From assembly GCF_900104355.1 (NCBI RefSeq), contig NZ_FNIY01000009.1:1-64000 (forward strand): a stretch of DNA of 64,000 bases, read 5' to 3'. Each line of letters begins with the position of its first letter. Position 1 is the first letter of the stretch. Shown here one piece after another: positions 1-64,000 of the stretch. The position numbers and the translations under genes are program-made. The notes under the pieces are model-generated. The model worked only from the letters and a program-made list of their open reading frames with translations. It was not told the DNA's origin and did no database searches. The DNA comes from Phyllobacterium sp. OV277 (GTDB lineage: Bacteria > Pseudomonadota > Alphaproteobacteria > Rhizobiales > Rhizobiaceae).

Positions 1-95
1 CCCGCAATCGTGGTGACGATTGCTCCCGAACTTACAAGAGCCGCTGAAATGGCGAGCGCCGACGCTGCACCAACGAATTTTGAACTTGCCGCCAT
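1..95 (-). CDS. bamA: BamA outer membrane assembly factor, N-terminal fragment
   Basis: Only the first 31 codons are in the window; the gene runs off the left edge. The reading from the ATG at 95 is a typical signal peptide: a short polar start with one Lys, then a hydrophobic Ala/Ser/Leu/Val-rich stretch ending near small residues. The domains of BamA are not visible. The assignment rests on position: in Hyphomicrobiales the gene downstream of rseP is regularly bamA (YaeT/Omp85), the beta-barrel insertase of the outer membrane. Another exported protein cannot be excluded from this fragment alone. Confidence 0.6.
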   Translation of the reverse strand, partial: MAASSKFVGAASALAISAALVSSGAIVTTIA

Positions 96-206
96 AGGCC
101 TACTAAACCTTTGTTTCTCGTTGTCCCCGGGCGAGATCCCGGACTAAGCACTTACTCGCACACCGTCATAGCCGGTTTTTACATACACGCAAGGCTTACG
201 GTTAAA

Positions 207-272
207 ATCTGTTTACTTCACACGAAAGCGTGGCATCCATGCCACGCCATTCACCGCTTATAGTAAACAGAT
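207..272. promoter_or_regulatory. Nested inverted repeat between rseP and bamA
   Basis: A 10-base arm at 207-216 (ATCTGTTTAC) is exactly complementary to 263-272 (GTAAACAGAT). Enclosed is a second perfect hairpin at 228-247 with 9-bp arms and a 2-base loop. Neither strand has a clear T-run after it, so it is not a standard intrinsic terminator. In the rseP-bamA transcript it could affect RNA processing or expression of the downstream gene, or the outer arms could bind a dimeric protein. Confidence 0.5.
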
Positions 273-324
273 CATGACGCTTTTCCAGCCCACGCCTGTA
301 ATTTTCACTAATGTTTAATTTTCG

Positions 325-1464
325 TCACCGACAGGCGAAAAGATCATTAAACACAACAAATCCCATAAATCCGAGCACCAAAAGGAAGCCTGCACGGAAA
401 AACAGCTCCTGAACAGCGGGTTTTACCGGCCTTCTGATGACAGCTTCAACCGCATAAAAGATCAAATGTCCCCCATCGAGCGGTGGCAAAGGGAAAAGAT
501 TGAGCAAACCAATGCCGATCGACAGCATCGCGGTCAGCTGAATCAGCCAATCAACCCCCTGACTGGCCGCCTGCCCTGCCATTGTGGCAATTTTCACAGG
601 TCCACCGAGCTGGCACTTATCTTCACGGCCTGCAAAGAAACGACCGAAGAACTGGCCGGTGCGGGCAATAATGAAACCGCTCTCACGCACAGCCTGACCG
701 ACTGATTCGATTGGGTTATAGGTAATGCGGCGGAAATTACCGAGTTCCTGATTGTTCACGACACCGATAACGGCCACTTTCACCGTGTTGCCCAAGGCGT
801 CTTTTTGTTCTGCAAGTTCCGGTGTTGCTGTCAGGTTCACTTCCTGCCCGTTGCGTTCCACAACAAATTTCAGAGAATCGCCTGCCCGTGCAGAAACATG
901 ACGCTGTACGTCGGCAAAAGTTTGAACCTTGTCGCCATCCACACTGATAAAGCGATCGCCAGGCTGAAATCCCGCCACGGCGGCGGGGCCACCCGGACGC
1001 ACTTCAGCGACCATGGGATCTGCAACCATGCGACCATAGAGAGCGAAAAAGACGGAAAAGATTGCAACGGTCAGGAGAATATTGAAAGCAGGTCCGGCAA
1101 AGACAGTTGCCGCGCGCTTCCAGACCGGCTGGGTATGAAAGGCAACTGCCCGCTCTTCGGCGCTCATGTTTTGTGTCGCAGCGACCGGTGAACTCGCAAC
1201 GCTCTCGTCACCAGCAAACTTGACATAACCGCCCAGGGGGATCGCCGACAGTTTCCAGCGCGTGCCGCTGCGGTCATTGAAGCCGAACAGTTCCGGGCCA
1301 AAACCAATGGAAAAGGCTTTCACGCCGATGCCGCACCAACGCCCGACGAGATAGTGTCCCATCTCGTGAACGAAGACCACAACCGTTAGTACAATCAGAA
1401 AGGGTAAAATCGTACCAATAAGCAAACTGTGCGTGCCGAAAAGATAGCTCAGCATATCCGTCAA
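325..1464 (-). CDS. rseP: RseP-type site-2 zinc metalloprotease
   Basis: Intramembrane zinc protease that cleaves membrane-bound substrates such as anti-sigma factors after a first periplasmic cut (MmpA/RseP family). The zinc motif HEMGH is at residues 33-37 in the first membrane segment. A periplasmic PDZ domain lies around residues 140-215 and the third metal ligand is in the NLFPLPPLDGG stretch near residue 330. The length of 379 aa is normal. A TTG at 1464 has GGAGG five bases upstream; an ATG at 1455 is the alternative start. It is the penultimate gene of the rpsB-to-bamA cluster. Confidence 0.95.
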   Translation of the reverse strand: MTDMLSYLFGTHSLLIGTILPFLIVLTVVVFVHEMGHYLVGRWCGIGVKAFSIGFGPELFGFNDRSGTRWKLSAIPLGGYVKFAGDESVASSPVAATQNMSAEERAVAFHTQPVWKRAATVFAGPAFNILLTVAIFSVFFALYGRMVADPMVAEVRPGGPAAVAGFQPGDRFISVDGDKVQTFADVQRHVSARAGDSLKFVVERNGQEVNLTATPELAEQKDALGNTVKVAVIGVVNNQELGNFRRITYNPIESVGQAVRESGFIIARTGQFFGRFFAGREDKCQLGGPVKIATMAGQAASQGVDWLIQLTAMLSIGIGLLNLFPLPPLDGGHLIFYAVEAVIRRPVKPAVQELFFRAGFLLVLGFMGFVVFNDLFACR

Positions 1465-1516
1465 AATGTCCTCCGGGCCTCGCCCAACCCATCAGAGGGT
1501 GACCGGGTTTGGCCTG

Positions 1517-2368
1517 CTAGAAAAGAATATCGTAAGGCGTTTCCGGTTTCACCAGAATTGCCCCGATGAGGTACAGCAATGCCGCAGCCGCCACAAGTCC
1601 ATCCACCCGGTCCATCACGCCACCGTGACCGGGAATCATCTGGCCCGAATCCTTCACACCAAATTTGCGTTTGACCCATGATTCGCCGAGATCACCGATT
1701 TGAGCTGTTACCGACAGCACAAAAGCGATGAGCGGAATGGGAACACCGCCAGCCGGTGTTATAAATGCCGCGCAAGCCACACCGGCTGCAATGCCGGCTG
1801 CGGCACCGCCGATGGCCCCTGCCCATGTCTTGTTGGGTGAAAAGCGCGGCGCAAGCTTTGGGCCACCGAGCGCGCGCCCGTTGAAATAGGCAAAAATGTC
1901 AGTCGACCAGACAACGGCAAAGAGGAACAGAATGGCTGCAAACCCATCGCCCGTGTCGCCGCGCACGAAGGTCAGGGCTATGGACGGAAATCCCGCATAG
2001 AGCAGTCCTGTAGCCGCCCAGATGCCGTATTGCCTGCCGCCGAGGATAGCCACCAGAGCCGATCCGGCCAGCAAGACGGCAATGATCAGCAAGCCATTGT
2101 GCGACAGCATCAGCATACCAAGCACGATGATGAGACAGACCCAGGAAACGCTGCGGGTCAGAGCATTTGAACGTGGTTCCGTAATGGCATGCCATTCATA
2201 AAGAACGCCGAGCCCGATAGCGCAGGCCATCAGCGTGAACGGCAAGCCGCCAACCCATGTCAGCGCAACCGCAATCGCGATCAGAATAATCGCACTGAAC
2301 GTGCGCTTGTACAGATTGGAAAAACGGCCGGGGCCCTTATCCGGTGCAGATGCCCCCGAAGCCGTCAC
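1517..2368 (-). CDS. cdsA: Phosphatidate cytidylyltransferase
   Basis: Makes CDP-diacylglycerol from phosphatidic acid and CTP, the branch point for phospholipids, in the inner membrane. The 283-aa protein has about eight hydrophobic segments. The family signature is near the C-terminus, with [10 protein letters not shown] followed by [11 protein letters not shown], including the metal-binding Asp residues. The start is a GTG at 2368 whose sequence overlaps the TGA of uppS (GTGA), so translation is probably coupled. Downstream is rseP, with a gap of about 50 bases. Confidence 0.96.
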
Positions 2369-3084
2369 AGGGCGATTTCCTGCTGATTGACCCCGCCAAA
2401 GCGCCGTTCGCGCATATGAAATGTCTCAATCGCCTCTGCCAGATGCGTCGAGCGGAAATCCGGCCAGTAGCACGGCAGGAACATAAATTCCGAATAGGCC
2501 GCCTGCCACAGCAGGAAATTGGAAAGGCGCATCTCGCCGCTGGTGCGGATGATCAGGTCAGGATCGGGGATATCCGATGTATCCAGCCGCGCCGCAATGG
2601 CTTCAGCAGTGACATCCGCCTGCGCCAAGGTGCCTGAGGCAACTTCAGCGACGATTTTCTGCACTGCCCGCGTGATTTCGTTGCGTGAACCGTAATTGAA
2701 AGCGATGACAAGGGTTAGCGCGGTGTTCTTCTCGGTCAGGGTCTCGGCTTCACCAAGCAGACCGCGAATATCCTTGGCCAAGCCCTCGCGCTCGCCAATG
2801 ACGCGCACACGCACATTTTCACGGTGGAGATCGGCCAGATCGCGGCGGATGAACAGCTTGAGCAATCCCATCAGATCCGAGACTTCGGAGCGCGGGCGCG
2901 ACCAGTTCTCCGAGGAGAATGCAAACAGGGTCAAAAACGGAATGCCCATTTTTCCGGCAGCGCGAATGGTTTCACGCAAAGCCTCCACACCGGCCTTGTG
3001 TCCGGCCGCGCGCGGCAGACCGCGTGCCTTTGCCCAACGGCCATTTCCATCCATGATGATGGCAATGTGGCTCGGATTGGACAT
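2365..3084 (-). CDS. uppS: Isoprenyl (undecaprenyl) diphosphate synthase
   Basis: Cytosolic cis-prenyltransferase that extends farnesyl diphosphate to the C55 lipid carrier used for peptidoglycan and polysaccharide synthesis. The signature MDGNGRWAK starts at residue 11, with the catalytic Asp at residue 12. The C-terminal part holds the [16 protein letters not shown] motif. I chose the ATG at 3084, which lies nine bases after GGAGG; a TTG at 3093 sits too close to that site. The protein is 239 aa, the usual size. Its stop overlaps the start of cdsA. Confidence 0.96.
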
Positions 3085-3123
3085 GACACTCAACCTCCGG
3101 TGGTATTAAAGGGCGAAAGCGAC

Positions 3124-3684
3124 CTAAACCTGCATGATTTCCGCTTGCTTGACGGCAACGACCTTATCCATCTCGGTAATTGTCTCATCCGTCAGTTTTT
3201 GTACTTTTTCGGAGAGAACCCGGTTGTCGTCCTGGCTGATTGCGCCGTCCTTTTCGAGCTTTTTCAGCTCATCCATACCATCACGGCGGACATGACGTGC
3301 GGCAACCTTTGCCTGCTCGACATATTGATGGGCAATTTTCACCAGTTCCTTGCGGCGCTGTTCGTTAAGCTCAGGCAAGGGAATGCGCAGATTATTGCCG
3401 TCCGTGATCGGATTAAGACCAAGGCCGGATTCGCGAATAGCGCGTTCGACCTTGCCGACCATCGACTTGTCCCAGACCGATACGGCGAGCATGCGGGATT
3501 CAGGCACGGTGATATTGGCGACCTGATTGAGCGGCATATTCGAGCCATAGGCTTCCACAGTGATGGGTTCAAGCAGACTTGCCGACGCACGCCCGGTGCG
3601 CAGACCATTAAGGTCATGTTTCAATGCCTGCACAGCACCGTCCATACGGCGCTTCAGATCATTCAAATCGAGTGCATCACTCAT
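3124..3684 (-). CDS. frr: Ribosome recycling factor
   Basis: Splits the post-termination ribosome together with EF-G. From the ATG at 3684 the protein is 186 aa, the standard length. The start is supported by AGGAG eight bases upstream; a GTG two codons earlier is too near the Shine-Dalgarno sequence. The hallmarks visible are the N-terminal LKRRMDGAV helix, LRTGRAS near residue 30, and the Glu/Lys-rich helical C-terminal half. It lies between pyrH and uppS, as in other Hyphomicrobiales. Confidence 0.97.
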
Positions 3685-3753
3685 GTTCACTGCTCCTATA
3701 TTCTTTCTGCTCGTCTGGCCGGTATTCCGGTCAGCCTGTGCCAGAATGATTGA

Positions 3754-4476
3754 TCAATCGTCGGATACGATTGTCGCCCGCCCTCTGCCCTGCAGAATTT
3801 CGGCAAAACCACCCTTTTCGTGGATGGAATAGACAATTATTGGGATATTGTTCTCGCGCGCAAGGGCTACTGCCGTTGTATCCATAACAGTAAGCCCGCG
3901 ATCGAGCATCTCCTTGTGGGTAAGTCGGTCAAAGCGCACTGCATCGGGGTCTTTTTTGGGATCGGCGGTGTAAACGCCATCAACCTGGGTGCCCTTGAAC
4001 AGGGCATCAGCCCCAACTTCGGCAGCGCGCAGGGCTGCAGCCGAATCTGTCGTGAAGAATGGATTGCCCGTGCCGCCTGCGAAAATAACCACTTTCCCCA
4101 TGTCCATATAGGCTGTCGCCTGTCTCTGGGAGAAAGTTTCGCACAATTCAGGCATGGCGATGGCGGAAAGAACGACCGTATCGATACCGATCTTGACCAG
4201 AGAGGTCCGCAAGGCCAGTGAATTGATCACTGTAGCCAGCATGCCCATATGGTCGCCGGTAACCCGGTCGCCGCCTTTGGAAGCGACAGCAACACCGCGG
4301 AAAATGTTACCGCCGCCGATAACAACGCCAACTTCGACGCCCAGAGCCCGCGCTTCAGCAATATCACTGGCAATACGGTCGGCAACCGCAACATCGATAC
4401 CAAAACCCTGATCGCCCATCAGGGCTTCACCGGAGGCTTTCAGCAGAACGCGTTTATAGACAGCCGTACCAACCAT
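3754..4476 (-). CDS. pyrH: UMP kinase
   Basis: Phosphorylates UMP to UDP in pyrimidine nucleotide synthesis; bacterial type of the amino acid kinase fold. The N-terminal KRVLLKASGEAL motif, the GGGNIFRG nucleotide loop near residue 60 and a TGNPFFTTDSAAALRA segment in the C-terminal half are all present. I take the ATG at 4476, directly preceded by GGGAGG, which gives 240 aa. An in-frame start at 4500 would add eight residues of unrelated sequence. It is separated from tsf by a stem-loop. Confidence 0.97.
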   Translation of the reverse strand: MVGTAVYKRVLLKASGEALMGDQGFGIDVAVADRIASDIAEARALGVEVGVVIGGGNIFRGVAVASKGGDRVTGDHMGMLATVINSLALRTSLVKIGIDTVVLSAIAMPELCETFSQRQATAYMDMGKVVIFAGGTGNPFFTTDSAAALRAAEVGADALFKGTQVDGVYTADPKKDPDAVRFDRLTHKEMLDRGLTVMDTTAVALARENNIPIIVYSIHEKGGFAEILQGRGRATIVSDD

Positions 4477-4528
4477 AAGACCTCCCGTAGAGTCGTGCAT
4501 TTCAGATATTCGAAGCCCGGATACACCA

Positions 4529-4556
4529 AGGGCACCGCGTTGTCACGCGGTGCCCT
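4529..4556 (-). promoter_or_regulatory. Stem-loop between tsf and pyrH
   Basis: A perfect 11-bp stem (4529-4539 with 4546-4556) closes a six-base loop in the 101-base gap between tsf and pyrH. On the minus strand the stem is followed by TTGGTGT rather than a T-run, so read-through into pyrH is likely. It may be a weak attenuator, a pause site or an RNA processing site that sets rpsB-tsf output apart from pyrH-frr. Confidence 0.45.
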
Positions 4557-4577
4557 CTGATTTCATCAGTTGTGAAA

Positions 4578-5501
4578 TTACTTCTTCACAGCTGCTGCAA
4601 CTTCGGCTGCGAAATCGGTGGCTTCCTTCTCGATGCCCTCGCCCAGAGCAAAACGGACAAATGCCGTGATCTTGGCTGGTGCGCCGATTGCCTTTTCCGC
4701 ATCCTTGAGCGCGGCTTCAACAGTCAGGTCAGGATTGATAACGAAAGCCTGCGACAGAAGAACAACCTCTTCGTAGAACTTGCGCAGACGACCTTCGACC
4801 ATCTTTTGGATGATGTTTTCTGGCTTGCCGGACTGGCGGGCTGATTCTGTGAACACAGCCTTTTCACGCTCAACAGCAGCCGGATCGACTTCAGCCGCAG
4901 TCAGGGCCAGCGGGTTGGTTGCAGCCACGTGCATGGCAACCTGACGGCCAAATGCGTTTGCAGCATCTGCGTTCCCTGATGTTTCGATAGCCACCAGAAC
5001 GCCGAGCTTGCCGAGACCATCGGAAACACCGTTATGGATATAGGTAGCCACAACGCCTTCATTGACGCTGAGCGCTGCCGAACGGCGGAACGACAGGTTT
5101 TCACCGATCGTGCCAACCGCATCCTTGATGGTGTCGACAACGGACTTGCCTGTCGACGGATAAGTTGCAGCGGCAACAGTTGCCGTCACGCCGTCAGTGC
5201 CAAGCGCAACGTTAGCAACATTGCGAACGATATCCTGGAACGCGTCGTTGCGGGCAACGAAGTCCGTCTCGGAGTTGACTTCAACAACAACCGACTTCTT
5301 GCCGTTCGTTGCAACGCCAACCAGACCTTCAGCAGCCGTACGGCCAGCCTTCTTGTCTGCCTTCGAAATACCCTTGGCACGCAGCCAGTCAACAGCAGCT
5401 TCCATGTCGCCATTGGTTTCAGTCAGGGCTGTCTTGCAGTCCATCATGCCAGCGCCGCTGATTTCGCGGAGTTCTTTTACCTGTGATGCAGAAATGCTCA
5501 T
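4578..5501 (-). CDS. tsf: Translation elongation factor Ts
   Basis: Guanine nucleotide exchange factor for EF-Tu. The N-terminal UBA-like domain [20 protein letters not shown] and the conserved TDFVARND motif near residue 80 are clear. The ATG at 5501 starts exactly at the conserved N-terminus (MSISASQVK) and follows an AGAGG sequence. An upstream in-frame ATG at 5552 adds 17 unrelated residues and is rejected. The protein has 307 aa, normal for the family. It follows rpsB on the same strand. Confidence 0.97.
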
Positions 5502-5618
5502 TGTGTCGCCTCTTCTCAAAGCGAAGGCATACTGGAGAAACCAGCATGCCAACTTTGCGGCGCGTCATGCGCCAATATAATTGTTTTTAGTCACCCGTTA
5601 CGACGGGTATATGAAGCC

Positions 5619-6413
5619 TCAAGCGGAGGCTTCACCGTCCTGTGCAGGAGCCTGTGCTGGCTCTTCGAGTGCTGGCTCAACAGGAGCTTCTTCCTGAGCG
5701 CCGACATCGATGCCCATCGAGCCCTGCTGACGCAGAATGCCGTCGAGTGCAGCCTTGGCAACCAGATCGCAATAAAGCGAAATAGCGCGCGACGCATCAT
5801 CATTGCCAGGGATCGGGAAATCGATCTGGTCTGGATCGCAGTTGGAATCGATAACAGCAACAACCGGAATACCAAGACGCTTGGCTTCCTGAATCGCAAT
5901 CGCTTCCTTGTTGGTGTCAACGATGAAGATCAGATCCGGGATCGAACCCATGTTCTTGATACCGCCGAGAGCGCGGTTGAGTTTTTCGCGTTCACGATCA
6001 AGGTTCAGGCGTTCCTTCTTGGTGAAGCCCTGTGCATCGCCAGAAAGAAGTTCGTCCAGCTTGCGCAGACGCTGAATGGAATTCGAAATCGTCTTCCAGT
6101 TGGTCATCATACCGCCGAGCCAGCGGGCATTGACGTAATACTGAGCCGAACGGGTTGCCGCATCGGCAATGATATCGGAAGCCTGACGCTTGGTGCCGAC
6201 GAACAGAACGCGGCCGCCACGGGCTACGGTGTCGGAAACCTTCTGCAGCGCGCGGTGAAGCAGCGGAACAGTCTGGGCCAGATCGAGAATATGAATGTTG
6301 TTGCGGTCACCATAAATGTATGGTGCCATTTTCGGGTTCCAGCGATGTGTCTGGTGGCCGAAGTGAACGCCAGCTTCAAGGAGCTGACGCATGCTGAAAT
6401 CAGGCAATGCCAT
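5619..6413 (-). CDS. rpsB: 30S ribosomal protein S2
   Basis: Structural protein of the small ribosomal subunit. It begins with the typical [20 protein letters not shown] and contains [10 protein letters not shown] and the WLGGMMTNW segment. The C-terminus carries an Ala/Glu/Pro/Gln-rich tail of about 30 residues ([18 protein letters not shown]), a common addition in alphaproteobacteria. The gene opens the minus-strand operon. Its leader at 6414-6500 contains two hairpins that could serve in autoregulation. Confidence 0.98.
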
Positions 6414-6454
6414 CTCTTAGTTTTCCTTTTCCGGTTTAACCTCCACAGGAAAGA

Positions 6455-6500
6455 GGCGGGAGACCCGCCACCGGAGGCCATATCGGATTTCTCCCGATAT
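6455..6500 (-). promoter_or_regulatory. rpsB leader with two hairpins
   Basis: Two perfect hairpins lie just upstream of rpsB. One is at 6455-6469, a 6-bp GC stem with loop AGA on the plus strand. The other is at 6480-6500, a 7-bp stem with ATATCGG arms. In enterobacteria S2 represses its own operon through the rpsB leader. A similar role here is an inference from position; I do not recognise a specific RNA family. Confidence 0.4.
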
Positions 6501-6662
6501 CAACCCAAATCCCGTGTGTGGAATGAAGCGGCTGTTAATCGATATTCCCGGCAAACGCAAGAGCAAGCGCGAGAAAAGGCGATTTTAGCCGCTTTAGGCA
6601 CTGCTGTCATGGCTTACGACTATGGTTCAATATTCAATCTCGGGATTGTTCGTTATTCTCTT

Positions 6663-7046
6663 ATGGACCATGGCCAAGGAGATTCTCTGATCAAACCAAT
6701 CAAATGTGAAGGCTTTTCGAATATCTGGGACACTTTGGAATCCAATCCTCGAGAAGTTGCCAGCATGTCCATGCGATCCAGTTTACTCGTAGCGATTGAG
6801 CAAGAGGTAAGGAGCTGGAAACGAACGCAAGCCGCAGCAGCATCGCGTCGGGGAATAACACAACCTTGCCTGAATCAGCTTTTGTGAGGCCCGCATGATT
6901 TTTTGCGAGGACGGATCACTCACTTCAGTTCGGATACGCTTGTCAATATCGCAACCGAAGCCGGACTTTCAGTCCGGCTCGATATCAGCGGTTGTTGGGG
7001 AGTAGGTTGCACGAATGTGGTGCGTGGTTCGACAAGCTCACCATGA
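6663..7046 (+). pseudogene. Broken XRE-family (HigA-like, HTH_37) antitoxin gene
   Basis: The reading from about 6663 contains NIWDTLE, a helix-rich stretch, and the helix-turn-helix segment TQAAAASRRGITQP. This pattern is typical of small XRE antitoxin-type regulators that start with a WD-LE motif. The expected continuation after LNQLL is interrupted by an in-frame TGA at 6885-6887. The same frame then resumes the family C-terminus at 6906 with RGRITHF, DTLVNIATEAGL and SVRLDI. A 21-base partial duplication explains the break: TTTTGTGAGG at 6880 repeats TTTTGCGAGG at 6901, and CGA has become TGA in the first copy. The natural end is lost in a type A repeat starting near 7017. Base composition is lower in GC than the neighbours. 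No cognate toxin gene is visible. Confidence 0.6.
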
Positions 7047-7190
7047 GGGAGAGTGAGGATGCAATGATAATCGCAGAGGTTGAATTGCAGAGATTGAATC
7101 GCAAAGATTGCGGTTTAAAGGGTGCAGAACTTGACTCCCTTTCATCACCTCTCTCCCTCATGGTGAGCTTGTCGAACCACGAACCATGCA
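7017..7190. repeat. Type A palindromic repeat, copy 1
   Basis: Long inverted repeat. The left arm at 7021-7053 contains GTGGTTCGACAAGCTCACCA and the right arm at 7151-7186 is its complement. The roughly 95-base interior includes GATGCAATGATAATCGC, which recurs in the other copies. Copies are at 26189-26370, 42446-42599 and, partly, 35125-35220 and 51408-51670. It has no coding capacity and lies in the gap between the broken XRE gene and the 3' end of eipB. Confidence 0.85.
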
Positions 7191-7216
7191 CAACGCACAA
7201 CGCATCGGCGGTGCTC

Positions 7217-7410
7217 ACCCCCCTCTGCCCTGTCGGGCATCTCCCCCACAAGGGGGGAGATCAGCCTTCAATACCATCTTGCACAATCTGAAACTGTTCC
7301 GGTTGTGCAAAGGCGTTCATGCCAAGGTGATCTCCCCCCTTGTGGGGGGGCCGAAGGACGGGCGAGACCCGTTGCTCGCCCCGGTAGTCCGACAGGACAG
7401 AGGGGGTGAT
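7217..7410. repeat. Type B palindromic repeat, copy 1
   Basis: Second repeat family. The arms carry TCTGCCCTGTCGGGCATCTC and CCCCCACAAGGGGGGAGATC, mirrored at the right end around 7329-7410. The interior contains TTGCACAA and TTGTGCAAAGGCGTTCATGCC. The other copy is at 47431-47594. In this copy the right arm holds an extra segment at about 7350-7390 (GGACGGGCGAGACCCG region). It sits 26 bases after type A copy 1 and downstream of eipB. Confidence 0.85.
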
Positions 7411-7469
7411 TGCATCTCCAACATTGCAGTTGCAGAACGTATCTCCCCATCACCAAAGCAGCGTAGTTC

Positions 7470-8294
7470 TTATTTCGTACATTTCGGTGCGTCGAAAAGC
7501 TCAAGATTGACGAGTTTTCCGGTCATGGAGAAATCGCCGTAGTCCATCTTGAGGTCGCGGGTGACGCCATTACGATAGAGTTTGAAATTGATGCGGTAGC
7601 TTGGAAGGCCCTCGGATTTGTCTGAATCATCGAAGTAAGCGATGGACACCGGCCAGGTGTTTTCCTTCTCAAGCGGTCCCATCTTCTTCGTTTCGTCATC
7701 CGGATCGCTCGTGGCTGGCTTGCCGATGACCACCGTTGTTGCCATCACCTTGTCGGCATCCTCCGAACCATCAAACAGTTTGGTCTGGTAGAACACGTCT
7801 CCGGCAATCGCCTTCCCGATCAGTTCCTGCATGTGGCGCGTGGGAAACTGCGACAGTTCCAGATTTTCCTTGCTCGCATCGGGCTTGGTCAGGGAAATTT
7901 CCGTCTTGTCTTTTGCCAATAGCGCATCGCCGCGCACTTCCTTGGTCAGGCTCTGGTCGACAAACGTCTTGTTGACGAAACGAAATTTCGCCCCATCACC
8001 CGACTCAAAAGTTGTGGTCTGCTGATCGGTCACACGCTGCGGCTGCTCTTCCATGTCAACGCGCGTCACAAAGCGAAAATTTGTCGTGTAACCTTCACAA
8101 TCCGAACCATTGAACTCGTATACCATGCGGCCTGTTAGCCCCGTGATACCACTGCTTTCCTGCGCATTATCAAGCTTGAGATCATAGATGGCGCGGTGTG
8201 GTACGAGAGTCGCTGTTCCAGCAGCAAGGGCCATGGATGATCCGGAAAGACCGAGGGCGCTCATGCTGAAAACGAGGACGGGGAATAGACGCAT
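7470..8294 (-). CDS. eipB: EipB-family periplasmic envelope integrity protein (DUF1849)
   Basis: Secreted protein of the DUF1849/EipB family, which in Brucella folds as a beta-spiral in the periplasm and supports cell envelope integrity. From the ATG at 8294 (GGAGAAT upstream) it has 274 aa, with a signal peptide MRLFPVLVFSMSALG and a cleavage region near ALAAG. The family features LVPHRAIYDLKL, GRMVYEFNG and two Cys residues, one in GSDCEGY and one in DAPKCTK near the C-terminus, are present; these Cys form a disulfide in the Brucella protein. An upstream in-frame start at 8381 would hide the signal peptide and is rejected. Confidence 0.9.
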   Translation of the reverse strand: MRLFPVLVFSMSALGLSGSSMALAAGTATLVPHRAIYDLKLDNAQESSGITGLTGRMVYEFNGSDCEGYTTNFRFVTRVDMEEQPQRVTDQQTTTFESGDGAKFRFVNKTFVDQSLTKEVRGDALLAKDKTEISLTKPDASKENLELSQFPTRHMQELIGKAIAGDVFYQTKLFDGSEDADKVMATTVVIGKPATSDPDDETKKMGPLEKENTWPVSIAYFDDSDKSEGLPSYRINFKLYRNGVTRDLKMDYGDFSMTGKLVNLELFDAPKCTK

Positions 8295-8414
8295 TGACAA
8301 GATTCTCCAGTTTTCGAATGTGCATATTAAAAAAACTCTTGGCGGAAGCGAGGCAAAAATCGCAACTTCATTCACAATCAATTGCGATTCCGCAACATAA
8401 GGATAGGAAATCCC

Positions 8415-8879
8415 ATGAGCAGCACCATCGACAGCCGTCTAAACGAGCTTGGCATCACCCTCCCCGTCGCCGCGGCACCGGCAGCCAATTATGTCCCGTT
8501 TGCACAAAGCGGCTCCTGGCTTCTGACATCAGGACAGTTGCCACTGGCAGGCGGTAAACTCATTCACACGGGTTTGCTGGGTGCTGATCTTACGCTTGCA
8601 CAGGGTCAGGAAGCGGCAAAAGCCTGTGCCATCAACATTCTCGCACAGGCAAAGGCAGCGCTTGGCGATCTGGAAAAGATCGAGAAAGTTGTAAAGATCA
8701 CTGTATTCGTGGCCTCATCTGCCAATTTCACCGAACAGCATCTCGTCGCCAATGGCGCTTCCGATCTGCTGGTTGCCGTACTCGGGGATAAGGGCCGTCA
8801 CGCGCGCTCAGCTGTTGGCACTGCCGTTCTACCACTCAATGCGCCTGTGGAAATCGAAGCCATTATCGAGGTTCGCTGA
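8415..8879 (+). CDS. RidA/YjgF family protein
   Basis: Member of the RidA superfamily, whose best known activity is hydrolysis of reactive enamine/imine intermediates from PLP enzymes. From the ATG at 8415, after AGGATAGGAAA, it has 154 aa. Typical parts are WLLTSGQLPL near residue 35, NILAQAKAALGDLEKIEKVVKITVF in mid protein and APVEIEAIIEV at the end. At about 154 aa it belongs to the longer variant (COG0251-like, about 150 aa) rather than classical 128-aa RidA, so the exact substrate is unknown. The stop is two bases before the next gene, suggesting an operon. Confidence 0.9.
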   Translation: MSSTIDSRLNELGITLPVAAAPAANYVPFAQSGSWLLTSGQLPLAGGKLIHTGLLGADLTLAQGQEAAKACAINILAQAKAALGDLEKIEKVVKITVFVASSANFTEQHLVANGASDLLVAVLGDKGRHARSAVGTAVLPLNAPVEIEAIIEVR

Positions 8880-8881
8880 TT

Positions 8882-9601
8882 ATGGCATCTTTGGACTGGC
8901 TGACGAAAACGCCGATTGCCCATCGCGGACTGCATGACCTCAATAAATCCCGTTGGGAAAATACGCTTTCTGCGTTTGACGCTGCGGCAAGCGCCGGTTT
9001 CGCCATTGAATGCGATGTGCATCTGTCTTCCGATGGCGAAGCCGTTGTTTTCCACGATGGCACACTGGATCGCCTGGTTGGCAAATCAGGCAATATTCAC
9101 GACGTTTCGGTTGCCGATGCCGCAGCCTTGCGGGTCGGTGGCACCAAAGATCATGTGCCGACACTGGCTGAAGCGCTAAAACTTATTGCCGGACGCGTGC
9201 CCATTGTCATCGAACTCAAGGGCATTCCGGGACGTGATGATGGTCTCGTGAAGGCGGTTGCCAAGGATTTGGCCGGTTATGAGGGCGATGCGGCGATCAT
9301 GTCCTTCGACCATCACCTGATCAGATTGTTTGGCAGGGATGCCCCCGGTATTCCCGCCGGGCTCACTGCCGAGGGGCTGAAGGACAGCGATCTGGAAGAA
9401 CATTTCGCCATGCTTGCCTACGATATCGATTTCGTTTCCTACAATGTCCACCATCTGGAAAATCGATTTATCGGTTTTGTGAAGGGCAAGCTTGGTCTGC
9501 CGGTGATTTCCTGGACGGTGCGCAGCCCTGACGACAAGGCGATAAGCGATGCGCATGTTGATCAGATCACGTTTGAGGGATTTGATCCACGAACGGCTTG
9601 A
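8882..9601 (+). CDS. Glycerophosphodiester phosphodiesterase
   Basis: Hydrolyses glycerophosphodiesters to glycerol-3-phosphate and an alcohol (GDPD family, TIM barrel). The catalytic start AHRGLHD at residues 14-20 supplies the conserved His-Arg, and WENTLSAFDAA and IECDVHLSSDG provide the metal-binding Glu and Asp. VFHDGTLDRL completes the signature. There is no signal peptide, so it is probably cytosolic. It is 239 aa and lies between the RidA gene and the acyltransferase gene, with very short gaps suggesting one transcript. Confidence 0.93.
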   Translation: MASLDWLTKTPIAHRGLHDLNKSRWENTLSAFDAAASAGFAIECDVHLSSDGEAVVFHDGTLDRLVGKSGNIHDVSVADAAALRVGGTKDHVPTLAEALKLIAGRVPIVIELKGIPGRDDGLVKAVAKDLAGYEGDAAIMSFDHHLIRLFGRDAPGIPAGLTAEGLKDSDLEEHFAMLAYDIDFVSYNVHHLENRFIGFVKGKLGLPVISWTVRSPDDKAISDAHVDQITFEGFDPRTA

Positions 9602-9715
9602 ATGGGCTCATCTTATGCCTCGCCGCCTCTTGTATCGCCGGGTGAAATACCTAGTTTAAACAAAGGCAGCGAGGCGATTTTATCCTGCCGGCAACGTCGG
9701 GAATCTAATTCACCA

Positions 9716-10900
9716 ATGTCAAATCTTGATCAGGGCGAGTTTACCTTGCGCGTCGGCGATGGTATCGGCGCGTTTACAGCGCAGGAATGGTCGCAGCTTT
9801 CTGGCACATCCAGAGATGCACCTGACTACAACCCCTTTCTGTCCTACGCCTTCCTCTCCGCATTGGAAGATTCCGGCTGTGTCGTGCAAAAATCCGGCTG
9901 GCTTCCGCAATTCCTCCGCTTAGAAGATGCGGCCGGAACCGTCATAGGCGCGGTGCCGTGCTATCTGAAGGGGCATAGTCAGGGCGAATATGTCTTTGAC
10001 CACGGCTGGGCCGACGCCTTCGAGCGCGCAGGTGGACGATACTATCCAAAGTTGCAGGCGAGTATTCCTTTCACCCCTGCGACCGGCCCTCGCCTGCTTG
10101 CACATCGTGATTGGGATGGTCCTGCTGTTCGCGCTGCCCTTGCCAATGGTCTGCGGCAATTGACAGGACAACTTGGCGTTTCCTCAGCGCATTCGACCTT
10201 TGTGAATGATGACGACCTGCCCGCCTTCAATGAAGCCGGGTTCCTGCATCGTATCGATCAGCAGTTTCACTTCTTCAACGAAGGCTATGAAACCTATGAT
10301 GATTTTCTGGAAACTCTGGCCGCACGCAAACGCAAAGCATTGAAACGCGAGCGGCGCGAGGCGCTTTCCAATGGCATTTCAATTGATCATCTGACTGGCA
10401 GTGCCCTGACCAAACCTGTCTGGGACGACTTTTTCACCTTCTATACGGATACTGGCAACCGCAAATGGGGTCGCCCTTACCTCAACCGTGAGTTCTATCG
10501 TCTCATCGGCGAGCGCATGCCCGATGACATCGTTTTGATGATGGCGCGGCGCGATGGACGCTATATCGCTGGTGCCATTAATTTCATTGGTTCCAACAGG
10601 CTTTTTGGCCGCCACTGGGGTTGCATCGAGGACCATCGATTTCTGCATTTCGAAGTCTGCTACCATCAGGCCATTGATTTCGCCATTAAACACAAGCTGC
10701 ATGTGGTTGAAGCGGGCGCGCAGGGTGAGCACAAACTTGCACGCGGTTATTTGCCGGTAACAACCCATTCCGCCCATTATATCGCGCATGAGGGTCTGCG
10801 CCGTGCCATTGCGGGCTTTCTCGAACAGGAGCGCAATGAGGTTGCCATGATGAGCGAAGTTCTCAATGAACATGCTCCGTTCAAGAAATCCGACTGTTGA
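9716..10900 (+). CDS. FemAB-like GNAT acyltransferase (DUF482/COG3146)
   Basis: Cytosolic protein of the DUF482/COG3146 family, related to FemAB-type aminoacyl/acyltransferases with a GNAT fold. Typical segments are YNPFLSYAFLSALEDSG near the N-terminus, FTPATGPRLL, KRKALKRERR in the middle and VEAGAQGEHKLARGY near the C-terminus. The substrate is not known. From the ATG at 9716 it has 394 aa. The open frame extends back to an ATG at 9602 directly after the stop of the previous gene, but the extra 38 residues look unrelated to the family. Start uncertain. Confidence 0.85.
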   Translation: MSNLDQGEFTLRVGDGIGAFTAQEWSQLSGTSRDAPDYNPFLSYAFLSALEDSGCVVQKSGWLPQFLRLEDAAGTVIGAVPCYLKGHSQGEYVFDHGWADAFERAGGRYYPKLQASIPFTPATGPRLLAHRDWDGPAVRAALANGLRQLTGQLGVSSAHSTFVNDDDLPAFNEAGFLHRIDQQFHFFNEGYETYDDFLETLAARKRKALKRERREALSNGISIDHLTGSALTKPVWDDFFTFYTDTGNRKWGRPYLNREFYRLIGERMPDDIVLMMARRDGRYIAGAINFIGSNRLFGRHWGCIEDHRFLHFEVCYHQAIDFAIKHKLHVVEAGAQGEHKLARGYLPVTTHSAHYIAHEGLRRAIAGFLEQERNEVAMMSEVLNEHAPFKKSDC

Positions 10901-10965
10901 ACGCTTGACCTTGTAGCGTCACATGGCAAACATCCGATTCATCACTGAGACAAAACGGGTGCCCC

Positions 10966-11391
10966 ATGAGCCAGACCTATGACGACAACAATGTGTTCGC
11001 AAAAATCCTGCGCGGTGAAATTCCTTCGCACAAGCTTTATGAGGATGCCGACACTTTTGCCTTCATGGATGTGATGCCGCAGGGCAATGGCCACTGTCTG
11101 GTGATACCGAAGGTACCGTCGCGCAATATTCTGGATGTTGCGCCAGCCAGCCTCGCGGCGGTGATCGCCACGACGCAGAAACTCGCGCGCGCTGTTAAAT
11201 CAGCGTTCAATGCGGATGGCGTGACTGTGATCCAGTTCAATGAACCGGCCTCCGGCCAGACGGTCTTCCATCTGCATTTTCACATTATTCCACGTTTTGA
11301 GGGTGTCGCATTGAAGCCCCATACCGGACAGATGGAAGATCAGGGCGTGCTTGCGGCAAATGCGGAAAAGATCAGGCAGGCGCTGGCTTAG
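10966..11391 (+). CDS. HIT family protein
   Basis: Histidine-triad nucleotide-binding protein; the family hydrolyses adenosine 5'-phosphoramidates and similar nucleotides. The HIT motif VFHLHFHIIP is near residue 103. The N-terminal FAKILRGEIPSHKLYED and FMDVMPQGNGHCLVIPK segments are typical. Length 141 aa, cytosolic. A 65-base gap from the acyltransferase gene may carry its own promoter. The physiological substrate in alphaproteobacteria is not established. Confidence 0.95.
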   Translation: MSQTYDDNNVFAKILRGEIPSHKLYEDADTFAFMDVMPQGNGHCLVIPKVPSRNILDVAPASLAAVIATTQKLARAVKSAFNADGVTVIQFNEPASGQTVFHLHFHIIPRFEGVALKPHTGQMEDQGVLAANAEKIRQALA

Positions 11392-11399
11392 GGGTTCAG

Positions 11400-12320
11400 C
11401 TAAGTTGTCGCGAAAACGCCCTGCGCCGAACTTTTTATGGTGCCAAGCATCGCCCTTGCGCTGAAAAGAGCCGTAGCGAAAACGGCTACTCCGGCGATGA
11501 CGTCGACCAGATTGTGTCCACCCTGGATAATAATTGCCGGGATCATCAGGATATTGATCACGACAAAAATCGGAAACAGATAGTGAATTCTGCGTGTAAA
11601 CCAAACGGATAAACAAGCCATCACCGTATGAAACGAAGGAAATGAAATCAGTCCGAGAGTATCGCGCGGTGAAATGAAACGGACGCCTTCCTTGGCAAGC
11701 CGCACGAGTTCCAGTCCGTAGGTATGGTCAACTGCGGGTTGGACAATTCGTGCCGTTTCATCGGAAAGCACGTAGTAGGCAGCTGGCGTGGAATTTGGAA
11801 ACATCCACCAGATCAAAATCGCTATCAAAGCCGAGATCATACCACACAGCAGGAATTGATGTAGATTCCGAGCTTCGCCCCTAAAGCCCAGAAGTAGAAC
11901 AACCAAGATCAGCTGCATCTGCGAACTCGCATAGACAACCCGCAAAATAGGACTCAATAGCGGCACTTCCGCTGTGGCATTCAGAAAATCCAGCCATTGG
12001 AAGCCGAATGCGCGGTCCAAGACAATGAACGCCATATCGTGAAGTTCGCCAACGGGCAGCAGCAGGTAATTGAAGACTGAACCTACAATCGTGAAAAGAA
12101 TGAACAGACCCGACGCGGTTGCCGCCAAAGCAATCTTTTCTTCCGGACGCACCGTGCGATAAAATTGTCCGACACCAATTGCCGTTAGCCCGATTGCGGA
12201 CATCAGGGCATAATTGGTCCAGTCAACGCCAACGCCTCTGACAGGAATGAGGATGGCGTCGAAAACCAACAAGGTGGCGATGATGCCAGCGCAAATCTTT
12301 TCAGCCGGATGCAAATTCAT
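11400..12320 (-). CDS. PAP2-family membrane phosphatase
   Basis: Integral membrane protein with a phosphatidic acid phosphatase 2 (Aur1/Ipt1-like) domain in its C-terminal half. The catalytic motifs are visible as SFPSFHTVMACL and, further on, GGHNLVDVIAG with the catalytic His. Several hydrophobic segments precede the active site. From the ATG at 12320 it has 306 aa; an earlier in-frame start at 12389 adds 23 residues and would overlap the space after azlD. The substrate could be a lipid phosphate; unproven. Confidence 0.85.
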   Translation of the reverse strand: MNLHPAEKICAGIIATLLVFDAILIPVRGVGVDWTNYALMSAIGLTAIGVGQFYRTVRPEEKIALAATASGLFILFTIVGSVFNYLLLPVGELHDMAFIVLDRAFGFQWLDFLNATAEVPLLSPILRVVYASSQMQLILVVLLLGFRGEARNLHQFLLCGMISALIAILIWWMFPNSTPAAYYVLSDETARIVQPAVDHTYGLELVRLAKEGVRFISPRDTLGLISFPSFHTVMACLSVWFTRRIHYLFPIFVVINILMIPAIIIQGGHNLVDVIAGVAVFATALFSARAMLGTIKSSAQGVFATT

Positions 12321-12392
12321 CTTGGAGCCCTTTATGTGGGTCCAATATACCCAGCCTCGTTTAAGGATGGCTGAATCCAAATGATTCAAGTT

Positions 12393-12740
12393 TTATGAAA
12401 AATAGAGCCCCGTAATAAGAACAATTTCGGCAGCAATCACACTTACAATGACATGACGGCCAAGACGCAAATAGGCCAGAAACCCGACGGCGGCTGCGCC
12501 AATACGCAGGAAAATCGAGGACTCGGCAAGCGATCCACTCGGATAGAGAATAAGCTGGGCAATCACGCCGGCAACAAGTGCTGTGGCAACAGCGCGCACA
12601 GCGATGAGCGCATCGGAATCCTCGCGCACCTTGCCGCCGATCAAAACACCGAGATAGCGCCAGATATCGGTTGGTAGCCAGCCGGCCAGCAGAATGAAGA
12701 GATAGGGCCACCACCAGTCGGTCAGGCTGTGCCAGGTCAT
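12393..12740 (-). CDS. azlD: AzlD-family small transporter subunit
   Basis: Small membrane protein of 115 aa with about four hydrophobic segments. It is the partner of AzlC in export of branched-chain amino acids (BrnFE/YgaZH type). WLPTDIWRYLGVLIGG and AVRAVATALVAGVIAQL are typical. The ATG at 12740 overlaps the TGA of azlC as ATGA, so I prefer it to the in-frame start at 12761. The pair with azlC supports the call; the transported amino acid is inferred from the family. Confidence 0.85.
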   Translation of the reverse strand: MTWHSLTDWWWPYLFILLAGWLPTDIWRYLGVLIGGKVREDSDALIAVRAVATALVAGVIAQLILYPSGSLAESSIFLRIGAAAVGFLAYLRLGRHVIVSVIAAEIVLITGLYFS

Positions 12741-13495
12741 GATGCGCGCGCCCTCGCCCATCTGACATAAGCCATGGTCGCCGCGCCCCCGGCAAAACCT
12801 GTCAGCAGCAGATCATAGGCCGGTGCCAGATGATGAATGAGCGGAAACAATACGAGGCCGGACACCATGGCCACATGGATAGACCGGTCACGCGCCGACC
12901 CCCATAGTGACGTCAGGAAATACATGGGCGTTAAAAAGAACAGCGCTGCAAAGACAATCGGCGGAAAGTCCGTCGAGAGAAAATAGACAAGTGCGACAAC
13001 AAGCGAATTGGTCGCAGTCAGCGTCATGCCGAGCCCGGCAAAGTAACTCGTACGCATATGGCGCGGAATGTGCTGGAAGCGCTCCATGCCCATCACCCAC
13101 GCAGTAACAGCAATGAAATGCGACAGAAACAGCAGCGTAATCCTGCGCGTCTTTGGACCGCGCATTTCCGGAATGAACGCAGCCACCATCGGCATCAGCC
13201 GTATTGATGACAGGGCGACAGCAATGGCTGCTCCAAGAAGTGAATAGCCTCCTGATATTGCGCCGATCAGAACAATATTGGCCGGAAGCGCCCAGATTGC
13301 CGCGACCATGAAGCTCGCCTGCAACAGGGAAACGCCGTTCTCGCTGGCAAAACCGGCAAAACCCACATGCGCCGTCATGAGGATGAAAGCCGGTATGCTG
13401 AAAATCATCGATGCGCCGGAGAGAAACCATGATAACCGTGTTCTCAGGCTATCGTCTTCCTGTTCTGGCAAGGGAGAAAATTCGGAATCGGCCAT
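12737..13495 (-). CDS. azlC: AzlC-family amino acid exporter subunit
   Basis: Large subunit of a two-component amino acid exporter. From the ATG at 13495 it has 252 aa with six to seven hydrophobic segments. SGASMIFSIPAFIL at the start of the membrane part, VALSSIRLMPMVAAFIPEM and a later LFFLTPMYFLTSLWG segment fit the AzlC (COG1296) family. An in-frame start at 13561 would run through the clpA terminator and is rejected. Its stop overlaps the azlD start by four bases. Confidence 0.88.
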   Translation of the reverse strand: MADSEFSPLPEQEDDSLRTRLSWFLSGASMIFSIPAFILMTAHVGFAGFASENGVSLLQASFMVAAIWALPANIVLIGAISGGYSLLGAAIAVALSSIRLMPMVAAFIPEMRGPKTRRITLLFLSHFIAVTAWVMGMERFQHIPRHMRTSYFAGLGMTLTATNSLVVALVYFLSTDFPPIVFAALFFLTPMYFLTSLWGSARDRSIHVAMVSGLVLFPLIHHLAPAYDLLLTGFAGGAATMAYVRWARARAS

Positions 13496-13532
13496 ATCCA
13501 ACCGATAACCCGATCCTGTCATGCCAGCAAGA

Positions 13533-13558
13533 AAAAGGCCGCCCAAGGGCGGCCTTTT
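13533..13558 (-). terminator. Intrinsic terminator after clpA
   Basis: A 12-bp perfect inverted repeat with AAAAGGCCGCCC and GGGCGGCCTTTT arms lies 3 bases after the clpA stop. Read on the minus strand, the GC stem is followed by TTTTTC, giving a good rho-independent terminator. It separates clpSA from azlCD; azlC begins 38 bases further on. Confidence 0.8.
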
Positions 13559-13560
13559 CA

Positions 13561-16035
13561 TTATTTCTTGCGTGGTACTTTCGGTACCGATGCCTTGCCG
13601 CGTGATGGCGGTGTCGGATCATCAGCAATGGATGGTCCGGCCGTCACTTTTTCGAGCACCGGCTTCTTCGGAGAAGGCTTCTTCTTCGCCACCGGCTTTT
13701 TCGGAGTTGCAATCTCCTGCTTGGGCTTCACCGCCACTTCATCGGCGAGGTAATCCAGAACAAGCCCCTTCGAGCCATCGGCCTTCTCGGCAACCGAGAC
13801 AACAACCGTGCCACCCTTCTTCAACCTGCCAAACAGGACTTCATCAGCCAATGGCTTCTTGATGTATTCCTGAATGACACGGCCAAGCGGACGGGCGCCC
13901 ATACGGTCGTCATAGCCTTTCTCGGCCAGCCAGGCGATTGCTTCAGGCTTCAGATCAAACGTCACGCCGCGATCGGCAAGCTGTGCCTCAAGCTGGATGA
14001 CGAATTTCTGCACAACCTGATGGATGACCGGAATCGGCAGCGGACCAAACGGAATGATGGCATCGAGACGGTTGCGGAACTCCGGCGTAAACAGCCGGTT
14101 GATCGCTTCCATATCATCGCCTTCACGACGCGAAGAGCCGAAACCGATGGCCGAACGAGCCGCATCGGACGCGCCTGCATTGGTTGTCATGATCAGAATG
14201 ACATTGCGGAAATCAATCTGCTTGCCATTGTGATCCGTCAGTTTGCCGTGATCCATAACCTGCAACAGGATGTTGAACAGATCCGGATGGGCCTTTTCAA
14301 TTTCGTCGAGCAACAGCACGCAATGCGGATGCTGATCAACGCCATCGGTCAAAAGACCACCCTGGTCAAATCCGACATAGCCGGGAGGTGCACCAAGCAG
14401 ACGCGAGACCGTGTGGCGCTCCATATACTCCGACATGTCGAAACGCAGGAGTTCCACGCCGAGCGACGCAGCCAACTGTTTGGCCACTTCAGTCTTGCCG
14501 ACACCGGTAGGACCCGAGAACAGGTAGGAGCCGATTGGCTTCTCCGGTTCGCGTAGGCCAGCGCGGGCCAGCTTGATCGAGGATGACAGGGCTTCAATCG
14601 CCAGATCCTGACCGTAGACAACGCGCTTCAGTTCAGCCTCAAGATTGGACAGAACCGCTTCGTCATCCTTGGACACGGTTTTTGGCGGGATACGGGCCAT
14701 CGTGGCAATGGTTGCCTCGATTTCCTTCACGCCAATGGACTTCTTGCGCTTCGACTCAGGCAGAAGCATCTGGCTCGCACCCGTTTCATCGATCACATCG
14801 ATTGCCTTGTCGGGCAATTTGCGGTCGTTGATATAACGTGCCGATAGTTCCACCGCCGATTTGATCGCTTCCACGGTGTATTTGACCTTGTGGAAGTCTT
14901 CAAAATAGGGGCGAAGACCCTTCATGATCTCAATGGCATCCGGGATGGATGGTTCATTGACATCGATTTTCTGGAAACGGCGAACAAGCGCCCGGTCCTT
15001 TTCGAAGAACTGGCGGAATTCCTTGTAAGTCGTTGAACCGATGCAACGAATGGCTCCCGACGATAGCGCAGGCTTCAGAAGGTTGGACGCATCCATTGCG
15101 CCGCCTGAAGTAGCGCCAGCACCGATGATCGTGTGAATCTCGTCGATGAACAGGATGGCACCCGGAAACTCCTCGAGTTCCTTGATGACCTGCTTCAGAC
15201 GTTCTTCGAAATCACCGCGATAGCGTGTTCCGGCAAGCAGCGTACCCATATCGAGCGAAAACACCGTGGCATCCGCCAAGACGGAGGGAACCTTGCCTTC
15301 GACAATCCGCTTGGCGAGACCTTCGGCGATGGCTGTCTTGCCAACACCGGGATCACCGACATAGAGCGGGTTGTTCTTCGAACGGCGGCAAAGAATCTGG
15401 ATTGTCCGGTTGATCTCCTGATCACGGCCGATCAATGGATCGATCTTGCCTGCTTTCGCCCGGTCATTCAGATTGTTGCAGTAGGCCGTCAGGGCATCCT
15501 GCTTCTTCTTTGTTGCGCCCTCTTCCGACTCGGCAGCGTGGTTTTCTTCATTGTTGCTCTCCGCACCCAAGGGGGTGCGCGGCTCGGCGGCGCCGGGGCG
15601 CTTCGAGATGCCATGGGAGATGTAGTTGACCGCGTCGTAACGCGTCATCTGCTGTTCCTGTAGGAAGAATGCCGCATGGCTCTCCCGCTCGGCGAAAATC
15701 GCCACAAGAACATTGGCGCCGGTTACTTCTTCACGGTTGGAGGATTGAACGTGAATAACGGCGCGCTGGATGACGCGCTGGAACGCGGCAGTTGGCTTTG
15801 AATCCTCGTCATACCCGGTGACAAGGTTATCCAGCTCGTGATCGACATAATCGGTCACGGTGCGGGTTAGCTGTGCGAGGTCAACATTGCAGGCGCGCAT
15901 GACACTGCTCGCGTCCTGATCATCAATGAGCGCAAGGAGCAGATGCTCCAGCGTTGCATATTCATGATGATGCTCGTTCGCGATCGTCAGCGCCTGATGG
16001 AGGGCCCGCTCCAGACTAGGTGAGAAAGATGGCAT
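13561..16035 (-). CDS. clpA: ATP-dependent Clp protease ATP-binding subunit ClpA
   Basis: AAA+ unfoldase that feeds proteins, including ClpS-delivered N-degron substrates, into ClpP. The N domain spans residues 1-145. The first Walker A motif GDPGVGKT is at 227-234 and the second, GPTGVGKT, at about 508-515, with LFIDEIH and LLLDEIEK as Walker B motifs. The 824-aa protein ends in a Lys/Pro-rich tail of about 60 residues (KKPVAKKKPSPKKP region). That tail is longer than in enterobacterial ClpA. clpS lies 6 bases upstream. Confidence 0.96.
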   Translation of the reverse strand: MPSFSPSLERALHQALTIANEHHHEYATLEHLLLALIDDQDASSVMRACNVDLAQLTRTVTDYVDHELDNLVTGYDEDSKPTAAFQRVIQRAVIHVQSSNREEVTGANVLVAIFAERESHAAFFLQEQQMTRYDAVNYISHGISKRPGAAEPRTPLGAESNNEENHAAESEEGATKKKQDALTAYCNNLNDRAKAGKIDPLIGRDQEINRTIQILCRRSKNNPLYVGDPGVGKTAIAEGLAKRIVEGKVPSVLADATVFSLDMGTLLAGTRYRGDFEERLKQVIKELEEFPGAILFIDEIHTIIGAGATSGGAMDASNLLKPALSSGAIRCIGSTTYKEFRQFFEKDRALVRRFQKIDVNEPSIPDAIEIMKGLRPYFEDFHKVKYTVEAIKSAVELSARYINDRKLPDKAIDVIDETGASQMLLPESKRKKSIGVKEIEATIATMARIPPKTVSKDDEAVLSNLEAELKRVVYGQDLAIEALSSSIKLARAGLREPEKPIGSYLFSGPTGVGKTEVAKQLAASLGVELLRFDMSEYMERHTVSRLLGAPPGYVGFDQGGLLTDGVDQHPHCVLLLDEIEKAHPDLFNILLQVMDHGKLTDHNGKQIDFRNVILIMTTNAGASDAARSAIGFGSSRREGDDMEAINRLFTPEFRNRLDAIIPFGPLPIPVIHQVVQKFVIQLEAQLADRGVTFDLKPEAIAWLAEKGYDDRMGARPLGRVIQEYIKKPLADEVLFGRLKKGGTVVVSVAEKADGSKGLVLDYLADEVAVKPKQEIATPKKPVAKKKPSPKKPVLEKVTAGPSIADDPTPPSRGKASVPKVPRKK

Positions 16036-16041
16036 GAAACC

Positions 16042-16395
16042 TCACTTTTTCTCCATCACGCATTGCAGCGGATGTTGGTTTTGCCGCGCATAGTCCATGA
16101 CTTGGGTCATCTTGGACTCCGCGACCTCATAGGTAAAGACACCACACTCTCCGACTCCATGATTATGCACATGAAGCATGATGCGCGTGGCATCTTCTTT
16201 GTTTTTCTGGAAAAAGCGTTCCAGAACGTGAATGACGAATTCCATGGGAGTGTAATCGTCATTCAGGAGCAACACCCGGTAAAGACTCGGCTTCTTGAGT
16301 TTGGGCTTGGTTCTTGTGATGACAGCTGTTCCCCGGCCGGGGCCATTGCCGCTGCCTTTGTCGTCATCTTGCATTGTTGGTGCAAACCGCTTCAT
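16042..16395 (-). CDS. clpS: ATP-dependent Clp protease adaptor ClpS
   Basis: Adaptor that binds N-end rule substrates and delivers them to ClpA. The core starts at [20 protein letters not shown], with the residues forming the substrate pocket, and continues with [17 protein letters not shown]; it ends in [11 protein letters not shown]. The start is uncertain: ATGs at 16413, 16395 and 16374 are all in frame and none has an ideal ribosome binding site; the open frame extends to 16497. I give the middle one (117 aa). It is followed at six bases by clpA. Confidence 0.93.
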
Positions 16396-16533
16396 CTCTT
16401 CCGATACCCGCATTTGGTGGTCATGTGTTGCCCTGTGTATCCTATGTAGGTTGCAACGCGTCGATTTTAAGCCCTCTCTCGAAGCATGCAATATCAACTT
16501 GCCGCTGCACAGCCTGTTTTAGGTGTTAGAAAC

Positions 16534-16564
16534 AAAAAAAGTCCGGTTGCGCGCGCAACCGGAC
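16534..16564 (-). terminator. Intrinsic terminator after the phasin gene
   Basis: The stem GTCCGGTTGC / GCAACCGGAC (16541-16550 with 16555-16564) encloses a 4-base loop. On the minus strand it is followed by TTTTTTTG, a clear rho-independent terminator. It lies 29 bases downstream of the phasin stop codon. Confidence 0.9.
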
Positions 16565-16592
16565 CTCATCAGACCCAGAAATGAATCTGGAA

Positions 16593-16925
16593 TTATTTGG
16601 TGACCTTGGCAACCGCAGCCTCGTAAGGCTTGTAAGCTTCCTTGGCGAGGTCAGCATAAAGCTCGCCGAACTTGGTGGCCTGAGCAACAAAAGCCTCGTA
16701 AGCCTTCTTGGAGAATGCAGTCTGCGCTTCGAAAAGCTGCTCCACCGACTTGGTGGTGCCGAGCTTTTCAACGAGCGCTGTACCGTCTTCGAAAGACTTC
16801 TTGGAGTAGCCAGCGGCTTCATTGGCGATCGTCTGCAGGCCCTGCGAAAGAACGGATACGCTCTTCAGGGAGTTGTTGACGAATTCCTTGCCGGACTCAT
16901 TGAGAGTTTCAAACGGATTGGCCAT
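16593..16925 (-). CDS. Phasin family protein
   Basis: Small amphipathic coiled-coil protein of the phasin (PF09361-like) family, which coats polyhydroxyalkanoate granules or serves as an abundant stress-related protein in rhizobia. From the ATG at 16925, after AAGGAAGGA, it has 110 aa. Typical are MANPFETLNESGKEFV, a central Ala/Lys/Glu-rich helix, and YAEL/YADL-like repeats (FGELYADLAKEAYKP). An earlier in-frame start at 16982 is rejected because it would include the ribosome binding site. No PHA synthesis gene is nearby. Confidence 0.88.
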   Translation of the reverse strand: MANPFETLNESGKEFVNNSLKSVSVLSQGLQTIANEAAGYSKKSFEDGTALVEKLGTTKSVEQLFEAQTAFSKKAYEAFVAQATKFGELYADLAKEAYKPYEAAVAKVTK

Positions 16926-17177
16926 GATAAATCCTTCCTTGGATGAATTTTCCTCTTGGCCCTCATTTAGGGTGCGATGCACAAAAAGTCAATTTTATTG
17001 TGCACTGCAATAATTATCAGCAATTTTAAAAGATCGAACGCCACGGAATTCGTGAACTTCCCGGTTACCATAAACAGTTTGGTAACGCTGTTGCGTCTAA
17101 AGTCGCACGATCCGTATCTGACGAAACATTACGTCAGTTAAATTCCATATATGCTTCAGTATGAGCAGGTGTTGATT

Positions 17178-18566
17178 GTGCTTTATCCAGCCCGCCAAGG
17201 TTCCAGACTTTATACCAAACTATCACATGCATTCCTGGCCTTGGCGCTCGCTTCCGGAATAGGCTTCATTGAAGCCCCGAAAGCTGAGGCATCATCAAAG
17301 GCTTCTGCCATTGTTGTAGATGCCAACACAGGCAAGACGCTTTATTCGTCCAATGCGGATGCCCAGCGTTTTCCGGCATCACTGACCAAGATGATGACGC
17401 TCTATATGCTGTTTGAAGCCATGGAAGCCGGCAGGGTATCAAAGTCGACGCCTATTCCTGTTTCAGCCTATGCTGCGGGCCAGCCACCGACAAAGATCGG
17501 CTTCAAGCCCGGTCAGACGATCAGCGCGGAAGCTGCGATTCTTTCGGTCATCACCAAATCGGCCAACGACTCAGCCACCGCGATTGGCGAGTATCTTGGC
17601 GGTTCAGAACAGCGCTTTGCGCAGATGATGACCAACAAGGCACGCCAGCTCGGCATGCGCAACACCACATTCCGCAATGCATCGGGGTTGCCAAACCCGC
17701 AACAGCGCTCATCGGCGCGCGATCTGGCTCTGCTCGGCATCGCCCTGCGTGAGCATTTCCCGCAATATTACGATTACTTCTCGACCCGCGCCTTCAACTA
17801 TCGCGGTCGCCGCATTGCCGGTCACAACCGCTTGCTTGGCAAGGTACGCGGTGTTGACGGTATCAAGACCGGCTATACGCGTGATTCCGGTTTCAATCTC
17901 GTCTCCTCGGTCAATGTTGACGGCAAGAAGATGGTTGCTGTTGTCATGGGCGGCACAAGCGGCGGTGCCCGTGATGCCCAGATGGCTAAGCTGATTGAAC
18001 AGTATCTTCCGGGCGCTTCGCGTCGTGACGGCGGCAACCTGCTTGCCTCCCGCAAGAACAGCAAGGTTCAGGTCGCAGCGGTGGATCTTCCTGATGAGGA
18101 AGATGCCCCAATGCCGGTCCAGCGTGACGAGGTTGTGGCGCAAACCAACAATGTCGTGACTGCAACCGCCTACGCCTCCGCTCCGGCGCAATCATCTCCA
18201 GCCGCCCAGATCCTGCGTGTTCCAACTCCAACAGCGCGCGTTGATACAGCTGAAGAAGACGTTGCCGAGGTTGATCCTGTGACCACTGCTTCGGCTCCGG
18301 AAAAGGGTTCGGCCAGCGGCTGGATGGTGCAGATCGGCTCGATGGGCAGTGCTGACGAAGCCAAGGCAATTCTTTCCCGCGCTGCATCTGAAGTCGGTGG
18401 TCCTGTGGCGTCACTCTCGATCTATACGGAAAAATTCCAGAAGGGTTCGGCGACTTACTACCGTGCCCGTTTTGCCGGGATTGCTTCTGCCAAGGCGGCG
18501 AACAGTGCGTGTGTTGCGCTGAAGCGCCAGAATTTCAACTGCTTTGCGATTGCGCCGCAATCGTAA
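17178..18566 (+). CDS. D-alanyl-D-alanine carboxypeptidase with C-terminal SPOR domain
   Basis: Periplasmic penicillin-binding protein of the S11 class that trims the terminal D-Ala of peptidoglycan stem peptides. A signal anchor (HAFLALALASGIGF) is followed by the catalytic motifs SLTK, SAN (in SANDSAT) and KTG (in GIKTGYT), at about residues 68, 128 and 230. A linker rich in Ala/Pro/Thr leads to a SPOR domain (WMVQIGSMGSADEAKAIL to the end), which binds denuded septal glycan. This links it to division. The GTG at 17178 has AGG eight bases upstream; an ATG at 17151 without a ribosome site is the alternative. Confidence 0.93.
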   Translation: MLYPARQGSRLYTKLSHAFLALALASGIGFIEAPKAEASSKASAIVVDANTGKTLYSSNADAQRFPASLTKMMTLYMLFEAMEAGRVSKSTPIPVSAYAAGQPPTKIGFKPGQTISAEAAILSVITKSANDSATAIGEYLGGSEQRFAQMMTNKARQLGMRNTTFRNASGLPNPQQRSSARDLALLGIALREHFPQYYDYFSTRAFNYRGRRIAGHNRLLGKVRGVDGIKTGYTRDSGFNLVSSVNVDGKKMVAVVMGGTSGGARDAQMAKLIEQYLPGASRRDGGNLLASRKNSKVQVAAVDLPDEEDAPMPVQRDEVVAQTNNVVTATAYASAPAQSSPAAQILRVPTPTARVDTAEEDVAEVDPVTTASAPEKGSASGWMVQIGSMGSADEAKAILSRAASEVGGPVASLSIYTEKFQKGSATYYRARFAGIASAKAANSACVALKRQNFNCFAIAPQS

Positions 18567-18614
18567 GGCAAACGATCCGAAAGACCCAAGTGTCTGAAGT
18601 AGAGGGTTTTGCGA

Positions 18615-18875
18615 ATGTCTATTGTCAATGATTTCCATCGCCCCGCCGGTATCACCGGCAAGGAATCACGGTCGCTGTTTGGCGGTTTGCAACAGGCGGC
18701 GCAACGTATTGCCGATCTCAGGCGTGGCAATTCGCCGTTCAAGACAATGGATCTGGTGAATATTCTGCTTTGTCAGGCGGCCAGGACGCGCCGCGCAGCG
18801 ATGCCCCAGGTCAATGTGCGTATTCGCTCCGGCAGTCGCGATGGCGTTTCGGCAGTCCGTTTGAAAATTTCCTGA
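18615..18875 (+). CDS. Small hypothetical protein, 86 aa
   Basis: An open frame of 86 codons begins at an ATG at 18615, with GAGGG eight bases upstream, 48 bases after the carboxypeptidase gene. Codon third positions are GC-rich like the neighbours, which supports coding. The protein is basic, with many Arg residues, no membrane segment and no signal peptide; the N-terminal half (FGGLQQAAQRIADLRRG) could form a helix. I recognise no family. Overlapping minus-strand frames are weaker. Confidence 0.45.
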   Translation: MSIVNDFHRPAGITGKESRSLFGGLQQAAQRIADLRRGNSPFKTMDLVNILLCQAARTRRAAMPQVNVRIRSGSRDGVSAVRLKIS

Positions 18876-18893
18876 GACTCGACTGAGCTTGTT

Positions 18894-19328
18894 TTAAAGC
18901 AGTCCCAATGACGCGAGTTCGTTGCGCAGTTCCGGCGGCAATTTGGCCCGGCCTTTGCCCTGCCCTTCATCTGCAGGCGCATCTTCGCTTGTCAAATACC
19001 GCCACCCCTGAAATGCCCGGCGTGGTTGCCATTCCGTCACGATAATTCTTGGATCAAGCACCAGATGACAGCGGGAAATTCCCTCATCATCAGTAAAGGT
19101 GCGGATATCAGTCAGTATCTGGCGGCATTGGACATTGCCCTTGATCACCCAATAGAGCGATCCGCCCGCCAACAATTCCTCGACCCGCTTGGGCACCATG
19201 CGCGTGGTGTGAAACTGTTCCGGCGACAGACCGGCGCGCCTGCGCTCATCGAGCCGGAAATCGATCCATGCTGCAAGATCTTCGATCGCAGTGCAGCCGA
19301 CGCAAAGTTTAACAAGATTGAGAGCCAT
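18894..19328 (-). CDS. DUF1489 family protein
   Basis: Conserved alphaproteobacterial protein of unknown function (DUF1489, COG5458). From the ATG at 19328 it has 144 aa, beginning MALNLVKLCVGC. Other conserved parts are RMVPKRVEELLAGGSLYWVIKG and the segment LDPRIIVTEWQPRRAFQGWRYL. It appears cytosolic. The pattern of a pilus-independent small basic protein gives no clue to its role. An upstream in-frame start at 19385 is less likely. It is convergent with the small gene at 18615. Confidence 0.85.
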   Translation of the reverse strand: MALNLVKLCVGCTAIEDLAAWIDFRLDERRRAGLSPEQFHTTRMVPKRVEELLAGGSLYWVIKGNVQCRQILTDIRTFTDDEGISRCHLVLDPRIIVTEWQPRRAFQGWRYLTSEDAPADEGQGKGRAKLPPELRNELASLGLL

Positions 19329-19387
19329 GGGAGAGAATTGACGCTTTCGCGTGCCAAGGTCAACCAAAACCCATGGGTTCTCCACAA

Positions 19388-19423
19388 AGGGTCAGCGAAC
19401 GCGGTGATTTCGTCCGCTGACCT
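19388..19423 (-). terminator. Stem-loop after the NCS2 permease gene
   Basis: GGGTCAGCG at 19389-19397 pairs with CGCTGACCT at 19415-19423, with a 17-base loop. On the minus strand the second arm is followed by CCCTTTGTGG. It lies 11 bases after the permease stop, so it probably acts as a moderate terminator before the DUF1489 gene. Confidence 0.4.
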
Positions 19424-19433
19424 CGGTAAACAC

Positions 19434-20963
19434 TTAGTGACCGGTTGCCGCGATGGCGCTTCCACCCGGAGCCTGCCGCTTGGAAACGACCGCCGGGTGA
19501 TCCGGCGCAACAACGGGCACTTCCGTTCCCTGCGCATCATATAGCTTGCCGTTGAGGAAATAATCGCCATCGTGCAGCTCGGCGATATCCTGATACCGCA
19601 GCACGCGCTCTGTTCCCGCTACAAATACCGACTGCTGATCCGAGTTCCCGGCGGTCAAATGGTTGAACACGATGTTCAATGTAATTGCCATGAGCGCTGC
19701 CGAGCTGATGCCCGAGTGAAAAATCGTGGCAAACCAGCTGGGGAAATGATCGTAGAAGGTTGGTGAAGCAATCGGGATCATGCCAAAGCCAAGCGATGTG
19801 GCGACAACAATCAGGTTCATGTTGTTTTTGTAATCGACCTTGGAGAGTGTCCTGATGCCGCTTGCGGCCACCGTGCCGAAAAGAACCACTCCGGCACCAC
19901 CAAGCACAGCACTTGGCACAGCGGCGACAACGCGGCCCATGACGGGCAGCAAACCAAGGCCGACCAGAAATAGCCCACCCGTTGCCACCACATAGCGGCT
20001 CTTGATGCCCGTTACCGCAACCAGTCCGACATTCTGGGCAAAGGCGCTTTGGGTGAACGAACCGAAGACCGGCGCGATCAGGCTTGAAAGCATGTCGGCG
20101 CGCAGACCATCGCCGAGGCGGCGTGAGTCCACCTTGGTCTCGATGATCTCGCCGACGGCCAGAATGTCAGCTGATGTCTCGACCAAAGTCACCATAATGA
20201 CAATGAACATGGAAATGATCGCCGCAAGTTGAAAGGTTGGATAGCCCCACTGAAAAATCGTCGGCAGGGCGACAATCGGTCCGTCGCTTACTTTCGAGAA
20301 GTCGGTCATGCCAAGTGCCAGTGCAATGAGCGTTCCGATGACGATGGCCAATAGAATCGAAAGCCGTGAAATCCTGGCACTGCCGACCTTGCTGAGCAGA
20401 AGCACGATAACCAAAGTCAGAGCCGCCAGCTCGATGTTGGCCATGCTGCCAAAATCCGGCGCCTTGCTGTTGCCGCCCATCGCCCAGCGCGCTGCAACAG
20501 GCATAAGCGTCAGGCCAATAGTCGTAATCACAATTCCGGTGACCAAGGGCGGGAAAAACCGGGTGATTCTTGAGAAGATTGGTGTGATTAACAACCCTAT
20601 GAACGAAGCGACCATGACAGCACCCAGTACGGCCCCGATCCCTCCATTGCCTGTTATGGCAACCATTGTGGCTACACCCGAGAACGATACGCCCTGAACA
20701 AGAGGCAATCGGCAGCCGAAAAAGGGCAAGCCTATCGTTTGCAGGATCGTGGCCAACCCTCCGGCAAAGAGCGATGCGGTGATCAGTAGTCCGATATCGT
20801 TCGGCGACAAGCCTGCCGCCTGTCCCAAGATCAACGGAACGGCGATGATCCCGCCATACATGGTCAGGACATGTTGAAAGCCGTAGGCCAGATTGGCCGC
20901 TATTCCCAGATTTTCGTCTTCAGGTCGTTCTTGCGGTGTATTCCCATGTAAATTTGATGCCAA
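19434..20963 (-). CDS. NCS2-family nucleobase permease (xanthine/uric acid type)
   Basis: Membrane symporter of the nucleobase:cation symporter-2 family, with 12-14 hydrophobic segments over 509 aa. The family motif around FTQSAFAQNVGLVAVTGI, with the QNVG substrate-site sequence, and VPSAVLGGAGVVLFG place it in the xanthine/uric acid group rather than the uracil group. I place the start at a TTG at 20963, because GGGAGG lies eight bases upstream; an ATG at 21008 has none. No purine catabolic genes are adjacent, so the substrate is inferred from the family. Confidence 0.88.
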   Translation of the reverse strand: MASNLHGNTPQERPEDENLGIAANLAYGFQHVLTMYGGIIAVPLILGQAAGLSPNDIGLLITASLFAGGLATILQTIGLPFFGCRLPLVQGVSFSGVATMVAITGNGGIGAVLGAVMVASFIGLLITPIFSRITRFFPPLVTGIVITTIGLTLMPVAARWAMGGNSKAPDFGSMANIELAALTLVIVLLLSKVGSARISRLSILLAIVIGTLIALALGMTDFSKVSDGPIVALPTIFQWGYPTFQLAAIISMFIVIMVTLVETSADILAVGEIIETKVDSRRLGDGLRADMLSSLIAPVFGSFTQSAFAQNVGLVAVTGIKSRYVVATGGLFLVGLGLLPVMGRVVAAVPSAVLGGAGVVLFGTVAASGIRTLSKVDYKNNMNLIVVATSLGFGMIPIASPTFYDHFPSWFATIFHSGISSAALMAITLNIVFNHLTAGNSDQQSVFVAGTERVLRYQDIAELHDGDYFLNGKLYDAQGTEVPVVAPDHPAVVSKRQAPGGSAIAATGH

Positions 20964-21096
20964 GGTAGTGTCCTCCCAATACCTTTGTGCAGCCCAACCA
21001 GATGTCACTGATCGGGCGGGATGAAACTATGGCACCATTTTGGGATTTGACTGTATCTGATTTATTGAAAGTGTTTTCGGCAATGCACGGGTATTG

Positions 21097-22497
21097 TCAG
21101 CACTCGACCACATTCACCGCAAGACCGCCGAGACTGGTTTCCTTATAACGCTCGTTCATGTCACGCCCCGTCTGGCGCATGGTTTCAATACATGCGTCGA
21201 GCGGTACGAAGTGCGTGCCATCGCCTTTGATGGCGAGCGAGGCAGCAGTCACAGCCTTAACCGCTCCAAGCGCATTGCGCTCGATGCAAGGCACCTGCAC
21301 GAGACCGGCGACGGGATCGCAGGTCATGCCAAGGTGATGTTCCAGCGCGATTTCTGCGGCATTCTCGATCTGGGCAGCGGAGCCGCCCATAACGGCGGCA
21401 AGTCCGGCTGCCGCCATGGCAGAGGCGGAACCCACCTCGCCCTGACAACCGACTTCCGCGCCTGAAATAGACGCATTGTGCTTGATGACACCGCCAACGG
21501 CAGCTGACGTCAGCAGGAAGTCACGAATACCATTGGCATCCGCATCATCATGGAAATGCAGGTAATAGCGCAGCACTGCCGGGACGACACCCGCAGCGCC
21601 ATTGGTCGGTGCAGTGACAACCCGCCCGCCAGCGGCGTTTTCCTCATTGACGGCCATGGCGTAAACTGAGAGCCAGTCATTGGCCAGAAGCGGGTTCATG
21701 CGGTTCTGCCGCCATTCCTCCTGCAGCCGGTCATGCAGATAACGCGCGCGACGCTTGACCTTGAGCCCGCCGGGCATAATGCCTTCCTGCTCCAGACCGC
21801 GCTCAATACAGGAGCGCATGGCCGACCAGATGCGATCAAGACCTGTATTCAGATCGTCGCGGCTCATGAAAACTTCTTCGTTGCGGCGCTTCATTTCCGC
21901 AATGGACAATCCGCTTTCCTTGCTCATGGCAAGCATCTGCGCCGCGTTCTTGAACGGGAATGGAACCGGGTCTTCAGCTTTGGGAGCCGTCCGGGTCTTG
22001 GCGCTTTCAAGCTCTTCTTCGGTGACGACAAAGCCACCACCAATCGAATAGAAAATACGGCGCAACAGCAGGCGCTCATCCGCATCATAGGCTTCGAAGG
22101 CCATGCCATTGGCGTGACCCGGCAATGGCGTCCGGCGATCCATGATCAAATCCGTAGCCGGATCGAAGCGATAGGCAGGATGTCCGTCAGGGCGAATACG
22201 TTTTTCCTGCTTCACTGTTTCCAGCAGCGCATCCATCTGGTTGGGATCAATCGTGGCCGGCAGAAGACCACAGAGGCCCAGAATAACCGCACGATCCGTC
22301 GCATGACCAATACCGGTGAAAGCCAGCGATCCGTGCAAATGCACGCGCAGCCGGTCAACCTTCACGCCCGTCGGCCGTGGCCATTGTCCGCTCTTCAATT
22401 CCGCGAGAAACAACCCGCCAGCGGTCATCGGGCCCATCGTGTGAGAACTCGAAGGGCCAATGCCGATTTTATACAGATCGAAAACCGACAGGAACAT
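21097..22497 (-). CDS. sdaA: L-serine ammonia-lyase, iron-sulfur type
   Basis: Converts L-serine to pyruvate and ammonia; one-chain bacterial enzyme with a 4Fe-4S cluster. The N-terminal [19 protein letters not shown] is diagnostic. The C-terminal half has the conserved [17 protein letters not shown] and [20 protein letters not shown] segments, whose Cys residues bind the cluster. Length 466 aa is normal. It may use serine formed from glycine, the end product of the betaine route elsewhere in the window, but no direct link is visible. Confidence 0.96.
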
Positions 22498-22613
22498 TCG
22501 GGCTACCTCAACAGGTGAAATTGCATATAGCGTATAATGGCTGTTCTGGCGTCTGCGCCGAAGCCAGCCACCGACCTAGCGTTGTGTTTCTACGACATGC
22601 CAGACCAAAGAAA

Positions 22614-22638
22614 AAGGGTGCAGTCGCGCCGCACCCTT
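22614..22638 (-). terminator. Intrinsic terminator upstream of sdaA
   Basis: AAGGGTGC at 22614-22621 pairs with GCACCCTT at 22631-22638. On the minus strand the stem is followed by TTTTTCTTTGG. It is located 49 bases after the stop of the 33-codon membrane protein gene and 117 bases before sdaA, so it ends that small transcript. Confidence 0.75.
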
Positions 22639-22687
22639 ACATCAGAAAATTATTCCGGCTCAACTGGTATGGAGCCTGCTATTTTAC

Positions 22688-22789
22688 TCAGTGAATAACG
22701 ACCAGATAGGTCACAAGTAAAATCACTGCAAAACCAACGACTGCCCAGGCTGTAATGCCCCAGCAGGATTTTTGAACGCTATCGTCCAT
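22688..22789 (-). CDS. Small single-span membrane protein, 33 aa
   Basis: The frame starting at the ATG at 22789 encodes a charged N-terminus (MDDSVQKS), then a hydrophobic span of about 22 residues (WGITAWAVVGFAVILLV onward), ending in His. An AGGGAAA lies upstream but at a long spacing. A good intrinsic terminator follows at 22614-22638, supporting a real short transcript. The frame is open upstream to 22966 but that part looks non-coding. Function unknown; it could be a small subunit of a membrane complex. Confidence 0.45.
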   Translation of the reverse strand: MDDSVQKSCWGITAWAVVGFAVILLVTYLVVIH

Positions 22790-23084
22790 GAATTTTGTAT
22801 TTCCCTGTTTCTCTTGGAAGGACACGATTCTCTCGAAAGGCTCCGTCTCTGGGAGAGTGGATATAACTGTCCATACCTTTCTTCGCAACGCCAAAGGTGG
22901 CAAAATCAGGGCGAACACACGCATAGCTGAAATGCGCCAAGTGCATGACACCAATGATATCAACACCTTAAATGGAAATACTGCTCACGGCGCCGTTTAC
23001 GATTGGGGTAAAATCATGTTGAGTGCAACAGTAAAACGAGTAACTTGCCGTTCATAGCCTTCATCTCCCACCGAGAGAGCCCGC

Positions 23085-23804
23085 ATGGAATCCGCACGCT
23101 TAATGTCCTACTGGGTTGATGCGCTGGCCCTTCTCTATTTCTTCGGCGTATGGGGGCTGTATTCGCACACGACGGCAAACGGGTTTCTCAATCGGCGCTC
23201 GCTGACATCGGAAATGAATCTGGCAAGGCGGCAATGGATGACCACCATGTCGAGCCGTGAGTTGCGCATGATCGACACCAGCATCATGATCGGCTTGCAG
23301 CAAGGCACCGGCTTTTTTGCGTCAACATCGATTCTTGCCATTGGCGGCTGTTTCGGTCTGCTGAATTCATCCGGGCGGGTGGTCACGCTTTTCCACGATA
23401 TACCGTTTCTGGGCGAGACAACCGAGCGGCTTTTTGAAACCAAAGTTCTCGGTCTGCTGGTTCTCTTCGCCTATGCGTTCTTCAAGTTTGCCTGGGCATA
23501 CCGGCTGTTCAACTATTGCTCAATTCTGATCGGCGGCGTGCCGATGGCGCGTGACAAGGCCCCGGACGATCCGCAGGTCGTCTTTGCCGTCAACCGGGCG
23601 GCAGAGATCAACATTCTGGCTGGCCAGCATTTCAACAGCGGGTTGCGCGGGATTTTCTTTTCCATCGGTTATCTCGGATGGTTCCTCGACCCCATCCTGT
23701 TCATGATCACGACCAGCCTGGTTGCGGTTGTCCTCTTGCGCCGTCAGTTTTTCTCGAACGCCCGCGATGCGCTCATGCGCAATAATGCCGAGACTGATTC
23801 ATAG
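23085..23804 (+). CDS. DUF599 family membrane protein
   Basis: Integral membrane protein of the DUF599 (COG3821) family, unknown function, 239 aa. It has four to five hydrophobic segments: residues about 8-25, 70-90, 120-140 and two near the C-terminus. Conserved parts are SRELRMIDTSIMIGLQQGTGFFAS and FKFAWAYRLFNYCSILIGGVP. The ATG at 23085 follows a GAGAG sequence. Its 3' end overlaps the convergent MFS gene by six bases. Confidence 0.88.
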   Translation: MESARLMSYWVDALALLYFFGVWGLYSHTTANGFLNRRSLTSEMNLARRQWMTTMSSRELRMIDTSIMIGLQQGTGFFASTSILAIGGCFGLLNSSGRVVTLFHDIPFLGETTERLFETKVLGLLVLFAYAFFKFAWAYRLFNYCSILIGGVPMARDKAPDDPQVVFAVNRAAEINILAGQHFNSGLRGIFFSIGYLGWFLDPILFMITTSLVAVVLLRRQFFSNARDALMRNNAETDS

Positions 23805-25130
23805 TCCGCGCGGCAGGTAGCGCCAGACGACGATTGCCGTGAACACCATCAGCATTCCAAGCGCGATGAAAATCGCGCCAAGGCTGAAAAATGTCAGAAT
23901 GATCGAATAGAAGAACGCGGGCAAAAGTTCGGAGAAATCGAGATAGGTCCTGTATACTGAGGTCATTTGCGCCCGCTCATGCGGATGAACCGCGCGAATG
24001 AATGTCGTTGACGCCAGCGTATCCAGCGCGACGCAGAAAAAAGCGCCGGTCAGCAGCATGAGCGCTGCAATCATCGGGAATTTTTCACCGGCAAGTCCAG
24101 CACCGGCCAGCGCCAACGCCAGAAGAACGAAGACACCCGAAATCGTCCGCATCAGCCCCTTGGCCATGCCAACCTTGCCCCACAGGATCGACCCAAGCAG
24201 AAACAGGTTGCCAAGCGATACGAGCAGACCACCCGCAAGCTTGCCCTGCCCCGTCGCCACCATGAGAATAGGGCCGTAGACAAAGAACGTGCTCCAGTAG
24301 CACGACCGCGAGAATGCAATGAGCCATGCCAGCCGCAGACGTGGCTGGGCAACAAACCGCCTGACATTGGCAATGGGATTGGCGGCGCGGCTCGGACCTT
24401 TCTGCAGGGCCGGATTGTCGCTCAGGCGGAAATACCAGAACAGGGTCAGCAGCAGCAGGGAAAAGCCGATCGACAACAGGAACGGCGCGATCATCCCCAT
24501 CGTGCTATAGAGGAAAACGCCAAGGAATGGCCCCGCTGTCCACGCAACGGTGGCCGTTGCCATACGCACGGATTCAGCGCGGACCAGTTCGCCCCTCTTG
24601 ATGTGATCCATGATGTAGAGGCTCAGGGTGATCGACAGCGCACCCGCGCCAAAAGTGCGCAGGAAAAGTCCAGCCGCCTGTCCCGGCACCGTATCCAGCG
24701 CAAAGGCGCCGCAGCCGAGCATCAGCGACACCGCACCAGATGTATAGACCCAGCGGCGCGGTATGCGGACAATCAGCAGCGGAATCGACAGTGTCACCAT
24801 CAATCCAAGCATCGACATACAGGTATAAAGGATGCTTACGCTGCGTTCGCTCTGCAGCAGATCATAGGTCTGGATCGGCACCACGCTGGTGATGATCGCA
24901 CGGGCCATCGACTCGATGCCAAAGAGGATCGCAAACACCCGAGCTGTCGGGCGTTTGGCCGTACTGATCCAGATAGGATGGCGAACTTGATTGATCACTG
25001 GCTTGGCTATCGGGGATGTGCTGATTCGAGCGCCCTTGGACAATCGGACGCCACGCAAGGGATAGCAGTCAATCAAGCGACATAATATGTCTGTTTCGCA
25101 GAAAATGCTGAAATAAATGCGAAATATCAA
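23799..25130 (-). CDS. MFS transporter
   Basis: Major facilitator protein with 12 predicted membrane segments, up to 443 aa. The loop after segment two contains a VRIPRRWVY stretch in place of the classical GRR motif. The substrate cannot be told; the general layout resembles drug or metabolite exporters. The first 70 residues before FAILFGIESMARAIITSVV are polar and poorly conserved in character, so the true start is likely downstream of 25130 (for example a GTG at 24998). It overlaps the DUF599 gene tail to tail. Confidence 0.8.
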   Translation of the reverse strand: MIFRIYFSIFCETDILCRLIDCYPLRGVRLSKGARISTSPIAKPVINQVRHPIWISTAKRPTARVFAILFGIESMARAIITSVVPIQTYDLLQSERSVSILYTCMSMLGLMVTLSIPLLIVRIPRRWVYTSGAVSLMLGCGAFALDTVPGQAAGLFLRTFGAGALSITLSLYIMDHIKRGELVRAESVRMATATVAWTAGPFLGVFLYSTMGMIAPFLLSIGFSLLLLTLFWYFRLSDNPALQKGPSRAANPIANVRRFVAQPRLRLAWLIAFSRSCYWSTFFVYGPILMVATGQGKLAGGLLVSLGNLFLLGSILWGKVGMAKGLMRTISGVFVLLALALAGAGLAGEKFPMIAALMLLTGAFFCVALDTLASTTFIRAVHPHERAQMTSVYRTYLDFSELLPAFFYSIILTFFSLGAIFIALGMLMVFTAIVVWRYLPRGL

Positions 25131-25211
25131 TCATCCAGCGCATGGGAACACGTGGATTTTGTTTTCCAACTCCCCTAGCTTGCATAGAGTTGCATTAATC
25201 GAGATTCCCGT

Positions 25212-26186
25212 ATGAGCCAGACTGAGACGTTGACCCCGCCCGCCAAATCCCGTCTCGGCAAGCTCGACGTTTTGCGGGGCATCGCGCTCATCGCTATGGC
25301 CACCTATCACACGGGCTGGGATTTCGAGTTTTTCGGCTATATGGAGCCCGGCACCACCGGCCATGGGGCGTGGAAGCTCTATGCCCGCATCATCGCCTCG
25401 ACCTTTCTTGTGCTTGTCGGTTTCAGCCTTGTTCTTGCGCATCGCAACGGCGTTCGCTGGCGACCCTTTGGTATCCGTCTTGTGCAGATTGTCCTGGCAT
25501 CACTGGCGGTCACGCTTGTTACCCTGTATATCACGCCGGATAGTTTTGTGTTTTTTGGCATTCTGCACGAGATTGCCGCCGCAAGTGTACTCGGCCTGTT
25601 GTTCCTGCGCCTTCCGGCTATCGTGATTGCTGTGGCAGCAGCCGCTGTTGTCGCCGCACCGCATTATCTGGCATCGGCCACATTCGACGGGCCGGTTTTC
25701 TGGCCGCTGGGCCTGTCGGAAATGCCGATCCTTTCGAATGATTACGTCCCGGTTTTCCCGTGGTTCGGTCCGGTACTCGCCGGAATGGCGCTTGCCAAAA
25801 CTCTGCTGCACTTCAATCTCACGGGAATTTTCGCAGGAAACATTGTTCCCGGCTGGCTCGACCGCGGATTGCGGTTCATCGGGCGGCACAGTCTGGCATT
25901 CTATCTCATTCATCAGCCGGTTCTATTCGGCTGCGTGTTCCTCATTGCTCAGGTGTTTCCTCCTGCAACGCTGACGCCACACGAGGTTTTTGACCGGGAA
26001 TGCACGCGTACCTGTTCTGCGGACAATGAGAAGGCATTCTGTGAGCGCTTCTGCACCTGCACGATGAGCCAGCTGGAAACACAGAAGATTTTCGATGATG
26101 TCTATGCGGGCAAACGCACGCAGGACAATGATCCGCAGATACAGGATATTACCAACATGTGCACCAATGAGGCAATGCAGCCTTAA
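25212..26186 (+). CDS. DUF1624 acyltransferase-like membrane protein with Cys-rich tail
   Basis: Membrane protein of the DUF1624 (COG3503) family, related to heparan-alpha-glucosaminide N-acetyltransferase, which transfers acetyl groups across a membrane. The N-terminal RLGKLDVLRGIALIAMATYHTGWDF carries the family Arg/His residues, followed by about seven hydrophobic segments. After the last segment there is a hydrophilic tail of about 70 residues containing six Cys (ECTRTC, FCERFCTC and one near the end). The acceptor is unknown. It is divergent from the MFS gene. Confidence 0.85.
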   Translation: MSQTETLTPPAKSRLGKLDVLRGIALIAMATYHTGWDFEFFGYMEPGTTGHGAWKLYARIIASTFLVLVGFSLVLAHRNGVRWRPFGIRLVQIVLASLAVTLVTLYITPDSFVFFGILHEIAAASVLGLLFLRLPAIVIAVAAAAVVAAPHYLASATFDGPVFWPLGLSEMPILSNDYVPVFPWFGPVLAGMALAKTLLHFNLTGIFAGNIVPGWLDRGLRFIGRHSLAFYLIHQPVLFGCVFLIAQVFPPATLTPHEVFDRECTRTCSADNEKAFCERFCTCTMSQLETQKIFDDVYAGKRTQDNDPQIQDITNMCTNEAMQP

Positions 26187-26188
26187 AT

Positions 26189-26370
26189 GGTGTGGTTCGT
26201 GGTTCGACAAGCTCACCATGAGGGAGAGTGTGGATGCAACGATAATCGCGAAGGTTTCGGCATAAATCATAAAGGCTCACGCACAAAGGTTGGGCATAAG
26301 GGTTGCAGAATAAAGCTCCCTTACATCCCCACTCTCCCTCATGGTGAGCCTGTCGAACCACGAACCACTG
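26189..26370. repeat. Type A palindromic repeat, copy 2
   Basis: The left arm at about 26195-26228 has TCGTGGTTCGACAAGCTCAC and the right arm at 26332-26368 is its complement. The interior includes GATGCAACGATAATCGCG and GGTTGCAGAATAAAGCTCCC. It begins three bases after the stop of the DUF1624 gene and lies between two convergent genes. Confidence 0.85.
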
Positions 26371-26415
26371 ATTTATGCAGCCTTGTTAGCGTAATCTTGG
26401 AAGTGAGCGTAAATC

Positions 26416-26802
26416 TCAGGTATTAACACCCAGCTCTGCCAGCCGCTCAATGCAGGCCTCTTCCACCTGATCAAGTTCCGTTAGCGTCTCTTCAATATCC
26501 CGGCGCTTTTGGCGTAAATCACCACGTTTTTCTTCCACGCGCTTCATCAACAGGTGCAGTTGACCCATTTCACCCGGTGGCTCGGTGTACATTTGCACGA
26601 TCTCGTGGATCTCGGCGATGGAAAAGCCGAGGCGCTTGCCGCGAAGGATCTGCTTGAGAAGATGCCGGTCGGATGGACGAAACAGGCGGGTGCGTCCACG
26701 GCGAACCGGGTGGATCAGCCCCTCGTCCTCATAAAAGCGCAATGTCCGCGTCGAAACGCCAAACTCCCGCGTCAGCTCAGTAATGGAATAATATTCGCGC
26801 AT
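26416..26802 (-). CDS. MerR-family transcriptional regulator
   Basis: DNA-binding regulator of 128 aa. The N-terminal winged helix is typical: YYSITELTREFGVSTRTLRFYEDEGLI, then RTRLFRPSDRHLL. The C-terminal part is a dimerising coiled coil (LMKRVEEKRGDLRQKRRDIEETL). It lacks the metal-binding Cys of MerR/CueR, and resembles regulators of branched-chain amino acid or acyl-CoA breakdown such as LiuR. I chose the ATG at 26802; two earlier in-frame ATGs lie at 26826 and 26850. Its target is not evident from the neighbours. Confidence 0.88.
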   Translation of the reverse strand: MREYYSITELTREFGVSTRTLRFYEDEGLIHPVRRGRTRLFRPSDRHLLKQILRGKRLGFSIAEIHEIVQMYTEPPGEMGQLHLLMKRVEEKRGDLRQKRRDIEETLTELDQVEEACIERLAELGVNT

Positions 26803-26925
26803 GACAGACACTGCTCTGTTTCTCATTATTTCACACGAATGTTTGGCCACGCAATTACGTAAAAGTCAATTGCACCTTTGTTCGCACAAATGAACGTTGG
26901 TCACAAACCTTACGTAAGAGGCGTT

Positions 26926-28338
26926 TCAACCCAGTGCAAACCACCAGGTTGCCAATCCCAAAAATGAGAAAAAGCCGACAACGTCGGTTACAGTCGTTAC
27001 AAAAACTGCCGATGAAATAGCCGGATCGGCTCCGAACTTGTCGAGCAGCAGGGGAATCAGAATGCCACCCAGTGCCGCCGCCATCATGTTGATGATCATG
27101 GCTGTGGCGATAATCCCGCCAAGTTCGACACTCTGGAACCAAAGGCCCGCGACCATGCCTATCAATAGCGCGAACACCATGCCGTTAATAAGCCCGACCG
27201 AAGCCTCGCGGCGGATGATGCGGCCCGCATTGTAGATGTCCATGTGCCGGGTCGCCAAGGCGCGCACGGTGACGGTCATGGTCTGGGTCGCCGCGTTGCC
27301 ACCCATAGAAGCCACGATGGGCATAAGGACCGCAAGCGCAACCATCTGCTGGATCGTCCCGTCAAACAGCCCGATGATGGATGCGGACAGAAACGCGGTG
27401 AACAGATTTACGACCAGCCATGGCGTACGGGAACGGGATGTTGAAAAGACCGAGTCGGAGAGCTCTTCGTCGCCGACGCCGCCGAGGCGCATGATGTCCT
27501 CTTCGGCCTCTTCCTGAATGACGTCCACGATGTTTTCGATGGTGAGCACGCCGACGAGCCGCTCATTCTCATCAACAACGGCCGCAGACAGAAGATCGTA
27601 CTGTTCAAAGATTTGCGCCGCTTCTTCCTGATCCATGGTCGCAGGAATGGCGTGACGCGTCTCGTGCATGATCTCGTCGATCTTCGCATCACGTCCGGCG
27701 CGCAGGATACGATCAAGATCAATGGCACCAAGCAACCGGAACATTGGGTCGATAACGAAAATCTGCGAAAAAGACTCGGGCAAATCGGCGTTGTTGCGCA
27801 TGTAGTCGATGGTCTGTCCGACGGTCCAGAATGGTGGAACCGCAACGAACTCCGTCTGCATACGGCGACCGGCGGTTTCTTCCGGATAGCCGAGAGAGCG
27901 GCGAAGGCGAACGCGTTCGGTAAATGGCAACTGTGCCAGAATCTCGTCGCGGTCTTCTTGGTCGAGATCCTCAAGAATGTAGACGGCATCATCGGAATCA
28001 AGATCCTGAACCGCTTCAGCGATCTGCTGATTCGGCATGGCGTCGACGATTTCGAGGCGCACGGCCTCATCAACTTCCGCCAGAGACGCAAAATCGAATT
28101 CATCGCCAAGAAGCTCGATGAGTGCCGAGCGCTGCTCCGATTGCAGCGCCTCAAGAACGTGGCCAAGCTCGGACTGGTGCAGCTTGCCGACGTGGGACCG
28201 AAGAAACAGAACATCGCGATCCGCAATGGCGGCGCCGACACGGGCGAGATAGGAAGAGCGGACAGCGCCGTCTTCGCCATAAATGTCGACGTCCCGCTCT
28301 TCATCGGCGGACTGAGGCAATGTTTCAGTTTCGTCCAT
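26926..28338 (-). CDS. mgtE: Magnesium transporter MgtE
   Basis: Mg2+ channel/transporter of 470 aa. The N-terminal cytosolic MgtE_N domain (residues about 40-155) with LPFTERVRLRRSLGYPEETAGRRM is followed by two CBS domains (about 160-280) and five membrane segments. Conserved in the membrane part are PIVASMGGNAATQTMTV and AALGGILIPLLLDKFGADPA, which line the pore. Regulation by cytosolic Mg2+ binding to the N and CBS domains is known for the family. Confidence 0.95.
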   Translation of the reverse strand: MDETETLPQSADEERDVDIYGEDGAVRSSYLARVGAAIADRDVLFLRSHVGKLHQSELGHVLEALQSEQRSALIELLGDEFDFASLAEVDEAVRLEIVDAMPNQQIAEAVQDLDSDDAVYILEDLDQEDRDEILAQLPFTERVRLRRSLGYPEETAGRRMQTEFVAVPPFWTVGQTIDYMRNNADLPESFSQIFVIDPMFRLLGAIDLDRILRAGRDAKIDEIMHETRHAIPATMDQEEAAQIFEQYDLLSAAVVDENERLVGVLTIENIVDVIQEEAEEDIMRLGGVGDEELSDSVFSTSRSRTPWLVVNLFTAFLSASIIGLFDGTIQQMVALAVLMPIVASMGGNAATQTMTVTVRALATRHMDIYNAGRIIRREASVGLINGMVFALLIGMVAGLWFQSVELGGIIATAMIINMMAAALGGILIPLLLDKFGADPAISSAVFVTTVTDVVGFFSFLGLATWWFALG

Positions 28339-28394
28339 CGGTCCGCACCTGCCTTCCTGACGTGTCTTACACTGTCAGACTGTCAGTTAGCGCA

Positions 28395-28450
28395 TAACCC
28401 CTGAAATCCAAATCGAATTCTGCAGGATTATGCGCAATTTCAGAGGGTTA
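28395..28450. promoter_or_regulatory. Inverted repeat between aldehyde dehydrogenase and mgtE genes
   Basis: TAACCCCTGAAAT at 28395-28407 pairs with ATTTCAGAGGGTTA at 28437-28450 with one bulge. It lies in the 151-base gap upstream of mgtE, after the aldehyde dehydrogenase gene. It may end the upstream transcript or form part of the mgtE leader. I do not recognise a known Mg2+-sensing RNA in it. Confidence 0.4.
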
Positions 28451-28489
28451 CTACTACCCTGCTCAACCATTGGACGCAAAGCATTGATA

Positions 28490-29938
28490 TCAGGCGGCGC
28501 TGTCTTCCCAGCCGCTGATTGCCTTGACCTCAAGAAAGTCTTCCAGTCCCCAATGACCGCCCTCACGGCCAATGCCGGACTGCTTGTAGCCGCCGAAAGG
28601 TGCGTCTGCCTTATGCGACGCGCCGTTCACGCGAACCATACCGGCACGCAGCTGCTTTGACACACGCTTGATCCGTTCGCGATCACCGGATTGGATATAG
28701 GCAGCGAGCCCATAAGGCGTGTCATTGGCGATTTCGACGGCCTCTTCTTCCGTATCGAACGGGATCATGGCAAGCACCGGTCCAAAGATTTCTTCACGGG
28801 CAATCGTCATGTCATTGTTTACATCGGCAAACACGGTTGGACGAACGAAATAGCCCCGATTGAAACCTTCCGGACGGCCAGTACCACCGGCAATCAGGCG
28901 CGCACCTTCCTTGATGCCCTGTTCAATCAGGCCCTGTACCTTATTGAACTGTGCTTCGGAAACGAGCGGCCCCATATGATCGCCATCCTTGGCCGGATCG
29001 CCAACCACTGTCGCCTTGGCTGTGGCGGCAGCCACTTCCGTTGCCTTGGCGTAAACCGAGCGTTCCACCAGCATGCGCGTTGGCGCATTGCAGGACTGAC
29101 CCGTATTGTTGAAGACATGCTGCACACCGCGCGTCACCGCAGCTTCGACGTCGCTGTCGGCAAAAACGATGTTGGGTGACTTGCCACCAAGTTCCAGCGA
29201 CACGCGCTTGACCGTATCGGCAGCCGCCTTGGTGACGGCGATGCCTGCGCGGGTCGATCCGGTAAACGACATCATGTCGATGCCGGGATGCGCAGACATG
29301 GCAGCACCGACCGACGGGCCATCGCCATTGACCATGTTGAAAACACCAGCCGGAAGGCCCGATGCATCGATCATTTCAGCAAATACAACTGACGAGATCG
29401 GTGCAATTTCAGAAGGTTTCAGCACAACGGTGCAACCTGCAGCAATAGCGGGCACAACCTTGAGAATGACCTGATTCATCGGCCAGTTCCATGGTGTGAT
29501 CAGGCCGCAAACGCCGATTGGTTCATAGGCGATCAGGACATTCTTGTTGTGCTCATCCAATGGCCGTTCGAATTTGAAATCCTTCAAAGCGCGCATGAAA
29601 GCCTTGAGGTGGCTGGTGCCCGAGGCCGCCTGCTCTTCCAGAGCCATTTTGATCGGCGCACCCATTTCCGAGGAAATCGCCTGCGCCATATCGTTGATAC
29701 GCGCTTCATAGACTGCGGTCAGGCGTTCAAGCCACGCAATGCGTTCCTCACGGCTTGTCAGGCTCCAGGTGCTGAATGCCTTGCGCGCGGCGTTCACTGC
29801 AGCATCGACGTCGGCGGCTGATCCAACTGAAATGACAGCAAATGCCTGCTCATCGGCAGGATTGATGACTTCAAGGTCTCTTGCCACGGCTGGAGCTGTC
29901 CATTTTCCATTGATATAGAAATCGGTCTTGCGAAGCAT
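28490..29938 (-). CDS. NAD(P)-dependent aldehyde dehydrogenase
   Basis: Soluble aldehyde dehydrogenase superfamily enzyme of 482 aa, oxidising an aldehyde to the acid. The catalytic Glu is in SLELGGKSPNIVF (around residue 250) and the catalytic Cys in NTGQSCNAPTRM (around 285). WNWPMNQVILKVVPAIAAGC forms the cofactor fold. A strong AGGAG precedes the ATG at 29938. The substrate is not determinable; the carnitine locus lies elsewhere, so a trimethylaminobutyraldehyde role would be speculative. Confidence 0.93.
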   Translation of the reverse strand: MLRKTDFYINGKWTAPAVARDLEVINPADEQAFAVISVGSAADVDAAVNAARKAFSTWSLTSREERIAWLERLTAVYEARINDMAQAISSEMGAPIKMALEEQAASGTSHLKAFMRALKDFKFERPLDEHNKNVLIAYEPIGVCGLITPWNWPMNQVILKVVPAIAAGCTVVLKPSEIAPISSVVFAEMIDASGLPAGVFNMVNGDGPSVGAAMSAHPGIDMMSFTGSTRAGIAVTKAAADTVKRVSLELGGKSPNIVFADSDVEAAVTRGVQHVFNNTGQSCNAPTRMLVERSVYAKATEVAAATAKATVVGDPAKDGDHMGPLVSEAQFNKVQGLIEQGIKEGARLIAGGTGRPEGFNRGYFVRPTVFADVNNDMTIAREEIFGPVLAMIPFDTEEEAVEIANDTPYGLAAYIQSGDRERIKRVSKQLRAGMVRVNGASHKADAPFGGYKQSGIGREGGHWGLEDFLEVKAISGWEDSAA

Positions 29939-30081
29939 GGTTGGTCTCCTGCCTGTGGGATGTTGATTGAGAGCTGGTCGATGCCGCTCATTGTTCGATT
30001 GAAGGTGTAGCCGATGAATAGGTTACCAGCCAACAGCAATATCGAACAAAGAGGCGAAAATAGCGGCGTACTCTTATCGGT

Positions 30082-30675
30082 TCACGATTTCTTCCGCTGA
30101 TGGAACTGACGGCTAAGGCGCAGGAAATTGCCCAGCATCGCATGGCCATATTCCGTCAGCACCGATTCCGGATGAAACTGTACGCCAAAGGTCGGGTGCT
30201 CATTATGTGCGAGCCCCATGATTTCGCCCCTATCCGAACGTGCAGTAACAGTGAGCGCGGTGGTGTTTTCATCAGCCACGACAATAAGCGAATGGTAACG
30301 CCCCGCCTTGAATGGGCTTGGCAGTCCCTTGAACACCCCTGTTCCGTCGTGCTGGATCAGTGATGAACGGCCATGCATAGGCTCTTGCGCGCGCAAAACC
30401 TTGCCGCCAAAGGCTTCGCCAATGCACTGGTGGCCAAGGCATATGCCCAGAATGGGAACGGTACCGCTGAACTTTTCGATGATGGCCAGCGACTGGCCCG
30501 CTTCATGCGGTCCGCATGGTCCCGGCGAAATAACGAGAGCCGAGGGCTTTAGCGTTTCAATATCGGCAATCGAGATCGCGTCATTGCGGACAACCTGCGT
30601 TTCCTCGCCAAGTTCGGCAAAATAGCGCGCCACGGTGAAAACGAACGAATCGTAATTGTCGATGATGAGGATCAT
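30082..30675 (-). CDS. pabA: Aminodeoxychorismate/anthranilate synthase glutamine amidotransferase
   Basis: Class I glutamine amidotransferase that supplies ammonia to the synthase subunit. The nucleophile Cys79 lies in GICLGHQC and the His/Glu pair in FHPESVLTEYG. The 197-aa size is normal. Its start overlaps the stop of pabB by four bases, so the pair is translated together. The partner is a PabB-type enzyme, so the product is probably aminodeoxychorismate for folate, though a shared role in tryptophan synthesis is possible. Confidence 0.92.
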   Translation of the reverse strand: MILIIDNYDSFVFTVARYFAELGEETQVVRNDAISIADIETLKPSALVISPGPCGPHEAGQSLAIIEKFSGTVPILGICLGHQCIGEAFGGKVLRAQEPMHGRSSLIQHDGTGVFKGLPSPFKAGRYHSLIVVADENTTALTVTARSDRGEIMGLAHNEHPTFGVQFHPESVLTEYGHAMLGNFLRLSRQFHQRKKS

Positions 30676-32075
30676 GACCCGATATCTCCGGCCATATTGA
30701 ACACGTCCAAAATCCGCACCGCCTTATCGAGCGTCTCCTGATATTCCGCCGCCGGATCGGACAGCGCAGTGATACCACCGCCCGCCTGAAACACCGCCTT
30801 GCCGCCCTGAAACAGCACCGTGCGAATAGCGATATTGGTATCCATATTGCCGTTGAAGCCAATAAAGCCGATTGAACCGCAATAAATGCCCCGCGCAACA
30901 TGCTCGGTTTCCGTGATGATCTCCATCGCCCGCAATTTTGGTGCGCCAGTGATCGAACCGCCGGGGAATGCTGCGCGGATCAGATCCAGCAATGTTCTAT
31001 CATCCGCCAAACGACCGGTGACGACGGAAACCAGATGATGCACGCTGGCATAGGATTCCAGACCGCAAAGCACAGGCGTTAGAACAGAATGGGGATTGCA
31101 GACGCGCGAAAGGTCGTTGCGCATCAGATCAACAATCATCAGGTTTTCAGCGCGATCCTTTTCCGACGCCAGCAGTTCATCCGCATGCTGCCGGTCGATG
31201 TCAGGATCAGCCGAGCGCGGTACAGTACCCTTGATTGGCCGTGTTTCGACATTCCTGCCACGCGCCGACAAAAACCTCTCAGGCGAACTTGAGGCTATCA
31301 CCAGATCGTCATGTTCGAGATAGGCGGCAAATGTTGCAGCATTGCGCTGACGCAGGGCTTTGTAGAACGACCAGACGGGATAATCATCAGGGAGATCGGC
31401 GCTAAAGCGTTGCGCGATGTTGGCTTGAAAAATATCGCCGTCGAGAATGTATTCAACAACCCCAGCGACAGCCTGCATATAGGCTTCACGCTCGAAATTG
31501 GATTGCCAGATTTCTCGCGCAATGCGTGGTCTTGGAAAGCTGTGCTGTTCTGGTCGCTTTTCGAGCGCGGCAAAGAAGGCATCCGAACGCTCTACAGCAC
31601 GAGCCGCACGTTGTTCCCCCGCTTGCTCAGGCAAGCCCGATGAAACCAGCCAGACTTTTTGTTTCAGGTGATCGAAGGCAAGAATGACATCATAAAAACT
31701 CCAGACCGCATCCGGAACGTCGCCTTGCGGCTGCTTTACCGGTTCGGGAAGATTTTCCAGCAGGCGTCCGAATTCATAGGAAAAATAACCGATCGCTCCG
31801 CCGTGGAAAGGAGGAAGATCACGCTGATCCTCGAGCTGATACAGGTCCAGATAATGGGAAAGCGCCTCCAGTGGCAGAAGTTGCGATGCTTCATCGTTCC
31901 AGTGGGCTACACCGTCTGTTACCACCAGTTTTCCGAAGGGATCGGCGGCCACATAGGAATAACGGCCAAGCTGGTCATGACGCATGGCGCTGTCAAGAAA
32001 GCTCAAGCCCCCGAATGGCCTGAGGCGTTCGGCAGCATCTACAGGTTCCAGCCATGGAATTTCCCGGATATACAT
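30672..32075 (-). CDS. pabB: Aminodeoxychorismate synthase component I
   Basis: Converts chorismate and ammonia to 4-amino-4-deoxychorismate, on the way to p-aminobenzoate and folate. The C-terminal chorismate-binding domain contains ETRPIKGTVPRSADP, the PIKGT motif typical of PabB with the Lys that attacks chorismate. Also present are AAFPGGSITGAPKLRAMEII and YCGSIGFIGFNGNMD. Length 467 aa. It is followed by pabA with a four-base overlap. No aminodeoxychorismate lyase (pabC) is adjacent. Confidence 0.93.
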   Translation of the reverse strand: MYIREIPWLEPVDAAERLRPFGGLSFLDSAMRHDQLGRYSYVAADPFGKLVVTDGVAHWNDEASQLLPLEALSHYLDLYQLEDQRDLPPFHGGAIGYFSYEFGRLLENLPEPVKQPQGDVPDAVWSFYDVILAFDHLKQKVWLVSSGLPEQAGEQRAARAVERSDAFFAALEKRPEQHSFPRPRIAREIWQSNFEREAYMQAVAGVVEYILDGDIFQANIAQRFSADLPDDYPVWSFYKALRQRNAATFAAYLEHDDLVIASSSPERFLSARGRNVETRPIKGTVPRSADPDIDRQHADELLASEKDRAENLMIVDLMRNDLSRVCNPHSVLTPVLCGLESYASVHHLVSVVTGRLADDRTLLDLIRAAFPGGSITGAPKLRAMEIITETEHVARGIYCGSIGFIGFNGNMDTNIAIRTVLFQGGKAVFQAGGGITALSDPAAEYQETLDKAVRILDVFNMAGDIGS

Positions 32076-32097
32076 CCGTTACTATCTCCCGGTGATT

Positions 32098-32523
32098 TCA
32101 CCCGCTTTTGCGGGTTGAAAGAAGGATACTTGTCTCGGTCAGGGTGATTCCGTCAATATGGCGAATGTCCCGCAAGGTATGATCGAAGGCTTCAAGGGTT
32201 TCGACTTCGATTTCCGCGACAATATCCCAACGTCCATTGGTCGTATGCAGCGCGCGAATCTCGGGAAACCCCTGCAGACGGCGGATAACTTTCTCCGCAC
32301 CTTGGCCCGCCACTTCGATCATGGCAATGGCACGCACACCATAAACACCCGCCCCGGCTTTCAGCGTCACGGTGAAACCCTGAATGGTGCCATCGCTGGT
32401 CAGCTTGTCGACGCGGGCGCGCACGGTGGCGCGCGAAATACCCAGCAATGTCGCCATCGACGAAACGGGCATGCGGCAATCATCCCGGAGCAAAGACAGC
32501 AATCGGCGGTCGAGGTCATCCAT
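32098..32523 (-). CDS. Lrp/AsnC-family transcriptional regulator
   Basis: DNA-binding regulator of 141 aa with an N-terminal helix-turn-helix (LDRRLLSLLRDDCRMPVSS then LLGISRATVRARVDKL) and a C-terminal ligand-binding RAM domain. It is divergent from the arginase-ornithine aminotransferase genes, so it probably controls them in response to arginine or ornithine; this is inference from position. The start may be the ATG at 32523 or the one four codons upstream at 32535. Three TGCGCA boxes lie in the shared promoter region. Confidence 0.9.
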   Translation of the reverse strand: MDDLDRRLLSLLRDDCRMPVSSMATLLGISRATVRARVDKLTSDGTIQGFTVTLKAGAGVYGVRAIAMIEVAGQGAEKVIRRLQGFPEIRALHTTNGRWDIVAEIEVETLEAFDHTLRDIRHIDGITLTETSILLSTRKSG

Positions 32524-32549
32524 ATCATATTCCAATTTGTATAATTCTG

Positions 32550-32578
32550 TTGCGCAATCTGCGCATTAAGTTGCGCAT
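32550..32578. promoter_or_regulatory. Triple TGCGCA operator candidate in the Lrp-arginase promoter region
   Basis: TTGCGCAA (32550-32557), TGCGCAT (32560-32566) and TTGCGCAT (32571-32578) stand in a row. The palindromic TGCGCA cores start at 32551, 32560 and 32572, roughly one helical turn apart, as expected for an oligomeric Lrp-type regulator. They lie 28 bases upstream of the regulator start, between it and the arginase gene. Confidence 0.5.
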
Positions 32579-32694
32579 TTCTATCAGGATGCTGTCTATT
32601 TGTCACCGCCTCGGGCTGGCAGTATAATGGCCGCGACGGAGGGTTCTCCGGCTTCCATCTATTGACCAATTAAACGCGAAAGTGGCGCTTGTTG

Positions 32695-33684
32695 ATGAAC
32701 ATGCTCGGCAAATTTGAGAACGACCCAAAACAGAAATTGATGATTGTCGGCGCACCCATCGAGGAAGGCGCCGGTCGTCTCGGAGCCCTCATGGGACCCG
32801 CTGCGCTACGCACCGCCGGTCTCATCCGCACGCTGGAAGAAATGGGCCACCCTGTTGATGACCATGGCGACCTTCGCTTGCCCGATGTATTGCCTGTCGT
32901 CCCACCCGTTGTTGGTCTTGCCCACTACATCGAGAAGATCGCCGCCTGGTCGCGTATGCTGTGCGTTGAGACCTATGAAGCGATGAAGGCGGGAGAATTT
33001 CCGGTTATTCTCGGCGGCGACCACTCCCTTTCCATGGGTTCCGTCGCTGGTGTTGCCCGTTACTGCCAGGAAAACAACCGCGAACTCTTCGTGCTCTGGC
33101 TCGATGCCCATTCGGATTTCAACACACCGGCCACATCGCCATCGGGCAATATGCATGGCATGTCGGCGGCGCTCCTGTGCAACGAACCCGGCCTTGAAGG
33201 CGTATTTGGCGATGAGCCGCATGGCCTGATCAAGCCTGAAAATCTGCATCTTTTCGGCATTCGTTCCATCGATACTGTTGAGCGGAAGCTGCTGCGTGAA
33301 CGCGGCATCGATGTCATTGATATGCGCCAGATTGATGAGTTCGGCGTGGCCAAGCTCATGCGCCGCATCATTGAACGCGTGCAAAAGGCCAATGGCATCC
33401 TGCATGTCAGCTTTGACGTGGATTTCATCGATCCATCGCTCGCACCCGGTGTTGGCACGACAGTTCCCGGCGGCGCGACCTATCGCGAAGCGCATCTCGC
33501 CATGGAAATGCTGCACGATTCCGGCGTTGTCGGTTCGCTCGATATCGTTGAACTCAACCCGTTTCTTGATGATCGCGGCAAGAGCGCCATGCTGCTTGTC
33601 GATCTCGTCGCCAGCCTGTTCGGCCGGCAGATTTATGAACGTCCCGCCCAGTCAGACCAGAGCACCGCTGCTCTCAACGTATAA
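32695..33684 (+). CDS. rocF: Arginase
   Basis: Hydrolyses L-arginine to ornithine and urea, with a binuclear manganese site. The metal ligands are in GGDHSLSMGS, LDAHSDFNT and SFDVDFIDPSLAPG. From the ATG at 32695 it has 329 aa; a TTG at 32689 or an ATG at 32701 are also possible because no clear ribosome site decides. The next gene is ornithine aminotransferase, so the pair leads arginine to glutamate semialdehyde. Confidence 0.95.
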   Translation: MNMLGKFENDPKQKLMIVGAPIEEGAGRLGALMGPAALRTAGLIRTLEEMGHPVDDHGDLRLPDVLPVVPPVVGLAHYIEKIAAWSRMLCVETYEAMKAGEFPVILGGDHSLSMGSVAGVARYCQENNRELFVLWLDAHSDFNTPATSPSGNMHGMSAALLCNEPGLEGVFGDEPHGLIKPENLHLFGIRSIDTVERKLLRERGIDVIDMRQIDEFGVAKLMRRIIERVQKANGILHVSFDVDFIDPSLAPGVGTTVPGGATYREAHLAMEMLHDSGVVGSLDIVELNPFLDDRGKSAMLLVDLVASLFGRQIYERPAQSDQSTAALNV

Positions 33685-33709
33685 GAAAATTGGCAAATAG
33701 GAGGATATT

Positions 33710-34921
33710 TTGCTGCAGACAGCCGCCCAACTGATTTCGACCGAGTCCCGTCTTGGCGCTCATAATTACAAGCCGCTTGATGTGGTTCTGTCGCGCGGTG
33801 AAGGCGTGCATGTCTGGGATATCGATGGCAATCGTTATCTCGATTGCCTCTCGGCCTATTCGGCTGTCAATCAGGGCCATTGCCATCCCAAAATCCTTAG
33901 CGCGATGACTGAACAGGCATCAAAGCTCACGCTGACCTCCCGCGCTTTTCGCAATGATCAGCTGGCGTTGTTCTACGAGGAACTGGCAGCGCTAACCGGC
34001 TCGCACAAGATTTTACCAATGAACAGCGGTGCCGAAGCCGTCGAGACTGCCATCAAGGCCGTTCGTAAATGGGGCTATGAGGTCAAGGGCGTGCCAGAGA
34101 ATGCCGCAGAGATCATCGTCTGTTCCGATAATTTTCACGGCCGCACCATGGGAATCGTCGGTTTCAGCACCGACCCATCGGCGCGCGAGAACTTTGGCCC
34201 CTTTGCGCCGGGCTTCAAGGTGGTTCCGTTTGGCGATATTGATGCGTTTGCCGCGGCTCTGACACCCAACACGGTGGCTTTCCTCGTTGAGCCTATTCAG
34301 GGCGAAGCGGGCGTGATCATCCCGCCAAAGGGCTATTTCACCAAGGTGCGCGAACTTTGCACGCAGAATAACATCACGCTCATCCTTGATGAAATCCAGA
34401 CTGGCCTTGGCCGCACCGGCGCTCTCTTGGCCGAAGCCCATGAGGGTATCGAAGCGGATGTCACGCTGATTGGTAAGGCGCTGTCAGGCGGTTTCTATCC
34501 GGTTTCCGCAGTGCTTTCGAACAGCGATGTTCTGGGTGTTCTGAAACCCGGTCAGCATGGCAGCACATTTGGCGGCAACCCGCTTGCCTGCGCCATCGCC
34601 CGGGCTGCCCTGCGCGTGCTGACCGAAGAAAACATGATCGAAAACTCCCGCATCGAAGGCGAATATTTCCTGCAGCAGCTCAAGGGCATCCGCAGCAATA
34701 TTGTCCGCGAGGTGCGGGGTCGTGGCCTGATGCTGGCGATTGAATTGCATCCGGAAGCCGGTGGTGCCAATCGGTTCTGCTACGCGTTGAAGGAACGCGG
34801 TATTCTCGCGAAAGACACCCATGGCGATACGATCCGCATTGCACCGCCCTTGGTGATCACGCGCGATCAAGTGGATTGGGCGCTGGAACAGTTCGATGAA
34901 GTGCTGACGAGCATGAATTGA
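33710..34921 (+). CDS. rocD: Ornithine--oxo-acid transaminase
   Basis: PLP enzyme that converts ornithine and 2-oxoglutarate to glutamate semialdehyde and glutamate. [19 protein letters not shown] near residue 45, [17 protein letters not shown] in mid protein, and [18 protein letters not shown] are typical of ornithine aminotransferase. The PLP Lys is in [16 protein letters not shown]. The start is a TTG at 33710 with GGAGG five bases upstream. Length 403 aa. It is 25 bases after the arginase gene. Confidence 0.95.
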
Positions 34922-34938
34922 GGACGCCCCCTCCTTCT

Positions 34939-35121
34939 CCGTCATCCTCGGGCTTGACCCGAGGACCCACGGCAAACAAAGAAAGACAGCATTCATTGTT
35001 CCTGCTTGTTGCAAATGCTGCACGCGCCTTTAAGTCAGCGAGTTGCTGGAATGCATCTGTTTAAGTGGGAAGTTTAGTGCTGCACAGCCATGGGTCCTCG
35101 GGTCAAGCCCGAGGATGACGG
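34939..35121. repeat. Type C palindromic repeat, copy 1
   Basis: The left arm at 34939-34972 (TCATCCTCGGGCTTGACCCG core) and the right arm at 35088-35121 are complementary over 34 bases with one mismatch. The roughly 115-base interior has no open frame. It starts 17 bases after the rocD stop and fuses directly with a partial type A copy on its right. Confidence 0.85.
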
Positions 35122-35124
35122 AAA

Positions 35125-35220
35125 GGGAGGCGTTGCAACGCTAATCGCCAACGTTGCAGAACCTGGCTCCCTGCAATCCACCAATCTCCCTCATGGTGAA
35201 CTTGTCGAACCACGCACCAC
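35125..35220. repeat. Partial type A repeat, right half only
   Basis: The interior motif (GTTGCAACGCTAATCGC and a later GTTGCAGAA) and the right arm (TCATGGTGAACTTGTCGAAC at about 35191-35210) of a type A repeat are present. The left arm is absent and its place is taken by type C copy 1. It ends ten bases before the stop of the next minus-strand gene. Confidence 0.7.
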
Positions 35221-35229
35221 ACATCTTTC

Positions 35230-37674
35230 TTACACCCTCACCCGCTCAGCCTTCGGATCATACATCGGCTTCAGCGAAGCCTCGGCTTTCACGCGCTCCC
35301 CGGCGATCTCGATCTCATAAACGGATGAAAGCACCTGTTCTTCGCTCTCGCCCTTGCTGGCGACATAGCCAAGGCCAATTGCACCGCCGAGATGATGCCC
35401 GTAATTGCCTGAGGTGATCGTTCCGACAATCTCGCCATCGCGCACGATCGCTTCGTTGTGGAACAGCAGCGGCTCGGGATCAGCAAGGCGGAACTGCACC
35501 AACCGGCGATCAAGCCCGTTCTCCTTCTTCCTCAACACCGCATCGCGCCCGATGAAATCGCCCTTGGCGGGTTTAACGGCAAAGCCGAGACCGGCCTCCA
35601 GAACGTGATCCTCATCGGTGATATCATGGCCGAAATGGCGGAAAGCCTTTTCGATCCGGCAGGAATCCAGCGTATGCAGGCCACAGAGTTTCAAGCCAAG
35701 CGCCTGCCCTGCTTCTTCCAAAGCCTCGAAGACGTGGGCGGTCTGGTCAGATGATACATAAAGTTCCCAGCCGAGTTCACCAACATAGGTGACGCGATGC
35801 GCCCGCGCCAATCCCATGCCAATCTCGATTTCCCGTGCTGTTGCAAAGGGATGCCCGGCATTGGAGAAATCATTCGGGCTGATCTTTTCGATGAGGTCGC
35901 GGGATTTCGGCCCCATCAGGCAAAGCACGGATTCCGCTGCCGTCACATCGGTGATGACGACAAACTCGTCTTTGAGGTGTTTACGCATCCAGGCCAGATC
36001 ACGTTGCAGCGTGGCACCCGGAACGACGGCAAAGAACGCGGTTTCCGACAGGCGCGTAATGGTCAAGTCGCTTTCGATGCCGCCGCGATTGTTGAGCATC
36101 TGTGTATAAACAATCCTCCCGGGTTCGACATCAAGCTGGTTGGCGCAGAGCTTTTGCAGGAAAGCCAGTGCATCGCGGCCCTCAATACGGATTTTACCGA
36201 ATGACGTCATGTCGAACAGACCGACACCACTGCGCACCGCCAGATGCTCATCGCGCTGATTGTCGAACCAGTTCTGCCGCTTCCACGAATAGCGATATTC
36301 GCGCTCCTGACCGGGTTTTGCGAACCAGTTGGCGCGTTCCCAGCCCGCTACCTCGCCAAAGACGGCACCGCGATCCTTCAAATGCTGATGCAGCGGCGAA
36401 CGGCGAATATTGCGCGAGGTTGCCATCTGCCTGTAGGGAAAATGGTCGGCATAGAGCAGACCGAGCGTCTCGGAGACGCGCTCTTTCAGATAGTTTCGGT
36501 TTTTCTGGAATGGCTGGGCGCGGCGGATATCCACCTCCCAGAGATCGAAAGGCGCTTCACCATCGTGAATCCATTGCGCCAGCGCCATGCCTGCGCCACC
36601 CGACGAGACGATGCCAATCGAGTTGTAGCCTGCCGCGACCCAATAACCGCCAAGCTCCGGCGCTTCACCAAGATAATAGCGGTCATCCGGGGTGAAACTC
36701 TCAGGACCATTGAAAAAAGTATGAATACCTGCCGTGCCGAGCATCGGCATGCGGTTGACGCCCATTTCAAGGATCGGCTCGAAATGTTCGAAATCTTCAG
36801 GCAGTTGATCAAAGCAGAAATCTTCGGAAATGCCGTTCATGCCCCAAGGCTTTGCCACAGGTTCGAAGGCGCCGAGCATCATCTTTCCGGCATCTTCCTT
36901 GTAATAGGCGCACTCATCGGGAACGCGCAGCACCGGAAGCCGCCCAAGCCCCTGAATGGCTTCGGTGACGAGATAAAAATGCTCGCAGGCATGCAGTGGC
37001 ACCGTGACACCCGACATGGATGCGAGATCACGCGCCCACATCCCGGCGCAGTTGATCACCACATCGGTTTCAATCGTGCCCTGTTCCTCGCCCTTGGCCC
37101 ATGAAACACCCGATACCCGGCCATTCTTTTTGCTGATATCGGTGACCTTCACTTGCTCGAATATCTTTGCGCCGCGTTGTCTCGCGCCCTTGGCCAGCGC
37201 CATGGCGATATTGGCTGGATCGCACTGTCCATCGAGCGGCAAATGCACCGCACCAACCACATCTTCAATATTAAGATGCGGATACATCTCTTTGACTTCG
37301 CTTGGAGAAATCTCGCGCACATCGACATTGAAGGCACGGGCGAGTGATGCCTGCCGGTAAATCTCATGCTTGCGCTCTTCGGTCAGCGCCACGGTGATCG
37401 AACCCACCTGCCGCATGCCCGTGGCAACACCGGTTTCCTCCTCCAGCTTCACATAGAGATCGGCTGAATATTTGGCGAGGCGTGTCATGTTCTGCGAGGC
37501 ACGCAACTGGCCGATCAGGCCAGCGGCATGCCAAGTGGTGCCCGAAGTCAGTTGTTTGCGCTCCAGGAGGACGATATCCGTCCAGCCGAGTTTCGCCAGA
37601 TGATAGGCCACGGAACAGCCGGAAACGCCGCCGCCGATGATGACAGCCCGGGCTTTCGAGGGGAGCGAACTCAT
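35230..37674 (-). CDS. FAD-dependent demethylase with GcvT domain (dimethylglycine/sarcosine dehydrogenase type), paralog 1
   Basis: The 814-aa protein joins an N-terminal DAO-type FAD domain to a C-terminal tetrahydrofolate-binding GcvT domain. The FAD site starts at VIIGGGVSGCS (residue 11). His49 in TTWHAAG is the residue that binds FAD covalently in dimethylglycine dehydrogenase. The GcvT part begins around residue 430 and contains GELGWELYV and DSCRIEKAFRHFGHD. Family enzymes oxidise N-methyl groups and transfer them to folate. With its neighbour it is likely to demethylate dimethylglycine and sarcosine; which does which is not clear. Confidence 0.87.
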   Translation of the reverse strand: MSSLPSKARAVIIGGGVSGCSVAYHLAKLGWTDIVLLERKQLTSGTTWHAAGLIGQLRASQNMTRLAKYSADLYVKLEEETGVATGMRQVGSITVALTEERKHEIYRQASLARAFNVDVREISPSEVKEMYPHLNIEDVVGAVHLPLDGQCDPANIAMALAKGARQRGAKIFEQVKVTDISKKNGRVSGVSWAKGEEQGTIETDVVINCAGMWARDLASMSGVTVPLHACEHFYLVTEAIQGLGRLPVLRVPDECAYYKEDAGKMMLGAFEPVAKPWGMNGISEDFCFDQLPEDFEHFEPILEMGVNRMPMLGTAGIHTFFNGPESFTPDDRYYLGEAPELGGYWVAAGYNSIGIVSSGGAGMALAQWIHDGEAPFDLWEVDIRRAQPFQKNRNYLKERVSETLGLLYADHFPYRQMATSRNIRRSPLHQHLKDRGAVFGEVAGWERANWFAKPGQEREYRYSWKRQNWFDNQRDEHLAVRSGVGLFDMTSFGKIRIEGRDALAFLQKLCANQLDVEPGRIVYTQMLNNRGGIESDLTITRLSETAFFAVVPGATLQRDLAWMRKHLKDEFVVITDVTAAESVLCLMGPKSRDLIEKISPNDFSNAGHPFATAREIEIGMGLARAHRVTYVGELGWELYVSSDQTAHVFEALEEAGQALGLKLCGLHTLDSCRIEKAFRHFGHDITDEDHVLEAGLGFAVKPAKGDFIGRDAVLRKKENGLDRRLVQFRLADPEPLLFHNEAIVRDGEIVGTITSGNYGHHLGGAIGLGYVASKGESEEQVLSSVYEIEIAGERVKAEASLKPMYDPKAERVRV

Positions 37675-40118
37675 GCGCGGATTCTTTCGTTATTGGGGTC
37701 CCAGAGCGGTTGATCCGGATGAACGGTGGCCTTGAAGCGTTCGCCAAAAATCTCGACTTCAACTTCCGTGCCGGGTTCGGTGAGTTCGGTCTTGAGCATG
37801 CCAAGGGCTATGGATTTGTCGATCCGGTGGCCCCAGCCACCCGATGTGGTTTCACCGACAATGCTGCCCTTGTGCCAAAGCGTCGACATGTAAGGCGCAT
37901 CGCAATCACCGGCATCGATGGTCAACGTGACGAAGCGCTTTGTGACGCCCCGCTGTTTTTCGCTTTCCAGCGCGGCTTTGCCAAGAAAATCGGGCTTTTC
38001 CCATTTGATGAAACGCTCAAGCCCGCTTTGCAGCGGCGTATAGTCGGTGGAAAGATCGCCCTTCCATGCGCGATAACCCTTCTCCAGCCGCAGCGAGTCG
38101 AGCGCATACATGCCGAAAGGCTTTAGCCCATATGTCTGTCCCGCCTGCCAGACCGCATCGAAAATGGCTGTGGTGTCGGCAATCTTGCTATGGATTTCCC
38201 AGCCAAGCTCTCCGGCAAAGGAAACGCGCACCAACTGGCAATAGTGTCCGGCAATCTGCGTTGTCTGGTGCGACAGCCATGATTTTGTCAGGTCCGCATC
38301 GCAGATACCGGCAAAGAGATCGCGGGCTTTGGGGCCTGTGACGATCTGACAGGAAAATTCCTCCGTGACATTGGTGATTGTGATTGCGCTGCCCTTGGGT
38401 AGATGGTTTTGCAACCATTCCAGATCATGCCACTCGGCGACACCTGCGGTGATCAGGAAAAACACGTCCTCATCCAGCGCCATGATGGACATTTCGGTGA
38501 CGACCCGGCCCTTGGCATCAGCAAAATAGCCAAGGCCTATACGGCCGGGTTTTGGCACCAGTCCGGTAATCAGGCATGCGAGCCAGTCACGCGCACCCGC
38601 ACCGCTCACCTTGAAGCGGGAAAAGCCGGGTAGATCGAGAATGCCGACCGCATCGCGCACCGCATGGCATTCTTCGCGGATACGCTGCTGCCATGGCCCT
38701 TCGCGCGTAAAGGTCTGGGTGGACTCTTCCGACGTATCGTCGCCGGGCTGCGCATACCAGTTTGCCCGCTCCCAGCCATTATAGGCACCGAACTGCGCGC
38801 CGAGCCTGGCGATACGATCATGCAGCGGCGAGAGTTTTTTGTTGCGTCCGGCTGGCCATGTGAGACGCGGGAAATGAATGGCATATTCATGGCCGTAGAC
38901 TTCAACACCCTTGGCGACGCTGTAAGCCTGATCGGCAAAGCCGGTGAAACGGCGCGGATCGCAGGACCACATATCCCATTCCGTTGCGCCTTCCGTCACC
39001 CACTCAGCCAGCACCTTGCCTGCGCCGCCCGCCTGCGCAATGCCGAAGGTGAAAACACAGGCTTCAAAAGCATTGGGAACACCAGGCATCGGCCCGATCA
39101 GCGGATTGCCATCGGGTGCATAGGGTATCGGACCATTAATGACCTTTGATAGGCCGGCCGTTCCCAGAATGGGCACGCGGGCAATGGCATCATTGAGATG
39201 CCAGTCGAGCCGTTCCAGATCATCGGGGAAAAGCTGGAAGGAAAAGTCATCCGGCATCGGATCATCTGACGTTGCCCAATGCGCCCGGCAGTTGCGCTCA
39301 TAGGGGCCAAGATTCATGCCGTTCTTTTCCTGCCGCAGATAATAGGACGAATCCACGTCGCGCAGCAACGGCAGCTTGTGCCCCTGCTCGCGGCTCCATG
39401 CGGCAATTTCGGGGATTTCGTCAAACAGCAGATATTGATGGCTCATCACCATCATCGGCACATCGCGGCCAAACAGCCTGCCGATTTCCTGCGCACGGTA
39501 TCCGGCGGCATTCACCACATATTCGCAGCGGATATCGCCCTGCGGCGTGGAAATCACCCATTCATCACTATCGCGCCGGGCAGCGGTCACAGGGCAAAAC
39601 CGGATGATCTTTGCGCCCATATCGCGGGCGCCCTTGGCCAGAGCCTGCGTCAACTGGGCAGGATCGATATCGCCATCATTGGGATCATAAAGCGCACCTT
39701 CCAGATCATGCGTCGACAGGAAGGGATAGCGCCCGGTGATTTCATCGACACCGAGCACATCAATATCCATGCCCTGATAGCGGCCCATGCTCTTGACCCG
39801 CTGAAACTCGCGCATCCGCTCCTTGCCATGGGCAAGCCGCAGCGAGCCCGTGACATGGTAGTTCATGGGATAATCGACTTCCTGCGCCAGTCCCCGATAG
39901 AGTTCAGCCGAATAACGCTGCATGTTCATCACCGACCACGAGGCGGAGAATGTCGGCACATTACCCGCCGCATGCCATGTGGAACCCGATGTCAGCTCGT
40001 TCTTTTCCAGAAGTACGCAATCGGTCCATCCAGCCTTGGCCAGATGATAGAGGCAGGAGACGCCGACCGCCCCGCCGCCAATGATGACGACCCGCGCCGA
40101 CGTTGGAAATTCAGACAT
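37671..40118 (-). CDS. FAD-dependent demethylase with GcvT domain, paralog 2
   Basis: The 815-aa protein has the same two-domain build as the gene downstream, with which it shares a four-base overlap. FAD motif VIIGGGAVGVS at residue 10; His49 in STWHAAG is the candidate for covalent FAD. The GcvT half contains FAGELGWEIHS and DSLRLEKGYRAWKGD. The substrate-domain residues differ from paralog 1 (for example MVMSHQYLLFDEIPE), consistent with a different methylamine substrate. It follows the Rieske oxygenase gene by 38 bases, so the three form one operon. Confidence 0.87.
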   Translation of the reverse strand: MSEFPTSARVVIIGGGAVGVSCLYHLAKAGWTDCVLLEKNELTSGSTWHAAGNVPTFSASWSVMNMQRYSAELYRGLAQEVDYPMNYHVTGSLRLAHGKERMREFQRVKSMGRYQGMDIDVLGVDEITGRYPFLSTHDLEGALYDPNDGDIDPAQLTQALAKGARDMGAKIIRFCPVTAARRDSDEWVISTPQGDIRCEYVVNAAGYRAQEIGRLFGRDVPMMVMSHQYLLFDEIPEIAAWSREQGHKLPLLRDVDSSYYLRQEKNGMNLGPYERNCRAHWATSDDPMPDDFSFQLFPDDLERLDWHLNDAIARVPILGTAGLSKVINGPIPYAPDGNPLIGPMPGVPNAFEACVFTFGIAQAGGAGKVLAEWVTEGATEWDMWSCDPRRFTGFADQAYSVAKGVEVYGHEYAIHFPRLTWPAGRNKKLSPLHDRIARLGAQFGAYNGWERANWYAQPGDDTSEESTQTFTREGPWQQRIREECHAVRDAVGILDLPGFSRFKVSGAGARDWLACLITGLVPKPGRIGLGYFADAKGRVVTEMSIMALDEDVFFLITAGVAEWHDLEWLQNHLPKGSAITITNVTEEFSCQIVTGPKARDLFAGICDADLTKSWLSHQTTQIAGHYCQLVRVSFAGELGWEIHSKIADTTAIFDAVWQAGQTYGLKPFGMYALDSLRLEKGYRAWKGDLSTDYTPLQSGLERFIKWEKPDFLGKAALESEKQRGVTKRFVTLTIDAGDCDAPYMSTLWHKGSIVGETTSGGWGHRIDKSIALGMLKTELTEPGTEVEVEIFGERFKATVHPDQPLWDPNNERIRA

Positions 40119-40156
40119 GCAAAGTCTCCCGTGGTCTTATGCTTTTTGTTTGCAGG

Positions 40157-41404
40157 CTAAGCCCGTGCGATTTCATCGAGGTACCACTGGATGTACCGCA
40201 ATTCGTTCTGCTCCATCGGCGCGATGGGTCCCGGCACGAAGTAGTGCGAGCGCACACCGCGCGCCGTGTGTTCAATGATTGTCTTGTCCTCGGCGGTGGT
40301 CACTTTCCAAAGCCATGTCAGCTTTTCAAGATCGTAATCCCTGCCCTCTTCCGCATCGCCGCGCACCAGCCAGATCAGTTCCATCTCGCAGGTTTCTGCG
40401 GTCTTCGGGATAAAGCGATAGATCATGCCATGATCAGGGTAGCAGACAAGAAAACTCGTGCCGCCAAGGTGAATGGACGTCACGCCGCCATCAAATTCGG
40501 TGAAACGGCCCATCAGTGGTCCCACGGGCGAACCGTCCTCGCTGCCGCTCGATACGCCATCATAGAGCGCATAGCGGAACGTATCGATGGTTTCCTGCCC
40601 CTGCGCCGAATTCTGCCAGTGATCGCCGGTGGCGATGTCAATGCCAAGCGCGCAGGTGCGCTGCTCCATGCGGGCATTCAGTTCGGTGATTTTCTCCAGC
40701 GGCTGCTCCAGCGCATGGGTCTGTGAATATTCAGGATGCGCCGGACCGCAGTGGTAGCACTCCACATAGTTCTCAACTGCCAGTTTCCAGTTGGCATCAA
40801 CCGGATAGGTCTCGCGGTGCGCCACCTTGGCATCGGCCCAGCCATATTGGCCGCAGGTGGTGCGCAGTGACTGTTCGATGATGGAGAAATCCAATGGTTC
40901 GTCAGCGAAGCAGATGAAAATCAGCCCTTCGGCCACGCGCACATGTAGTTTTTTCAGACCATGAGCGCTGCGATCAAAATCCCGCGGCATCAACCGGGCT
41001 GCCCGCAGGCTGCCGTCGTTCATGTAGGTCCATGCATGGTAGGGGCAGACGAAGAAGCGCGCATTGCCCTTTTGCTGGGTGCAGACCTCGGCGCCGCGAT
41101 GGCGGCAGACATTGAGGAAGGCATGGATCGACCCATCTTCGGTGCGCGAAACAATCACCGCTTCCGTATCGATCTTGAACAGCTCGAAATCGCCGGTATT
41201 GGGAATGATGCTGGCGTGACCGATGCAATGCCAGTGGCGACGGAACACGCGCTCCATATCTCTGGCATAGACATCCGGGTCCATATAGAAGGCGCGCACC
41301 AGACCGTGACCCGGCCGGTGTTCCGCAATCATGCGATCGATCTTGTCGCCTGCCGGTGCAATCCCGGCCACTGCCTGTTCTGCGCCCATCTTTGCCTCGC
41401 TCAA
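40157..41404 (-). CDS. Rieske oxygenase, quaternary-ammonium type (glycine betaine demethylase GbcA-like)
   Basis: The alpha subunit of a Rieske non-heme iron oxygenase, 415 aa. The 2Fe-2S site is Cys100-x-His102 and Cys120-x2-His123. The mononuclear iron motif is ENYVECYHCGPAH, ligands His218 and His223. Glu215 stands where most Rieske oxygenases have the bridging Asp; this Glu is a feature of the group acting on quaternary amines (carnitine, betaine, stachydrine). With the two demethylases downstream, glycine betaine is the likeliest substrate. No reductase partner (GbcB) is in the window. Confidence 0.85.
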   Translation of the reverse strand: MSEAKMGAEQAVAGIAPAGDKIDRMIAEHRPGHGLVRAFYMDPDVYARDMERVFRRHWHCIGHASIIPNTGDFELFKIDTEAVIVSRTEDGSIHAFLNVCRHRGAEVCTQQKGNARFFVCPYHAWTYMNDGSLRAARLMPRDFDRSAHGLKKLHVRVAEGLIFICFADEPLDFSIIEQSLRTTCGQYGWADAKVAHRETYPVDANWKLAVENYVECYHCGPAHPEYSQTHALEQPLEKITELNARMEQRTCALGIDIATGDHWQNSAQGQETIDTFRYALYDGVSSGSEDGSPVGPLMGRFTEFDGGVTSIHLGGTSFLVCYPDHGMIYRFIPKTAETCEMELIWLVRGDAEEGRDYDLEKLTWLWKVTTAEDKTIIEHTARGVRSHYFVPGPIAPMEQNELRYIQWYLDEIARA

Positions 41405-41541
41405 AAAGATTGTTCCCGAACGCTTATTGTTTCTCGGATGCGTCGCAGATTAGAATGATTCCGCATTGGGCTCCGTTCAAGCGATGGTTGCTCATGAAGA
41501 CATGAATTATTCTCAACAGTCGAAATTGCAGGTGCCACCCG

Positions 41542-42441
41542 ATGATGTCGAAGCCCAGAATACCGCCGCTTGGCTCATTGCGTGCGTTTGAAGCCTCGGC
41601 GCGATTGCTGAGCTTTCGCCTTGCGGGTGATGAGCTTGGCGTGACGCAATCAGCGATCAGCCATCGCATTTCCGAACTTGAAGCAATTCTGGGGGTGAAA
41701 CTGTTCGAGCGCTTGCCACGCGGTGTGGCGATGACCGATGCGGGAACGCTTTACTACCCCTATATGCGCGATGCCTTTGAAAAGATCGCGCGCGGCACGG
41801 CGCTGATCAACCGGCTTGGCACGACGGATGATCTGGCGCTTGAAACCTACGCGACCTTTGCCATTCGCTGGCTCATTCCGCGACTGACGGATTTCCGCAA
41901 GGTCAATGCAAACCTTGCCATTCGCATTGGTACCAGCCAGCTTGATTGGGAACTCAACATCGACAGTTGTGATATTGGCATCATCCACACCACGCGGCCG
42001 GAGCGGATGAACTTGCATTACCGGCTATTGGTAAAGGCAGAGATGTTTCCCGTATGCAGCGCGCAGGTCGCAGCAAAGATCGCGGGCGACAACAGTGCCA
42101 AGGCATTGAACAAGGTGCCGCGCCTCGCGCTCTATACGGCACCTGAAGATTGGGGAACATGGCTGGAAGCAGCAGGCATTGCCGACACCGGACAGGCTGT
42201 GACGCTGAAATTCGACACCTATCTCGCCGCCCTGCAATCGGCGCTGGATGGTCAGGGACTGGCCATCGCACCGGGTTTTCTGGTGGCGGATGATCTCAAA
42301 GCCGGACGTCTGGTGGCACCCTTCCCGCTGAGAGTTCCGCAACCCGGTGCCTGGTACATGATCTGCCGCAAAGAGCGGGTCAATGAAGCCCGCATCCGCC
42401 AGTTTGAGAAATGGCTGGTGGAGCAGTTTGAGGCGGTGTGA
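41542..42441 (+). CDS. LysR-family regulator (GcvA-like)
   Basis: LysR-type transcription factor of 299 aa, with helix-turn-helix residues RLLSFRLAGDELGVTQSAISHRI near residue 20 and the periplasmic-binding-like effector domain behind. PPLGSLRAFEASARLLSF is typical of the GcvA/DsdC branch. It is divergent from the Rieske oxygenase-demethylase operon, with 137 bases between, so it likely controls that operon; the effector could be betaine or a methylated glycine. AGGTG precedes the ATG at 41542. Confidence 0.92.
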   Translation: MMSKPRIPPLGSLRAFEASARLLSFRLAGDELGVTQSAISHRISELEAILGVKLFERLPRGVAMTDAGTLYYPYMRDAFEKIARGTALINRLGTTDDLALETYATFAIRWLIPRLTDFRKVNANLAIRIGTSQLDWELNIDSCDIGIIHTTRPERMNLHYRLLVKAEMFPVCSAQVAAKIAGDNSAKALNKVPRLALYTAPEDWGTWLEAAGIADTGQAVTLKFDTYLAALQSALDGQGLAIAPGFLVADDLKAGRLVAPFPLRVPQPGAWYMICRKERVNEARIRQFEKWLVEQFEAV

Positions 42442-42445
42442 GCGT

Positions 42446-42599
42446 GGTTGGTGGTTCGTGGTTCGACAAGCTCACCATGAGGGAGATGGGTGATGAAGGG
42501 GAGCTTTATTCTGCAGCCTTTTGATCTCCGATCTCTGTGATTATCGTTGCATCCCCACTTTCCCTCATGGTGAGCTTGTCGAACCACGAACCACCAACC
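42446..42599. repeat. Type A palindromic repeat, copy 3, perfect arms
   Basis: The best preserved copy: 39-base arms at 42446-42484 and 42561-42599 are exactly complementary (core GTGGTTCGACAAGCTCACCA). The 76-base interior contains GAGCTTTATTCTGCAGCC and TGATTATCGTTGC, shared with the other copies in inverted sense. It starts four bases after the stop of the LysR gene and ends 23 bases before the stop of the convergent thioesterase gene. Confidence 0.9.
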
Positions 42600-42622
42600 C
42601 AAACCACAAACCATCTCCAACC

Positions 42623-43102
42623 CTATTTCCGCTTAATCCCAATCGCTCTCCCCACGCGTGCAGGTAGCTCCAGCTTTGAATGGGCCTGCTTGTAAAACTC
42701 AAGCTTGGGCAATACATCTTCCGGAAACGGCACAACTTTGGGCCCGTTCATATCCACATGCAGCGACAGAACTTCCGAGGTGGCGGCCACCCATCCATCC
42801 CGGTGGATGATCTCGTTATAGGTGTGCAGGCGCTTGCCATCAAAGTCGATCAGCTGGCTCGTCACAGTCACCACATGGTCCAGATGAATCTCCTGCACAT
42901 AGCAAATATGGACCTCGGCGGTGTAAATCGTCAGCTTCCGCTCCGCTGCATATTTGGGCCCGAAACCAAGCTCCGCAAGGAATTCATCACCACCACGGTC
43001 AAACACCACATTGTAATAGGCCATGTTCAGATGGCCGTTATAATCGATCCATTCCTTTTCCATGGAGATCGGCGCGGAGCGGTATAATTCACCTTCTGAC
43101 AT
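42623..43102 (-). CDS. cdhB: Hot-dog thioesterase, betainyl-CoA thioesterase type
   Basis: Single-domain hot-dog-fold acyl-CoA thioesterase of 159 aa (4HBT/DUF-type). The active site loop is WIDYNGHLNMAYYNVVFD, with Asp20, Asn22 and His24. In Pseudomonas aeruginosa a similar protein (CdhB) sits beside carnitine dehydrogenase and releases glycine betaine from betainyl-CoA. Here it is next to the CdhR-like regulator and the cdhC-cdhA genes, which supports the same role. AAGGGAA precedes the ATG. Alternatively it hydrolyses carnitinyl-CoA. Confidence 0.82.
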   Translation of the reverse strand: MSEGELYRSAPISMEKEWIDYNGHLNMAYYNVVFDRGGDEFLAELGFGPKYAAERKLTIYTAEVHICYVQEIHLDHVVTVTSQLIDFDGKRLHTYNEIIHRDGWVAATSEVLSLHVDMNGPKVVPFPEDVLPKLEFYKQAHSKLELPARVGRAIGIKRK

Positions 43103-43194
43103 GCGGGGGTTCCCTTGGTTGTAAATTTAAGCGGCATTTGAAGCATGGCAGCCACCCCTTCACTTTGTCAAAAACGACTGATAATGGCGGCAGC

Positions 43195-44181
43195 CTAACG
43201 ATTGGCATTGGTGCGTAAACTGCTCGGCGTCTTGCCTTCGAAGATGCGAAATGTCCGGGCGAAGGCGGCGGCGGATGAAAACCCTGTGCGTGCAGCGATG
43301 TCCGCAAGCGGTGTTTTTGTGTCTGTGATCAGCCGCCGCGCGATCTTTAGGCGCAGGCGCAGATAGTAGCGGCCGGGACCTTCCCCGACGGCTTTTGCAA
43401 ATATCTTTTCAAGACTGCGGGCGCTGAGACCGCAACGTTTGGCAATGGCCCCGATGGTCAGCGGCGCATCGAGATGCCCCTCCATCAGCCGGATTGCGGT
43501 GGCGAGTTTCGGATGCACATCGTCAAGCCGCCCCAGCGAAACAAGTGGCTGGGCGTCATTGGAGGCATGGGCCTCGTCATAGATGAAGACGCTCGCCACA
43601 TCGAGCGCCACGGACATGCCGCAGCGCGAACGGATGAGATGCAGCATCAGATCAAAGGTTGGCGATGCGCCGCCGGTGGTGAAGACAGGACCATCAATGA
43701 CATAACGATCCGGTCGCACATCGGTTTCAGGAAATTCGGCGGTGAACTCCTCCATGTCTTCCCAGTGAGTTGTAGCCCGGCGTCCCCTGAGCAATCCTGC
43801 CCGGCCAAGTAGCCATGACCCCGCTTCGATGCCGCCGATCATCTGGTAGCAGTGCGTGGCGCGGCGCAGGCTGGCGGTAAAGGTCGTGCGCGAAATATCC
43901 GATGTGCCGAAGCCGCCGATCATCAGCAGCATGTCGGCTTTGTCACAAGGATCGAAGGCACCGGAGACCGCAATCGGCAGACCGCAGGTGGTGATAGCAG
44001 GGTTTCCATCCAGAGAAACGATCTGCCATTTGAACAGGTTGCTGCTCGAGACGCGATTGGCCGCACGCATGGGATCAATGGTGGATGCCACGCACATCAG
44101 TGATGCACCGCTGAAGACAAGAACCGTCACTTCGAGCGTTTGGGTGTTGGGCAAAAAGAGTGGCGACGATTCGCTATTCAT
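43195..44181 (-). CDS. cdhR: GlxA-type AraC regulator, CdhR-like
   Basis: Transcription factor with an N-terminal DJ-1/PfpI-like (class I amidotransferase-like) domain and a C-terminal AraC double helix-turn-helix (PLTIGAIAKRCGLSARSLEKIF and PLADIAARTGFSSAAAFARTF). From the ATG at 44181 it has 328 aa; the open frame runs on to 44379 through the start of the divergent gene and is rejected there. CdhR, the activator of carnitine catabolism in P. aeruginosa, has this architecture and stands beside cdhCAB. A palindromic site lies in the shared promoter. Confidence 0.87.
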   Translation of the reverse strand: MNSESSPLFLPNTQTLEVTVLVFSGASLMCVASTIDPMRAANRVSSSNLFKWQIVSLDGNPAITTCGLPIAVSGAFDPCDKADMLLMIGGFGTSDISRTTFTASLRRATHCYQMIGGIEAGSWLLGRAGLLRGRRATTHWEDMEEFTAEFPETDVRPDRYVIDGPVFTTGGASPTFDLMLHLIRSRCGMSVALDVASVFIYDEAHASNDAQPLVSLGRLDDVHPKLATAIRLMEGHLDAPLTIGAIAKRCGLSARSLEKIFAKAVGEGPGRYYLRLRLKIARRLITDTKTPLADIAARTGFSSAAAFARTFRIFEGKTPSSLRTNANR

Positions 44182-44198
44182 CAAATCAAATTCGTATA

Positions 44199-44219
44199 TT
44201 GCAAAGCATTGGTTTGCAA
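44199..44219. promoter_or_regulatory. Operator candidate for the CdhR-like regulator
   Basis: TTGCAAA at 44199-44205 and TTTGCAA at 44213-44219 form a perfect inverted repeat with a seven-base spacer. It lies in the 79-base region between cdhR (start 44181) and cdhC (start 44261), 42 bases upstream of cdhC. Location and symmetry suit a dimeric activator controlling both directions; binding is not shown. Confidence 0.55.
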
Positions 44220-44260
44220 CAGCTGCATGATTTGCCCAACGAAAAAATGGGAGCAAAGCA

Positions 44261-45166
44261 ATGGGACTCACCCCCAATCGCGACGTATTCATTACCTGTG
44301 CCGTAACCGGCTCCGGTGACACGACAGGCCGGTCCGACAAGGTTCCGGTCACCCCGCGCCAGATCGCCGATGAGTGCATTTCCGCCGCTAATGCGGGAGC
44401 GGCTATCGCTCACATCCATGTGCGTGATCCGAAAACGGGCAAAGGCTCACGCGACATTGCGCTGTATACGGAAGTGGTCGAGTTGATCAAAGCGTCTGGT
44501 GTCGACATGGTGCTGAACCTCACCGCCGGTATGGGCGGCGACCTGACGCTTGGCTCGACCGAACAGCCCATGCCGCCCTCGCCTGATGGTACGGATATGG
44601 TTGGAGCAACGGAGCGTCTCGTGCACGTGGCAAAGCTGCGTCCGGAAATTTGCACGCTCGATTGCGGCACGATGAATTTCGGCGAAGGCGATTACGTCAT
44701 GACCAATACGCCTGCCATGTTGAAAGACATGGCAGCGCAGATCAAGGCGCTCGGCGTGCGCCCGGAAGTTGAAATTTTCGACACCGGTCATTTGCTACTC
44801 GCCAAATGGCTCTATGACCAGAAATTGCTGGAAGATCCTGTGATGGTGCAGCTTTGCATGGGCATTCCATGGGGTGCACCTGACGATATCAACACGCTGT
44901 TGGCACTCACCAACAATTTGCCATCCAACTGGACATTTTCGGCCTTCTCCATTGGTCGCAACCAGATGCCCTATGCGGCCATGGCGATGCTGGCTGGCGG
45001 CAATATCCGCGTTGGCCTTGAAGACAATATCTGGCTCGACAAGGGCGTTCTTGCCACCAACGGCCAACTGGTCGAACGGGCGGTGAAGGTTGCCGAAAGC
45101 ATTGGCGCGAAAATCCTTGGACCTGACGAGGTTCGCGCCCGCATGAAACTGACAAAGGGCTGGTGA
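44261..45166 (+). CDS. cdhC: BKACE-family 3-dehydrocarnitine cleavage enzyme
   Basis: Beta-keto acid cleavage enzyme (BKACE, formerly DUF849), a zinc TIM-barrel enzyme of 301 aa. It condenses a beta-keto acid with acetyl-CoA to give acetoacetate and a new CoA ester. The zinc ligands are in IAHIHVRDP (His51, His53); other family parts are [19 protein letters not shown] and FDTGHLLLA. Next to carnitine dehydrogenase the substrate should be 3-dehydrocarnitine, giving betainyl-CoA and acetoacetate. GGGAGCAAAGCA precedes the ATG. It opens the plus-strand operon. Confidence 0.9.
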
Positions 45167-45170
45167 CATC

Positions 45171-46232
45171 ATGACGACAATTCGCAAAGCGGCAGCCGTC
45201 GGCGGCGGTGTTATCGGCGCGGGCTGGGTCGCCCGCCTCATTCTCAACGGCATCGATGTTTCGATCTTCGATCCTGACCCGGAAGCAGAACGCAAAGTCA
45301 GCGAGGTGATGAAAAACTCACGGCGCGCCTACAAGACCATGGTTCCTGATGGCCTGCCGAAAGAAGGCAAGCTGACTTTTGCCAAGACCATTGCCGAAGC
45401 TGTCGCCGGTGCCAATTTCATTCAGGAAAGCGTGCCGGAACGGCTTGATCTGAAACACAAGGTGCTGGCGGAAATCGACAAACATGCGGCTGTCGACGCG
45501 ATTATCGGTTCGTCCACATCAGGCATTTTGCCATCGGATATGCAGACATCGATGCAGCATCCGGAGCGTCTTGTCGTCGGCCATCCTTATAATCCGGTTT
45601 ATCTGCTTCCCCTCGTGGAAATCGTCGGCGGTAAGCTGACCTCCCCGGAAGCCATCGAAACGGCCCGCGAACTCTATGCCTCCATCGGCATGAAGCCGGT
45701 GGTCATCCGCAAGGAAATCGAAGCCTTTGTTGGCGACCGCCTGCTGGAGGCCGTCTGGCGCGAAGCGCTGTGGTTGATCAAGGATGATATTACCACCGTC
45801 GAGGAACTCGACGATATCATGCGTTATTCCTTTGGTATCCGCTGGGCGCAGATGGGTATGTTCCAGGTCTATCGTGTGGCGGGCGGCGAAGCGGGCATGC
45901 GCCACTTCATGGCCCAGTTTGGCCCCTGCCTCTCATGGCCGTGGACCAAGCTGATGGACGTGCCTGAGCTGACAGACGAGCTGGTCGACAAGATCGCCAC
46001 CCAGTCGGATGAACAGGCGCATGGTCTTTCGATCCGCGAACTCGAGCGCATCCGCGACGACAATCTGGTTGCCATCATGGATGCCCTCTCCCGCCAGAAC
46101 AAAGGCAAGGGCTGGGGCGCCGGGGCACTCTACAAGGATTACACAAAACAATTGTCCAAACTGGCAAAGAAGCCTGCCATTTCAAAAGCTGCCGAAAAAG
46201 CCAAATCCACCAAACCGAAGAAGAAGGTTTAG
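45171..46232 (+). CDS. cdhA: L-carnitine 3-dehydrogenase
   Basis: NAD-dependent enzyme of the 3-hydroxyacyl-CoA dehydrogenase family, oxidising L-carnitine to 3-dehydrocarnitine. The Rossmann motif GGGVIGAG is at residues 11-18; SSTSGILPSDMQ and the catalytic-region VVGHPYNPVYLLPLVEIV are typical of carnitine dehydrogenase. It has 353 aa including a Lys/Ala/Pro-rich tail (about the last 30 residues) that is not part of the fold. In several rhizobia a thioesterase is fused to this protein; here it is separate (cdhB). It begins four bases after cdhC. Confidence 0.9.
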   Translation: MTTIRKAAAVGGGVIGAGWVARLILNGIDVSIFDPDPEAERKVSEVMKNSRRAYKTMVPDGLPKEGKLTFAKTIAEAVAGANFIQESVPERLDLKHKVLAEIDKHAAVDAIIGSSTSGILPSDMQTSMQHPERLVVGHPYNPVYLLPLVEIVGGKLTSPEAIETARELYASIGMKPVVIRKEIEAFVGDRLLEAVWREALWLIKDDITTVEELDDIMRYSFGIRWAQMGMFQVYRVAGGEAGMRHFMAQFGPCLSWPWTKLMDVPELTDELVDKIATQSDEQAHGLSIRELERIRDDNLVAIMDALSRQNKGKGWGAGALYKDYTKQLSKLAKKPAISKAAEKAKSTKPKKKV

Positions 46233-46236
46233 AACC

Positions 46237-47400
46237 ATGGATTTCGGTCTTTCGGAGGAGCAAAGGCTGATTGTCGAGACAACCCGCGCCTTTGTCGAAA
46301 ACGAGCTTTATCCGCACGAAGCGGAAGTCGAGCGCACGGGTGTCCTGCGCAAGGAACTGGCTGATGAGCTGAAGCAAAAGGCGATTGCCGCGGGTCTTTA
46401 TGCGGCGAATATGCCTGAAAGCGTTGGCGGTGCCGGTCTCGATACGGTGACATGGCTGCTCTATGAAAAGGAGCTTGGCCGCGCCAATTATGCGTTGCAC
46501 TGGTCCTGTGTCGGACGCCCATCGAACATTCTGCTCGCTGGCACAGACGCCCAGAAGGAAAAATACCTTTATCCCTGCATTCGCGGCGAAAAGTCCGATT
46601 GTCTGGCCATGACCGAACCCGGTGCGGGTTCGGATTTGCGCGGCATGAAGGCAACAGCCGTGGAAAAAGGCGGAGACTGGATCGTCAACGGTACGAAACA
46701 TTTCATCAGCCATGCGCTGGAAGCGGATTTTGTCATCCTCTTCGTGGCTTCAGGTGAAGAAGACACGCCGCGCGGCAAGAAGAAAAAGATCACTGCCTTC
46801 TTCGTCGACAAGGATCATCCGGGGATGACCATCCGCGAGGGTTATCGCAACGTCTCGCACCGGGGCTATACCAATGCGATCATCGAGTTCGACGATTGCC
46901 GCCTGCCCGCCGATGCCATCCTTGGCGAAGTGCATAAAGGCTTTGACGTCGCCAATACATGGCTCGGTGCCACACGGCTGCAGGTTGCGGCCACTTGCCT
47001 TGGCCGGGCGGAACGCGCGCTTGGCCACGCCATCCAATATGCGGCGCAGCGGGTGCAGTTTGGCCAGCAGATCGGCAAATTCCAGGGCGTTTCGTTCAAG
47101 CTCGCCGATATGGCAACGGAACTGAAGGCTGCTGATCTGCTGACTTTCGAAGCCGGATGGAAATTCGATCAGGGCACTGTGACCGATCAGGACATGGCCA
47201 TGGCCAAGCTGAAAGCCACGGAGGTGCTTGCCTTCGTTGCCGATGAAGCCATCCAGATTCACGGCGGCATGGGACTGATGGACGACCTGCCACTTGAACG
47301 CATCTGGCGCGATGCCCGCGTGGAGCGGATTTGGGAAGGCACATCGGAAATCCAGCGCCACATCATTTCCCGCGCTTTGCTTCGTCCGCATGGAGCATGA
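46237..47400 (+). CDS. Acyl-CoA dehydrogenase, probable (gamma-)butyrobetainyl-CoA dehydrogenase
   Basis: FAD-dependent acyl-CoA dehydrogenase of 387 aa. Motifs: CLAMTEPGAGSDLRGMKATA, then RVQFGQQIGKFQGV, QIHGGMGLMDDLPLERIWRDAR, and the catalytic Glu near residue 367 in IWEGTSEI. The start ATG at 46237 lies four bases after the cdhA stop. Beside a CaiD-like hydratase and a CoA ligase, it could oxidise gamma-butyrobetainyl-CoA to crotonobetainyl-CoA, a step analogous to CaiA running in reverse; the exact substrate is inferred. Confidence 0.88.
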   Translation: MDFGLSEEQRLIVETTRAFVENELYPHEAEVERTGVLRKELADELKQKAIAAGLYAANMPESVGGAGLDTVTWLLYEKELGRANYALHWSCVGRPSNILLAGTDAQKEKYLYPCIRGEKSDCLAMTEPGAGSDLRGMKATAVEKGGDWIVNGTKHFISHALEADFVILFVASGEEDTPRGKKKKITAFFVDKDHPGMTIREGYRNVSHRGYTNAIIEFDDCRLPADAILGEVHKGFDVANTWLGATRLQVAATCLGRAERALGHAIQYAAQRVQFGQQIGKFQGVSFKLADMATELKAADLLTFEAGWKFDQGTVTDQDMAMAKLKATEVLAFVADEAIQIHGGMGLMDDLPLERIWRDARVERIWEGTSEIQRHIISRALLRPHGA

Positions 47401-47430
47401 GCGGTTTATGAGGTCAGGTTTCGCCATCAT

Positions 47431-47594
47431 CACCCCCCTCTGTCCTGTCGGACATCTCCCCCACAAGGGGGGAGATCACATTGGCATGAACGCCTTTGCA
47501 CAACCGGAAACGTTTCAAATTGTGCAAAGGCAGTATTGTAGGCTGATCTCCCCCCTTGTGGGGGAGATGCCTGACAAGGCAGAGGGGGGTGGTC
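47431..47594. repeat. Type B palindromic repeat, copy 2, inside the operon
   Basis: The arms are near perfect: CACCCCCCTCTGTCCTGTCG at the left end mirrors the right end around 47560-47594. The interior has ATGAACGCCTTTGCACAACC and TTGTGCAAAGGCAG, homologous to copy 1 at 7217-7410. It lies between the acyl-CoA dehydrogenase and CoA ligase genes on the same strand. Its right end supplies AGAGGGGGGTGG just ahead of the ligase start codon. Confidence 0.88.
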
Positions 47595-47598
47595 ACTA

Positions 47599-49671
47599 GT
47601 GCCAAAACTCGACCGTCTGCTTCGACCCAAAACCATTGCAGTCTTCGGCGGTCTTCAGGCGGCCGAAGTCATCAAGCAATCGCAGAAAATGGGATTCTCA
47701 GGCGAGATATGGCCTGTCCACCCCAAGCATGATGAAATACTCGGCCTCAAAGCCTATCGCTCCGTCGCCGACCTTCCCGGCAGCCCGGATGCGGCGTTTG
47801 TTGGCGTCAACCGGTTTCTTACCATCGATATTGTCAGGCAATTGCGTGAACGCGGTGCGGGTGTTGCCGTATGCTATGCCTCGGGTTTTCTGGAAGCTGG
47901 CGCCGATGATGCGGATGGTGCGCGGCTGCAGGATGAGCTGATTGAGGCAGCGGGCGATATGCCGATCATCGGGCCAAACTGTTATGGCCTGATCAATTAT
48001 TGCGATGGTGCCCTGCTCTGGCCCGACCAGCATGGCGGACGCAGACTTGCCGCTGATGAGCGCGGTGTTGCCATCATCACCCAGTCGTCCAATATCGCCA
48101 TCAACATGACCATGCAGACGCGCGGATTGCCAATTGCCCATGTGATGACGGCAGGCAATCAGGCGCAAACAGGCCTGCCCGATATGGCTATTGCCCTGCT
48201 TGAGGATGAGCGGGTCACAGCGCTCGGTCTCCACATCGAAGCGTTTCAATCAGCGGCAAAATTCGAGGCACTGGCAAAACGCGCGCGGGAACTAAACAAA
48301 CCCATCGTTGCCATGAAGGTTGGTCGCTCGGCGCAGGCCCGCGCGGCAACCGTTTCGCACACGGCCTCGCTGGCTGGATCGGATGCGGCGTCGGATGCAT
48401 TTTTGACGCGCCTCGGCATTGCCCGGGTCAATTCCATCGCCTCTTTCCTTGAAACGCTGAAGCTTCTGCATGTGCATAAACAGCTTGATGGCAATACGCT
48501 TTCGTCCATGAGTTGTTCCGGCGGCGAAGCCTCTGTCATGGCCGACAGTGCCGAAGGCCGCGCGGTTCACTTTCCAGTCCTCACACCCGAACACCGGGCC
48601 AAAGTAAAATCCACGTTGGGGCCGCTGGTCGCCGTGGCCAATCCGCTCGATTACCACACCTTTATCTGGAACAATGAACCGGCACTCACCGAGACCTTTA
48701 CAGCCATGGTATCAGGGGGCTTCGCGCTCAATTGCCTTGTGCTTGACTTTCCCCGCAAAGACCGCTGTTCCGATGTGGATTGGTGGGCAACCGTGCGGGG
48801 TTTTGAGGCTGCTCTTAAAACCAATAATGCCAAGGGCGCCATTGTCGCGTCCCTGCCGGAAAACATACCCGAGGAATATATTGCCGGGTTGATGGCGAGA
48901 GGTATTGCGCCACTCTGCGGGATCACCGAGGCGTTTGATGCTGCTGAGGCTGCCGCGTTTATTGGTCAGGCATGGAAAACACCATTGCCTCAGCCCGTTG
49001 TTTCTCCCGAAGAAATCCATGCGGAAAATCTGACGCCCGACGAAGCGGAAGCAAAAGCCCTCCTTAGAATGCGGGGGCTACCCGTGCCTTTGGGCCAACG
49101 TTGCCAAAGCGTCGAAGAAGCGGTTGCAGCGGCGGAAAGATTGACCTTTCCGGTCGCGCTCAAGGCACTTGGCGTTGCGCACAAATCCGAGCTTAATGCT
49201 GTCAGGCTCAATCTGCGGGATGAACAATCCGTGCGCGTTGCTGCCACTGACTTGATTGGCATTGGCAGTGGGCTTTATGTCGAACGCATGGTGACCGACG
49301 CCGTTGCCGAACTCATTGTCGGCATTGTTGATGATCTGCAATTCGGACCGCTGATGACGCTTGGTACCGGCGGTGTGCTGGTTGAACTTTTGAAAGACAG
49401 CGTGACATTGCTCCTGCCATCCAGCCGGGCGGAGACCGAAGCCGCCCTGCGCTCGCTGCGTATGTTTCCGCTGCTTGACGGCTATCGTGGCAAACCGAAA
49501 GCCGATCTTGATGCGGCTTTGGATGCCATTCTTGGCATTGCCGATTTTGCGGTGAAGAATGCCGGCAGGATCGTTGAACTCGATATCAATCCGCTGCTTG
49601 TCTGCCGCAGCGGTCAGGGCGCATGGATAGCCGATGCGCTGCTTGTAACCAGGGGAGAGTTGCATGAGTGA
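47599..49671 (+). CDS. NDP-forming acyl-CoA synthetase (acetate-CoA ligase family), probable betaine-CoA ligase
   Basis: One-chain acyl-CoA synthetase of 690 aa of the ADP-forming acetyl-CoA synthetase family. Order: CoA-binding domain (from RPKTIAVFG, residue 10), succinyl-CoA synthetase-like domain with the phospho-His candidate His254 in VSHTASLAGSD, and a C-terminal ATP-grasp domain (PVALKALGVAHKSELNAVRL onward, about residue 515-690). It activates a carboxylate with ATP and CoA. Its place between the dehydrogenase and caiD suggests gamma-butyrobetaine, crotonobetaine or carnitine. The start is a GTG at 47599; its ribosome binding site lies in the adjacent repeat. Confidence 0.88.
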   Translation: MPKLDRLLRPKTIAVFGGLQAAEVIKQSQKMGFSGEIWPVHPKHDEILGLKAYRSVADLPGSPDAAFVGVNRFLTIDIVRQLRERGAGVAVCYASGFLEAGADDADGARLQDELIEAAGDMPIIGPNCYGLINYCDGALLWPDQHGGRRLAADERGVAIITQSSNIAINMTMQTRGLPIAHVMTAGNQAQTGLPDMAIALLEDERVTALGLHIEAFQSAAKFEALAKRARELNKPIVAMKVGRSAQARAATVSHTASLAGSDAASDAFLTRLGIARVNSIASFLETLKLLHVHKQLDGNTLSSMSCSGGEASVMADSAEGRAVHFPVLTPEHRAKVKSTLGPLVAVANPLDYHTFIWNNEPALTETFTAMVSGGFALNCLVLDFPRKDRCSDVDWWATVRGFEAALKTNNAKGAIVASLPENIPEEYIAGLMARGIAPLCGITEAFDAAEAAAFIGQAWKTPLPQPVVSPEEIHAENLTPDEAEAKALLRMRGLPVPLGQRCQSVEEAVAAAERLTFPVALKALGVAHKSELNAVRLNLRDEQSVRVAATDLIGIGSGLYVERMVTDAVAELIVGIVDDLQFGPLMTLGTGGVLVELLKDSVTLLLPSSRAETEAALRSLRMFPLLDGYRGKPKADLDAALDAILGIADFAVKNAGRIVELDINPLLVCRSGQGAWIADALLVTRGELHE

Positions 49672-50446
49672 TGTGATCAGAACGCGCCGCGAAGGCGGTA
49701 TTCTCGAAGTCACGCTGGATCGTCCGAAGGCCAATGCCATCGATCTCAAGACCAGCCGCCTGCTAGGAGAAACGTTCCAGAATTTCCGCGACGATCCTGA
49801 ATTGCGCGTGGCGATTGTCCAGACCGAAGGCGACAAATTCTTCTCCGCTGGCTGGGATCTGAAGGCAGCCGCAAGCGGCGATGCCGTGGATGGTGATTAT
49901 GGGGTCGGTGGCTTTGGCGGATTGCAGGAGCTGCGCGACCTCAATAAGCCTGTCATCGCCGCCGTCAACGGCATGGCGGTGGGCGGCGGGTTTGAACTCG
50001 CCCTCTCCTGCGATCTTATCTTTGCCTCCGACCATTCCAGTTTTGCCCTGCCTGAGATTCGCGCAGGTACGCTTGCTGATGCCGCCACGGTAAAATTGCC
50101 CAAGCGCATTCCCTATCACGTCGCCATGGACCTGCTTTTCACCGGACGATGGATGGATGTTGCGGAGGCGCATCGCTGGGGTCTCGTCAACGAGGTTCTG
50201 CCAAAAGACAAGCTGATGGAGCGCGTCTGGGAGATCGCGCGTCTGCTCGAAAGCGGCCCGCCACTGGTGTTTGCCGCCATCAAGGAAGTGGCGCGTGAAG
50301 CGGAGGATATGAGTTTTCAGGACGCCATGAGCCGGATCACCAAGCGCAAATTCCGCACGGTCGATGTGCTTTATGCCTCGGAAGACGGTCAGGAAGGTTT
50401 TAAAGCCTTTGCCGAAAAACGCGATCCCGTATGGAAAGGCAAATGA
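49664..50446 (+). CDS. caiD: CaiD-like carnitinyl-CoA dehydratase (enoyl-CoA hydratase family)
   Basis: Crotonase-fold enzyme of 260 aa that interconverts crotonobetainyl-CoA and L-carnitinyl-CoA. The sequence closely follows E. coli CaiD as I know it: LDRPKANAID at residue 18, FFSAGWDLKAAA at 59, the oxyanion segment AAVNGMAVGGGFELAL, and the C-terminus FAEKRDPVWKGK. The catalytic residues Glu111 and Glu131 are conserved in position. It overlaps the ligase gene by eight bases and the next gene by four, so it is translationally coupled in the operon. Confidence 0.9.
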   Translation: MSDVIRTRREGGILEVTLDRPKANAIDLKTSRLLGETFQNFRDDPELRVAIVQTEGDKFFSAGWDLKAAASGDAVDGDYGVGGFGGLQELRDLNKPVIAAVNGMAVGGGFELALSCDLIFASDHSSFALPEIRAGTLADAATVKLPKRIPYHVAMDLLFTGRWMDVAEAHRWGLVNEVLPKDKLMERVWEIARLLESGPPLVFAAIKEVAREAEDMSFQDAMSRITKRKFRTVDVLYASEDGQEGFKAFAEKRDPVWKGK

Positions 50447-51393
50447 GCACGGATTATTCGGTTCTGATCGACGCGGAAACCTGGGCTTTCATCGAGCGGA
50501 CCAACAGCTTTTATCCGCCCGATGCGGTTGAATATACCGTCGCACAGCAACGCGAGGTTTATAACCGGATGTGCCGGGGGTTTTTCGTCGGCTATCCCCA
50601 GAGCGTTTCATCCGCTGATCGCTTCGTTGATGCTGATAGCAGGAAAATCCCTGTCCGTATCTATGACAAAGAGAACACCACACCCGAAGCCATCTGCCTG
50701 TATTTTCATGGCGGTGGCTTTGTCGTCGGTGGTCTCGACAGCCATGATGATGTCTGTGCCGAGATTTGTGACGCCGCCGGCTTTCGCGTTATCTCAGTCG
50801 ATTATCGCCTTGCGCCCGAGCACGTACATCCCGCATCGTTCGAGGATTGCCTTGCGGTATTCGAGCATGTGGCGGCAACGTCTGCTCTGCCCATCGTGCT
50901 GTGCGGCGACAGCGCTGGCGGCAATCTGGTTGCTGCGGTTTCGCATTATGTGCGCCACAGTGATCGCGCGCCAATTGGTCAGGTGATGATCTATCCCGGA
51001 TTGGGCGGTGCGCAGAACGAGGGTTCGTATGTCACCCATGCGGAAGCACCTATGCTGACCACACGCGATACGGTCTACTACGCCAAGGTCAGAAGCGGCG
51101 ATCACGACTGGTCAAAAGACCCGCGTTTTGCCCCGCTCGCTGACACCGACTTTTCCAACCTGCCCGATACGATTGTAATCTCTGCCGAGTGTGATCCGCT
51201 TTCGGATGATGGCAGGCACTATTGCGAGCGGATTTCAGCTGATGGCGGCAAGGCGATCTGGAACAATGAGCCCGGTCTGGTGCACGGCTATCTGCGTGCC
51301 CGCCACAGCGTCGAACGCGCCCGCTCCAGCTTCCGCCGGATATGCACTGCGGTGCATTTGCTGGGCCAAGGCCGCTGGCCGGGTCAGCTTTGA
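50443..51393 (+). CDS. HSL-family alpha/beta hydrolase, candidate acylcarnitine esterase
   Basis: Serine esterase of the hormone-sensitive lipase (GDSAGG) family, 316 aa. The oxyanion motif HGGGFVVGG begins at residue 89 and the nucleophile Ser157 lies in CGDSAGGNL. A catalytic Asp (SAECDPLSDDG) and His (GLVHGYLRARH) follow. There is no signal peptide. The ATG at 50443 overlaps the caiD stop as ATGA, an in-frame ATG lies four codons upstream. Coupled to caiD, it could release carnitine from short-chain acylcarnitines, like a known Pseudomonas enzyme; unproven. Confidence 0.87.
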   Translation: MSTDYSVLIDAETWAFIERTNSFYPPDAVEYTVAQQREVYNRMCRGFFVGYPQSVSSADRFVDADSRKIPVRIYDKENTTPEAICLYFHGGGFVVGGLDSHDDVCAEICDAAGFRVISVDYRLAPEHVHPASFEDCLAVFEHVAATSALPIVLCGDSAGGNLVAAVSHYVRHSDRAPIGQVMIYPGLGGAQNEGSYVTHAEAPMLTTRDTVYYAKVRSGDHDWSKDPRFAPLADTDFSNLPDTIVISAECDPLSDDGRHYCERISADGGKAIWNNEPGLVHGYLRARHSVERARSSFRRICTAVHLLGQGRWPGQL

Positions 51394-51407
51394 ATTGGAT
51401 ATCGTGA

Positions 51408-51670
51408 GTGGTCGATGGTGTGGTGAGTGGTGCGTGGTTCGATATAACAACCATGGGGGAGAGTGAGGATGCAACGCTAATCGCAATATCGTTGCAAAAT
51501 ATGGTTCCCCGCGCCCCCATTTTCGTCATCCTCGGGCTTGACCCGAGGACCCACGGTTAAGGAAATTAGACGAATCTGGATACTTGGCGCTTTTAAATTG
51601 TGGGTCCTCGGGTCAAGCCCGAGGATGACGGAGAGATGGGTGGGTTAGAGGGAGCTATATTCTGCAACGG
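51408..51670. repeat. Type A repeat split by type C copy 2
   Basis: A degenerate type A left arm (about 51419-51465, GTGCGTGGTTCGATATAACA) and interior (GATGCAACGCTAATCGCA) lead into type C copy 2. After it comes an inverted type A interior (GGGAGCTATATTCTGCAAC and TGTGATCTCC, about 51646-51680). The pattern is best explained by a type C element sitting inside a type A element. It fills the 310-base gap between two convergent genes. Confidence 0.65.
51524..51631. repeat. Type C palindromic repeat, copy 2
   Basis: CGTCATCCTCGGGCTTGACC at 51524 onward (arm 51524-51556) is matched by the complementary right arm at about 51600-51631. The interior is about 43 bases, shorter than in copy 1 (34939-35121). 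It lies within a type A element. Confidence 0.85.
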
Positions 51671-51703
51671 TTGTGATCTCCCCAAACCAAATGAAAGCGG
51701 ACC

Positions 51704-53365
51704 CTAATTCCCCGCACTCGCCATGCGACGGTTTTTCACCGCCCCTTCCAGCCAGCCCAGTTCCATCTCAGGAACCGATGACAGAAGCAGGTCCGTATAG
51801 GCATCGAACGGCGGCGTCAGTACCTGCGATTTTGGCCCATAGCGCACCACCTCGCCGCGATACATGACAGCAATGGCATCGGCGATGGATTTGACCGTGG
51901 CAAGATCGTGGGTGATGAAGAGATAGGCCACATGTTCATCCGCCTGCAGATCAAGCAGAAGTTTCAAAATGCCATCGGCCACGAGCGGATCGAGCGCACT
52001 TGTTACCTCGTCGCAGATGATCAGTTTCGGCTTGGCGGCCAGCGCGCGAGCAATACAGACGCGCTGTTTTTGCCCGCCTGAGAGTTCGGCGGGATAGCGG
52101 TCGACAAAGCCCTTGCCCATTTCGATCTTGTCGAGCAGTTCGGCAATGCGCTTGTCCCGTTCCTTGCCGCGCATGCCGAAATAGAATTCGAGCGGACGGC
52201 CGATAATGGTCCCTATGGTCTGGCGCGGGTTCATCGCCACATCCGCCATCTGGTAGATCATCTGCAATTCGCGCAGATCATTGCGGGTGCGATTGGCGAG
52301 ACGTGGTGAAAGCGTGCGCCCGTCAAAGGTGATCGTGCCTTCCATCGGCGGGAGAAGGCCGGTGATCGCGCGTGCGAGTGTCGATTTGCCTGAGCCGGAT
52401 TCGCCGACAACAGCGAGTGTCTGGCCGAGATGCAGATCCACCGAGACATTTTTCAGAACTTTGACTAGCCCGCCGCCATAGGCCGCCGTGACGTTCTTCA
52501 CCGACAGAATGGGCGTGCCATCGGTTGTCTTTTCCTGATGCGGGATGTGATGCACCGAAACCAGCTGGCGCGTATATTCCTGGTGCGGTTCCTTGATGAT
52601 CTGGCGCGTATCGCCATATTCCACCATCTTGCCGTGGCGCAGTACCATGATGTCATCGGCAACCTGTGCCACAACCGCAAGGTCGTGGGTGATATAAAGC
52701 GCGGCGACGTTCGTGTCGTGAATGGCATCCTTGATCGAAGCAAGCACATCAATCTGGGTGGTCACATCAAGCGCCGTCGTTGGCTCGTCAAAGACAATCA
52801 GATCCGGTTCGGAACACAGTGCCATGGCAGTCATCGCGCGTTGCAACTGCCCGCCTGATACCTGATGCGGAAAGCGCTGACCAAAAGTCTCAGGATTTGG
52901 CAGGCCCAGCTTTTTAAACAGGCCGATAGCGCGTTTTTCCGCTTCGGCGCGCGTGGTGATCCTGTGCTGAAGCGCCGCTTCAATCACCTGATCCATCAGT
53001 TTGCGTGCCGGATTGAAAGCCGCTGCTGCCGACTGCGCGACATAGCAGACTTCGCGGCCACGGATTTGCCGCAGCGTCTTTGCGCCACCTTTGAGGATAT
53101 CGCGGCCATTGAGCAGCACTTCGCCGCCAGTGATACGGACACCACCGCGGCCATAGCCCATGCCGGAAAGACCGATGGTGGACTTCCCTGCTCCAGATTC
53201 GCCGATCAAGCCCAGAACCTTGCCGCGCTCAACCTTCACCGAGATATCGTCGACAATCACAACATTGCATGGCGGTTCGCCGGGCGGATAACTGGTGGCT
53301 TCAATTCTCAGATTGCGGATATCGAGAAGAAGGCCAGATTTGTCCTTTGCAGGTGCTTTAGCCAT
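51704..53365 (-). CDS. Fused double ATP-binding protein of a peptide-type ABC transporter
   Basis: Two ABC ATPase domains in one chain of 553 aa, corresponding to DppD plus DppF. First half: Walker A GESGAGKST near residue 55, signature VSGGQLQR, Walker B IVFDEPTTALD. Second half: GESGSGKST near 316, LSGGQKQR and IICDEVTSALDP. It powers uptake through the two permeases encoded upstream and overlaps the second permease gene by eight bases. Family members carry peptides, glycosides or quaternary amines; the substrate is unknown here. Confidence 0.92.
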   Translation of the reverse strand: MAKAPAKDKSGLLLDIRNLRIEATSYPPGEPPCNVVIVDDISVKVERGKVLGLIGESGAGKSTIGLSGMGYGRGGVRITGGEVLLNGRDILKGGAKTLRQIRGREVCYVAQSAAAAFNPARKLMDQVIEAALQHRITTRAEAEKRAIGLFKKLGLPNPETFGQRFPHQVSGGQLQRAMTAMALCSEPDLIVFDEPTTALDVTTQIDVLASIKDAIHDTNVAALYITHDLAVVAQVADDIMVLRHGKMVEYGDTRQIIKEPHQEYTRQLVSVHHIPHQEKTTDGTPILSVKNVTAAYGGGLVKVLKNVSVDLHLGQTLAVVGESGSGKSTLARAITGLLPPMEGTITFDGRTLSPRLANRTRNDLRELQMIYQMADVAMNPRQTIGTIIGRPLEFYFGMRGKERDKRIAELLDKIEMGKGFVDRYPAELSGGQKQRVCIARALAAKPKLIICDEVTSALDPLVADGILKLLLDLQADEHVAYLFITHDLATVKSIADAIAVMYRGEVVRYGPKSQVLTPPFDAYTDLLLSSVPEMELGWLEGAVKNRRMASAGN

Positions 53366-54188
53366 TGCCGCGACCTCCCTTCAAGCTGGTGGTTCGGTTG
53401 AGTATCCAGTCCGCAACCAGATTGACGGAGATCGACAAGACAGCGATAGCGGCAGCCGGAATAAGCGCTGCGGGAATGCCGAAAACAATACCTTCCTTGT
53501 TTTCCTTGACCATACCGCCCCAATCCGCATCCGGCGGTTGAACACCAAGACCGAGGAACGACAGCGCTGATAGAAACAGCACAGCGAAGATGAAACGCAG
53601 GCCAAGTTCAGCAATCAGCGGCGTCAGCGCATTCGGCAGTATCTCGCGAAAAATGATCCAGATACGCCCCTCGCCGCGCAGCTTTGCCGCCTCGACGAAA
53701 TCCATGACGTTGATATCGACAGCCACCGCCCGCGCCAGCCGGTAAACACGGGTGGCATCAAGAAGCCCCATAACGAAGATCAGCGTTGTGATATTGGCGG
53801 GCAGAACCGAGAGCACGACAAGCGCAAAGATCAGGGTGGGGATCGCCATGATCAGATCGACAAAGCGCGACATGAGCTGATCGAACCAGCCTCCGATAAC
53901 CGCAGCAGCAAAGCCCAGCACCGATCCGAGAATGAACGACAGGGCCGTTGCCATGGCAGCAATGAAGATGGTGATACGCGCGCCGTAGATCATGCGCGAA
54001 AGCAGATCGCGGCCAAGATTATCCGTACCGAGCCAGTATTTGGCCGACATGGGTTCCCAGACGTCGCCGACGGTTTCGCCGACGGAATATGGAGCAACCC
54101 ATGGTGCGAAAATCGCCGCGAAGAGAAAGATGGCCGTGATGATCAGACCGATCCAGGCGCTGATGGGAATGTTTTTAACGTTCAACAT
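53358..54188 (-). CDS. ABC transporter permease (DppC type)
   Basis: Inner membrane permease of 276 aa with six hydrophobic segments. The binding-protein-dependent transport motif EAAKLRGEGRIWIIFREILPNALTPLI is near residue 175, and the N-terminal region LGTDNLGRDLLSRMIYGARI is typical of the DppC/OppC group. It is the second permease of a system with 54198-55157. Nine bases separate the two genes. Confidence 0.93.
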   Translation of the reverse strand: MLNVKNIPISAWIGLIITAIFLFAAIFAPWVAPYSVGETVGDVWEPMSAKYWLGTDNLGRDLLSRMIYGARITIFIAAMATALSFILGSVLGFAAAVIGGWFDQLMSRFVDLIMAIPTLIFALVVLSVLPANITTLIFVMGLLDATRVYRLARAVAVDINVMDFVEAAKLRGEGRIWIIFREILPNALTPLIAELGLRFIFAVLFLSALSFLGLGVQPPDADWGGMVKENKEGIVFGIPAALIPAAAIAVLSISVNLVADWILNRTTSLKGGRGNG

Positions 54189-54197
54189 GGCGCGGCC

Positions 54198-55157
54198 TCA
54201 CTTGGGGTGTCTGAGGCGGGGATTGGAAACAATCGCCACGATGTCAGCAATAATATTGAGGGTGATATAGACAGCCGCGAAAACCAGTCCGCACGCCTGA
54301 ACGACGGGAACATCGCGCTTGGCCACATGATCAACCAGATACTGCCCCATGCCGGGATAGACGAAGATAACTTCGACCACGACCACACCGACAACAAGGA
54401 ATGCCAGATTGAGCATCACCACATTGACGATTGGCGCAATGGCGTTGGGAAAGGCATGGCGGGTGATGATCTGAAGCGGCGTCAGCCCTTTCAGCTCCGC
54501 CGTCTCAATATAGGCTGATTGCATGACATTGAGGATGGCAGCTCTGGTCATGCGCATCATATGCGCCAGAACCACCAGTGTCAGAACCGTGACCGGCAGG
54601 GCAATGGCGCTCAGCCGTTCGCCGAGCGGCATGCCGTCATAGACGGTGGAAACGCTCGGGAACCATTGCAGACGCACGGCAACAAAATAGATCAGCAGAT
54701 AGCCGGTAAAAAATTCCGGCAGCGAGGTGGAGGCAAGGCCGAGGCCGGAAATGAGCTTGTCCACCCAGCCATTGCGATAGCGCACGGCCAGAAGGCCAAG
54801 CGCGATTGCCAAGGGGATCGAGACAACGGCCGCCCAGAAAGCGAGGAACAGCGTGTTCCATAACCGCCCTTTGAGCGACGTCGCAATGTCCTGTCCACTG
54901 GATAGCGCCGTACCGAGATCGCCGGTTAATATGCCGCCAAGCCAATGCAGGTAGCGGATATAGGCCGGATCATTCAGCCCCATGTCACGCCGCAGGTTTG
55001 CCAAAGCCTCCGGCGTGGCCGACTGGCCGAGAATGGATTGCGCCACATCTCCCGGCAGTATCTGGGTGCCTGCAAAAATCAGCACCGAGACTGCCAGAAG
55101 AAGAAGAAGGCCCATGACTATGCGTTGGGCCACCAGTTTGAGGACAGGACCACTCAT
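54198..55157 (-). CDS. ABC transporter permease (DppB type)
   Basis: Inner membrane permease of 319 aa with six hydrophobic segments. DppB/OppB features include QRIVMGLLLLLAVSVLIFAG at the N-terminus, LGLNDPAYIRYLHWL-like region, and ETAELKGLTPLQIITRHAFPNAI as the cytosolic coupling loop. It starts three bases after the substrate-binding protein gene, so the four transporter genes form one operon. Confidence 0.93.
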   Translation of the reverse strand: MSGPVLKLVAQRIVMGLLLLLAVSVLIFAGTQILPGDVAQSILGQSATPEALANLRRDMGLNDPAYIRYLHWLGGILTGDLGTALSSGQDIATSLKGRLWNTLFLAFWAAVVSIPLAIALGLLAVRYRNGWVDKLISGLGLASTSLPEFFTGYLLIYFVAVRLQWFPSVSTVYDGMPLGERLSAIALPVTVLTLVVLAHMMRMTRAAILNVMQSAYIETAELKGLTPLQIITRHAFPNAIAPIVNVVMLNLAFLVVGVVVVEVIFVYPGMGQYLVDHVAKRDVPVVQACGLVFAAVYITLNIIADIVAIVSNPRLRHPK

Positions 55158-55160
55158 CCG

Positions 55161-56750
55161 TTAGGCCATCAGCCAGCAGCGGGACAAGGCATAGCCACCG
55201 CTCATTTCCTGATTGCCATCTTTCACCCAGCCGCCAACCTTGGCACTGGTCGCATCGATGAAGTCGTTGAACATCGGCACGATAACACCGCCTTCATCGC
55301 GGACAGTCACCGACATGTCGCGATACATCTGCTTGCGCTTGGCGGGGTCCAACTCGCCGCGCGCTGCAATCAATGTCTTGTCGAATTTTTCATTGAAGAA
55401 GCGTGTGTCGTTCCAGTCTGCGGTGGAAAGATAGGCGGTTGAATACATCTGGTCCTGTGTCGGACGGCCACCCCAATAGGATTCCGAGAATGGCTGCTTG
55501 TTCCACACTTCGGACCAGTAGCCGTCGCCGGGTTCGCGCTTGACCTCGATCTTGATGCCAGCCTTTGCCGCGCTCTGCTGGAAAAGCTGTGCCGCATCGA
55601 TAGCGCCCGGAAAGGCCACATCGGATGTGCGCAGCAGTACCGAACCATCATGGCCAGACTTCTTGAAGTGGAAAGCCGCCTTGTCAGGATCGTAGGCACG
55701 CTGTTCGATATCATCCGAAAACAGCGGATAGGCCTTGTTGATCGGGAAATCATTGCCGATCGAACCATAGCCGCGCAGGATTTTCTGCACCATATCTTCG
55801 CGATTCATGGCGTATTTCAGCGCCAGACGCAGGTCGTTATTGTTGAACGGTGCCGTGTTGCAATGGGCGATGAACACATAATGTCCCTTGCCCGCCACGT
55901 TCTGGATGGTCACGCCGGGAACGCGCTTGACCAGATCAACGATCTTCGGCTCGACGCGGTTGATCATGTGAACCTGTCCGGACTGCAAAGCGGATGTGCG
56001 GGCCGTGGCATCGTTGATGACGATGATTTCAATCTGATCCGCGTGACCGCGCTTATCGCCGTCCCAATAGCTGGCGAACTTCTCGCCGATATGGCGCACG
56101 CCCGGTTCGTCCTTGACGACCTTATAAGGCCCGGTGCCGATACCGGCGGTCGGCTTGTCCTTGCCGCCATTGGGCTGAATCATCAGATGGTAATCATCCA
56201 TCAGGAACGGCAGGTCGGCATTCGGCTCTTTCAATGTGAAAACAACGGTATCGCCGTCTTTCTTCACATTGTCGATGCCCTTCATGACACCAAGCGCACC
56301 GGATTTTGAATTGGCGTCGGAATGGCGTTCCATCGTGGCTACGACGTCATCAGCGGTCATTTCCTTGCCATTGTGGAACTGTACGCCCTTGCGGATTTTG
56401 AAGGTCCAGACCTTGGCGTCGGGTGTCGAACCCCATTCCGTGGCAAGTTTCGGGTTTAACGTGCCATCGGCCTGAATTTCAACGAGCTGTTCGCCCCATT
56501 GGCGGCCAAATTTATAGGGAACCTGGCTCTGCCATGTTGCCGGGTCCATGCTGTCGGTCGAAGCGCCGCCCTGCATACCGGCTTTCAGCGTACCGCCCTT
56601 GACCGGACCTTCTGCCAAAGCCGCGCTGGAAAGCAATGAATTGGCTAAAACGGTGGTGACACCGAGAGCGGCAGCGCGGCCAAGAAAATCACGACGGGAC
56701 AAATGTCCGCGTGCGACCTTGCGGCTCAGATAATCGAGTTCTTTTGACAT
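55161..56750 (-). CDS. ABC transporter substrate-binding protein, family 5, Tat signal
   Basis: Periplasmic solute-binding protein of the DppA/OppA family, 529 aa from the ATG at 56750 (AGGGG seven bases upstream). The N-terminus has a twin-arginine export motif (SRRDFLGRAAALG) followed by a hydrophobic stretch ending at ALA. Family segments include WTFKIRKGVQFHNGKEMTADDVV and LRLALKYAMNREDMV. Tat export of such proteins is common in alphaproteobacteria. The ligand is unknown; a carnitine-like betaine or peptide is possible given the neighbourhood. Confidence 0.92.
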   Translation of the reverse strand: MSKELDYLSRKVARGHLSRRDFLGRAAALGVTTVLANSLLSSAALAEGPVKGGTLKAGMQGGASTDSMDPATWQSQVPYKFGRQWGEQLVEIQADGTLNPKLATEWGSTPDAKVWTFKIRKGVQFHNGKEMTADDVVATMERHSDANSKSGALGVMKGIDNVKKDGDTVVFTLKEPNADLPFLMDDYHLMIQPNGGKDKPTAGIGTGPYKVVKDEPGVRHIGEKFASYWDGDKRGHADQIEIIVINDATARTSALQSGQVHMINRVEPKIVDLVKRVPGVTIQNVAGKGHYVFIAHCNTAPFNNNDLRLALKYAMNREDMVQKILRGYGSIGNDFPINKAYPLFSDDIEQRAYDPDKAAFHFKKSGHDGSVLLRTSDVAFPGAIDAAQLFQQSAAKAGIKIEVKREPGDGYWSEVWNKQPFSESYWGGRPTQDQMYSTAYLSTADWNDTRFFNEKFDKTLIAARGELDPAKRKQMYRDMSVTVRDEGGVIVPMFNDFIDATSAKVGGWVKDGNQEMSGGYALSRCWLMA

Positions 56751-56870
56751 ACCCATTCCCCTTTTGTTGCTTGGAACGCATAGCGCCCAAATTCGGTTTT
56801 TGTGAATTATGCGACTTGATACCCGTGGATTTCAACCGTCAATGTGACGTTTGACTATAACCTCCAGCAA

Positions 56871-58883
56871 TCAGATGTGCTGACGCGCGATTGTCTCGGC
56901 GAAATTTCGCTCGAAAACCAGCTCGTCATTTTCGTAGGCTTCAATGCGGCCCGTCAGATGAAAGTTCTGTTTGTCTGACCGCATCGTGGTGAACGTTTCC
57001 GTGCGGACGCGCCATTCATCGCGGCCTGATAGCTCCGTCCAATGTGTCTCGCCATAGGCGGAAAGCGGATTGTCAGGATGAATTTCCCAGCGTTCACGCG
57101 CAACACTGCCATGGATCAGCCCATGCTCTTTGTCGCGCGCTTCGCCAAAATCATCCATGATCGACAGGACAATCTTGCCGCTGACCTGATCCTGTTCGAT
57201 CAGGCGACTGTTTGTGCCCTTGCGCAAGGTGTCGAGTTGCCATGGCGACGCTGCTTCCGGCTCGGGAAAGGTCCATTCGTCACCCATTGCGAGATCACGG
57301 GATGGCAAATCCAGTCTGCCACCGTGCAGCGTCAGGCTGACAGTCTCAGGCGATGGCCAGACCATCGGCCAATAGCTTGATGAGACGGCAATGCGCAGGT
57401 GATGACCGGCAGGGACACGGTAGGCAATGTCATCCAGCTTGAACCGGATTTTGACAGGTTCGCCCGGTGTCAGGGCTTCCGGCTTTTCGTGGCTGTTGCG
57501 ATGGCAAAGATTGAACACACCATAGGTGATGCGTGTCGATGCGCCATCCGGGTGCACATCGCACAGGCGCACGGCAACCAGGGCAACAGGCTTGTCGCTG
57601 GAAAGCGTCAGCGAGATTTCAGGTGCGCCGACAATATCAACAGCCTTTTCAAGCACAGCGCCATCATAGCAGACAGACAGCGCATCATCGCGGCGCTGAT
57701 CGCCGGGAAGTTCCGGGCCAAGCCAGATGGCGCAATATTCGCCGCCCATCATGCCGCAATCCTGCGGCGAAGCGATAAGATGGGCAAATTCCTTGACGGG
57801 CTTGTTACCCAGAGATTTTTCGGCAGTCAGGTGAAGCACTTCGTTGCGGATGGTCTTTGATGGCCATTGCGGCTCCGCAATCCAGTAACCGGGACGTTCC
57901 GTGTACCAGCTTTTCGGACGAACGGAATCCATCAGATAGCCGCGATAAGCCGGATCATTCTCGACGCCCGTATCGATATCCTTCAGCCAGCGGTCCCACC
58001 AGCGCAAAGCCTCCTGCAGGAAGCCGATGCGCGGTTCGGGCACGGCGAAATGCGGATATTTATGCACCCACGGTCCGACAATGCCTTTGACCGGTGCAGT
58101 AATGCCTTCCATCAGGCGCGGTACGGCGTTCTTGTAGCCATCACCCCAGCCGCCAATCGCCAATGTGGCGGCTTTGACAGCGGAGAAATCCTCGCAGATC
58201 GAGCCGCGCTTCCAATAGGCATCACGGGTCTGGTGCATCAGCCAGGTCGCGGGCAGAAACGGTTCGTGATCAAGCCGGTCGAGCCACATGCTGCGCCATT
58301 TATCGCCAACCAGCAGTGGATCGGGCGAACGCGAGGAATAGGCGAGCATGGTCGCGCCCCATCCGAGATTTTCGTTCAGCAGCAATCCGCCCTTGTAATG
58401 AATATCATCGGCATAGCGGTCATCCGTCGAGCAGAGCGTAATGATGGCTTTCAGCGCTTCGGGCTGCAAAGCCGCCACCTGCAATGAGTTGAACCCACCC
58501 CAGGAAATGCCCATCATGCCAACCCTGCCCGATGACCAGGGCTGTGCGGCGATCCATTTGATCACATCGCAGGCATCGTTGAGTTCCTGAACCGAATATT
58601 CGTCCTCCATCAGCCCTTCGGAATCGCCATTGCCGCGCATATCGACACGCAGGCAGGCATAGCCATGTCCGGCAAAATAAGGATGGGTGAGATTATCGCG
58701 CGCCGTGGTGCCATCGCGCTTGCGATATGGCAGAAATTCGAGAATGGCGGGAACCGGATTTTCAACTGCATCTTCAGGCATCCAGACTCGGGCCGAGAGG
58801 CGGCAGCCATCGGGCAGAACGATGCCCAGATCGGCTTCTTCTTTCACTTTGTGCTGAAAAGTCTCGACTGTCCGCATTACCAT
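56871..58883 (-). CDS. CocE/NonD family hydrolase
   Basis: Serine hydrolase of the CocE/NonD (X-Pro dipeptidyl-peptidase S15-like) family. The catalytic Ser127 is in MGISWGGFNS, the alpha/beta domain opens with DGCRLSARVWMPED, and the C-terminal jelly-roll domain (about residue 370 on) is present. There is no signal peptide. From the ATG at 58883 (AGGA seven bases upstream) it has 670 aa; a TTG at 58898 is an alternative. It may hydrolyse an amide or ester taken up by the adjacent ABC transporter; inferred from position only. Confidence 0.88.
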   Translation of the reverse strand: MVMRTVETFQHKVKEEADLGIVLPDGCRLSARVWMPEDAVENPVPAILEFLPYRKRDGTTARDNLTHPYFAGHGYACLRVDMRGNGDSEGLMEDEYSVQELNDACDVIKWIAAQPWSSGRVGMMGISWGGFNSLQVAALQPEALKAIITLCSTDDRYADDIHYKGGLLLNENLGWGATMLAYSSRSPDPLLVGDKWRSMWLDRLDHEPFLPATWLMHQTRDAYWKRGSICEDFSAVKAATLAIGGWGDGYKNAVPRLMEGITAPVKGIVGPWVHKYPHFAVPEPRIGFLQEALRWWDRWLKDIDTGVENDPAYRGYLMDSVRPKSWYTERPGYWIAEPQWPSKTIRNEVLHLTAEKSLGNKPVKEFAHLIASPQDCGMMGGEYCAIWLGPELPGDQRRDDALSVCYDGAVLEKAVDIVGAPEISLTLSSDKPVALVAVRLCDVHPDGASTRITYGVFNLCHRNSHEKPEALTPGEPVKIRFKLDDIAYRVPAGHHLRIAVSSSYWPMVWPSPETVSLTLHGGRLDLPSRDLAMGDEWTFPEPEAASPWQLDTLRKGTNSRLIEQDQVSGKIVLSIMDDFGEARDKEHGLIHGSVARERWEIHPDNPLSAYGETHWTELSGRDEWRVRTETFTTMRSDKQNFHLTGRIEAYENDELVFERNFAETIARQHI

Positions 58884-59099
58884 CTTTCGTTCCTGCAACG
58901 GAGCGGAAAACAGATCCGGTCATTTGTCTTGGCGACAATGACCAATGCACACCGGGCAGACCACCCGGTGAAAACATGAATCCCATTTTCTCGTCTTTTG
59001 CGAGGTGTTCCTTTGTATCGTACTATGCGCATCTGTCCGGCTATGCGGACCAAACACTTGCGACATATGTTCGGTCATTTGCGTCACGCTGGAAAAGTC

Positions 59100-59942
59100 T
59101 CATCCCAGCCTTGATGGAATAAGCTTTTCCAACCGGCGGAAGAGAAAAACAATGATGCCGGTGATGACAAGATAACCGGCGGCCAGCAGCAAAAGCGGCT
59201 CATAGGTGATGAATGTATCCTGTCTTACGCGCGAGGCGACAGAATAGAGATCGACGACGGTAATCGTTGCCACCAGCGGGGTTGATTTCAGCTGTAACAC
59301 CGCCTCACCCGCCAGTGTCGGCAAAGCGCGATGAATGGCCTGCGGCAACCAGATGCGACGAAAAATGGTGAAGCGGCGCATACCGAAAGCGCGCGCCGAT
59401 TCCAGCTGTCCCTTGGGCACACCGGCAAACGCGCCGCGCATCACCTCGCCCTCATAGCCCGCATAGGACAGGGAGAGCGCCAGCACCGCGTAAGGCCATG
59501 CTTGTCTCAAGTACGGCCAGAGTTCCGAGCTGCGTATCCACGGATATTGCGGGAACAGCGAACCCAGCCCGTAATAGAGCAGCCAGAGTTGCAGGAGCAG
59601 CGGCGTGCCGCGAACAATAGTGCAGAACACCCGTGCCGGTACCGCAAGAATTGCCGGGCCCGCTGCCTGTGCCAATCCAAGCGGTACAGCCAGCAGGAAA
59701 CCGATGATGACGGTCACGATCAATATCCAGATCGTGCGCCACAGGCCTTGCAGGATCAGATCGCCATAATTGGGCAACCAGTCCCAGCGCATGAAGAAAA
59801 TAGCTGAGGCGACAAGCGCAATACCAATCAGGATCAGCACAATCCGATGCGGCGGGAGTTTACGCGCCTGCCCGCTCGTGTCGCTGTCCTTGTGGATCGG
59901 AAATGTTTCGATGGGCGCTTCAAGTGGCGTTTCGCTCATCAT
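59100..59942 (-). CDS. Polar amino acid ABC transporter permease (HisM-like)
   Basis: Inner membrane permease of 280 aa. A cytosolic N-terminal extension of about 45 residues precedes five or six hydrophobic segments. The coupling loop ESARAFGMRRFTIFRRIWLPQAIHRALPTL is typical of the HisMQ/GlnP family. The ATG at 59942 overlaps the stop of the upstream permease (ATGA); an in-frame start at 59981 is within that gene and is less likely. It pairs with HisQ-like 59939-60691. Confidence 0.92.
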   Translation of the reverse strand: MMSETPLEAPIETFPIHKDSDTSGQARKLPPHRIVLILIGIALVASAIFFMRWDWLPNYGDLILQGLWRTIWILIVTVIIGFLLAVPLGLAQAAGPAILAVPARVFCTIVRGTPLLLQLWLLYYGLGSLFPQYPWIRSSELWPYLRQAWPYAVLALSLSYAGYEGEVMRGAFAGVPKGQLESARAFGMRRFTIFRRIWLPQAIHRALPTLAGEAVLQLKSTPLVATITVVDLYSVASRVRQDTFITYEPLLLLAAGYLVITGIIVFLFRRLEKLIPSRLG

Positions 59943-60691
59943 CGCGCCTCCTTGACCGAAGGCATGCCGCGCCGCGCCCATTGCTCAACCTTGGCAAGGA
60001 TGAGGTTGGAGAACAATGTGATGGCAAGGTAAAGAACGCCTGCCGCGATGAAGAACAGGAAATAGGCCTTTGTCGTGCCCGCAGCCTGACGGGTCACAAG
60101 CGTCAGTTCACTGAAACCCACCACCGCGAGCAGTGCCGTATCCTTGGTCGAGATCAACCATAGATTGGCAAGACCCGGCAGTGCATGCGGCAGCATGGCA
60201 GGCAAGGTAATACGGCGCATCATTAGCGTTGGCGACATGCCATAAGCCCGCGCCGCCTCGATTTCCCCTTGCGGAATGGCTTTGATAGCCCCGCGCAGCA
60301 CTTCCGTGGCATAGGCACCCTGCACAAAGCCGAGCACAACAATACCAGCAACCAGTCCGCTGATATCCACACGCTGATAGCCGAGGCCTTCCAGCACGCG
60401 GTTGATCATATCGGTGCCAGCATAATAGAGCAGCAGGATCAGCACCAGCTCCGGAACCGCACGCACAATAGTCGTATAGATCGCCGCAATATCGCGCACC
60501 AGTGGCCCGCCATAGAGCTTGCCATAGGCACCGAATGTGCCAATCAGCAATCCCATGCCAAAGGCACCCACGGCGATCTGCAGCGAATTTGCCAGACCAC
60601 GCAGGAGATTACCGCCCCATCCCGGCGGATTGGGAGACAGAAGATCAAACATGCCGGCTATACCAGCTGGAATAATCGATGCGTCGGCCAA
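59939..60691 (-). CDS. Polar amino acid ABC transporter permease (HisQ-like)
   Basis: Inner membrane permease of 250 aa. LANSLQIAVGAFGMGLLIG and the coupling loop EIEAARAYGMSPTLMMRRITLPAMLPHAL identify the HisQ/ArtQ type. RAVPELVLILLLYYAGTDM is a conserved membrane segment of the family. It is encoded 151 bases downstream of the binding-protein gene, with a large stem-loop in that gap. Confidence 0.92.
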   Translation of the reverse strand: MADASIIPAGIAGMFDLLSPNPPGWGGNLLRGLANSLQIAVGAFGMGLLIGTFGAYGKLYGGPLVRDIAAIYTTIVRAVPELVLILLLYYAGTDMINRVLEGLGYQRVDISGLVAGIVVLGFVQGAYATEVLRGAIKAIPQGEIEAARAYGMSPTLMMRRITLPAMLPHALPGLANLWLISTKDTALLAVVGFSELTLVTRQAAGTTKAYFLFFIAAGVLYLAITLFSNLILAKVEQWARRGMPSVKEAR

Positions 60692-60727
60692 GCGATCCTC
60701 GATTCAGAATAATGGAGTGTGCATATC

Positions 60728-60770
60728 TTCCTCACAGTGCGCCTGTTTGAAACAGGCGTACTATGAGGAA
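60728..60770. promoter_or_regulatory. Large stem-loop between binding-protein and permease genes
   Basis: Positions 60728-60748 and 60750-60770 form a stem of about 21 pairs with one mismatch and one G-T pair (arms around GCGCCTGTTT and AAACAGGCG). There is no long T-run. In the transcript it lies directly after the substrate-binding protein gene, where hairpins often protect the upstream mRNA and keep binding protein in excess of permease. Confidence 0.6.
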
Positions 60771-60842
60771 ATGTGCGCGGTGCATAAGCCTACCCGATGA
60801 AAGATTGACCGGAGCAGGCAAACACCTGCTCCAGCCAACGGC

Positions 60843-61622
60843 TTAACCGCCATACATATCGAAGTTGAAGTACTTCTTCGAAATCTCGTCATACTTGCCA
60901 TTGGCACGAATGTCCTTGATGGCTGTATTGATCTTGCCCTTCAGCTCCGTATCACCTTTGCGCAGGCCGACACCAACACCGGGTCCAAGGACTTCCAGAT
61001 CGGGCGCAACTTTGCCCTTGATCTCGCAGCAGGCCTTGCCCGCGTCGGTCTGGGCGAAGGTTTCAAGTGCCAATGAATCGGCCTGCGTCGCGTCAATCCG
61101 CCCGGCGGCCAGATCCTGGTTGGCTTCGTCCTGCGTCTGGTATTCCTTGATTTCAGCCGCCGTCGCGGCAAAATGCTTCTTGGCATAGACCTGGTGAATG
61201 GTCGAAACCTGCACGCCTATGATTTTGCCTTTCAGACCTTCGGGTGAAGCATCCATCTTGACGTCTTTCGATCCGAGGATGACCGTGGGCGTATTGTAAT
61301 ATTTGTCGGAAAAATCGATCGTTTTCTCGCGCTCGGCGGTGATTGACATGGAAGCGGCGATCATATCGATCTTCTTGGTGGTCAAAGCCGGAATGATGCC
61401 ATCCCACGAAACGGGCGTGATCACGCAGTCAAGCTTGGCCTGAGCGCAGATTGCCATGGCAATATCGACTTCCCATCCTTCCCATTTGCCCGAAGCATCA
61501 GGTGAGGCAAAAGGTGGATAAGGTTCGGCGGCAATGCCAACCTTGAGTTGTTCAGCGCTGGCGACACCCATTGCTGCGACCAGCACAGCGGCGGCAACCG
61601 CTGATTTCAAGAAAGCTCTCAT
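60843..61622 (-). CDS. Polar amino acid ABC transporter substrate-binding protein (HisJ/ArtJ-like)
   Basis: Periplasmic binding protein of family 3. The ATG at 61622 with GGAG six bases upstream gives 259 aa; an in-frame ATG is at 61634. A signal peptide FLKSAVAAAVLVAAMGVASA leads to the mature start EQLKVGIAAEPYPPF. Family motifs are WEGWEVDIAMAICAQ and SMSITAEREKTIDFSDKYY. Two Cys (CVIT region and ACCEIKG) could form a disulfide. A basic amino acid such as arginine or a methylated form is the likely ligand, considering the divergent hydrolase gene. Confidence 0.93.
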   Translation of the reverse strand: MRAFLKSAVAAAVLVAAMGVASAEQLKVGIAAEPYPPFASPDASGKWEGWEVDIAMAICAQAKLDCVITPVSWDGIIPALTTKKIDMIAASMSITAEREKTIDFSDKYYNTPTVILGSKDVKMDASPEGLKGKIIGVQVSTIHQVYAKKHFAATAAEIKEYQTQDEANQDLAAGRIDATQADSLALETFAQTDAGKACCEIKGKVAPDLEVLGPGVGVGLRKGDTELKGKINTAIKDIRANGKYDEISKKYFNFDMYGG

Positions 61623-61681
61623 TTTTAACTCCATTTGTTTTCTTGTTCCCCAGGATTATTCCCTGTATTTTTTCATGCAAT

Positions 61682-62506
61682 TTATGAAACAGTACGAATA
61701 AACTGCTTCAAACGTTCAGATTTTGGTGATCCGAACAATTCTTCCGGTGGTCCCTCTTCTTCGACAATGCCGTTGTGGAGATACATGACATGGCTCGCCA
61801 CTTCCCGGGCAAATTTCATCTCATGCGTCACCAGAAGCATGGTTCGCCCCTCCTTGGCGAGATCACCGATAACCTTCAGAACTTCGCCGACCAGCTCCGG
61901 ATCGAGCGCTGATGTCGGCTCATCAAACAGCATCACACGCGGCTGGATCGCAAGGGCGCGGGCAATGGCACCACGCTGCTGCTGACCACCGGAAAGGTAG
62001 GCTGGATAGACGTCGCGCTTGGCCGAAAGTCCGACCCGCTCAAGCAATTGTTCGCCGATAGCCATGGCCTCGTCGCGTTTCATGCCAAGCACATGAACGG
62101 GCACTTCGATGACGTTCTGGATCAGGGTCATATGCTGCCAGAGATTGAAATTCTGGAACACCATGCCGAGACGGCTGCGGATACGTTCGATCTGGCGACG
62201 GTTGGCTGGGTATTGCCCGCCCTCGCCATCGCTGACCATCTGCACATCCTCGCCATTGATGCGAATGACGCCGCTTGTCGGGTTTTCGAGGAAATTGATA
62301 CAGCGCAGGAAAGTTGACTTGCCGGAACCGCTGCCGCCAATCATCGCCACGACATCACCGTCTTTGGCGGTCAGCGAAACGCCCTTGAGAACTTCAAGGG
62401 CGCCGAATTTCTTGTGCAGGTTCCAGACGTGGATGGCTTCGGCTTTTTCGGCCGGGACGGATTGGAGAGGCTCCATCTGAGCGGATGCGTGTAACGCTTC
62501 CGTCAT
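61682..62506 (-). CDS. Polar amino acid ABC transporter ATP-binding protein (HisP-like)
   Basis: ATPase of 274 aa that powers the HisJQM-like transporter. Walker A IGGSGSGKSTFLRC at about residue 57, a MVFQNFNLWQHMT Q-loop, signature YLSGGQQQRGAIARAL, Walker B RVMLFDEPTSALDPELVG, and the switch His in LLVTHEMKFAREVA are all present. It leads the operon (HisP, binding protein, HisQ, HisM) and is divergent from the amidinohydrolase gene. The N-terminal 25 residues are variable, so the ATG at 62506 or a later one (near 62476) could be used. Confidence 0.94.
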   Translation of the reverse strand: MTEALHASAQMEPLQSVPAEKAEAIHVWNLHKKFGALEVLKGVSLTAKDGDVVAMIGGSGSGKSTFLRCINFLENPTSGVIRINGEDVQMVSDGEGGQYPANRRQIERIRSRLGMVFQNFNLWQHMTLIQNVIEVPVHVLGMKRDEAMAIGEQLLERVGLSAKRDVYPAYLSGGQQQRGAIARALAIQPRVMLFDEPTSALDPELVGEVLKVIGDLAKEGRTMLLVTHEMKFAREVASHVMYLHNGIVEEEGPPEELFGSPKSERLKQFIRTVS

Positions 62507-62603
62507 CGTGCGGTTTCCATGGGTTGTCTGGCACCTGCTGTCATCATTATTGCCTGTTTTGTCAGCATGAGGCGAAACTGCCTAATTTCGAGCATCACAC
62601 CAC

Positions 62604-62631
62604 TTGCGCTCTAATTATGCAAGCGTATAAA
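62604..62631 (+). promoter_or_regulatory. Promoter candidate for the amidinohydrolase gene
   Basis: TTGCGC at 62604-62609 and TATAAA at 62626-62631 are 16 bases apart and lie 35-60 bases upstream of the ATG at 62666. This resembles a housekeeping-sigma promoter, though the -35 box is imperfect. The region is shared with the divergent transporter operon. Confidence 0.35.
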
Positions 62632-62665
62632 TACTCCAGATGCAATTTTTACGAGAGAGCAGTCG

Positions 62666-63538
62666 ATGAGCGCATTCGGTTCCCAGTCCATGGCCCTTCC
62701 CCTGAAACGCGTCATCATGCGCATGCCTGACCGCGTTATGGCTGGTGCCGAGCGTGACGTCTGGCATTATGGCCCGCAGTTCGATCCGCGCCGTGCATCC
62801 GAACAGCACCGCGTATTTGCTGACCTTGTGGCTCAGTCAGGTGCTGACATTACCTGGATCAGAGACGGCAATGATGGATTGTCGGATTCCATCTTCACGC
62901 ACGATCCCTCTCTCGTCACCGACAAGGGTGCAATCCTTCTGCGCATGGGCAAACCCCTGCGTCTGGATGAGACCGATCTTCATCACGAAACCTATAGCCA
63001 GATGGATGTGCCGGTTCTTGGCCGCATTGTCGCGCCGGGTACAGTTGAAGGCGGCGATTGCGTCTGGGTCGACAGCAAGACACTGGCCATTGGCCGCGGC
63101 GTGCGCACCAATCAATCCGGTATCGAGCAGATGGCCGCCATTCTTGAGCCACTTGGCGTGACTGTTCTCGGCTTTGACCTGCCGCTGTGGCAGGGCGAAG
63201 AGGCTTGCCTGCACCTGATGTCCATCATCTCGCCGCTGGCTGAAGACCTTGCTCTTGTCCATCTGCCCCTGCTGCCAGCCGCCTTCTATCAGTTGCTGAA
63301 AGAGCGCGGCATTCGCCTCATCGCAGCGCCGGAAGAAGAATTTGCCGCCAGCAATGGGCTCAACCTCAACGTGCTGCCAACCGCGCCCTATGAAGTCATC
63401 GCGGTGGCGGGCTTTGAGAAGACCAAGGCGGCTATGGAAGCTGCTGGCTGCACTGTCACAACCTTCGAAGCCGATGCATTGTGCATTGCCTGCGAAGGCG
63501 GTCCCACCTGCCTCACCCGTCCGGTCTTCCGGCAATGA
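62666..63538 (+). CDS. Dimethylarginine dimethylaminohydrolase-family protein
   Basis: Guanidino-modifying enzyme superfamily (amidinotransferase fold), 290 aa. Family features: SDSIFTHDPSLVTDKGAIL near residue 73, the acidic motif VEGGDCVWVD at 128, a catalytic His at about 183 (EEACLHLMSIISP), and the nucleophilic Cys282 in GGPTCLTRP near the C-terminus. DDAH converts N-methylated arginines to citrulline and methylamines. A related amidinohydrolase activity cannot be excluded. GAGAG precedes the ATG. It overlaps the following TetR-type gene by four bases. Confidence 0.85.
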   Translation: MSAFGSQSMALPLKRVIMRMPDRVMAGAERDVWHYGPQFDPRRASEQHRVFADLVAQSGADITWIRDGNDGLSDSIFTHDPSLVTDKGAILLRMGKPLRLDETDLHHETYSQMDVPVLGRIVAPGTVEGGDCVWVDSKTLAIGRGVRTNQSGIEQMAAILEPLGVTVLGFDLPLWQGEEACLHLMSIISPLAEDLALVHLPLLPAAFYQLLKERGIRLIAAPEEEFAASNGLNLNVLPTAPYEVIAVAGFEKTKAAMEAAGCTVTTFEADALCIACEGGPTCLTRPVFRQ

Positions 63539-64000
63539 AGACGCAATCGGCCACACGCAAAACCTTTCGCCGTGAAGGCGAGGACAAGCGCCGCGAGGAT
63601 CTGATCGCCGCAACGCTTGAATGTGTGGCCGAGCGCGGACTTGCCGGTGCCACCGTGCGCGAAATCGCCCAGCGGGCCGATGTTACAGCCGGGCTTATCC
63701 GCTATTACTTTCCCACCAAGGATGATCTCATTGGCGCTGCCTATCGCGCCGTCATGAACCGCATGACCGTGCAAGCCAGCGATGCCCTGCACAATGCCGC
63801 CGCTGATCCCCGCTCGCGCCTACAGGCCTTTGTTACCGCCAACCTTGGCGAGCCGATCATGGACCCGCACAATCTGTCGCTATGGGCAGGTTTCATTGCC
63901 CTTGTTCATGCGGACCCTGCCATGGCCGCCGCGCACCGCGACGGCTATCTCGGTTTTCGCGACGAGCTGGAAATCCTGATCCGCGAGGCCCTTATTGCAT
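63535..64000 (+). CDS. TetR-family regulator, BetI-like, N-terminal part
   Basis: The frame from the ATG at 63535 stays open to the window end (155 codons); the C-terminus is missing. Helix-turn-helix: RREDLIAATLECVAERG, then TVREIAQRADVTAGLIRYYF and PTKDDLIGAAY, typical of the TetR family. The rest (SLWAGFIALVHADPAMAAAH) resembles BetI. Its start overlaps the stop of the amidinohydrolase gene (ATGA), so the two are coupled. It may repress this operon and the divergent transporter, or respond to a betaine-like ligand. Confidence 0.88.
   Translation, partial: MKTQSATRKTFRREGEDKRREDLIAATLECVAERGLAGATVREIAQRADVTAGLIRYYFPTKDDLIGAAYRAVMNRMTVQASDALHNAAADPRSRLQAFVTANLGEPIMDPHNLSLWAGFIALVHADPAMAAAHRDGYLGFRDELEILIREALIA

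Follow-up and report, generated by a model that had tools for sequence, protein, structure and literature searches.

CaiC is a member of the AMP-binding enzyme family. The Escherichia coli enzyme is a ligase for L-carnitine, gamma-butyrobetaine and crotonobetaine; in the enterobacterial pathway CaiC acts as the ligase and CaiB cycles CoA between product and substrate (PMC2131755). The NDP-forming acyl-CoA synthetases provide a second point of reference, and some members of this superfamily work in reverse, making ATP (PMC6388921). DddX, an ATP-dependent dimethylsulfoniopropionate (DMSP) lyase, acts on this sulfonium acid via its CoA ester. Its authors concluded that His292 is phosphorylated, and their docking and mutants assign Trp391 a cation-pi contact with DMSP-CoA (PMC8163506). 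DddX is a precedent for the action of this superfamily on a methylated onium acid. In Sinorhizobium meliloti, a PNAS 2021 paper describes BcoAB as a gamma-butyrobetaine:CoA ligase, employed as a reagent to prepare gamma-butyrobetainyl-CoA with ATP, Mg and CoA (PMC8364193). In the literature found under bcoA/bcoB and SMc0163x/SMc0164x, the J Bacteriol 2019 primary paper aside, BcoAB is described as a reagent only. Industrial conversion of gamma-butyrobetaine to L-carnitine is long-standing in the Rhizobium-like strain HK4/HK1349 and follows a route resembling fatty-acid degradation (PMC2131755).

The window considered here is a stretch of 64,000 nucleotides from Phyllobacterium sp. OV277 (contig NZ_FNIY01000009.1, positions 1 to 64,000). 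Its gene at 47599-49671 (plus strand) is proposed to encode an ADP-forming gamma-butyrobetaine:CoA synthetase that probably accepts crotonobetaine and carnitine too; a probability of about 85 per cent is assigned to this reading. The domains, phospho-histidine, conserved gene module, clade and sequence motif are its basis, and from these the substrate, nucleotide product, direction and later steps are inferred.

The synthetase gene and its neighbours

The gene is an open reading frame with a GTG start, and its 690-amino acid product is identified by Pfam domains, alignment and tree as a fused alpha-beta NDP(ADP)-forming acyl-CoA synthetase. CoA_binding_2 covers residues 11-132 (E value 5e-14), Succ_CoA_lig 156-290 (7e-32) and ATP-grasp_5 479-681 (4e-46), all three exceeding the curated cut-offs. 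The AMP-binding domain that is the hallmark of CaiC (PF00501) has no Pfam match in the protein. The expected phospho-histidine, His254 (codon 48358-48360, plus strand), lies in the segment SHTASLAGSD and aligns with DddX His292; histidine occupies this column in all 88 aligned family members. The CoA-binding, ligase/flavodoxin-like and ATP-grasp domains, with the phospho-histidine on its swinging loop, place the protein in the NDP-forming (ACD) superfamily. The original prediction of a fused CoA-binding/ATP-grasp synthetase with a phospho-His254, not an AMP-binding enzyme, is confirmed by these domains and the alignment, as is its location between an acyl-CoA dehydrogenase gene and a caiD-type gene. 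Top NCBIfam matches are CoA ligases for acetate, 3-hydroxypropionate and 4-hydroxybutyrate, each falling well short of its equivalog cut-off (the 4-hydroxybutyrate and 3-hydroxypropionate models give 211 and 236 bits against a cut-off of 1300). The top PDB match is DddX (7cm9, 1e-64). An AlphaFold2 model made with 16 close orthologues has a mean pLDDT of 62.6, too poor for pocket analysis.

The plus-strand operon includes a BKACE gene (44261-45166; Pfam BKACE, 1e-95), proposed to encode a 3-dehydrocarnitine:acetyl-CoA cleavage enzyme, and a carnitine 3-dehydrogenase gene (45171-46232) matching NCBIfam PRK07531 at 605.6 bits, above the cut-off of 592. An acyl-CoA dehydrogenase gene follows (46237-47400; Pfam and NCBIfam), which adjoins the synthetase gene in nearly all loci and whose product is the proposed gamma-butyrobetainyl-CoA dehydrogenase. 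Downstream, the synthetase frame overlaps by 8 bases that of a CaiD-like enoyl-CoA hydratase (49664-50446, plus strand), the proposed crotonobetainyl-CoA hydratase. Its best NCBIfam model is crotonobetainyl-CoA hydratase (PRK03580; 320 bits, under the 500-bit equivalog cut-off), and its orthologue is annotated as carnitinyl-CoA dehydratase in R. etli, Sulfitobacter and Ruegeria. The next plus-strand gene (50431-51393) encodes, from profile matches, an alpha/beta hydrolase of the hormone-sensitive-lipase type, possibly an acylcarnitine esterase. CaiB-type CoA transferase genes are absent from the operon; the PF02515 (CoA_transf_3) matches of the genome sit on other contigs.

Minus-strand genes flank the operon on both sides. 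To the right lies an Opp/Dpp-type ABC importer (51704-56756), with a probable role in betaine uptake. It comprises a fused ATPase (51704-53365), two permeases (53358-54188 and 54198-55157) and a binding protein (55161-56756), and the binding protein and ATPase genes adjoin the operon in relatives too. To the left is the probable cluster regulator, a GlxA/GbdR-type AraC protein (43195-44379) identified by profile matches and kept beside the operon in relatives. The proposed betainyl-CoA thioesterase (42623-43102) matches PRK07531 at positions 352-495, where this model of a fused carnitine dehydrogenase has its C-terminal thioesterase portion. A LysR regulator gene separates it from the gene for a Rieske oxygenase (40157-41404) that is a relative of the glycine betaine monooxygenase GbcA (285 bits in NCBIfam, where the cut-off is 670). 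Two FAD oxidoreductase-GcvT fusions resembling dimethylglycine/sarcosine dehydrogenase occupy 35230-40118 (35230-37674 and 37671-40118). Near the right end of the window, a 290-residue frame (62666-63538) has a partial arginine deiminase match (Pfam ADI, 7e-17).

The acyl-CoA dehydrogenase is a constant partner of the synthetase, which makes gamma-butyrobetaine, a saturated acid, the likeliest compound to enter the pathway. Crotonobetaine or D-carnitine as the main substrate of CoA activation would agree with the range of acids described for E. coli CaiC (PMC2131755), but is an unlikely alternative, since the dehydrogenase is needed only with gamma-butyrobetaine entry.

A palindromic repeat element (47431-47591) lies in the 198-base gap between the dehydrogenase and synthetase genes. 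Its 48-nt arms are 92% complementary and a half copy is found at window positions 7236-7261; half-sites number 97 in the genome as a whole, whereas a reversed control gives 0. The element is present at this site in P. myrsinacearum (L006 and L010) and absent, with a gap of 8 bases, in P. calauticae (L007) and Phyllobacterium sp. 628 (L008), a distribution suggesting that it was probably inserted recently in the operon. The window synthetase gene starts with GTG, its counterparts in these relatives with ATG.

Distribution of the three-gene module

The closest synthetase orthologues, with the same neighbours, are 68-92% identical to the window protein (Phyllobacterium 79-92%, Mesorhizobium about 70-74%). 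The usual gene order in these relatives, found nearly always, is regulator, BKACE, carnitine dehydrogenase, acyl-CoA dehydrogenase, synthetase, hydratase and hydrolase. Wider searches recover the same core of five genes, its synthetases sharing as little as 43% identity, in many Rhizobiales, on the R. etli plasmid p42c and in members of the Rhodobacterales, Sulfitobacter among them. In Ruegeria the trio of dehydrogenase, synthetase and hydratase occurs alone, and in Sinorhizobium sp. M103 the carnitine dehydrogenase and synthetase genes stand approximately 3 kb apart. Of 349 genomes sampled across the phylum, 35 contain a strong synthetase match, nearly all in the class of the window genome. 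The gene arrangement is widespread in rhizobia.

The trio behaves as a unit. Among loci longer than 9 kb, 105 combine it with carnitine dehydrogenase, 17 carnitine dehydrogenase loci lack all three genes (e.g. Agrobacterium fabrum pAt and Paracoccus) and in 13 the trio occurs with no carnitine dehydrogenase of at least 50% identity; most were fetched with a synthetase or carnitine dehydrogenase query, so the figures show which genes occur together and should not be read as an unbiased census. Nine loci depart partly from the pattern, some of them at contig ends or with partners just under the identity thresholds. Some trios have a GlxA-type regulator of their own next to them and lack a nearby carnitine dehydrogenase (L186, L187 and L230, and also L241 and L245, which are additional to the loci counted above). 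Synthetase, dehydrogenase and hydratase are thus a near all-or-none module that generally accompanies carnitine dehydrogenase and BKACE.

Several loci vary in detail. In L205 (5081-7183; G406) and L206 (6478-8571; G426), two other genomes of the family, the operon slot holds a synthetase of only 31-33% identity with a different motif, NPLDLNIPFSASDG. A second family member seems to have taken over the slot, a hint that the position calls for an NDP-forming enzyme. In L189 (8173-9760) and L190 (4964-6551), from genomes G411 and G312, respectively, the synthetase is followed by tandem hydratases about 50% and 75% identical to that of the window. Split alpha and beta subunits were sought in the carnitine operons: in the inspected loci, what looked like splits proved to be a single open frame whose linker is divergent. 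The exception is L146 (3640-6077; G397), in which two overlapping frames carry the alpha and beta parts through either a natural split or a frameshift.

Phylogenetic position and the NPLDYHTxxW motif

An 88-sequence tree puts the window protein within a 61-row clade of module synthetases (SH-aLRT 97). This clade stands apart from DddX, the 4-hydroxybutyrate- and 3-hydroxypropionate-CoA synthetases, a paralogue from the same genome (L209) and a Sphingobium gene labelled 'pauA'. A careful 56-row tree keeps the clade, with support of 98/91 without the long row L218 and 89/70 with it, and sets off a wider 45-row group from the remainder at 100/100. DddX is separate from the clade in the trees, though on a very long branch. 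The Sphingobium 'pauA' gene adjoins crotonase and aldehyde dehydrogenase genes and so looks like a ferulate-type synthetase. The comparison with other NDP-forming synthetases proposed at the outset gave a clade distinct from the other families sampled in both the 88- and 56-row trees, and no clustering with aromatic or short-chain types.

The clade has a diagnostic motif, which in the window protein reads NPLDYHTFIW (residues 348-357; 48640-48669, plus strand). Its general form, NPLDYHTxxW, consists of NPLD, Tyr352, His353, Thr354, two variable positions and Trp357. In the 88-row alignment, Tyr352 is found in 60 of 61 clade members against 4 of 27 other sequences, and His353 in 53 of 61 against none of 27. 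Trp357 is common to the clade and some sister clades, and the Sphingobium sequences are without the YHTxxW motif.

An NDP-forming synthetase for another short, branched, hydroxy or aromatic acid, placed in the carnitine cluster by chance, would suit the breadth of the family, the nearest NCBIfam models and the public annotation, 'acetate--CoA ligase family protein'. This reading is quite improbable in view of the tight association with carnitine genes in numerous families as well as in Rhodobacterales, the joint absence of dehydrogenase and hydratase where the synthetase is missing, and the separate clade. An aromatic-acid synthetase was rejected on the tree and a chance neighbour on the module counts.

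Sister groups carry related motifs: NPLDYTTPIW (L197-L200), NPLDFTAGxW (L191, L195 and L196) and NPLDFTTAIW (L238 and L239). They mostly adjoin related acyl-CoA dehydrogenases and hydratases, and L197-L200 also have a 38% identical carnitine-dehydrogenase homologue and a 54% identical BKACE. These groups may represent parallel pathways for other betaine-like acids.

At the columns of DddX Trp391, Phe435 and Glu432 the window protein has His353, a gap and Asp392, the alignment near 432-435 being uncertain; the cation-pi pair Trp391/Phe435 and general base Glu432 of DddX are thus not found in the window protein. Aromatic residues at the position where DddX holds the sulfonium group would fit a trimethylammonium substrate. 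A DddX-like lyase, activating a betaine or sulfonium acid and then eliminating an amine or sulfide as trimethylamine or DMS, recalls the best solved-structure match and its use of a CoA ester (PMC8163506), but is very improbable given that dehydrogenase and hydratase, users of the intact CoA ester, nearly always adjoin the synthetase, that Trp391 and Glu432 are replaced by His353 and Asp392, and that DddX occupies a long separate branch. A DMSP lyase was rejected on these gene partners and residues.

Proposed pathway and comparison with known systems

The proposed gamma-butyrobetaine:CoA synthetase would open a beta-oxidation-like route from gamma-butyrobetaine through carnitine to glycine betaine, the order of reactions being suggested by family functions. 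(i) ATP would phosphorylate His254; ADP rather than GDP is assigned as the nucleotide from family chemistry. (ii) The phosphorylated histidine is expected to swing between the ATP-grasp and CoA-binding halves. (iii) The phosphoryl group would pass to the carboxylate and be displaced by CoA, yielding the CoA ester, ADP and phosphate. (iv) The neighbouring acyl-CoA dehydrogenase would convert gamma-butyrobetainyl-CoA to crotonobetainyl-CoA, which the CaiD-like hydratase would turn into carnityl-CoA. (v) Carnitine may be freed by hydrolysis of carnityl-CoA or by the synthetase in reverse; the ATP-making members of the superfamily (PMC6388921) indicate that the same enzyme could release carnitine from carnityl-CoA while recovering ATP. 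(vi) Carnitine dehydrogenase, BKACE and thioesterase would then convert carnitine via 3-dehydrocarnitine and betainyl-CoA to glycine betaine. (vii) Finally, the products of the Rieske and dimethylglycine-dehydrogenase-like genes are predicted to demethylate glycine betaine. Given the ADP-forming chemistry of the family, each activation would spend one high-energy bond; the earlier statement of a cost of one bond instead of the two of an AMP-forming enzyme follows from that chemistry. The scheme offers a way in which these aerobes could arrive at carnitine from an operon that contains no gene for CaiC or CaiB. Should the synthetase be reversible, the conversion would be ATP-neutral, a point relevant to industrial L-carnitine production with rhizobium-like strains. 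Patents on strain HK4/HK1349 are said to list a gamma-butyrobetainyl-CoA synthetase gene.

BcoAB is described as catalysing the same reaction as that proposed for the window synthetase. Its name hints at a pair of subunits or of fused parts, whereas the window protein is a single fused chain, a point that counts against equating the two outright. Exactly one fused synthetase orthologue, of 56-58% identity, is present in each of 16 genomes (16/16) of the S. meliloti genus, recognised by DNA similar to S. meliloti pSymB. In the one genus member inspected (L152), it lies beside an acyl-CoA dehydrogenase and a carnitine dehydrogenase-thioesterase fusion. The context expected of a BcoAB-type ligase is also found more generally, with acyl-CoA dehydrogenase and crotonobetainyl-CoA hydratase adjoining, usually within a carnitine operon. 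The S. meliloti carnitine dehydrogenase is SM2011_c01638, which reportedly acts on betainyl-CoA as well (PMC12482172), and SMc01639 carries the annotation acyl-CoA dehydrogenase (PMC12542648); both are consistent with the same gene order in S. meliloti. In view of the 16 genomes and the carnitine operon of L152, BcoAB is probably the orthologue of the window synthetase.

DddX belongs to the same superfamily, is colinear with the window synthetase over residues 10-672 and shares its phospho-histidine. However, DddX goes on to eliminate DMS, and its aligned pocket residues differ. The ADP-forming 4-hydroxybutyrate- and 3-hydroxypropionate-CoA synthetases and the Sphingobium pauA/feruloyl-type enzymes share domains and family chemistry with the window enzyme, but lie in other clades. 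The original prediction had placed an NDP-forming enzyme in the position of CaiC as a new kind of activating enzyme for trimethylammonium acids. The placement draws indirect support from the module and the separate clade, whereas the claim to a new kind is weakened by S. meliloti BcoAB and the DddX precedent. What the locus adds is a corrected name for a widespread rhizobial and roseobacterial gene, whose public label is misleading, and, in NPLDYHTxxW, a sequence marker of the gamma-butyrobetaine module.

CaiC and CaiB of E. coli and Proteus, like the window synthetase as proposed, supply CoA esters to CaiA- and CaiD-type enzymes (PMC2131755). The difference lies in the AMP-binding family of CaiC, the window synthetase being without that domain and its operon without a CaiB-type gene. 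A bolder extension, tentative and on balance doubtful, is that a single ADP-forming enzyme replaces both CaiC and CaiB, charging gamma-butyrobetaine and remaking ATP in reverse on carnityl-CoA at no net ATP cost, and that the NPLDYHTxxW clade is an undescribed NDP-forming group specific for quaternary-ammonium acids. Gamma-butyrobetaine:CoA ligation by BcoAB, industrial conversion by a rhizobium-like strain and action of the superfamily on an onium acid (DddX) are already known. For gamma-butyrobetaine, the soil- and plant-associated Phyllobacterium appears, from its genes, to use an ADP-forming enzyme, in contrast to the AMP-forming type of gut bacteria.
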